This document shows, piece after piece, positions 1 to 32,080 of a stretch of DNA of 32,080 bases. The position numbers and the translations under genes are program-made. Where the stretch lies: assembly GCA_913055845.1 (NCBI GenBank), contig CAJXKO010000025.1:1-32080 (forward strand), written 5' to 3'. Positions within the stretch are counted from its first letter, which is position 1; each line of letters starts with the position of its first letter. The stretch comes from an uncultured Bacteroidota bacterium (lineage in GTDB: Bacteria > Bacteroidota > Rhodothermia > Rhodothermales > Salinibacteraceae). The notes beneath the pieces were generated by a model that was given only the letters and a program-made list of their open reading frames with translations, searched no databases and was not told the origin of the DNA.

Positions 1-713
<713 letters not shown>

Positions 714-1007
714 GTGCAGGGGAAGGGCTGGTACGGAGGTCGTTGCGACAAGGAGAGAGGCACGCCGTGGGGCCAGCGTGACAAAAGCCTCTCTATTTTA
801 CATATCGTACCGATTTGACTGGAAAAGTGCCACAATAATTGCGATAAGCCGCGGCCTCCACCGGCTTTTGACAAGGCAGGGCCGGTCGGGTCCCATCCCG
901 TCCACACGGCGGGTCCGAACCGGGCGAACTGTGCCTCCGTCGGGGCGTTCGCCCAGACGACGGGTGGTCCGGTCCTTCGGGCCAAGTCGTCCGCTCCAGT
1001 GCGCTGC
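714..1007. promoter_or_regulatory. Divergent intergenic region between gyrA and the phosphodiesterase gene
   Basis: No gene is supported here. The stretch 789-842 is clearly richer in A+T than its surroundings and is the likely promoter area. On the minus strand TAAAAT (800-795) with a weak TTCCAG (824-819) could serve gyrA. On the plus strand TTGACT (815-820) resembles a -35 box, but no good -10 box follows at the usual distance. Bacteroidota sigma factors use a different consensus, so these assignments are weak. Confidence 0.25.
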
Positions 1008-1967
1008 ATGAATTCCCGTCGCATCCTCGGCGCTGTCGCACTTGTCATGACGCGTTCTTCGCACCTTTCGTCCTCGCTCACCGATCCTGACGGCTCCCCT
1101 GAAGATTTTGACCTGCAGGGGCACCGCGGGGCCCGCGGCCTGGCGCCCGAGAATACGCTGCCGGCGTTCCGGCGCGCGCTCGAACTGGGCGTGACGACAC
1201 TGGAGATGGACGTGGTGATCAGCGGGGACGAGACGGTGGTCGTCTCGCACGAGCCCTGGATGGCGCACGAGATCTGCTCACTGCCGTCTGGTGCACCCGT
1301 TCCCGCCGAGACGGAAAAGGAGCACAACCTCTACCGCATGCCGTACGATGAGATCGAGCGGTACGACTGTGGGCGGCGCCAACACCCCGACTTTCCACGA
1401 CAGCAGCCGCAGCCGGCCGTGAAGCCGCGCCTGCGCGACGTGATCGCGGCGGCGGAGACCTCTACCGCTGAGCGCGCCCGTCCGCCCGTCCGGTACAACA
1501 TTGAAATCAAGTCGCGGCCCGACTGGGACGGAGACTTTCATCCTGCGCCCGACGTGTTCGCGCGGCGCGTCGTCGATGTGGTGCGGGAGGAAGGCATAAC
1601 GGCGCGGACCACGATCCAGTCGTTCGACGTGCGCGCCCTGAAGGCCGTGCGGCGGCTCTGTGCCGCGCCTTCCCCCGACATCTCCCTGCAACGGGCCCTC
1701 CTTGTGGAAGAGGGGACCGCGGACGGTCTGCCCGACCAGTTGGGTCGTCTCGGCTTCCTCCCGGCGGTCTACAGCCCCGAATACCGCTCAGTGGATGGAA
1801 TGCTCCTCCAGGCGGCCCACGACTACGGGCTCCGGGTGGTGCCCTGGACGGTGAATGAGCGCGACGACATGCGCCGCCTGATCCGGCTCGGCGTCGATGG
1901 GCTCATTACCGACTATCCGGACGTAGCCCAGGAGGTGATGGGGGCGATGGAAGAGTCGTCGGACTGA
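1008..1967 (+). CDS. Glycerophosphodiester phosphodiesterase family protein
   Basis: The family hydrolyses glycerophosphodiesters, which come from phospholipid turnover, to glycerol-3-phosphate and an alcohol, using a TIM-barrel fold and a divalent metal. The signature HRGARGLAPENT begins at residue 39 counted from the ATG at 1008. The acidic pair LEMD (E66, D68) and the second histidine in SHE (H81) are also present, as are the later EIKS, TTIQSFD and VPWTVNE segments and the closing GVDGLITDYPD. All catalytic positions expected for the family are therefore there. Start choice is uncertain: GTG at 999, ATG at 1008 and ATG at 1047 are all in frame. The first 15 or so residues are mildly hydrophobic, but a signal peptide is not convincing. 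The real substrate cannot be told from sequence. Confidence 0.88.
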   Translation: MNSRRILGAVALVMTRSSHLSSSLTDPDGSPEDFDLQGHRGARGLAPENTLPAFRRALELGVTTLEMDVVISGDETVVVSHEPWMAHEICSLPSGAPVPAETEKEHNLYRMPYDEIERYDCGRRQHPDFPRQQPQPAVKPRLRDVIAAAETSTAERARPPVRYNIEIKSRPDWDGDFHPAPDVFARRVVDVVREEGITARTTIQSFDVRALKAVRRLCAAPSPDISLQRALLVEEGTADGLPDQLGRLGFLPAVYSPEYRSVDGMLLQAAHDYGLRVVPWTVNERDDMRRLIRLGVDGLITDYPDVAQEVMGAMEESSD

Positions 1968-2001
1968 ACCGTTTTCAAGACAGCTGTCGGCGGACGGCGG
2001 A

Positions 2002-2030
2002 CTGCAGTAGGCCAAAGTGCTCTACTGCGG
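2002..2030 (+). terminator. Hairpin after the phosphodiesterase gene, possible terminator
   Basis: CTGCAGTAG (2002-2010) and CTACTGCGG (2022-2030) can pair over nine positions, one of them G-T, around an 11-base loop. It lies 35 bases after the stop codon. There is no clean T-run after it (gctgcatttg), so it could also be a processing or regulatory hairpin. A separate 10-bp palindrome GACAGCTGTC lies just upstream at 1979-1988. Confidence 0.35.
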
Positions 2031-2077
2031 GCTGCATTTGTCGTCACTCAGTGAACTCAAAAAGAACAACCACGCAG

Positions 2078-2383
2078 ATGATGGCCCAGAATGAAATGAA
2101 CAGCGACACTACCGCCAAGCGACACTACCAGAAGTGGAAGATCTTCGCCCCCCTCGGCCTGCTAGCGACGGGCCTCGGCGCCAGCGGGGTGGGACAGTCG
2201 ACCCTGATGAAGGGACGAGGCGACGCGACCTGGAAGTGGGTGGCCGCCGGCACCGCCAGCCTTGTTGCCCTCAACGCGGGCCTCTGCCTCTTTGGTGACG
2301 CCGTAAAGCACCGCGCGCTCCACGAATGGGAGCAGACCGGCCCGAACGAGGCGACCCGTGGTGAAGCCGGCCCTGCCGCGTAG
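2078..2383 (+). CDS. Small hypothetical membrane protein
   Basis: I do not recognise a family. The frame encodes about 101 residues from the ATG at 2078; other in-frame starts are GTG 2051, ATG 2081 and ATG 2096. Two hydrophobic stretches that could cross the membrane are visible: one beginning KIFAPLGLLATGLGASGVG and one beginning WVAAGTASLVALNAGLCLFG. They are separated by a short charged loop (MKGRGDATWK), and hydrophilic tails flank both. The charged C-terminus (HRALHEWEQ...) is probably cytoplasmic. The gene sits between the phosphodiesterase gene and otsA on the same strand. Reasons to accept it as real are its position in an otherwise gene-free gap, its two-helix pattern, and the absence of any better frame on either strand. 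It may be lineage-specific. Confidence 0.5.
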   Translation: MMAQNEMNSDTTAKRHYQKWKIFAPLGLLATGLGASGVGQSTLMKGRGDATWKWVAAGTASLVALNAGLCLFGDAVKHRALHEWEQTGPNEATRGEAGPAA

Positions 2384-2385
2384 CC

Positions 2386-2404
2386 GACGACCTTCCCCGT
2401 CGTC
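2386..2404 (+). terminator. Short hairpin immediately after the small membrane protein gene
   Basis: GACGAC (2386-2391) and GTCGTC (2399-2404) form a perfect six-pair stem with a seven-base loop, starting two bases after the stop codon. No T-run follows, so termination is only a possibility. Confidence 0.25.
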
Positions 2405-2405
2405 C

Positions 2406-2434
2406 TTGCCTTCGTTGCCCCGTACCGGTATGCT
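2406..2434 (+). promoter_or_regulatory. Weak sigma70-like promoter candidate before otsA
   Basis: TTGCCT (2406-2411) and TATGCT (2429-2434) are separated by exactly 17 bases and each match four of six consensus positions. The gap between the small membrane gene and otsA (157 bases) leaves room for a promoter. Sigma factor preference in this lineage differs from E. coli, so confidence is low. Confidence 0.18.
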
Positions 2435-2540
2435 AGTAACGGCCCTGGCCCACATGTGACAATAGGGGCCCGCACAGCGATTGTCGGTCAGGTGTCCAGC
2501 GCTCGATCACCGTCTCTTTGACCACGCATTCCATAGCACT

Positions 2541-3905
2541 TTGAGTCTGACTGTAGTCGCGAACCGCGTCCCCATTCGACAGACCGACGAGGGCTGGGAA
2601 ACGTCCGTGGGAGGGCTTACCACCGCCCTCCTCCCCGTGCTCGAAGAACAGGGCGGCGTATGGGTGGGGATGGGGGAGGATCCGGACCTGCCTGAGCGCC
2701 AGGAGTACCCGGCCCAGGATCCCGACTTTCTGGTGCGCCGCGTGCCGCTCAGCACCCAGGAACTCGATGGGTACTACTACGGCATGGCCAATCGGGTGCT
2801 CTGGCCTGTATCGCACTACCTCATCCAGCACCTTGAGCTGAAGGACGAGTTTATCGAGACGTACCGCCACGTCAACAGGCGCTTCGCCGAAGCGGTACTT
2901 GACGAGACGGAGAAGGGGGCGGAGGAGGTCATCTGGATTCAGGACTACCACCAGATGCTTTCGCCGGGGCTGATCCGGAAGGAGCGCCCGGAGGCTACGA
3001 TTGGGCACTTCTGGCACATTCCGTGGCCCGCCATGGAAATTTTCCGCATCCTGCCGTGGTCGCGCGAGCTACTGCGGGGCATGCTGGGGTGCGACCTCAT
3101 CGGCTTTCACGTCGAGGAGTACGTCGACAACTTCATCGAGAGCGCCGATGTGCTGCTCGACGCCGAGGTGGAGGGGAACCGGATCCGCTACGACGGTCAG
3201 GAGACTCGGGTGGAGGCTCATCCTATTGGCATCGACGTGGATCGCTTCAAGAGCATGTCGCAGGATCCCTCCATCGAGCAGGAGGCGCAAAAATTCCGGG
3301 AGCGGCTTGGGTCGGACCACATCGTCATTGGCATCGACCGGCTCGACTACACGAAGGGCATTCGCTCCCGCATGCTGGCGTTCGAGCAATTTTTGGAAGA
3401 GAACCCCGAGTACCACGGCAACGTGAGCTTTTTTCAGATCGCCACTCCCAGCCGCACGGAGCTGGAGTCTTACCAGCAGATCCGACGGGAGGTGGACGAG
3501 GTGGTGGGGCGCATCAATGGACGGTTCGCGCAGGAAAGCTGGGTGCCGGTGAACTACCGCTACCGCACGTACACGCAGTACGAACTCTGTGCCTTCTACC
3601 GGGCGGCCGACGCGGCGCTCATTACACCCCTGCGCGACGGCATGAACGTGGTCACCCAGGAGTTCATCACCGCCTCCCGCGACGGGGTGCTCATCCTTTC
3701 GGAGCTAACCGGGGCTGCCTACTTGCTGCCCGAGGCCGTGCAGGTAAATCCCTACGACCACGGCGGCGTGGCCGACGCCATCCGGACGGCCCTCGAAATG
3801 CCAACCGAGGAGCGAACGGAGCGCCTTCGGGGCCTCAAGTCCACTACCGAAACGCTCGACGTCCACAAGTGGGCCGGGAATTTCCTAAGCTCTATTCAAC
3901 GGTAA
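2541..3905 (+). CDS. otsA: Trehalose-6-phosphate synthase (GT20)
   Basis: The enzyme transfers glucose from a nucleotide sugar to glucose-6-phosphate, giving trehalose-6-phosphate in the cytoplasm; the product of otsB then removes the phosphate. Counting from the TTG at 2541, the protein has 454 residues, the normal length for bacterial OtsA. It opens SLTVVANRVPI as the family does. It has YYYGMANRVLWP, WIQDYH (D135), GIDRLDYTKG with R267 and K272 (E. coli R262 and K267), and LRDGMNVVTQEF (D366, E. coli D361). An in-frame TTG at 2481 would add 20 residues unlike the family, and a stop closes the frame at 2463. No ATG or GTG fits the N-terminus, so initiation is probably at TTG, which may keep expression low. 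otsB follows 95 bases downstream. Confidence 0.95.
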   Translation: MSLTVVANRVPIRQTDEGWETSVGGLTTALLPVLEEQGGVWVGMGEDPDLPERQEYPAQDPDFLVRRVPLSTQELDGYYYGMANRVLWPVSHYLIQHLELKDEFIETYRHVNRRFAEAVLDETEKGAEEVIWIQDYHQMLSPGLIRKERPEATIGHFWHIPWPAMEIFRILPWSRELLRGMLGCDLIGFHVEEYVDNFIESADVLLDAEVEGNRIRYDGQETRVEAHPIGIDVDRFKSMSQDPSIEQEAQKFRERLGSDHIVIGIDRLDYTKGIRSRMLAFEQFLEENPEYHGNVSFFQIATPSRTELESYQQIRREVDEVVGRINGRFAQESWVPVNYRYRTYTQYELCAFYRAADAALITPLRDGMNVVTQEFITASRDGVLILSELTGAAYLLPEAVQVNPYDHGGVADAIRTALEMPTEERTERLRGLKSTTETLDVHKWAGNFLSSIQR

Positions 3906-3943
3906 GGGGGCACTGCTCATCCTTGTCAGTCGTCAGCCGAGAC

Positions 3944-3958
3944 TTCCATTGTATGGAA
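3944..3958. repeat. AT-rich inverted repeat between otsA and otsB
   Basis: TTCCATTGTATGGAA is a perfect six-pair inverted repeat around TGT, in a G+C-rich genome. It lies about 40 bases before the otsB start and could be an operator, or part of a promoter for otsB. No other support is visible. Confidence 0.25.
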
Positions 3959-4000
3959 TGATGACGTGTGCTGCGCAGTGTGTATTGCGTGATGTAAGCC

Positions 4001-4738
4001 GTGGAAGAACGAAATACGCAACACGAAACCGCATCCCCCATGCCCCCCGTCGTTGAGAAGCCGCTCTTTTTTCTGGACTACGACGGTACGCTTGCCCCGA
4101 TCGTGGACGACCCGACGGCGGCGGTGCCGCACCCCGATGCCCCCGAGCTCCTGGAGCAACTCGACGCCCGCTACCCGCTCTGGATCGTGACGGGGCGCGA
4201 CCTGCAGGCACTAGCATCGTTTCTCGATCGGCCGTACCGCGCCATCGGCCTGCACGGGGCGCAGGAAGGCATTGTGGGACGGGAAACGAACAACCTCATG
4301 TCCGAGGCCGCCGCGGGGGCGCTCCGGCGCCTGCGCCAATCCGTTCCGTTAGTGGAGGGCCTGGAGGTGGAGGACAAAGACCAGTCGTTCGCGGTTCACT
4401 ACCGCGCGGTGGCGGACGAGGCGGCGACCCGGTCGCGCCTCCGGGACTGGCTGGCCGATCTGCCGGCTGTGCTCGACGCCATTTGGGGCAAGAAGGTCGT
4501 AGAGCTTCGGCCCAAGGGGCTTACCAAAGGCACCGCTGTGCGCCGCATCGCCGACGATCATCCCGACCACGTGCCCGTTTACGTGGGCGACGACGTGACG
4601 GACGAAGACGCGTTCGAGGCGCTGCAAGAGATGAATCGGGCAGCCGTGACCATTAAGGTCGGGGCCGGCGACACGCGGGCTGCCGCCCGCCTTGACGGTC
4701 CCGAGGCCGTGATGGAATACCTCCGCCAATACCTCTGA
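4001..4738 (+). CDS. otsB: Trehalose-6-phosphate phosphatase (HAD family)
   Basis: It removes phosphate from trehalose-6-phosphate to release trehalose, a compatible solute and stress protectant. The HAD nucleophile motif FFLDYDGTLAP is present (D26, with acid-base D28, counted from the GTG at 4001). It is followed by motif II in IVTGRD, the cap region, ELRPKGLTKG with its lysine, and the metal-binding GDDVTDEDAFE (D197, D198). At 245 residues the length is typical. Two starts are possible: GTG 4001 or ATG 4040. The latter leaves MPPVVEKPLFFLDYDG, still a complete enzyme. otsA directly upstream confirms the pathway. Its 3' end faces manC with 65 bases between the genes, and I see no clear terminator there. 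Confidence 0.94.
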   Translation: MEERNTQHETASPMPPVVEKPLFFLDYDGTLAPIVDDPTAAVPHPDAPELLEQLDARYPLWIVTGRDLQALASFLDRPYRAIGLHGAQEGIVGRETNNLMSEAAAGALRRLRQSVPLVEGLEVEDKDQSFAVHYRAVADEAATRSRLRDWLADLPAVLDAIWGKKVVELRPKGLTKGTAVRRIADDHPDHVPVYVGDDVTDEDAFEALQEMNRAAVTIKVGAGDTRAAARLDGPEAVMEYLRQYL

Positions 4739-4803
4739 TCCCCGGCTGCGGCACCGCTCTCACTTTCGTTCCGCGGTCCATCATCTGCCAACCGCCGTCA
4801 CAA

Positions 4804-5871
4804 TCAAACGTACTCCTCGAACTGGTGGGCGTGGAGGTACTCCACGACCTGTTTCACCTGCTGGGCATTCTCGCGGTCGCACACGAGGACCGCATCGCCG
4901 GTGTCTACGACCACCTGGTCGTGGATGCCCACGAGGACGACGAGCCGATCTTCGGTCTGCACGTAGCACCGGCTAGAGTCCTGCATGATGACGTCGCCCT
5001 CGATGACATTGCCGTGATCGTCCTTCTCGCTGAGGTCGTAGACGGCGCGCCAGTCGCCCACGTCGTTCCAGTCGAACGTGCCGGGCACCACGTACACGGT
5101 GTCGGCCTGCTCCATCACGCCGTAGTCGATGGAGATGTGCGGGCTATTGCGGAAGGCCTGCGTAAGCGTCTCGGGGTCCACGTTGCCGCCCGCCGCCCGG
5201 ACCGGTGCAAACGCCTCGTGGGCGTCGGGCAGGTGCGCCTCGATCTGGTTGAGGATGGTGTCGGCCCGCCAGATAAACATGCCGCTGTTCCACAAAAAGT
5301 CCCCCGCATCGATGAACCGCTCGGCGGTGGACTGGTCCGGTTTCTCGGCGAAGGTGCGCACGGGGTAGGCCCGGAGCTCGCCCGTCTCCTCGGCCCCGTT
5401 GTACTGGATGTAGCCGTAGCCCGTGGCCGGGTAGGTGGGTTCGATGCCGATGGTGACCAGCGCTTCGCGCGTGCGGGCTGTCTCGAAGGCCACGTGGAGC
5501 GTCTTGTGAAACTGCTCCACGTTTCCAATCACGTGGTCGGCCGGCAGCACCGCCATCGTGGCCTCTGGGTCGCGTTGGGCAAGCGTGGTGGCCGCGTAGG
5601 CGATGCAGGGGGCGGTGTTGCGGCTAATCGGCTCAGCGAGAATGTTTTCGTCGGGCACGGCCGGCAACTGCTTTTTGGTCTTCTCTACGTACCGCTCGTG
5701 GGTGACGATGAGGCAGCGCTCCGGCGGCACGAGGCCCTGCAGCCGCGCAACCGTGTTCTGGATGAGCGTCCCGTCGCCAAACACGTCGAGAAACTGCTTG
5801 GGGTGCTCCTTGCGGCTGGCGGGCCAGAAGCGCGTACCAATGCCCCCGGCCATGATGACGGCGTACTTCAT
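4804..5871 (-). CDS. manC: Mannose-1-phosphate guanylyltransferase
   Basis: It makes GDP-mannose from GTP and mannose-1-phosphate, the donor for mannose and, after conversion, for fucose-type sugars in surface glycans. The nucleotidyltransferase signature MAGGIGTRFWPASRKEHPKQF lies at residues 8-27, with the conserved K25. It is followed by EPISRNTAPCIAYAA, VLPADHVIG (metal ligand D112), FAEKPD, FLWNSGMFIW and GTFDWNDVGDW, all typical of the family. The protein is 355 residues, so it lacks the C-terminal phosphomannose isomerase domain of the roughly 470-residue bifunctional ManC/AlgA enzymes. The GT2 gene lies 99 bases upstream on the same strand, and the two may be cotranscribed. Confidence 0.95.
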   Translation of the reverse strand: MKYAVIMAGGIGTRFWPASRKEHPKQFLDVFGDGTLIQNTVARLQGLVPPERCLIVTHERYVEKTKKQLPAVPDENILAEPISRNTAPCIAYAATTLAQRDPEATMAVLPADHVIGNVEQFHKTLHVAFETARTREALVTIGIEPTYPATGYGYIQYNGAEETGELRAYPVRTFAEKPDQSTAERFIDAGDFLWNSGMFIWRADTILNQIEAHLPDAHEAFAPVRAAGGNVDPETLTQAFRNSPHISIDYGVMEQADTVYVVPGTFDWNDVGDWRAVYDLSEKDDHGNVIEGDVIMQDSSRCYVQTEDRLVVLVGIHDQVVVDTGDAVLVCDRENAQQVKQVVEYLHAHQFEEYV

Positions 5872-5970
5872 CTTGCGAAACGGGTCGTGAGGGAAAATCC
5901 AGAAAGAAAGTGTACGGACCCTCCAACATAGGGATCGGGCGGGGAAGAAGTGAAGTGGTCCATCCGGGGG

Positions 5971-6918
5971 TCACGAGCGCAGTAGCGGGTGGTCGCGGGC
6001 AAGCACCGTACGGACGCCGCGGATCAGTCCCCGGAGTGCCGCGGGGCGGGAGGGGCTCGAGGACGTAAGGATCGCGAGAAGTTGGCCAACGAGCCCCCAC
6101 CAGTACGCCAGTCGGGCACTGGAGGCGGCGAAGTGTTTCTCCACGAACCAGCGGCGATGTACGGTGAGAGCGTAGCTGTACCGCTCAGCGTCGAGGCGAT
6201 TGCGAGAGGCACGTCGGTGCGTCAGGCGGGCTCTCGGCTGCACGACCAGACGGGTCTGCTGGTGGATCCGGTAAGAAAGATCCAAATCTTCCAGCATTGA
6301 GTAGCCGGTGAGGGCTCGGTCGAACCGGTGCTGTTCCAGAAGTGGGCGGCGGTACGAGGCGCAGCCGCTCAGCCACGCCGTTGTGCGAAGGCCTGAGGAA
6401 GCGTCCGCGATGTGGTGCTGGGCACTTGTGGCAATGCCGGAGGGGAGCACCCGTCCAGGCTCGGGGTGGCTTAGCAAAAACAGGTACCGGAGCCACGCGG
6501 CACGAGCCGACGAGTTGGTGCTCGAAGGCTCCAGAACGACCCCGCCCACGCCCCCCACATTCGGCCTGCCCCGAAGCGTCTCCGAAAGCGTCTCAAAGTA
6601 GCCCGAATGCACCGTCACGTCGTCGTCGATGAAGTGGACAATCTCGACGGAGGGGGACAGTAGGTCGAGTCCCGCGTTGCGCTGTCGGGCCGAGGAGGGA
6701 GCGTCTGTGTACGGTAAATACGTGCTGGGCCGCAGGGCGAAGCTCTCCACGAGACGTCGCGTGCGGGCCTGTTGTCTAGCGTCGCTCGCGTCGACCACCA
6801 CGAGCTGGAGGTCGATGTCCGGCGGATGTGCCGCGATGCTGTTGAGGGTCCGCCGGAGCGGGCCGGGCCGGTTTCGCGTACAGATGACGACCGCGTCCGA
6901 CGGGGCGGGACGGGGCAT
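5971..6918 (-). CDS. Family 2 glycosyltransferase
   Basis: A GT-A fold transferase that adds a sugar from a nucleotide donor to a growing glycan, probably at the inner face of the inner membrane. Evidence: the N-terminal AVVICTRNRPGPLRRTLNSI, then LVVVDASD, SSARQRNAGLD, the metal-binding FIDDDVTVH (D98-D100), a GCASYRRPLL acceptor region, and EDLDLSYRI carrying the probable catalytic base. The 315-residue length is normal. Near the C-terminus LAYWWGLVGQLLAILTSS is hydrophobic and may contact the membrane. Donor and acceptor cannot be predicted; its neighbour manC makes mannose a reasonable guess only. It is divergent from the GT4 gene at 7240. Confidence 0.9.
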   Translation of the reverse strand: MPRPAPSDAVVICTRNRPGPLRRTLNSIAAHPPDIDLQLVVVDASDARQQARTRRLVESFALRPSTYLPYTDAPSSARQRNAGLDLLSPSVEIVHFIDDDVTVHSGYFETLSETLRGRPNVGGVGGVVLEPSSTNSSARAAWLRYLFLLSHPEPGRVLPSGIATSAQHHIADASSGLRTTAWLSGCASYRRPLLEQHRFDRALTGYSMLEDLDLSYRIHQQTRLVVQPRARLTHRRASRNRLDAERYSYALTVHRRWFVEKHFAASSARLAYWWGLVGQLLAILTSSSPSRPAALRGLIRGVRTVLARDHPLLRS

Positions 6919-7239
6919 AGGGCAGCAGCGTCAGGTACGGGAAAGGCAGTGCGCAGGGGCATCGAACATGGAGGCAAACCGGAGCGTTGGGTGAGCCGCG
7001 CGGATAAAGTAGCCCAACTTGCGTGTCATTCCGCACTCCGAGGCGGAGTCTCCCCTGAACAGGCAGATTGGTCCATTGAAATTCTGAATCAAGTTCAGAA
7101 TGCCCATCTTCCGGGTAGGTCGTAACTTGGGTTAAGGTAGCCAAACAGGTGCGGAGCCGCACGCTGGAACGTTGGGAAGGGGAATATGGGGGAGTGGTGA
7201 GGGGGAGAGCGGATCTTTTGAGAACGCGTTCATTAGTTC
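6919..7239. other. Divergent intergenic region between two glycosyltransferase genes
   Basis: No protein gene is supported in these 321 bases. The middle (7025-7105) is a palindrome-ended element described separately. The rest must hold promoters for the two divergent genes, but I cannot place a convincing -35/-10 pair. A minus-strand open frame that crosses the region reads through the repeat and into the GT2 gene out of frame, so it is spurious. Confidence 0.5.
7025..7105 (-). repeat. Palindrome-ended intergenic repeat of the Bacteroidota dispersed type
   Basis: The element is bounded by two perfect hairpins. One is ACTCCG-AGG-CGGAGT at 7035-7049; the other is ATTCTGAA-TCAAG-TTCAGAAT at 7081-7101. 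On the minus strand it reads GGCATTCTGAACTTGATTCA and ends GGAGTGCGGAATGAC. Its translation in one frame gives HSELDSEF and LGVRNDT, phrases I recall from many spurious short proteins annotated in Bacteroidota genomes, which marks a dispersed non-coding repeat family. Only one copy is seen in this window, so the dispersal is from memory and not shown here. Confidence 0.6.
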
Positions 7240-8385
7240 ATGCCTGCTCATTCTCAGTCACGGGTCGTCCACGTGACGACGGTCCACCAGCCGTTCGACC
7301 CGCGCATCTTTTACAAGCAGCTTGCTTCGCTCCGCGACGCCGGCTTCGACGCGCATCTCATCGCCCCCTACGAGCAGGACGAACAGGCCCACGGCATCTC
7401 GATTCATGCTCTCCCGCGGCCCGAGACCCGCTGGCACCGGCTCGCCCTTCAGCCGCGTGTGTTTAAAAGCGCGCAATCACTTGACGCCGCGCTGTATCAA
7501 GTCCATGATCCGGAGCTTCTGCCCCTCGCGTTTTTCCTGAAACGGACGACGGGGACGACGGTCGTGTATGACATGCACGAGAACTACCGGTCGAAGGGGG
7601 CGCTGTTGGGGCGGGGCCTTCGGGCACTGGAGCGCTGGGCGTTTCGGTGGGTCGACCACGTGCTGCTTGCGGAGGGAAGCTACCGGTCGATTGTGGATGG
7701 TCACGCGGTCCCGCACACCTACATTGCCAACTACTTCCGCCCAGTCGGGGACGAGGAGCCGCTCGACACCGTGGAGATCAGCGAGAGGCCGACGCGGCTT
7801 CTCTACACCGGTACGCTGTCCGCCAGCCGCGGCCTCCGGACGATGGTCGATCTGGCCACCCACATTCGGCGTAGCGGCCGCCCGGAGACTCTTTCCCTGG
7901 TCGGCATTTGCCGCTACGAGGAGCAGCGGGCCCGGGTGGAGGCGCGGATGCAAGCGGAGGGGCTCGGGGCGGTCATTGACCGCGTAGGGTGGGACACGTA
8001 CGTCCCGCCCACGGCTATGCCGCCCCACCATCGCTGGGCCGATGTGGGCCTTGCGCTGTTCGAGCCACACCCCAACTACCACACGTCGCTCCCTACGAAG
8101 TTTTACGAGTACCTCCACTACGGCCTGCCCATCATTTGCTCGGATGTTCCGCTATGGCGGCGCTTCGTGGAGGCGCACGAGTGCGGCGCTGTGGTGCCGC
8201 CGGGCGATCCGGACGCAGTCCTCAACGTGCTGGACGAGTGGCAGGCCCATCCGGACCGGTACCGGCAGTGCGTAGAAAATGCTCGCGCCGCGGCCCCGCA
8301 GTATCGGTGGCAGGGGATGGGCGAGCGTCTGGTGGCGTGCTACCATACGCTGCTTTCGGCGTCTGCCTCAACACCTATTCGCTGA
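7240..8385 (+). CDS. Family 4-like glycosyltransferase
   Basis: A GT-B fold transferase of 381 residues starting from the ATG at 7240. The N-terminal Rossmann half starts with VVHVTTVHQPFDPRIFYKQL, the typical opening in which the acceptor-side loop follows the first strand. It continues with AALYQVHDPELLPLAFFLK and VVYDMHENY. The C-terminal donor half has LLYTGTLSASRGLRTMVDL, a LSLVGICR strand, and the donor-binding TKFYEYLHYGLPIICSDVP. No signal peptide or membrane segment is obvious. The sulfotransferase gene starts 13 bases after the stop, so the two are almost certainly cotranscribed and may act on the same glycan. The sugar donor is unknown. Confidence 0.88.
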   Translation: MPAHSQSRVVHVTTVHQPFDPRIFYKQLASLRDAGFDAHLIAPYEQDEQAHGISIHALPRPETRWHRLALQPRVFKSAQSLDAALYQVHDPELLPLAFFLKRTTGTTVVYDMHENYRSKGALLGRGLRALERWAFRWVDHVLLAEGSYRSIVDGHAVPHTYIANYFRPVGDEEPLDTVEISERPTRLLYTGTLSASRGLRTMVDLATHIRRSGRPETLSLVGICRYEEQRARVEARMQAEGLGAVIDRVGWDTYVPPTAMPPHHRWADVGLALFEPHPNYHTSLPTKFYEYLHYGLPIICSDVPLWRRFVEAHECGAVVPPGDPDAVLNVLDEWQAHPDRYRQCVENARAAAPQYRWQGMGERLVACYHTLLSASASTPIR

Positions 8386-8398
8386 GCGTCTTCCGACG

Positions 8399-9217
8399 AT
8401 GCTTCCGACCTTTATCGTCATCGGAGCCATGAAGTGCGGGACGACCAGCCTGTACTACTATCTCGCGGAGCACCCCGAGATTGGGATGTCGCGACGCAAG
8501 GAGACGGACTTTTTCCTCAAGGAGCACGGCCAGTGGGCGCGGGGAGGCGACTGGTACCGCCAGCAATTCCCGGAGGAATCGTCCGCGCGGGGCGAGTGCT
8601 CGCCCAACTATACGAAGCGGCACCTTTTCGACGGCGTGCCCGAGCGTATCGCGTCGGTCTGCCCGGACGTGCGGCTGATCTACCTGGTGCGCGATCCCAT
8701 CGAGCGCACGGTGTCGCACTACCAGGGGAGCCGCCAGCAGGGACGTGAGGACCGCGCCTTCGAGGCCGCGGTGGCGGAGCCAGAGCAAAGCAACTACGTC
8801 CGCACGAGCCGCTACCACGCACAGCTCCAGCCGTATCTCGATTGCTTTCCGCGGGAGAACCTCTTGGTGGTCACCACCGAAGAGTTGGGCGCGGCCCCGG
8901 CCGCCACGCTCCGGGCGATTTACCGCTTCCTGGGGGTAAACCCCTCGGTCCGGAATCAGCGGACGGGAACGCGCTTCAACCCCTCCGCGGCCAAGAAGAA
9001 GTACAGCCCGTGGGTGCGCTGGCTGTCGCATCAGGTGCCGCAGTCACTGAAGGATCGTCTCCGCCTGTACTTGCCCCTCCAGTGGCTTCCAGGAAAGCAT
9101 GTCGCTCGCCCTGAGGTGTCGCCGGCTGTGCGGGCGCGCCTCGAAGCGATCTTTCGTCCCGACGTGGCGGCGCTCCGCGACCTCACGGGACGAGACTTCG
9201 GGGCGTGGAGCGTGTAG
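8399..9217 (+). CDS. PAPS-dependent carbohydrate sulfotransferase
   Basis: The protein transfers sulfate from 3'-phosphoadenylyl sulfate (PAPS) to an acceptor, most likely a sugar given the neighbouring glycosyltransferase. The 5'-phosphosulfate-binding loop is FIVIGAMKCGTTSLYYYL at residues 5-22. The 3'-phosphate-binding motif is LIYLVRDPIERTVSHY, with R98 and a serine. KETDFF and GECSPNYTK match heparan-sulfotransferase-like bacterial enzymes. The frame is open further upstream to 8279, but that would overlap the previous gene by over 100 bases; the ATG at 8399 begins directly at the conserved core. The product is 272 residues. Its stop (9215-9217) is one base from the stop of the convergent C25 peptidase gene. 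PAPS can be made by CysD/CysNC, encoded at 21311-24199. Confidence 0.88.
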   Translation: MLPTFIVIGAMKCGTTSLYYYLAEHPEIGMSRRKETDFFLKEHGQWARGGDWYRQQFPEESSARGECSPNYTKRHLFDGVPERIASVCPDVRLIYLVRDPIERTVSHYQGSRQQGREDRAFEAAVAEPEQSNYVRTSRYHAQLQPYLDCFPRENLLVVTTEELGAAPAATLRAIYRFLGVNPSVRNQRTGTRFNPSAAKKKYSPWVRWLSHQVPQSLKDRLRLYLPLQWLPGKHVARPEVSPAVRARLEAIFRPDVAALRDLTGRDFGAWSV

Positions 9218-9218
9218 G

Positions 9219-12200
9219 CTAGCGAATCACGCTGATTTTTTCGATGTCGCCTCGGAACGTGTTGTCGGCCCCTTCGATGCGCACCCGGTAGAGGTAGACG
9301 CCCGTCGCCACCCGGTCGCCGTCCGCGTCGCGCCCATTCCAGCGCATGGTGTTCCACCCCACGCGTAGCGGCGCGTCGAGGTCGGCCTCGTCGAGTTCGC
9401 GTACGAGGCGCCCGGAGAGGGTGTAGATGCGCAGCGCGAAGTCTCCGAGCGCCTTATTCTGCCCGCCCTCTACGCGGAAGGCAAACGTGGTGTGGGTGTT
9501 CATTGGGTTGGGGTAGGGGTACACGTCGCGAATGACCTGCTCCTGCTGCACCCGGAAGCTGCCCTGGTAGGGCTCCACCTGGTTCCCGCGCGCATCTTCG
9601 GCCTCCACCTTCAGGGTGTACGTCGAGTCGCGGAGGGGCAGGTCCGGCTCGTAGAGCAGCCGCAGCGGATCGGTGCTGCCCGAGTCCGGCGGCACAAATT
9701 CCAGGGCGTCGCTGGTAAAGGGGACGCGCCGGAATAGCGAGCCGAGCTCGGGGTCGCGCTCCGGGGGGCCGCCCTTCAGGTACACGTCCACGCGGCTCGT
9801 ATCGTCGAAGACGAGGTTGGGGTTGTCGTCCTTGACGAGGATTTCGAGGGTGGGCTGGGTGGACACGAACGGGAGGCGGGGCGACTGCAGGCCGATGTCG
9901 TCGGCGGTCGTGGGCAGTTCGCGGCCGTTGGCCAGAACCCGCACGGACGGCGGCGTGTCGTCGGCGTCCACGTAGAGGTTCTGGACGGCAGTGTTGTTGC
10001 TCGGCAGACGCTCCGGCGGGCCGTCGGTCTGGGCCGCTGCCGTTATCACGTTGCTGCCGGGAACCTCGGTGCTCGACAGCGAAAAGGCGCTCGTGTCGCG
10101 CCCTCCGTTCGGGGCAAGGGCCGAGAGCGTATCGGTGAGCAGCGTGGTCGTCGCGTTGGCCGCGTCCTGAAGGGTGACGCGGAGGCGAACCGGGGCGCTG
10201 GCCACTGGCCCGAAGTTGACCGCGGGCACGGGGGCGGAGACGGTTTCTCCCTGGCGGACGGTGTCGGGGAGGGCGGCTAGGCCTGAAGGGTCGATTGCGA
10301 GTTCGGGAACGCCCGTGTGCGAGACGCTCCACTGCGTAAGCTGTGGCGCCGTGCGGTCCGTCGAGTCGGACAGGGTGGCGCGGAGGTAGAGATACGGATG
10401 CGTCCCTGCATCGATCGCGGAAAGGTCGCGCTCGCCCGAAGTGCCACTCAGGTTGTCGATGAGGACAGTGGAGTCTGCCGCGAGAACGTCAAGGGCAATC
10501 CGGTCGGCCGCGTTGGGGGCACGGCCGCTCCACTGAAGCGAGCCCCATTCGCTCGCCGGCCCGACTCGTGTGGAGCGTGTGGTTCCCGACGGGTAAGTAA
10601 ACCGCAGCCGCTCCTGCTGCCCGATCTGGTTTGTATCGGCCCGGGCCCGCACCTGCTCCACGGTGGCGTCGGGGAAGCCCTTGCGGGCCTTCAGGGTCCA
10701 GAGGTCGTTGTAGGTGAGGCTATCGATGGCCGCCGAGTGGGGGGTGTCCGTAATCGATGTGGTTCCTAAGTTTTCGAAGAGCGACACAACCTCCGTCGGG
10801 ATGGTCGCGCCGCTCTGGCGGGCGAGGTGCCGAGTCCGCACGAACACATAGTCCCCCTCCTGAGCCACATCGTCGAGAAACGTGGCGAGGGCCTCGATGG
10901 CCGCCTGCTGGTCGCCCACGTCGTCCTCGTACTGATCCTGCAGGTCGTAGGTGGGAAACGATTCACTGTCCCGCACCTCACCGGTGCGATCGTCCACCAC
11001 GAGCACCCCAAAGCCGAACTGCAAGTACTCGTAGTTTGCGGTGCCGTCGAGGATGAAGCCGTGGACGAAGGAGGCGTTGCCCACGTTGGAGCGGGCGCGG
11101 ACGTTGCGCGGGAACGTGCCGAACGCCCACGAGCGGTCTGTGCGTCGCAGCCGCGTGTTCGCATTGGTGCCAAATAGGCGGTCCCGCTGGAGCCAGGACC
11201 GCTCGGGAAGGGTGGGGGCCACCGTAAAGCGGGCGGTGCGCCAGGCCTCGGTGCTCATGTTGGCGAGGCGGGCCCGCCAGTAATAAGTTTGGTCGGGCTG
11301 GAGGGCGGCGGGCTGCCACGTGCCGCGTAGTCCCCCGACTTCACGTCGCACCTCCCGGCGGGCCGGCGACGAGAAGTCGGGCACCGTGTCGAGCTGTAGC
11401 TCGACCGGGACCTGGTCGGTCCGCTGGCCGGAGACGGTGAACTCGAGGGTCGGGCGGTCGGAGGCGGCCGTGCCGTAGTCGGGCGGATTGAGCAGGGACA
11501 CCCCGGTGTCGAACACCACCTGCGTGCGCTCGGCCGTGTTGTTGGTTTCGTTGGCCTCCGCGTAGGTGTTCTCCAAGTCGACACGTGCCCGGAAGGTATT
11601 GGCCCCGATGGCGCGCTCGTCGAGATCAAAAGAGAAGGAGAGCGTCTTTTCGAGCCGGAAGCGGTCGAGGCGCCGGGTGCGCTGGGTGACGGTGCCGTCT
11701 GGTTGCTCCCAGGTAAGGCGGGCGGTCACGCTGTCGGACGGAATGAGGCCGCGGTTTTGGATCTGTACCTCCACGGTCAACTCGTCGGAGGGGACCGGCG
11801 TGGTGGGCTCGGTGGAGATGAGGCTGGGCGAGACGTGAAAGTCGGGGCGCGTGGGGAGGGCGATGTTCGTGGCTGGATCGCCGATGAGGCCGTACTGCAG
11901 GAGGTGCTTCACGTAGAAGTCGCTGCTTCCGAAGTCGGCGTCAATCTCGGCCTTGGCCTCCTGGATGGCCGTGCCCAGTACGCGCATGGTGTCCACGAAG
12001 ACGCGCTGCACGAGGGCGTTGTTGATGCGTGCCGAGGGAATCAGGTTGCCGAGGGCTGACTCGCCAAAGTGGGCGATGCCGCCGTTGAGGGCGCCCTCAC
12101 GCGGGGTCCCATCCGGGCGCACAGAGCCCACGACGATCTGCTCGCCCAGCGAGGGGGCACTTTTCTCCTCGAACCGGCCCCCGGCGAAGGAGCCGGTGCG

Positions 12201-14264
12201 GCAGCCCAGCGAGACAGCGATGGGCAGGCGGCCGGCATTGTCCCACTCGGCCGGCGGGTCTGTCACGATCTCCCAGGTCTGGGCGGCCGAGTGGCCAAAG
12301 TAATTGAGCCACCCGGCCCCCGCCCGCAGGTCCACGGCGAGCGAGTCCTGAAAGCTGGCGTCGAGGGCGTCGTTCACCTTCTTGTAGTACTGAATCGTGT
12401 CCGCCCCGGTGTTCACGGGGACCGGATCCCCATCGACGGTGGCGACCGTGTCCGACGCAATTTCCCCCCAGCGATTGGAGTAGAACTGAAGCTGGTTCTG
12501 CTCGCCCTCGTTGGTCCCGCCCGCCAGCAAGAGCATGCGCTTTTGCCACCGCTCTAGGGGCGCCGTCTCGTAGCTTTGTAGCTTTTCGACGAACAGCTCT
12601 CCCTGCGGCACGGAGCGGACCGGGATGCGTCCTACGGCCAGCAGTTCCGACCAGTCGTCGGGCCCGTCGCTCTGCATGGCAAACCACCCGTCCGACGGGG
12701 CAAAGCCGAACGAGGGCACGCTCCACTCGGGGTAGAGCGTGTCGACCGAGCCATCGCGGATGGGATACTGCGCGTCGGCGAAGATGGAGAGAAAGCGCGG
12801 CGCGGGGCTCCAGTCTTGTGTCGCCCGCACGAAGCGGCGGATGGCGATGGGCGTGGGCCGCCCGTAGTCGAACTCGTCGAAGACGTTCTGCACGAGGGCA
12901 ATCTCCACCTCGTAGCCGTCGTGCGACCGACGATGGGCGGCCAGCTGCTGAGCAGCGGGGAGCAGGGCCTCGGTGGTCAGAATCAGGTAGTCGGCCCCGT
13001 GGGCGTCGGGGGTTGACCAGCTGCTCGGCGTGTCGGGCGCGACAGAGGCGGGACTCTTGTAGCCGTCACTGCCCACGGCCCAGAGCGCCGTGGCGTCCGA
13101 ACTCGGAGCTGCCGAGACGGTCGCGGTGTCGCCGTCAATCGGAGCCGTGTACTGGTGGGCATCGGTCGGATTGTAGACGCGCACCGAGTCGCCCGTGTGG
13201 CCGGTAAGGGCGAAGGTGGACGCCCCAGCCGTGGGCGGTACGAAGCGCTGCTGATCGTCCTCGGCCGTGAGCGCTCGTGTGTAGGCTGCCTCGGCCCAGT
13301 CGAACAGCACGTAGTTGGGCGTGCTGGCGGGGTCGGGGCAGTTGCGACTGTCGGAAAACCCGCTGTTATACGACGTGACGCGCAGGGTCAGGCCCGTCTC
13401 GGGGACCTGATCCTGCACCACCGCGGTCTCCACTGTGATGCGGTTCAGGCTCTCCCATTCGCGGGTTTTCAGCGATTCAAAGGCCAACGTGCCGTCGGGC
13501 TGGAGCAGTTCGCCCTCAACCTCAACGCGGTGGCAGGAGGCGTTCGTCTCGGCGTCGAACCGGAGCGAGAGTTCAAGACTGTCGTCCGAGGCGGCGCGGC
13601 GCCTCACCGGAAGGGTGTAGGTGGCCGAGAGGGATTCGGTATCGTTGTGGCGGAAGCGGCGCCAATAGTAGCCTTCCGAGCGGGTGTAGAGGGGGTTGCC
13701 GGTTTTGCCGGGCCGCCCAAAGTAGTAGTACTGGTCCTGCTCGATGTGGGCCGTGTCGGGGAGGGCCGTCGTGGGCGGGCTGGGGGGGGCGGACGCGTCC
13801 GCGTACCGGAGGCCGTCCGTGCCGCCCCAGGTCAGCCAGTAGTGGGTGGTGTCGCTGTAGAGGCTGCGGGCCGTGCTGCTCTGGGCGGACGCATTGCCGT
13901 TGTAGGCCCAGACCTCGTCGGTCCCGCGGTTGCGGCGTCCCACGAACGTGATCGTGTCGGCGGGGTCGAGCGTGCCGTCCGCGGCGCCACGAACCTCAAT
14001 AGGAACCTCCGTGCCGTTCTCGATCAGGCGGAGGGTCCTCGGGGAGATGTCTGAGAGACTGGTGCCCCCGGGAAGTGCGTCCTGAAGGGCGCTGGCCGGC
14101 ACGCGGTACACTCCGTCGCGGGTGACGTTGATCTTGAGGTGAGGGGCGTCGGGGTCGTACCACGAGGGGTCGTAGTCGCCGGATTGTGCCGGGGCAAGGC
14201 GGGGAGGCAAAAGCGCCAGGAGGCACACGAGCATGGCCCAAAATGCGCGGGAGGGGGGCAGCAT
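9219..14264 (-). CDS. PorU-like C25 (gingipain-family) cysteine peptidase with type IX secretion C-terminal domain
   Basis: This 1681-residue protein starts with a Sec signal peptide (about residues 1-27, ending LAPAQS). Then comes a PorU-type N-terminal region (LKINVTRDGVYRVPASAL) and a C25 peptidase domain at roughly 420-790. The catalytic pair is visible as YFGHSAAQTW (H658) and SLGCRTGSF (C688). Their 30-residue spacing is close to that of RgpB gingipain (H211, C244). Two CARDB-like adhesion domains follow, near 815-910 and 1320-1435; each ends in an N-N-T motif. The last 100 residues (from YPYPNP, about 1581) resemble a type IX sorting or FlgD-like domain: LRIYTLSGRLV, WNGRDADGDRVATGVYLYRV. 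Known family members are secreted proteases or the sortase PorU. Which of the two this is cannot be settled from sequence. It lies 52 bases downstream of a GT4 gene in the amino-sugar cluster. Confidence 0.85.
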   Translation of the reverse strand: MLPPSRAFWAMLVCLLALLPPRLAPAQSGDYDPSWYDPDAPHLKINVTRDGVYRVPASALQDALPGGTSLSDISPRTLRLIENGTEVPIEVRGAADGTLDPADTITFVGRRNRGTDEVWAYNGNASAQSSTARSLYSDTTHYWLTWGGTDGLRYADASAPPSPPTTALPDTAHIEQDQYYYFGRPGKTGNPLYTRSEGYYWRRFRHNDTESLSATYTLPVRRRAASDDSLELSLRFDAETNASCHRVEVEGELLQPDGTLAFESLKTREWESLNRITVETAVVQDQVPETGLTLRVTSYNSGFSDSRNCPDPASTPNYVLFDWAEAAYTRALTAEDDQQRFVPPTAGASTFALTGHTGDSVRVYNPTDAHQYTAPIDGDTATVSAAPSSDATALWAVGSDGYKSPASVAPDTPSSWSTPDAHGADYLILTTEALLPAAQQLAAHRRSHDGYEVEIALVQNVFDEFDYGRPTPIAIRRFVRATQDWSPAPRFLSIFADAQYPIRDGSVDTLYPEWSVPSFGFAPSDGWFAMQSDGPDDWSELLAVGRIPVRSVPQGELFVEKLQSYETAPLERWQKRMLLLAGGTNEGEQNQLQFYSNRWGEIASDTVATVDGDPVPVNTGADTIQYYKKVNDALDASFQDSLAVDLRAGAGWLNYFGHSAAQTWEIVTDPPAEWDNAGRLPIAVSLGCRTGSFAGGRFEEKSAPSLGEQIVVGSVRPDGTPREGALNGGIAHFGESALGNLIPSARINNALVQRVFVDTMRVLGTAIQEAKAEIDADFGSSDFYVKHLLQYGLIGDPATNIALPTRPDFHVSPSLISTEPTTPVPSDELTVEVQIQNRGLIPSDSVTARLTWEQPDGTVTQRTRRLDRFRLEKTLSFSFDLDERAIGANTFRARVDLENTYAEANETNNTAERTQVVFDTGVSLLNPPDYGTAASDRPTLEFTVSGQRTDQVPVELQLDTVPDFSSPARREVRREVGGLRGTWQPAALQPDQTYYWRARLANMSTEAWRTARFTVAPTLPERSWLQRDRLFGTNANTRLRRTDRSWAFGTFPRNVRARSNVGNASFVHGFILDGTANYEYLQFGFGVLVVDDRTGEVRDSESFPTYDLQDQYEDDVGDQQAAIEALATFLDDVAQEGDYVFVRTRHLARQSGATIPTEVVSLFENLGTTSITDTPHSAAIDSLTYNDLWTLKARKGFPDATVEQVRARADTNQIGQQERLRFTYPSGTTRSTRVGPASEWGSLQWSGRAPNAADRIALDVLAADSTVLIDNLSGTSGERDLSAIDAGTHPYLYLRATLSDSTDRTAPQLTQWSVSHTGVPELAIDPSGLAALPDTVRQGETVSAPVPAVNFGPVASAPVRLRVTLQDAANATTTLLTDTLSALAPNGGRDTSAFSLSSTEVPGSNVITAAAQTDGPPERLPSNNTAVQNLYVDADDTPPSVRVLANGRELPTTADDIGLQSPRLPFVSTQPTLEILVKDDNPNLVFDDTSRVDVYLKGGPPERDPELGSLFRRVPFTSDALEFVPPDSGSTDPLRLLYEPDLPLRDSTYTLKVEAEDARGNQVEPYQGSFRVQQEQVIRDVYPYPNPMNTHTTFAFRVEGGQNKALGDFALRIYTLSGRLVRELDEADLDAPLRVGWNTMRWNGRDADGDRVATGVYLYRVRIEGADNTFRGDIEKISVIR

Positions 14265-14316
14265 GACGGAGCAGCGGCGACCGTCCGGAGGGGCGGGATG
14301 AGCGTGAACTGAAGGA

Positions 14317-15489
14317 TCAGGAGGCGGCCTCCTGTGCCTGGCGGTAGAATGATCGCGTGCGGCGAATGAAAGGTTCCGGTCCGTAACGCTCGAGAGTGCG
14401 GGTGCGGATCTGTGCCGGGGCGTATGCGGTCCATCGATCCGATAGGGCGCGAAGGGCGTCAGCCAATGACTCAGGATCGGCCGGAGGCACGAGGAGCCCG
14501 GTCTCGTCGGTCACGATGTCCGCGGGGCCGCCGCACCGCGTGGCCACTGCGGGCAGCCCCGTGGCCTGAGCCTCCACCAGCGCGACCCCAAACGTTTCGT
14601 GGCGGCTGGGGAGCACGAAGGCGTGGGCCTCCCAAAGCGCGTCCCGTACGGCCGTCCGGCCCAGCCAGCCGCGGAAGGTTACCTGGGCGGCAATACCGAG
14701 GCGCCGGGCTTGCGCCATCAGCGCGTCGCGTTGCGGACCGTCGCCGACAATGGTGAGCGAGGCCGCCTCGTCCCTGAAGGCCCGCGCAAACGCCACCAGC
14801 AGCGTGCCGATGTCCTTCCGGGCGTTCAGTCCGGCGACCGTCACGAAGCGGACGGGCGGTGGGGACGAGCGGTCGCTCGGGGGAGGCGTGAAGAGCGAGG
14901 TGCGGACGGGATTGGGGTGCACCGTCACGTCTGCGGGGGCGGCGAGACCGCGTTCTACGAGGGTCTCCTGGAGCGCTGTGCTCACCGCCGCTAGGCCACT
15001 GGCCCCGCGGATGCCCTCTTCCACCAGCGGCCGCCGCCAGGGGGGCACCTCGTCCCGCACGAAGCCGCTGTAGTGTTCGGTAAGCACGGCGGGCACCCCA
15101 AACGCATCGCCGATCCGGGCCGCGGCGGCCCCGGCCCAGCGAGCGCTGTGGGCGTGGATCACGTCAGGCTCTCCGTAGCGGCCAACGTAGCGGTGCGCGA
15201 GGCGAACGGCATGCCAGATCCGCAGGCGCATTCCCGGCGGAAAGCGCCACCATACGTTCCAGTCGTACCGGCGGAGGGTAGGAACGTCGTGCTCGGTCGT
15301 CCACGCCGTCTGGAAGTGTTTTTCTCGGAGGGCTTTCCCGGAAAGCCGACGTAGACTTTGCTGTTCGGGGTAGACCACGCCCACCTTGAAGCCATGCTCG
15401 TGAAGCATCCGGGCCTGCTCGGCGAAGTAGATGCCCTGCAGCGGAGCCTCGGTGGTCGGGTACCAGGAAGGAACCACGAGGACGTGCAT
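14317..15489 (-). CDS. Family 4 glycosyltransferase
   Basis: A GT-B fold retaining glycosyltransferase of about 390 residues. The acceptor half has HVLVVPSWYPTTEAPLQGIYFAEQARML, the usual GT4 opening with an exposed loop, and DVIHAHSARWAGAAAARIG followed by VLTEHYSGF. The donor half has FVTVAGLNARKDIGTLLVAF, LTIVGDGPQRDALMAQA, VTFRGWL and the EX7E motif HETFGVALVEAQATGLPAV (E298 and E306), then GGPADIV. Start choice: ATG at 15489 is preferred; a GTG two codons upstream (15495) is also possible. It lies between the FlaA1-like dehydratase gene (81-base gap) and the C25 peptidase gene (52-base gap), in the same direction. Donor sugar is not predictable. Confidence 0.92.
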   Translation of the reverse strand: MHVLVVPSWYPTTEAPLQGIYFAEQARMLHEHGFKVGVVYPEQQSLRRLSGKALREKHFQTAWTTEHDVPTLRRYDWNVWWRFPPGMRLRIWHAVRLAHRYVGRYGEPDVIHAHSARWAGAAAARIGDAFGVPAVLTEHYSGFVRDEVPPWRRPLVEEGIRGASGLAAVSTALQETLVERGLAAPADVTVHPNPVRTSLFTPPPSDRSSPPPVRFVTVAGLNARKDIGTLLVAFARAFRDEAASLTIVGDGPQRDALMAQARRLGIAAQVTFRGWLGRTAVRDALWEAHAFVLPSRHETFGVALVEAQATGLPAVATRCGGPADIVTDETGLLVPPADPESLADALRALSDRWTAYAPAQIRTRTLERYGPEPFIRRTRSFYRQAQEAAS

Positions 15490-15570
15490 GGACACCGGCG
15501 TGTAGGGACGGATGTCTAGCGTCGATCGGGAGGAGCGGCAAGGTCTTCTTTCGTCCCTCCCCCTCCTGCA

Positions 15571-17145
15571 TCACAGTTCGAGGGCAGGCGGCTCTGGCGG
15601 CGAAGGCTCTGCCGTCGCCGAGTCGTCGGGACGTGCGTTAAGGAGCAGTTTGCGTAGCTGCTCGCGCGACTCACGGGTAGGATCGGACACCGCCTGTAGG
15701 CGCTGCAGATGCGCGTTCAGCGCGGAGCGGGTATGCGGGACAGGGCCATTGAGGCCTACGATGCGGGGGTGATCGATGGAGTGGAGAGTTTCGGCATCGC
15801 GCACCAGCTCTTCGCTTAGCTTCTCGCCGGGGCGGCGGCCCACGTACTCAATCATGGTCTCCGGGTCGACATGCGGGTACCAGCGCTCCACCAGTCGCTC
15901 GGCCAGCCACTGAATCTTGATGGGCTCGCCCATGCGGAAAATGTAGGTCGGATGGGCCTTGAGTAGAAGGGTCTGCAGGATGAGCCCACAGGCCTCCGCC
16001 GGGCTCATAAAGTAGCGCTCCATGTCCGGGTGCGTCACCGGCACGGGCTCCCCGGCGGCGAGTTTCTCCTCAAATCGGGGGACGACGCTGCCCTGCGTCC
16101 CAAAGACATTGCCGAAACGCACGGTTGTGCAGTGTGGAGGGGCCTCGGCGGTGCGCACGTACCACTCCGAGAGCTGTTTTGTCGCTCCCATCACACTAGC
16201 GGGGTTTACCGCCTTGTCCGTCGACACATACACGAACCGGTCCACCGCGTGCTCTTCGCAGAGGCGAAGAAGGTGAACGGTGGCCTTGGTGTTGTTGCGG
16301 AAGGCCTCGGCCGGGTGGCGCTCCATGAGGGGGACGTGCTTGTAGGCCGCGGTGTGGAGCACCACGTCGGGGCGGAGGCGCCGGAACAGGTCGTCCATGA
16401 GGGAGGCGTCGCGCACGTCGGCGATGCAAAACTCCAGGTCGCCGTCGTAGCGTTCCGCGCGCAGGGCCGTTTCGAGCCGGTACAGGCTGTGCTCACTCAC
16501 ATCCACCAGCGCCAGCCGGAACGGGTTGAGGGCGATTAGCTGCCGACTCAGCTCCGATCCGATAGACCCCCCGGCTCCGGTCACGAGGACCGTGCGGTCG
16601 GAGAGCACATCGCGTAGAGCGGAGCGGTCTACCGCCACCGGGGCGCGAGGCACGAGGTCGTCGAGGCGCACGGTGGGGATGGCCGTGCCGGGGGCAGGCG
16701 CCTCCGGCGCGTCGGACACGGCCTCCAGCAGTCCCCGGGTGGCTGCGCGTAGGCCCAGTATACCCACCAGGGCCACGAGCCCGAGCACGGCCATTACGCC
16801 ACGCGGCGGCACGTCGGGGTCGACGGCGTAGGTGAGCGGAATCGAAAGCACCCACGCACCGATGAGCCACAGGCCCACCCGCGTAAATTCCGACAGGTGC
16901 ATGAGGCGGGGGGAGAGCCGGTACACCCCACTCGCGACGAGGGCGGCCCCGTAGGCACAGAGGACGAGGATCGAGGCCGTGCCCCATTCCGTCGCGTGGG
17001 GCCACAGCCACTCTCCGAGACGAATTCGGTAGCCGAGGAGGAGCCCCCCAAACAGGATCAGAGCATCCGGCAGGGCCAGCATGAGTGGCACCCGTCCCCG
17101 GAGACGGGCCCAGACGGACGAGGGATCAGGATTGGGGGAAGGCAT
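15571..17145 (-). CDS. FlaA1/PglF/WbpM-like UDP-sugar 4,6-dehydratase, membrane-anchored
   Basis: Enzymes of this group convert UDP-GlcNAc to UDP-4-keto-6-deoxy-GlcNAc, the first step to bacillosamine or QuiNAc-type sugars. Four hydrophobic segments lie at about 19-41, 56-77, 87-108 and 115-140, then a linker and the SDR domain from about 185. The NAD-binding VTGAGGSIGSELSRQL starts near residue 188. The catalytic region VSTDKAVNPASVMGATK has D310, K311, M319 and K323: methionine replaces the usual SDR tyrosine, as in WbpM. Later FGNVFGTQGSVVPRF and RRPGEKLSEEL fit the family. At 524 residues it is about 100 shorter than most membrane-bound members, because the CoA-binding-like domain between the helices and the SDR part seems absent. 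It probably supplies the keto-sugar for the aminotransferase at 19690. Confidence 0.9.
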   Translation of the reverse strand: MPSPNPDPSSVWARLRGRVPLMLALPDALILFGGLLLGYRIRLGEWLWPHATEWGTASILVLCAYGAALVASGVYRLSPRLMHLSEFTRVGLWLIGAWVLSIPLTYAVDPDVPPRGVMAVLGLVALVGILGLRAATRGLLEAVSDAPEAPAPGTAIPTVRLDDLVPRAPVAVDRSALRDVLSDRTVLVTGAGGSIGSELSRQLIALNPFRLALVDVSEHSLYRLETALRAERYDGDLEFCIADVRDASLMDDLFRRLRPDVVLHTAAYKHVPLMERHPAEAFRNNTKATVHLLRLCEEHAVDRFVYVSTDKAVNPASVMGATKQLSEWYVRTAEAPPHCTTVRFGNVFGTQGSVVPRFEEKLAAGEPVPVTHPDMERYFMSPAEACGLILQTLLLKAHPTYIFRMGEPIKIQWLAERLVERWYPHVDPETMIEYVGRRPGEKLSEELVRDAETLHSIDHPRIVGLNGPVPHTRSALNAHLQRLQAVSDPTRESREQLRKLLLNARPDDSATAEPSPPEPPALEL

Positions 17146-17202
17146 AGGGCGCAGCGTGGATGGAGGGAGAGGCCGGGATGCTCTCGTCCCGCACGGATCG
17201 GA

Positions 17203-18411
17203 TCAATCTACCGAGCCGGACCCGGCCCGCGCAACCAGGTGTGCGTACCGGTTCATCAGGGTGGTTCGGGCAAAGCGGTCGCGGGCCAGGTCGTGGGCCG
17301 TGCGACCCATCGCGGCAAGGGCGTCGGGCGACGCAAGTGCCGTCCTGATGCAGTTCGCCAGGGCCCCCGGTGACTCGGGGTGCACGAACCACCCACAGCC
17401 GTGCCGCTCCACAAACCGCTTCGTCCACCCAGGGTTCGTCACCACTACGGGTGTGCCAGTGGCGAGGCTGTCGAAGAACTTGCCCGGTGAGTTGGCGGCC
17501 AGCACGGGCCGGTCGACAAAGGAGACGAGTGAGAGGTCGGCGTGCGTGAAGAGGGCAAGTGTGTCGGGGTATGAGAGTGGGGGGAGCCGCCGAATCGCTT
17601 CGTGCCAGCGGGCGGTCCGCTCAATTGTCGAGGCGTGGTGGCCCTGCCCGGCAAAGGCCACCAGCACGTCGGAGCGCTCCGCAACGAGGCGTCGGGCGGC
17701 ATCGAGTAGGGTAGGAATCGCGTTGGCCCGGCCGAATGTGCCAGCGTAGAGCACGAGGAAGCGGCGATCCAAATCAAAGCGTTCCGAGATTTCGGCCCGT
17801 CGTTTCGGACTAATCTCGTCGATTCGCGTGAAGTCGGCGCCATACTCCACCGTCGCGACCGAGGCCCCGGGCGCCCGAGTGCGAACGTGCTGCTCCATGT
17901 CCGTGGAAAGCGTCACGACCTGCGCCGCGCTCCGGTACAGGGCTGCCTCCCCCCATCGCAGCAGGCCATGCAGCCCGCAGTTCGGCACCGCACCCATCTG
18001 GATTGGGAAGGCTGGCCAGAGGTCACGCACCTCGAAGATCCACGGCACACCGCGCAGCCGGGCCACGGTCCCCGCCGCGGCCGCGGCCGTGAGCGGAGTC
18101 GAGGAGCCGAGGATGAGATCGGGGCGTGGCATCTGCAGGCCGTGCCGAAGGGCCCGGGCGGCGTAGCGCAGAAACGCCCCGAGCCGTCGAGGGGCCGACA
18201 TGGTGTTGTCGTACGGCACGTCGAACCGCACGAGGTCGACGCCCGGGGGCGCCCACGGAAACCGATGGGCCTTCCGTGTTTTCTCCCAGGCCCGTGTTGT
18301 GAGTACCGTCACGTCGTGATCACGCCCTAGACGCTCGACCAGGGCGTGAGGCCGACCGGCAGTGGGGCAGTCCGGCGTATGGTAGTATTGGAGGAAGACG
18401 GCGATCCGCAT
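17203..18411 (-). CDS. Family 4 glycosyltransferase, WbuB/PglA-like
   Basis: A 402-residue GT-B transferase. The start RIAVFLQYYHTPDCPTAGRPHALVERL is characteristic of the WbuB group, which adds an amino sugar near the lipid-linked end of O-antigens. Further landmarks are LILGSSTPLTAAAAAGTVARL, WIFEVRDLWPAF, FLVLYAGTFGRANAIPTLLDA, VLVAFAGQGHH, and the donor-binding AANSPGKFFDSLATGTPVVVTN. The neighbours are the acetyltransferase gene 10 bases upstream and the dehydratase gene 57 bases downstream. By analogy with PglA it may add the second sugar to an undecaprenyl-diphosphate-linked diacetylbacillosamine. This is inference from context; specificity is not readable from the sequence. Confidence 0.9.
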   Translation of the reverse strand: MRIAVFLQYYHTPDCPTAGRPHALVERLGRDHDVTVLTTRAWEKTRKAHRFPWAPPGVDLVRFDVPYDNTMSAPRRLGAFLRYAARALRHGLQMPRPDLILGSSTPLTAAAAAGTVARLRGVPWIFEVRDLWPAFPIQMGAVPNCGLHGLLRWGEAALYRSAAQVVTLSTDMEQHVRTRAPGASVATVEYGADFTRIDEISPKRRAEISERFDLDRRFLVLYAGTFGRANAIPTLLDAARRLVAERSDVLVAFAGQGHHASTIERTARWHEAIRRLPPLSYPDTLALFTHADLSLVSFVDRPVLAANSPGKFFDSLATGTPVVVTNPGWTKRFVERHGCGWFVHPESPGALANCIRTALASPDALAAMGRTAHDLARDRFARTTLMNRYAHLVARAGSGSVD

Positions 18412-18421
18412 GCGTGGGACG

Positions 18422-19063
18422 TCAGGGCTGTGGGCGAGCGGGAGCGCCGACGGCGGTACAGCCGGGCGGGAGGTCGTGGGTTACCACCGCCCCGGCCCCC
18501 ACGGTGGTTTGGGGGCCTATTCGCACGCCACGGAGCACGACGGCCCCGGCCCCGATCGTGACGCCTGGTTCGAGGTGCACCGAGCCCGAGATGTGCGCCC
18601 CTGGGCGAATCGACACGAACGAAGCCAGGCGCGCATCGTGGCCCACGGTGGCGTGCTGGTCGATCACGGTGTGCGCGCCAATCCCGACGTTGACGGTCGG
18701 TGCGGCCCCGACACATAGGACCGCGCCGGGGGCGAGTGTGGTGGTGCGGTGCACCGAGACCGACGGGTGCACGAGCGTAGTCGGCGAAACGTCGGCCGCC
18801 TCCAGGCGCTCGGCTACCGCACGCCGTGTCGACCCGGCGCCAATGCCAATCACGAAGCGCAGCTCCGACTGCTCGGCGAGCCAGTCGACGTCGCCCCGCA
18901 CCGGGTACCCCAGCACCGTTGTGCCGTGCAGGGCTGGATCATCGTCCACGAAGCCGGCAATTGCGGAGGCGGGAGGGGCGTCGTGACACGCCTCGGCCAG
19001 GGCCGCGACCTCCCGGCCCAGCCCCCCCGCCCCTACGACGATGAGAGACGAGGGGTCAGGCAT
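18422..19063 (-). CDS. PglD/NeuD-type sugar O/N-acetyltransferase
   Basis: This protein probably acetylates the 4-amino group of a UDP-amino-sugar with acetyl-CoA, giving a diacetylated sugar. It has two domains. An N-terminal Rossmann-like part (SLIVVGAGGLGREVAALAEA, residues 6-25) would bind the UDP-sugar. A C-terminal left-handed beta helix is formed from hexapeptide repeats from about residue 97 (LVHPSVSVHRTTTLAPGAVL, GIGAHTVIDQHATVGHDARL, GVTIGAGAVVLRG, TTVGAGAVVTHDLPPG). H137 aligns with the catalytic histidine of Campylobacter PglD. The length of 213 residues is typical. Its start overlaps the end of the phosphoglycosyl transferase gene by 8 bases, which implies translational coupling. 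NeuD-like sialic acid O-acetylation is the alternative, but no neu genes are nearby. Confidence 0.9.
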   Translation of the reverse strand: MPDPSSLIVVGAGGLGREVAALAEACHDAPPASAIAGFVDDDPALHGTTVLGYPVRGDVDWLAEQSELRFVIGIGAGSTRRAVAERLEAADVSPTTLVHPSVSVHRTTTLAPGAVLCVGAAPTVNVGIGAHTVIDQHATVGHDARLASFVSIRPGAHISGSVHLEPGVTIGAGAVVLRGVRIGPQTTVGAGAVVTHDLPPGCTAVGAPARPQP

Positions 19064-19685
19064 CGGGCTCGGCGGAGGGCAGGTCGGAGGGGAACGATGG
19101 ATTGTGGGCGTGGGGCCCGTTCACTCCGGTGCCGCGCCACAGGACGGCCGGCGTGCGTAGGAGGATGCGCAGATCGAGTCCCAGACTGCGGTGCTGCACG
19201 TACCATACGTCCAGATCGATCCGCTCGGGCCACGAGAGCGCGTTGCGCCCGTGAATCTGTGCCCAGCCTGTAAGGCCGGGCGGCACCTGGAGGCGGGTGC
19301 GCTCGTGGGCCCCGTACTGTGCCACCTGTTCCGGCAGCGTGGGGCGGGGACCGACGAGGCTCATCTCGCCGCGCAGGACGTTCCAGAGTTGCGGCAGTTC
19401 GTCGAGGGCCCAGCGCCGCAAGGGGCCGCCAATGCGGGTCGTGTGCGCCGCGGGCCGCGTCGGATCGTCCGGTTCGTGGGTTAGCGTGCGGAATTTGACA
19501 ATGCGGAACGGGGCACCCTGGTAGCCTGCCCGCGTCTGCGTGAAGAAGAGGGGCCATCCGTCGTCGAGCCAGATGCAGAGCGCCACGAACCCAAAAAGGG
19601 GCGCCAACGCCACGAGCAGCAGGCCGGCCCCGATGAGGTCGAGGCCCCGCTTGGCCGGTGGGTAGATGCAGGAAAGAGGAGGCAT
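19056..19685 (-). CDS. PglC-like initiating phosphoglycosyl transferase
   Basis: This monotopic membrane enzyme moves a sugar-1-phosphate from a UDP-sugar to undecaprenyl phosphate, which starts glycan assembly. It is 209 residues, the short PglC form with only the core domain. The re-entrant hydrophobic helix RGLDLIGAGLLLVALAPLFG lies at residues 13-32. It is followed by PLFFTQTRAGYQGAPFRIVK and FRTL. The catalytic dyad D95-E96 lies in ALDELPQLWNVL (Campylobacter PglC D93-E94). LRGEMSLVGPRP and PPGLTGWAQIHGRN close the core. The aminotransferase gene ends four bases upstream and the acetyltransferase gene overlaps its end. The presence of those two genes suggests that the substrate is UDP-diacetylbacillosamine or a close relative. 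Confidence 0.93.
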   Translation of the reverse strand: MPPLSCIYPPAKRGLDLIGAGLLLVALAPLFGFVALCIWLDDGWPLFFTQTRAGYQGAPFRIVKFRTLTHEPDDPTRPAAHTTRIGGPLRRWALDELPQLWNVLRGEMSLVGPRPTLPEQVAQYGAHERTRLQVPPGLTGWAQIHGRNALSWPERIDLDVWYVQHRSLGLDLRILLRTPAVLWRGTGVNGPHAHNPSFPSDLPSAEPDA

Positions 19686-19689
19686 GACG

Positions 19690-20904
19690 CTAGCGGCGCG
19701 GGAGCGAGGGGAGGGCCGCAGTGAGGGTCTTCGCCACGCGATCCACGTCTGCGCGGGTCATGGTGTCGTAGAATGGAAGAGCGAGCGTCCGTGCCGAGAT
19801 CCGCTCGCACACCGGAAAGTCCCCGGGCGCGAAGCCAAACCGATCGCGGTAGTACGGCTGCAAGTGGATCGGTGGAAAATATGGCGCACACTCAATGCCG
19901 TGGTCCTGCAGGTGGACCATCAGTTGGTCGCGGGCGTCGTCCGCGAAGTGGTCGCGCAGCCGGACGACGTACACGAACCAGCTGCGCTCGGCTTCGGCCG
20001 GCCAGCCTGGACGCGCCACGTCTTCAGCCAGGGGGGCAAGTGCGTCGTGGTAACGGTCCGCGACGGCGGCGCGGCGGTCGAGGAGCGCATCGAGTCGCTC
20101 GAGCTGGGCGAAGCCGAGGGCCGCCGACATCTCATCAAGCCGATAGTTGTACCCGAGACGGTCGTGCTGCATGCGTCCATTTCCGGCACGGCCCTGGTTG
20201 CGGAAGGCGCGGCACCGGCGGGCCAGGGCCGCGTCATTGGTCGTGATGCAGCCGCCCTCGCCCGTGGTAATTTGCTTGTTTGGGTAGAATCCAAAGCTCG
20301 CCGCGTCACCCCATCCGCCGATCGGGCAGCCCCCCACCGAGGCGCCTATCGCCTCGCAGGCGTCATCAATGAGTTGGAGATCGTGTTCGTCGGCCAGCGT
20401 TCTGAGGAGGGGCCAGTCCACCGGCACGCCGAACACGTCGACCGCAAGGATTGCCTCAGTCTCCGGCGTAATCGCGTCGGCCACGCGGTCCACGTCGAGG
20501 TTGTACGTGGACGGGGTAATGTCTACATAGCGCGGTCGTAAGTCCTCGTACAGTAGCACGTTGCTCGACGCGACAAAGCTAAACGGCGTCGTAATGACCT
20601 CGGCGCCCGCCGGCAGGTCGAGGGCCCGCACGATGCAGTGCAGGGCGCCTGTCCCGCTGCTCACGGCCACGGCGTGTTCGGTGCCGCACCGTTCCGCCAT
20701 CGCGTCCTCGAAGGCCTCCAGGTAGGGCCCGCGCGACAATTGCTCAGAGTGGAGGACCTCTAGTACCCGCTCGCGCTCGTGGTCCGTCAGGCTAGGGCGG
20801 GCGAGCGGCAGTGGGGCCTCTGTGGGCGGGGAGGGTTGGCTCGACACCGGAGACGGAGAGGAAGTGGCGGAGAGCAGAAACGGGAACGGGAGGTCGTCTC
20901 CCAT
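19690..20904 (-). CDS. DegT/DnrJ/EryC1-type sugar aminotransferase
   Basis: A PLP-dependent enzyme that aminates a keto-sugar nucleotide, most likely the product of the FlaA1-like dehydratase in this cluster, as PglE does. Key features are VSSGTGALHCIVRAL (phosphate-binding), TTPFSFVASSNVLLY, LIDDACEAIGA, and SFGFYPNKQITTGEGGCI with the PLP-binding K210. FRNQGRAGNGRMQHDRLGYN and RLDEMSAALGFAQL follow. The core normally begins near PLPLARPSL, so the first 30 or so residues (serine- and proline-rich) are an unusual extension. An internal GTG at 20847 would remove 19 of them. It is the first gene of the minus-strand cluster, and a 12-bp palindrome lies three bases before its ATG. PorR of Porphyromonas belongs to the same broad family. 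Confidence 0.92.
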   Translation of the reverse strand: MGDDLPFPFLLSATSSPSPVSSQPSPPTEAPLPLARPSLTDHERERVLEVLHSEQLSRGPYLEAFEDAMAERCGTEHAVAVSSGTGALHCIVRALDLPAGAEVITTPFSFVASSNVLLYEDLRPRYVDITPSTYNLDVDRVADAITPETEAILAVDVFGVPVDWPLLRTLADEHDLQLIDDACEAIGASVGGCPIGGWGDAASFGFYPNKQITTGEGGCITTNDAALARRCRAFRNQGRAGNGRMQHDRLGYNYRLDEMSAALGFAQLERLDALLDRRAAVADRYHDALAPLAEDVARPGWPAEAERSWFVYVVRLRDHFADDARDQLMVHLQDHGIECAPYFPPIHLQPYYRDRFGFAPGDFPVCERISARTLALPFYDTMTRADVDRVAKTLTAALPSLPRR

Positions 20905-21310
20905 AGTCGGACGTCCGAAATGAACCTAGAAAGGAATCGGGGAAAGTCGAAACCGGCCGGTCTCCGCGGCGAAATCACGTGAAAAACTGACGGATCGAGG
21001 GGGAAACGGCGCCCGATTTGCGGAGAATCGGCATCAAGTGCGGGAAACAGGCATTGCTTTTTCCGATATCGTTGTCGATGTTCACCGGGCCTTCGGGCCG
21101 TACTTGGCGGGGCCAATCTCTTTTCGTCGTGCATCTCTACGGCGCTTTCGGCGCGTGGTTGTTTCTGTCCCGAAAATGCTAGGCGCGACAATTGGCCGTG
21201 GCGCCGGGACGTCGGGCGTCGAGCACGCCACCGGCACTGGTGCGTCCCGCCGATGCTGAGCGTATTCTTCGTGCTGTGATCTCTTCTCAGAACCCTCGAT
21301 TTGTTCATCT
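20905..21310. other. Divergent intergenic region between the glycan cluster and cysD
   Basis: These 406 bases hold no supported gene. Several perfect palindromes are visible: TCGGACGTCCGA (20907-20918), ACCGGCCGGT (20952-20961) and CGATATCG (21064-21071). There is an interrupted repeat CCGATT...AATCGG around 21011-21029 and a small GGCC-TTCG-GGCC hairpin at 21088-21099. I could not recognise a riboswitch or a reliable promoter for cysD. The length suggests separate regulated promoters for both operons. Confidence 0.45.
20907..20918. promoter_or_regulatory. 12-bp perfect palindrome just before the aminotransferase start
   Basis: TCGGACGTCCGA is fully self-complementary and ends three bases from the ATG (20904) of the first gene of the minus-strand cluster. 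It could be an operator or a hairpin that affects translation start. Chance occurrence in G+C-rich DNA cannot be ruled out. Confidence 0.3.
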
Positions 21311-22222
21311 ATGACCGTTCCGACCGATACCTCCGAGCACCTCGACTGGCTGGAGTCGGAGGCCATCCACGTGATGCGGGAAACTGTGGCGCAGTTCGAT
21401 AACCCCGTGCTCATGTTTAGCGGGGGGAAAGATTCCCTCACGATGATCCACCTGGCCCGGAAAGCGTTCTACCCGGCGAAGGTCCCGTTCCCCATTCTCC
21501 ACGTCGACACGGGCCACAACTTCCCGGAAACCATCGAATTCCGGGACAACCTGATGGAGAAATACGACCTGGACCTGATCGTGGGAAGCGTCGAGGAGAC
21601 GATCGAGTCCGGACGGGCCAAGGAGGAGCAGGGACCGGACGCGAGTCGCAACAAACTCCAGATCGTGACCCTGCTCGACACAATCGAGGAGTACGGTTTC
21701 GACGCGGCCCTCGGCGGTGCCCGTCGCGACGAGGAGAAGGCCCGCGCCAAGGAGCGATTTTTCTCCCACCGCGACCGGTTTGGCAACTGGGATCCCAAGA
21801 ACCAGCGGCCCGAGCTCTGGAACCTCTACAATGGCCGGAGCCGGAAGGGCGAGCACTTCCGCGTCTTCCCGCTCAGCAACTGGACGGAGCTGGACGTGTG
21901 GCAGTACATCGCGCAGGAGGACGTGGAAATTCCGAGCCTGTATCTCGCTCACGAGCGGACGATGTTTGAGCGCGACGGCGTGTTGCTGCCCAAGTCGCCC
22001 TACAACGACCTCCGCGACGGCGAACAGTACGTGGAGAAAATGGTCCGCTTCCGCACGATTGGTGACATGACCTGCACCGGCGCGGTCGAGTCGACGGCCA
22101 CGACGTTGGACGAGGTGATCGCCGAGGTGGCTACCACGCAGCAGGCCGAGCGCGGCGCCCGGGCCGACGACAAGCGCGCGGAGGCCGCGATGGAGGAGCG
22201 GAAGCGCGAGGGCTACTTCTAG
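21311..22222 (+). CDS. cysD: Sulfate adenylyltransferase subunit 2 (ATP sulfurylase small subunit)
   Basis: CysD makes adenosine 5'-phosphosulfate from ATP and sulfate, driven by GTP hydrolysis in its partner CysN. The PP-loop motif LMFSGGKDSLTMIHLARKAF is at residues 34-53. It is followed by HVDTGHNFPETIEFRD, RNKLQIVTLLDTIEEYGFDAALGGARRDEEKARAKER, and FPLSNWTELDVWQYI; the ending VRFRTIGDMTCTGAVES...ERKREGYF is family-typical. The length is 303 residues. The protein is strongly acidic, as expected in a salt-in halophile. cysNC follows after 57 bases, so they form one operon. The ATG at 21311 lies just before the usual start of similarity. No Shine-Dalgarno motif is visible. Confidence 0.97.
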   Translation: MTVPTDTSEHLDWLESEAIHVMRETVAQFDNPVLMFSGGKDSLTMIHLARKAFYPAKVPFPILHVDTGHNFPETIEFRDNLMEKYDLDLIVGSVEETIESGRAKEEQGPDASRNKLQIVTLLDTIEEYGFDAALGGARRDEEKARAKERFFSHRDRFGNWDPKNQRPELWNLYNGRSRKGEHFRVFPLSNWTELDVWQYIAQEDVEIPSLYLAHERTMFERDGVLLPKSPYNDLRDGEQYVEKMVRFRTIGDMTCTGAVESTATTLDEVIAEVATTQQAERGARADDKRAEAAMEERKREGYF

Positions 22223-22279
22223 GCCTCCCCTACAGTCCCCCCCAGTTTGCTTCAGAATAGAACACACCTCGATTGAAAA

Positions 22280-24199
22280 ATGGAGACTTCTTCGATGGAC
22301 CCCCAGGACATGGACGTCCTGCGCTTCACGACCGCTGGAAGCGTGGACGACGGCAAGAGCACCCTCATTGGGCGGCTCATGTACGACACGCAGGAGATCT
22401 TCGAGGAGAAGATGGAGGAGATCGAGCGCAACACCCAGCGGGACGACGAGGAGCTGGAGCTCGCGCTCCTCACCGACGGCCTGCGGGCCGAGCGGGAGCA
22501 GGGCATCACGATCGACGTGGCCTACCGCTACTTCTCCACGCCCGAGCGCAAGTTCATTATTGCCGACACGCCGGGTCACGAGCAGTACACCCGCAACATG
22601 GTGACCGGCGCCTCGACGGCGGAGCTGGCCGTGGAGCTGATTGATGCGCGCAACGGCGTGGTGGAGCAGACGCGGCGGCACGGATTTATCACCTCGCTGC
22701 TTCAGATTCCGCACGTCATCGTGGCGGTCAACAAGATGGACTTGGTCGGCTACAGCGAGGAGCGCTTCCGCGAGATCGTGGACCAGTACGAGGAGTTCGC
22801 CGAGAACCTGGACGTGAAGGACATCACGTTCGTCCCCATTTCGGCCCTGAAGGGCGACAACGTGGTGCACCACTCCGACAACATGCCCTGGTACGAGGGC
22901 TCGACCCTGCTCCACCGGCTGGAGAACGTGCGGGCCGAGGCTACGCGCAACCAGGTCGACTTCCGCTTCCCGGTGCAGACGACGATCCGGCCGCACCAGG
23001 ACTTTCGGGGGTTTGCGGGACGGGTTGAGTCCGGCAAGATCCGGCCGGGGGAGGAGGTCACCATTCTGCCGACCGGGCACACCTCCCAAATCGACACGAT
23101 CACGACCCTCGACGGGGACCTCGACGAGGCGGGCCCGGGCGAATCGGTGGTCCTGACGCTCGACGACGAGATTGACGTCAGCCGCGGCTCGATGATCGTG
23201 CGGAGCCGCAACACCCCGGACGTCACCCGGCAACTCGACGCGGACCTCTGCTGGATGAACGAGGAGGCAATGCGGCAGGACCGGCCCTACGTGCTGCAGC
23301 ACACCACCCGCCGCACCCAGGCTTACGTCTCGAAGATTGTCTACCGGACCAACGTCGAGACCTTCCACCGCGAGGAGGCCGACACCTTTGAGCTCAACGA
23401 CATCGGCCGGGTCGAAGTCGAGACGGCCGATCCGCTCTTCGTGGACCCCTACAAGATCAACCGGTCGACCGGCAGCTTCATCCTGATTGACCCGGACACC
23501 AACGATACGGTGGCCGCGGGCATGATTCGGGGCGTGGCCGAGGACGTGACGCCCTACGGCCAGCGCACCGAGCCCGGCATGGAAACGGAGAAGGAAACCT
23601 CCCCGAACGTGACGTGGGAGGGCCTGCAGATTCCGCGGGAGGAGCGAGAGGACAAGAATGGCCACAAGGCGGCGGTGGTGTGGCTCACGGGCCTCTCCGG
23701 TGCCGGCAAGTCGACCATCGCGAAGGCCGTGGAGGAGCGTCTCTTCGACGAAGACGTGCAGACGATGATGCTCGACGGCGACAATGTACGGCACGGCCTG
23801 AGCGGCGATCTCGGCTTTACGCCCGCCGATCGAAAGGAAAACATCCGACGGGTCAGCGAGGTGGCGCGCCTCTTCTTCGAGCAGGGCAACGTAACGCTCT
23901 GTTCGTTCGTCTCGCCCTACCAGGAGGACCGTGACCAGGCCCGAGAGCTTCTGCCGGAGGATGTACGCGACCGCTTCCTGGAGGTGCACGTGGACTGCCC
24001 GCTGGAGGTCTGCAAGGAGCGGGACACGAAGGGGCTCTACGCGAAGGCCGAGGCGGGCGAGATCGCCAACTTCACCGGCGTGTCCGCCCCCTACGAGGCG
24101 CCCAGCGATCCGGACGTGGTCGTCAACACCTACGCGGACGACGTGGAGGCCTGCGTCGACCAGATCGTGGAGGCGCTCGAAGCACGCGGCGTCGTGTAA
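22280..24199 (+). CDS. cysNC: Bifunctional sulfate adenylyltransferase subunit 1 / adenylyl-sulfate kinase
   Basis: The N-terminal CysN half is an EF-Tu-like GTPase that powers ATP sulfurylase. Its P-loop GSVDDGKST spans residues 20-28, the G3 motif DTPGHEQY starts at D96, and G4 is NKMD at N151. Beta-barrel domains follow to about 445. The C-terminal CysC half, from about 455, is an APS kinase. It has the P-loop GLSGAGKST (471-479), then LDGDNVRHGLSGDLGFTPADRKENIRR, FVSPYQEDRDQAREL and KGLYAKAEAGEI. The product is PAPS. At 639 residues it has the usual length of NodQ/CysNC fusions. Both nucleotide-binding sites look intact. PAPS could feed assimilation, but no PAPS reductase gene is in the window; the sulfotransferase at 8399 is one visible consumer. 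Confidence 0.97.
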   Translation: METSSMDPQDMDVLRFTTAGSVDDGKSTLIGRLMYDTQEIFEEKMEEIERNTQRDDEELELALLTDGLRAEREQGITIDVAYRYFSTPERKFIIADTPGHEQYTRNMVTGASTAELAVELIDARNGVVEQTRRHGFITSLLQIPHVIVAVNKMDLVGYSEERFREIVDQYEEFAENLDVKDITFVPISALKGDNVVHHSDNMPWYEGSTLLHRLENVRAEATRNQVDFRFPVQTTIRPHQDFRGFAGRVESGKIRPGEEVTILPTGHTSQIDTITTLDGDLDEAGPGESVVLTLDDEIDVSRGSMIVRSRNTPDVTRQLDADLCWMNEEAMRQDRPYVLQHTTRRTQAYVSKIVYRTNVETFHREEADTFELNDIGRVEVETADPLFVDPYKINRSTGSFILIDPDTNDTVAAGMIRGVAEDVTPYGQRTEPGMETEKETSPNVTWEGLQIPREEREDKNGHKAAVVWLTGLSGAGKSTIAKAVEERLFDEDVQTMMLDGDNVRHGLSGDLGFTPADRKENIRRVSEVARLFFEQGNVTLCSFVSPYQEDRDQARELLPEDVRDRFLEVHVDCPLEVCKERDTKGLYAKAEAGEIANFTGVSAPYEAPSDPDVVVNTYADDVEACVDQIVEALEARGVV

Positions 24200-24340
24200 C
24201 AGAGCGGCACAGGGCCGCAACGGGGCATCTTTTCGCGACGGCGCGCCGTGCGATTCGTGTCGCTTCGCCTGCTACGCGGTGTTGCCCCGCGGTGCCTCAA
24301 AGACGACCGACTCGGCGAGAGTGAACAGCTCCATGCCGTG

Positions 24341-24364
24341 TGTCCCTGGCACCTCTGAGGGACA
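24341..24364 (+). repeat. Inverted repeat between cysNC and the SLC13 permease gene
   Basis: TGTCCCT and AGGGACA form a perfect seven-pair stem around a ten-base loop. It lies in the 228-base gap after cysNC. No T-run follows, so it is not a standard terminator; attenuation or mRNA stability are possible roles. The rest of the gap shows nothing recognisable. Confidence 0.3.
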
Positions 24365-24427
24365 TCCGCGGCCCCCTCCGCCCTAGGGCATTGACTGAAG
24401 CGCCCATCGCACAGAACGGTCGCTTTC

Positions 24428-26272
24428 GTGGCTTCGCTTAGCAGTCTCGGCCCCGACGCCTGGATTACGGTCGCCGTGGTGGCGGGGCTGGTGGGGGCGC
24501 TCATGGCGGATTGGGGGAGACCGGACCTCGTGCTACTGAGCGGCCTCTCGGTGCTCCTCGTCTCTGGGGTGGTGTCGCCAGGCCAGGCGTTCGCCGGCTT
24601 TTCCAACTCGGCTGTGCTGACCGTCGGGGCCCTCTACGTCGTGGCCGGCGGCGTGCAGCACACCGATGCCCTGTCGAAGCTCGACCGGGTGCTCTTTCCC
24701 AACACGACGCGGCTGGGGCCCCTTCTGGCCCGCTTCATGGTGCCCACGTCCTTCCTGTCGGGCCTCCTCAACAACACCCCCATCGTGGCGATGCTCACGC
24801 CGCGCCTGCAGGAATGGGCCGACGCGCAGGACGTCCCAGCGTCGAAGCTCATGATCCCCCTGTCCTACGCGGCGATTACTGGGGGCATGACCACGCTCAT
24901 CGGCACCTCTACGAACCTCATCGTGGCGGGGCTCATGGAGGCGGAAGGCTACGAGCCACTGCACCTGTTCGACGTTACCTGGATCGGGGTGCCGGCCGCG
25001 CTCGTCGTTATCCTGTACTTCGTGCTGGGCGGACACCGGCTTCTGCCCGATCGAGGGACCTCCGCCCCGGCCGTGGAGCGGGAATTGGACGAAAACATGT
25101 TCGAGGTGAAGGTGGCGGCCCGGGCGCCCATCGTGGGGCAGAGCGTGGCGGCGGCCGGGCTCCGCGACCTCGGGGATGCCTACCTCACGCACGTCCGGCG
25201 CGATGAGCAAGTGCTCCAGGCGCGGCCCCAGTTGGGCCTGGAGCAGGGCGACGTGCTCGCGTTCAACGGCAGCCTCGCCGCCCGCGAGCGCTTGCTGGAA
25301 CGCCCGGGCCTTCAGCGGCCCCTCCCCCACCCGGACGGCCCCCACGACGATCCGGTGCGCTACGAGACCCTGCCGCTCTACGAGGCGGTCATCGCTGAGT
25401 CGTCGGATCTGGTGGGCACCACGCTCGGGGAGGCCAACTTCCGCGAGCAGTACCAGGGCGTGGTGCTCGGCATTCAGCGCCAGGACGAGCCGGTTGCGAG
25501 TCCAGTGGGGACCACGGAGCTGCAGGCCGGCGACCTGCTCATCGTGGAGGCGCCCGATGATTTCGAGACGCGCTGGAGCAGTGGAAGCCGCGAAGAGTTC
25601 TACCTTGTGGCACCGCGTGACGGGCGCGCGCGACGGCCCGAAGCGACGGCGGAGGACCCGGAAGGGGCGGGCGACAAGGATCGCTCCGGGCGGGCGCCGC
25701 TCGCCCTCGCGTTGACGGGGAGCATGGTGCTTGCCGCCGCTACGGGCCTCGCCCCCATCGTCACGGCCGCGTTCATCGCCGCGCTCCTCATGATCGTGAC
25801 GGGGTGCATCCGGGCGGCGGAGGCGCAGCGCGCGCTCAACGTGCAGGTGCTGGTCGTCATCGCCGCGGCGCTCGGCATCGGCAAGGCCATCCAGACGACC
25901 GGCCTCGCCAAGGCCGTGGCCCGGAGCGTGCTGTCCATCACCGAGCCCCTTGGCCCCGTGGCGGTGCTGGTGGCCCTCTACCTGATGACCAATCTCCTCA
26001 CCGAGATCATCACGAACAACGCCGCCGCCGTGCTCATGCTGCCCATCTCGATGGCTGCGGCGTCGAGCCTCGGGGCCCCGCCCATCGCCTTCGGGCTCAT
26101 CGTGGCCGTGGCCGCCTCGGCGAGCTTCCTGACGCCCATTGGCTACCAGACCAACCTCATGGTGATGTCGCCGGGCGGCTACCGATTCAGCGATTACGCA
26201 CGCGTGGGTTGGCCGGTAACGCTCCTGGTGATGACAACATCGGTCACGATCATTACGTTGCTGTGGCTGTAG
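24428..26272 (+). CDS. SLC13/DASS-type permease with two TrkA-C domains, probable sulfate transporter
   Basis: An inner-membrane anion transporter of 614 residues. About six hydrophobic segments cover residues 11-200 and about five more lie from 420 to the end. Between them are two cytosolic TrkA-C (RCK-C) domains, at roughly 217-292 ([21 protein letters not shown]) and 312-390 ([21 protein letters not shown]). Family signatures are [12 protein letters not shown] and [13 protein letters not shown] in the first half and [18 protein letters not shown] plus [13 protein letters not shown] in the second, the usual inverted repeat. Start is the GTG at 24428. Position directly after cysDNC argues for sulfate uptake; other SLC13 members carry dicarboxylates. 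The motif pattern and TrkA-C insert are typical of bacterial sulfate/citrate-type members. Confidence 0.9.
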
Positions 26273-26321
26273 GCCCGCGAAAGCTCGCAAGGCTCATCGA
26301 CACACCGTTCACGCTCTCAAT

Positions 26322-27347
26322 ATGGCCCCGACTCTTCTCGTTACCGGCGGCGCCGGATTCATCGGCTCGGCGGTGGTACGCCACCTCATTCAGGAGACCG
26401 AGGCCACCGTCGTCACGGTCGACATGCTCACCTACGCCGGCCACCGCGAGAACCTCGCGCCGGTGATGGACAGCCCCCGCCACCACTTCGAGCGGGAGGA
26501 CATCACCGACGCCCCGGCCATGCACCGGCTCTTCGAGACGTACGAGCCCAGCGGCGTGCTCCACCTCGCGGCCGAGTCGCACGTGGACCGCTCCATCGAC
26601 GGGCCGGCGGCCTTCGTGCAGACGAACGTGGTGGGCACACAGGTGCTTCTAGAAGCGGCGCGCACCCACTGGGAGGGGCTCTCCGGCGACGAAAAAAGCG
26701 ACTTCCGCTTCCTCCACGTCTCCACCGACGAGGTATACGGCGAACTCGGCGAGACCGGAAAGTTTACCGAGGAAACCCCCTACGACCCCAGCTCGCCCTA
26801 TTCGGCCAGCAAGGCCGGGGCCGACCACCTGGTGCGGGCCTGGCACCGCACGTACGGGCTCCCGGTGCTCATCACCAACTGCTCGAACAACTACGGCCCG
26901 TACCAGCACCCCGAGAAGCTCATTCCGGTCGTCATCCTGAATGCCCTGGACGGCGAGCCCCTGCCCGTCTACGGCACTGGTGAGAACGTGCGCGACTGGC
27001 TGTTCGTGGAGGATCACGTCCGGGCCCTGGTGCGCGTTCTGCGGGCGGGCACGGTGGGCGAAACCTACAACGTAGGTGGCGACTGCGAAAAGCAGAACAT
27101 TGCGGTCGTCCGGCAGATTTGCGACATTCTGGACGAGATGCGCCCCGATGCCCTCGACGGCAGTCACCACGACCTCATCACGTTCGTCGAGGACCGGCCG
27201 GGCCACGACTGGCGCTACGCCATCGACGCGCGCAAGATTGCGACGGAACTCGACTGGGCCCCGCAGGTCGACTTTGAAGAGGGGCTGCGACAGACGATCG
27301 ACTGGTACGTGTCGCACCGCGACTGGGTGCGGGCGGTCCAGCACTGA
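26322..27347 (+). CDS. rfbB: dTDP-glucose 4,6-dehydratase
   Basis: RfbB (RmlB) converts dTDP-glucose to dTDP-4-keto-6-deoxyglucose, the second step to dTDP-L-rhamnose. It is an extended SDR enzyme with the NAD-binding [15 protein letters not shown] at residues 8-22. Catalytic STDEVYGE (T135, D136, E137) and YSASK (Y160, K164) are present, as are [46 protein letters not shown] and [12 protein letters not shown]. The length of 341 residues is normal. It starts 49 bases after the SLC13 permease gene and is the first of four contiguous rfb genes in the order B, A, C, D. It may be transcribed with the sulfate genes, as no terminator is visible between them. Confidence 0.97.
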
Positions 27348-27417
27348 GCATTTGGGGAGGCAAGGGCCTCCGGCACACACGACGAAGGGATCGATCACGA
27401 CAAACCGGTTCACGCAC

Positions 27418-28338
27418 ATGAGTGACAAAGCATCCCGTACGCGGAAAGGCATCGTGCTGGCGGGTGGGGCGGGCACTCGCCTGGCCCCGGCCACCCGGGC
27501 AGTGAGCAAACAATTGCTTCCGGTGTACGACAAGCCGATGATATACTACCCGCTCGCCACCCTCATGCGGGCGGGCATCCGCGACGTGCTCGTCATCTCG
27601 ACGCCCAAGGATCTGCCCCGCTTCGAGGACCTGCTGGGCGACGGGCACCAATGGGGCATCAACCTGCAGTACGCCGAGCAGCCCGAGCCCAAAGGCATCG
27701 CGCAGGCCTTCCCCATCGGGGCCGACTTCATCGACGGTGACGACGTGGCCCTCATCCTCGGCGATAATGTATTCTACGGCGAGGGGCTGCCCGAGAAGCT
27801 CCGCCGGGCGGCCGGACAGCTGGAGGGCGGCACCGTGTTTGCCTACTATGTAAACGACCCGGAGCGCTACGGCGTGGTGGACTTCGACGACGAGGGGCAG
27901 GCCCTCTCCATCGAGGAAAAGCCCGACGAGCCGGCCTCCAATTACGCCGTTACGGGCCTCTATTTTTACGACTCGGACGTCGTGGACGTGGCCCAGGGCC
28001 TGGAGCCCTCCGATCGGGGCGAGTTGGAAATTACCGACGTAAACCGCCGGTACCTCCGGCGGGGCAACCTTCAGGTGGAGACGCTGGGGCGCGGCATGGC
28101 GTGGCTCGATATGGGCACGCACGACTCCCTGCTCCAGGCGGCCAACTTCGTGCAGACGATTGAGGAGCGGCAGGGCCTCAAAATCAGTTGTCCCGAGGAG
28201 ATCGCCTGGCGCAACGGATGGATCGGGGCCGAGGACGTGGCGCGTATCGGCCGGTCGATGGACAACAACGCGTACGGCCAGTATCTGCTGGACTTGGTCG
28301 AGCGTGTGCAGAGCGACGCCACTCCGGCCTCTGTATAG
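27418..28338 (+). CDS. rfbA: Glucose-1-phosphate thymidylyltransferase
   Basis: RfbA (RmlA) makes dTDP-glucose from glucose-1-phosphate and dTTP, the first step to dTDP-rhamnose. The nucleotide-binding segment [20 protein letters not shown] (residues 11-30) is followed by [20 protein letters not shown]. Then come [58 protein letters not shown] and [21 protein letters not shown]. The product has 306 residues. The frame is open well upstream to 27076, overlapping rfbB, but family similarity begins only after the ATG at 27418, so that start is chosen. The gap to rfbB is 70 bases and to rfbC 34 bases. Confidence 0.97.
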
Positions 28339-28372
28339 CAGTTTTGTTTGACAGTCTGCCTTCCCCCACCCG

Positions 28373-28933
28373 ATGGATGTATTCGACACCGACCTGCCCG
28401 GCGTTCGCCTCTTCGAGCCCGATGTCTACGCGGACGACCGTGGGGCCTTCATGGAGGTCTGGAACGCCCGCGAGTACGGGGGGCACGGCCTCAGCGTCAC
28501 CTTCGTCCAGGACAACCTCTCCCGCTCCCGGGAGGACGTGCTCCGCGGCCTCCACTTCCAGAACCCCCGCCCGCAGGGCAAGCTCATCTCGGTGCTTCGG
28601 GGGGCGGTCTACGACGTGGTTGTAGACGTGCGGGCCGACTCGGACACGTTTGGGGCGTGGCACGGGACCACCCTGTCGGCCGACAACGCCCGTCAACTGT
28701 ACGTTCCGGAGGGCTACGCTCACGGGTTCGTGGTAACGAGCGGCGAGGCCCTCTTTCACTACAAGTGTACCGACTTCTACCACCCAGAAGCCGACCAGAC
28801 CGTGCGGTGGGACGACCCCCAACTCGGCATTGACTGGCCGGTGTCGGACCCTGTCCTCTCAGAGAAAGACGCGGAGGCCCCCTGCCTGGCGGAGATGGGC
28901 CCGGAGGTGCTTCAGTTCGACGACGTTCGGTAA
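28373..28933 (+). CDS. rfbC: dTDP-4-dehydrorhamnose 3,5-epimerase
   Basis: RfbC (RmlC) epimerises C3 and C5 of dTDP-4-keto-6-deoxyglucose. The cupin-fold family features are all visible: GVRLFEPDVYADDRGAFMEV, VQDNLSRSREDVLRGLHFQ with the catalytic H61, PQGKLISVLRGAVYDVVVDV, and the YVPEGYAHGF strand. FHYKCTDFYHPEAD with Y130, the probable catalytic acid, comes next, followed by WDDPQLGIDWP. The length is 186 residues, as usual. It lies between rfbA and rfbD with gaps of 34 and 18 bases. Confidence 0.97.
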   Translation: MDVFDTDLPGVRLFEPDVYADDRGAFMEVWNAREYGGHGLSVTFVQDNLSRSREDVLRGLHFQNPRPQGKLISVLRGAVYDVVVDVRADSDTFGAWHGTTLSADNARQLYVPEGYAHGFVVTSGEALFHYKCTDFYHPEADQTVRWDDPQLGIDWPVSDPVLSEKDAEAPCLAEMGPEVLQFDDVR

Positions 28934-28951
28934 GGCCGCCCTCTCCCCGCG

Positions 28952-29863
28952 ATGTCCGACGCGACCGCCACCATTTTGCTCCTCGGCGCCACTGGACAGG
29001 TGGGGCACGAGCTGGCACGGACCCTCGCGCCCCTCGGCACGGTGCAGGCGCCGGGCCGGGCGGAGGTCGACCTTGGGGCGCCGGACACCCTCCGTCGGGC
29101 CGTGCGCCAGGCGGCGCCCGACCTGATCGTAAATGCCGCCGCCTATACCGACGTGGATGGGGCCGAGAGCGAGCCGGAGCGCGCCGCCGCGCTCAACACC
29201 GAAGCGCCCCACGTACTGGCGGAGGCCGCCCGGGACGCAGAGGCCTGGCTTGTGCACTACTCCACCGACTACGTGTTTGACGGGGAGAAGCGCACGCCGT
29301 ATACGGAGGACGACGCCCCCAATCCGATCAACGTGTACGGACGGACGAAGTGGGAGGGCGAGCAGGCTCTCCGGGCGGTGGGAGGACGCGTTCTCGTCCT
29401 CCGCACGAGTTGGGTCTACAGCGACCGACGGTCCAACTTCGTGCGCACCATGCTCGGGCTGGCCGACGAGCACGACACCCTCACGGTGGTGGACGACCAA
29501 ATGGGCGTGCCCACCTGGGCGGGCTGGCTCGCCGAGGCCACGGCCACGATCAGTACTCGCCTCCTCACGGCGTCCGATCCCTCGTCCTTGCGGGGGCTCT
29601 ACCACCTTGCAGGAACCGGACAGACCAGCTGGTACGGCTTTGCGAAGGCCATTTTTGCCCAGTTCGACCGTGCCGACGTTACGGTCGAGCCGGTGTCGTC
29701 AGACGAGTACGACACCGCGGCGCCGCGGCCCGCCTACACCGCGCTCGATTCGAGCCGGGCCCGTGCCGCTTTCGACCTTGCCCTGCCCTCGTGGACGGCC
29801 CAGCTCGCCCGCTTCCGTGAGCACGTCGCCCAGTCCGCCGCAGACGCCGGAACGTCCGGGTAG
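28952..29863 (+). CDS. rfbD: dTDP-4-dehydrorhamnose reductase
   Basis: RfbD (RmlD) performs the last, NAD(P)H-dependent step giving dTDP-L-rhamnose for surface polysaccharides. The N-terminal dinucleotide-binding motif LLGATGQVGHEL is at residues 10-21. NAAAYTDVDGAESEPERAAALN follows, then the catalytic YSTDYVFDG and VYGRTKWEGEQ with Y129 and K133 (E. coli Y128, K132). LRTSWVYSDRRSNFVRTML, VDDQMGVPTWAGWLAEAT and LYHLAGTGQTSWYGFAKAI complete the fold. At 303 residues it is of normal length. It is the last rfb gene; an inverted repeat with a long loop follows the stop codon. Confidence 0.96.
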   Translation: MSDATATILLLGATGQVGHELARTLAPLGTVQAPGRAEVDLGAPDTLRRAVRQAAPDLIVNAAAYTDVDGAESEPERAAALNTEAPHVLAEAARDAEAWLVHYSTDYVFDGEKRTPYTEDDAPNPINVYGRTKWEGEQALRAVGGRVLVLRTSWVYSDRRSNFVRTMLGLADEHDTLTVVDDQMGVPTWAGWLAEATATISTRLLTASDPSSLRGLYHLAGTGQTSWYGFAKAIFAQFDRADVTVEPVSSDEYDTAAPRPAYTALDSSRARAAFDLALPSWTAQLARFREHVAQSAADAGTSG

Positions 29864-29869
29864 ACGGGG

Positions 29870-29918
29870 AGGCGAATATTCAGAAAAGTTATCGGACTTC
29901 GAGGCGCTGCATTCGCCT
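29870..29918 (+). terminator. Long-loop inverted repeat after rfbD
   Basis: AGGCGAAT (29870-29877) pairs perfectly with ATTCGCCT (29911-29918) across a 33-base gap; the next outer pair is G-T. It begins seven bases after the rfbD stop, and the 3' arm is followed by ttgtacccc. It may end the rfb transcript or be part of the leader of the next gene. Confidence 0.3.
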
Positions 29919-30049
29919 TTGTACCCCACGCCGCTTACCAAATACATTCGGTCTGTACGCCTCGTTTGTGCTGGGTTCCCACCGTACGTAGTGCTCGTGG
30001 GCGTCCGGGACCGTCTTTTCATCCTGCCAGCCGACCGCGGGTTTGTGTC

Positions 30050-32080
30050 ATGATGCGCCGCATCATTCCGCTTCTCTGTCTCCTCCTCGTGGCCCTCGCC
30101 GCAGTGTCCCTCGATAGCCGGGCGCAGCAGCGGGAGGACTTGCCCGATGAGGTGCAGCGTGAGCTTGACCAACGAGGCCTCACGGTCGACGAGGCGCGTC
30201 AGCGGCTACGTCAGCTTGGCGTTGACCCCTCCAATCCCCAGCAGGCGGCCCGCCGCGCCCGGCAGTTGGGCATCTCCGAGGCGCGCATTCAGGCCCTCCT
30301 CCAGGCCGTGCGGAGCCAGCGAGACACCACCGGGGCGGACTCGGCGCGCACCCGCACGCCGCGCAACCCGCCCTTTCCGGTACTGGCCGGAACCCCCGAG
30401 ATTGCCCCCGACAGCATCTCCGTCGGCCAGCTGCCCGTGGACGTAGAGGTGAGCGTGCCGCTCCGTAGCCAAAACCAGATCCGGCGCGTGCGACCGGGCT
30501 TCCTCACCGCCGGGGGCGACTCGGTGGCCCTCCAGCGCGTCCAGCGCGTCCGCGGCTCCGTCATCAACGGGACGTGGCGGGGCACCACCACCATCCCGCG
30601 CGACACGAGCAGCGGCACGTGGTCTCTCTTCGTGCGGGCCTCTACGCGCGACACGACCGTAACGCTGGCCACGGGCCGTCGTCTCCAGATCTTTCCACGG
30701 GGCGAACTGCCGAAGCGCGACACAGCCCGCGCCATGCGCGACACCCTGCAGTACTTCGGCTACGATACGTTCGACACCATTCCGGAGGCCTTCACGCCCC
30801 AGCCCACCGGGCCCGCCGATGGCAGCTACGTCGTGGGGCCGGAGGACGAATTGCGACTCACCGTGTGGGGCGGGGCCGAATTTACGTACGAACTGCCGGT
30901 GGACCAGGGCGGGCGCGTGACGGTCCCCAACGTGGGGCAGTTTACGGTGTCGGGCAAGACGCTCAGCGAACTGCGCACGGAGATGAAGCAGTGGCTGTCC
31001 CGCAGCTACTCGGGCCTCACCAGCGATCCGCCCACGGTGTTCATGGACCTCACGCTCACCCGTGTGCGGCCCACGCAGGTGTTCGTGCTTGGCGAGGTGG
31101 CCCAGCCGGGCGGGTATGTCATCAGCAGCTACTCGTCGGTCTTCAACGCCCTGTACAGCGTCGGCGGGCCGCTGAAGCGCGGAAGCCTCCGCAACATCAA
31201 GGTGATTCGGGACGGGGAGGTCGTCGAAACCGTGGATCTGTACGACTACCTCCTGCAGGGCTACAGCCCCGATCCGGTGCAGCTCCAGAGCAACGACTAC
31301 ATCTTTGTGCCGCCGCGGGGCGAAACCGTCGCCATCACCGGGCCGGTGAAGCGCCCAGCCTACTACGAGATGACGGCGGAGGAGACCGTGGGCGACCTCA
31401 TCGAGTACGCGGGCGGGCTCAAGCCGAAGGCCTATACCAAGCGGTTTCAGATTGAGCGCATCGTGCCCCCGAGCGAGCGGGAGGACCCGTCCGTGGCCCG
31501 GGAGGTGCGGGACGCGAACCTCCAGGCGGCCCGGTCCGATACGGCCCGGATTCCCCTCGCCGACGGCGACCACGTCAAGATCCTGTCCCTCACTGAGGCA
31601 AACGATCCGGCCGTCCGGGCCCGAATCGAGGCTGCGGAGGTGACCGGGGCGGTCTACCAGCCGGGACAGTATGAGATTGGCGGTGGGGTGCGCACCGTGA
31701 AGGACCTCATTGAGCAGGCCGACGGCCTGACGGGCGCGGCCTACCGCCAGCAGGCCGACCTCGTGCGCATCGACGACTCGCTCAACGAAACGAGCCGGTC
31801 GCTCAACCTGAACGACGTGATGGAGGACCAGCCCCAGGCCAACGTCGTCCTCCGGCCGGGCGACAGCCTGCACGTGGCCTCCTTCCAGAAGATGCAGGCC
31901 CGGCGCACCGTGGAGGTTACCGGCCAGGTGCGAGATCCGGGAACGTATCGCTTCCGCGAAGGGATGACGATCCGGAGCCTGCTCCGACAGGCCGGTGGGC
32001 TCACCGACGAAGAGTACCTCAAGGACGTCTTTCTGGGGCGCGCCGATCTGTTCCGGGTCTCGGACGACGGGGACGAGGAG
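30050..32080 (+). CDS. Polysaccharide export outer-membrane protein with SLBB domains (runs off right edge)
   Basis: A Wza-like outer-membrane polysaccharide export protein that forms the exit channel for capsule or exopolysaccharide. The frame opens at ATG 30050 and stays open for all 677 remaining codons. Visible parts: a Sec signal peptide (about 1-25, IIPLLCLLLVALAAVS, ending SRAQQ); and a charged, mostly helical region at about 28-85 with echoing LRQLGVDP and ARQLGIS segments. A region of beta character runs to about 255. Then come a Poly_export domain (about 258-345, GSYVVGPEDELRLTVWG) and SLBB-type domains beginning near 347 (TQVFVLGEVAQPGGYVI), 424 (ETVAITGPVKRPAYYEM), 526 (AEVTGAVYQPGQYEI) and 618 (VEVTGQVRDPGTYRF). 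No lipobox cysteine is apparent at the signal peptide end, unlike E. coli Wza. It is 186 bases after rfbD. Confidence 0.92.
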   Translation, partial: MMRRIIPLLCLLLVALAAVSLDSRAQQREDLPDEVQRELDQRGLTVDEARQRLRQLGVDPSNPQQAARRARQLGISEARIQALLQAVRSQRDTTGADSARTRTPRNPPFPVLAGTPEIAPDSISVGQLPVDVEVSVPLRSQNQIRRVRPGFLTAGGDSVALQRVQRVRGSVINGTWRGTTTIPRDTSSGTWSLFVRASTRDTTVTLATGRRLQIFPRGELPKRDTARAMRDTLQYFGYDTFDTIPEAFTPQPTGPADGSYVVGPEDELRLTVWGGAEFTYELPVDQGGRVTVPNVGQFTVSGKTLSELRTEMKQWLSRSYSGLTSDPPTVFMDLTLTRVRPTQVFVLGEVAQPGGYVISSYSSVFNALYSVGGPLKRGSLRNIKVIRDGEVVETVDLYDYLLQGYSPDPVQLQSNDYIFVPPRGETVAITGPVKRPAYYEMTAEETVGDLIEYAGGLKPKAYTKRFQIERIVPPSEREDPSVAREVRDANLQAARSDTARIPLADGDHVKILSLTEANDPAVRARIEAAEVTGAVYQPGQYEIGGGVRTVKDLIEQADGLTGAAYRQQADLVRIDDSLNETSRSLNLNDVMEDQPQANVVLRPGDSLHVASFQKMQARRTVEVTGQVRDPGTYRFREGMTIRSLLRQAGGLTDEEYLKDVFLGRADLFRVSDDGDEE

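Follow-up and report, generated by a model that had tools for sequence, protein, structure and literature searches.

From the gene content of a 32,080-nucleotide stretch of DNA from an uncultured member of the Salinibacteraceae (order Rhodothermales), hereafter the window, we hypothesize that seven minus-strand genes at 9219-20904 form a glycan-assembly operon that ends in a dedicated type IX secretion system (T9SS) sortase, PorU2, serving the glycan of its own locus. We give this reading a probability of roughly 0.6. The source bacterium is a member of a presumably salt-loving group. The genes run in the order DegT, PglC, PglD, GT4, FlaA1/PglF, GT4 and C25 peptidase, with successive gaps of 4, -8, 10, 57, 75 and 52 bp; the GT4 gene at 14317-15495 has a GTG start, and taking the next ATG instead gives a gap of 81 bp. 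The arrangement given in a preliminary description of this DNA (seven minus-strand genes, small gaps, one overlap) was borne out in its coordinates, and Pfam backs every gene name. The features are as follows:

9219..14264 (-): C25 peptidase of PorU2 type (1681 aa), a presumed T9SS sortase that itself carries a T9SS-like domain at the C-terminus; NF052324 376.8, NF033707 247.7 and PF01364 (Peptidase_C25) 185.6 bits
11865..12989 (-): C25 catalytic domain, residues 426-800, including H658 and C688; Pfam Peptidase_C25
11529..11846 (-): CARDB domain, residues 807-912; Pfam; present in 19/20 Rhodothermales PorU2 scanned
10677..11015 (-): ILEI/FAM3-like domain, residues 1084-1196; PF15711 E 9.9e-5, 23.2 bits, below the cut-off of 27; profile match to 5ggj, E 7.6e-6
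9225..9569 (-): C-terminal FlgD-Ig/T9SS-type domain, residues 1566-1680; weak PorZ-tail match of 27 bits; aligns with the PorU C-terminal domain
14317..15495 (-): GT4 glycosyltransferase; PF13692 112 bits; Pfam Glycos_transf_1
15571..17145 (-): FlaA1/PglF-like nucleotide-sugar 4,6-dehydratase; PF02719 (Polysacc_synt_2) 290 bits; best PDB match WlaL (5bju, E 6e-62), which we take to be C. jejuni PglF
17203..18411 (-): GT4 glycosyltransferase; PF13579 63 bits, PF00534 (Glycos_transf_1) 47 bits
18422..19063 (-): PglD/NeuD-like sugar N-acyltransferase; TIGR03570 186.7 bits, above the cut-off of 160.8; PglD_N/Hexapep
19056..19685 (-): PglC-like initiating phosphoglycosyl transferase; PF02397 (Bac_transf) 192 bits; best PDB match diNAcBac-1-P transferase 8e37, E 2.7e-36
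19690..20904 (-): DegT-family nucleotide-sugar aminotransferase; PF01041 (DegT_DnrJ_EryC1) 383 bits; best PDB match perosamine synthetase 3bn1, E 6e-72
7240..8385 (+): GT4 located beyond the peptidase, also neighbouring it in many relatives
4804..6918 (-): ManC-like guanylyltransferase (4804-5871) and GT2 (5971-6918), both of them neighbours in some family members

Neither a tRNA nor an Rfam match reaching gathering score occurs in the window, and its promoter-like sites (2, against 0.9 in shuffles) and terminator-like sites (9, against 6.6) are roughly at shuffle level.

By its sequence, the peptidase is a PorU2-type paralogue and not canonical PorU. Its best-matching model is NF052324 of NCBIfam ("putative sortase PorU2"), which aligns over nearly its full length (model 5-879, protein residues 11-909), although the score of 376.8 bits lies below the curated cut-off of 450, one that only 1 of 103 genomes of the order passes. 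Against the PorU model NF033707 it scores 247.7 bits, below the cut-off of 420, while the PorU of one family genome (G007) scores 877 bits. The preliminary description had called for a tree against PorU and gingipains; ours covered PorU2 and PorU rows, and in it 76 PorU2 rows split from 18 PorU rows at an SH-aLRT of 100. All 34 PorU2 rows from Rhodothermales fall together (SH-aLRT 99), and the window peptidase clusters with those PorU2 proteins scoring above the cut-off and away from PorU. Canonical PorU is thus ruled out by score, tree position and neighbourhood. Residues 658 and 688 are His and Cys, as previously reported, and this catalytic pair is conserved without exception across the aligned PorU2/PorU proteins (94 of 94). 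A PDB profile search with the peptidase matched PorU (6za2) at E 1.4e-38 and gingipain R (1cvr) at E 0.0077, so that the earlier label "PorU-type" holds as regards kinship with PorU over gingipains, but has to give way to a PorU2-type paralogue by score and tree.

Comparing gene order around C25/PorU homologues, we observed that in Rhodothermales a glycan gene lies within 700 bp at 35 of 37 PorU2 loci and at none of 20 canonical porU loci, distances being between stop-to-stop frames and some of the sequences behind the GT2, GT4 and WecG profiles coming from PorU2 loci under test. In a separate count restricted to window queries, 149 glycan matches fell at the 37 PorU2 loci and 0 at the 20 porU loci. 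The linkage holds at 18/18 PorU2 loci in the window's family and 17/19 elsewhere in the order. Within the 19 order genomes that carry both genes, the glycan neighbour is found at PorU2 in 17 and at porU in none; canonical porU adjoins porV in 19 of 20 cases, the remaining one lying on a 4.8-kb contig. Different families of the order share this gene order with differing flanks, and the glycan-neighbour label changes only 4 times over 92 labelled rows of the tree. Lack of conserved neighbours in relatives, raised beforehand as a possible objection, is not what we find, since they are conserved across much of Rhodothermales. Because relatives show the same clustering and the canonical porU control loci lack it, it goes beyond chance.

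The pairing does not hold everywhere, because in one PorU2 clade from outside the order a glycan gene is adjacent at 0 of 18 loci; the other PorU2 loci outside the order have one in 18 of 22 cases, mostly a WecG-type glycosyltransferase. The sugar machinery beside PorU2 is hence of PglC/PglF type in Rhodothermales and of WecG type elsewhere. A seemingly low linkage outside the order with window queries (5/40 at E 1e-8, 3/40 at E 1e-10) was set aside as query bias after a Pfam tally, and broader profiles replaced the window-only queries for these loci, correcting the bias. One apparent exception within the family, G023, had no match with window queries and no glycan family among seven flanking ORFs scanned; broader profiles find a divergent GT2 overlapping the called 5' end of its C25 frame, and the exception was dropped. 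The 379-aa neighbour of PorU2 at another locus (L118) has no PDB match.

The genome of the window, 94% complete, yielded one C25 enzyme, together with SprA, PorV and 24 T9SS-tail matches; a second C25 peptidase, and with it the separate porU that the preliminary description had named as a possible refutation, was not found there. None of the three refuting outcomes listed in that description was obtained, the tree for the first of them (grouping with secreted proteases) being one of PorU2 and PorU rows. Its porV lies on another contig (G000:C5) with different neighbours, and PorQ is represented by one weak match only (E 2.2e-16). In none of the 22 family genomes of 80% completeness or more did we find a canonical porU, and over all 27 family genomes canonical PorU was detected in one; PorZ scores above cut-off in 0 of the 22, compared with 75 of 103 genomes of the order. 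PorU2 is the sole C25 enzyme found in 17 of the 18 family genomes with a match, T9SS tails being kept. The FlaA1 gene is present in 16 of 27 family genomes, all 16 of which have PorU2, one as a contig-end fragment.

As to the glycan, the DegT gene and the PglF-, PglD- and PglC-like genes are consistent with production of a 4-amino-4,6-dideoxy sugar that initiates the chain; the bacillosamine (Pgl) set of dehydratase, aminotransferase, acetyltransferase and PglC-type transferase is complete in the cluster. The DegT enzyme has perosamine synthetase as its closest match (E 6e-72), with WbpE of the PorR family (E 3e-41) and 4ztc (E 9e-29) far behind, the last of which we take to be PglE. This weakens the likeness to PorR drawn in the preliminary description, and with it a PorR-like linkage sugar as a reading. 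In the sections of two papers that bear on it, Wbp/Vim produce the linking sugar of Porphyromonas (PMC7468200), and its position is proposed to be distal (PMC13086638). The analogy is weak, the sugar of the window probably being a bacillosamine/perosamine-type initiating sugar and not a distal Wbp/Vim linking sugar. No Wbp/Vim-type neighbours were recognised in the window. The ORFs scanned there included no oligosaccharyltransferase, and the genes scanned there included none recognised as an aminoacyl-transferase for a Ser/Gly/Ala-type linker.

Gene order suggests that an anchor and the enzyme using it may be made as a pair. Judged from their families, the dehydratase, aminotransferase and PglD-like acyltransferase would yield a nucleotide-linked 4-amino-4,6-dideoxy sugar, which the PglC-like enzyme would load onto a lipid carrier and the GT4 enzymes extend. 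T9SS cargo would exit via SprA and be held by PorV, both of whose genes are present, while PorU2, presumably exported through its own T9SS-type C-terminal domain, would by homology to PorU use its His/Cys pair to cut the cargo signal and join the cargo to the locus glycan. More speculatively, the ILEI-like domain may hold the glycan, the role of PorZ for canonical PorU. An ILEI domain occurs in 34 of 48 PorU2 scanned and 0 of 17 PorU; at E up to 0.01 it is found in 19 of 20 Rhodothermales PorU2 relatives, and FlgD_ig stands at the C-terminus of all 20 PorU2 scanned. ILEI/FAM3-like domains are the family of the carbohydrate-binding stem of POMGnT1, which has three sugar-contact residues (PMC9802357). 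Since these are unconserved (Arg in 1 and 2 of 20 sequences at two aligned positions, the third falling in a gapped loop), glycan binding is proposed as an analogy. AlphaFold models of both halves are poor (mean pLDDT 48.7 and 61.8) and no conclusion is built on them; nor does anything rest on a fold search with the poorly modelled second half, whose matches, including PorU 6za2, were loose, of Ig type and low in TM-score.

We consider it unlikely, but worth serious weight, that PorU2 is a T9SS-exported surface protease and not a sortase, in a polysaccharide island that merely collects surface genes. C25 includes true proteases, PorU2 bears a cargo-like T9SS-type tail (though PorU does too), one PorU2 clade lacks the glycan link, and a second sortase is not obviously needed in the 19 order genomes that hold PorU2 besides canonical porU. 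Yet the clear relative of PorU2 is PorU and not gingipain, its link to glycan genes is specific and holds up in different families of the order, and it is the sole C25 enzyme found in nearly all family genomes with a match, where T9SS tails are kept. It seems improbable that PorU2 instead hydrolyses T9SS cargo and so releases it, the glycan having another use such as capsule and the linkage being regulatory, not mechanistic: adjacency recurs with different sugar machinery (PglC/PglF or WecG), consistent with a requirement for a glycan of whatever kind. Five family genomes at least 80% complete (G016, G018, G024, G025, G026) favour release, in that they keep PorV and T9SS tails, and in four cases SprA, with no C25 or PorU2 match, so that anchoring may be dispensable in the family. 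That the adjacency reflects chance plus shared ancestry is very improbable, for although the sampled genomes are related and so not independent, the counts within the same genomes (17/19 against 0/19) and a gene order recurring across families with differing flanks disfavour it.

Extending the reading of PorU2 as a sortase for its locus glycan, we tentatively propose a second T9SS sortase lineage, many of whose members would have a private locus glycan and, instead of PorZ, a domain of their own that holds it, and which in Salinibacteraceae may have replaced PorU-PorZ attachment; we regard this broader proposal as possible, short of probable. If PorU2 does replace PorU and PorZ there, the essential parts of attachment become separable from lineage-specific ones. 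The linking sugars that the papers cited here describe on T9SS cargo were found in a small number of oral species, each differing from the next (excerpt of PMC11969387). A sortase gene beside its presumed acceptor pathway would point to the glycan to seek in many uncharacterised Bacteroidota, and the shared locus makes the pairing hypothesis directly testable. In the open-licence PMC literature we found no paper on PorU2 by name, nothing on a PorU paralog in C25 with type IX secretion, and none joining a T9SS sortase to an exopolysaccharide gene neighborhood or a PorU gene cluster to bacillosamine.

Compared with PorU, the P. gingivalis T9SS sortase (NF033707; 6za2), the window protein has the C25 His and Cys in the same alignment columns, a related N-terminal region and a T9SS-type C-terminal domain; it differs in its separate tree group, in CARDB and ILEI-like domains absent from the 17 PorU scanned, and in lying in a glycan cluster, not beside porV, in a family without PorZ above cut-off. 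With the bacillosamine (Pgl) and perosamine pathways the cluster shares PglF-, PglD- and PglC-like genes alongside a DegT 4-aminotransferase-like gene, but unlike Pgl its DegT enzyme is nearer perosamine synthetase than 4ztc, no oligosaccharyltransferase was found, and a C25 peptidase ends the cluster. WbaP presumably belongs to the same PF02397 superfamily as the PglC-like enzyme, in agreement with the PDB matches of the latter. A-LPS linker synthesis (WbaP, GtfC, GtfF and VimF with Wbp/Vim), as outlined in an excerpt of PMC13086638, likewise proceeds from an initiating transferase through few glycosyltransferases to a lipid-linked oligosaccharide built for a C25 sortase, whereas the amino sugar of the window appears to be initiating, not terminal. 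The exosortase/PEP-CTERM system (PMC1569441), in the portions of PMC7468200 and PMC10936215 that treat it, also places a presumed transpeptidase gene among exopolysaccharide genes; there it is an inner-membrane enzyme with its signal (excerpt of PMC7468200), whereas the enzyme of the window would be an exported C25 enzyme of the T9SS.

The seven genes at 9219-20904 were all found as the preliminary description had them, with gaps from the DegT gene to the C25 peptidase gene of 4, -8, 10, 57, 75 and 52 bp, and the peptidase has His658 and Cys688 at the positions it named, both invariant in 94 of 94 aligned PorU2 and PorU proteins. The source is a draft genome of 3.25 Mb, 94% complete, of which the window is one contig; the seven named loci matching the peptidase come from uncultured Bacteroidetes and Salinivenus. 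On these names the family is taken as Salinibacteraceae and the order as Rhodothermales, a presumably salt-loving group. The cluster is flanked by the following plus-strand features:

2481-4738, plus strand: trehalose-phosphate synthase and phosphatase genes, retained beside the island in several relatives
8279-9217, plus strand: sulfotransferase gene
21311-24199, plus strand: CysD and CysNC (activated sulfate), on the opposite side of the cluster from the sulfotransferase; CysD matches PDB entry 1zun (E 1.6e-92)
24428-32080, plus strand: after CysNC, a citrate/sulfate-type transporter, a nucleotide-sugar dehydratase/epimerase, RmlC- and RmlD-like proteins and a Wza-like SLBB export protein

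Because sugar and Wza-like export genes come after CysNC, the cluster is part of a larger polysaccharide island, and since CysD/CysNC and a sulfotransferase flank it, its glycan may be sulfated.

The peptidase had been described as PorU-type. Kinship with PorU rather than gingipain stands: alone against solved structures the protein matched only PorU at E 0.001, and a 20-sequence profile placed PorU (E 1.4e-38) far ahead of gingipain R (E 0.0077). The exact type needs amending, as the NCBIfam model for the putative sortase PorU2 (NF052324; 376.8 bits) outranks that for PorU (NF033707; 247.7 bits), both scores lying under the models' own cut-offs. A quick maximum-likelihood tree, built solely from 94 PorU2 and PorU sequences, places the 18 PorU in one group (SH-aLRT 100) and the 34 Rhodothermales PorU2 in their own group (SH-aLRT 99), nested within the wider PorU2.

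A C25 match occurs in 18 of the 27 family genomes, one copy apiece. The copy in G007 scores 877 bits as a true PorU and adjoins porV; the remaining 17 proteins are at least 48% identical to the window's peptidase across much of their length. Among the matches listed for 103 order genomes, each at least 80% complete, at least 35 have a PorU2-type match of 180 bits or more, and G004 has a fragment at a contig end; 19 of these PorU2-bearing genomes also carry canonical porU, all outside the window's family. The family genome G016 (2 contigs, 99% complete) retains SprA, PorV and 15 matches to T9SS tails but yields neither a C25 match nor, at E 1e-60, a FlaA1 match; it apparently has a T9SS without a C25 sortase.

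The association of PorU2 with glycan genes is real, conserved and controlled. Counted identically, a glycan gene lies within 700 bp of the sortase gene at 18 of 18 family PorU2 loci, 17 of 19 other Rhodothermales PorU2 loci and 0 of 20 canonical porU loci; the two unlinked loci, L078 and L085, each have less than 5 kb of flank. With the window's genes alone as queries the counts are 16/18, 14/19 and 0/20. The neighbours are kept in much of the order. Within the family the order DegT, PglC, PglD, GT4, FlaA1, GT4, C25 recurs, with losses and swaps; in three genomes (G011, G012, G015) the genes from DegT to FlaA1 sit about 18 kb off and are oppositely oriented, and the GT4 gene still adjoins PorU2. 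Elsewhere in Rhodothermales, FlaA1 lies upstream of PorU2 at 7 of 19 loci (about 5 kb away in G059), other loci having GT4, GT2, ManC or Wza-type neighbours.

Beyond the order we compared 40 PorU2 loci from 40 genomes across the wider phylum, hand-picked among the matches listed, and 14 canonical porU loci. A first count suggested a linkage limited to Rhodothermales; against this, Pfam assignments for 126 proteins flanking 16 of the loci gave 11 GT4, 7 GT2 and 6 WecG-family matches. Broader profiles found an adjoining glycosyltransferase at 17 of 20 loci in L129-L148 (WecG-type in 15) and at 1 of 20 in L109-L128, these being sampling batches; for canonical porU they found 0 of 14 adjoining, although two of the 14 loci each have a single glycan match no more than 6 kb away. 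Since these profiles were built partly from the loci they scored, the Pfam assignments are the independent support. Eighteen loci (L109-L125 and L128) form one clade (SH-aLRT 100) with no adjoining glycan gene (0/18), and 18 of the other 22 have one. The glycan-neighbour label needs 4 changes on the tree over 92 labelled rows (L126 is absent from the tree; L078 and L130, with short flanks, are unlabelled). The linkage may be an ancient PorU2 trait that one clade lost, or it may have arisen repeatedly. In many non-Rhodothermales Bacteroidota (L129-L146) a WecG/TagA-type gene directly adjoins PorU2, overlapping it by 4 bp at L135 and L137. At L109, L118 and L120, in the unlinked clade, the gene immediately upstream is conserved and encodes about 380 aa; the one of these three proteins checked had no PDB match.

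The closest relatives of four enzymes suggest that the cluster makes a 4-amino-4,6-dideoxy sugar starting a lipid-linked chain: WlaL, which we take to be C. jejuni PglF, for the dehydratase; diNAcBac-1-P transferase for the initiating transferase; VioB and a pilin-glycosylation enzyme for the acyltransferase; and perosamine synthetase for the DegT enzyme. No aminoacylating enzyme was recognised within the window. For P. gingivalis it has been proposed that a linker initiated by WbaP carries the linking sugar at its distal position (PMC13086638). For Prevotella intermedia published work gives an N-alanyl deoxyhexose (PMC11969387), which would suit an amino-deoxy sugar pathway. In Flavobacterium johnsoniae deletion of a DegT gene (Fjoh_0334) is reported to equal porU deletion in the listed surface phenotypes (PMC10936215).

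FlaA1 (E 1e-60) is present in 16 of 27 family genomes, all 16 with PorU2; two (G020, G023) have PorU2 without FlaA1, one PorU only and eight neither. As FlaA1 and PorU2 are linked, their joint absence argues only weakly for joint function. SprA occurs in 26 of 27 family genomes, and PorV and T9SS tails in all 27 (24 tails in the window's genome, which also encodes an O-antigen ligase/polymerase-family protein). Of the 103 order genomes, 75 have a PorZ above the model's cut-off, versus 0 of 22 in the family. PorQ exceeds its cut-off in 12 of these 22 family genomes and not in the window's; the PorQ model gives the single weak match there (E 2.2e-16) a poorer score than the PorV of G023 (E 2.1e-29).

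Scans at E ≤0.01 showed an ILEI/FAM3-like domain in 19 of the 20 Rhodothermales PorU2 covered (out of 34 rows), in 15 of 28 PorU2 from elsewhere (out of 42) and in 0 of 17 PorU (out of 18). Its nearest solved relatives are the stem domains of POMGnT1, GlcNAc binders according to PMC9802357. The contact residues named there, with numbering deduced from residue spacing, are unconserved in PorU2: of the two positions that align, one is Leu/Phe in 16 of 20 and the other varied (Asn in 7 of 20), and the third lies within a gapped loop. Within the domain PorU2 has its own conserved Arg-Thr-Arg-His (19, 20, 19 and 17 of 20), and glycan binding by the domain is a guess.

Our search of open-licence PMC literature found nothing naming PorU2 or linking PorU paralogues with sugar clusters. 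A putative sortase-acceptor pairing at the locus is plausible. That sortases and linking-sugar genes go together is already published for exosortases and rhombosortases (PMC7468200).
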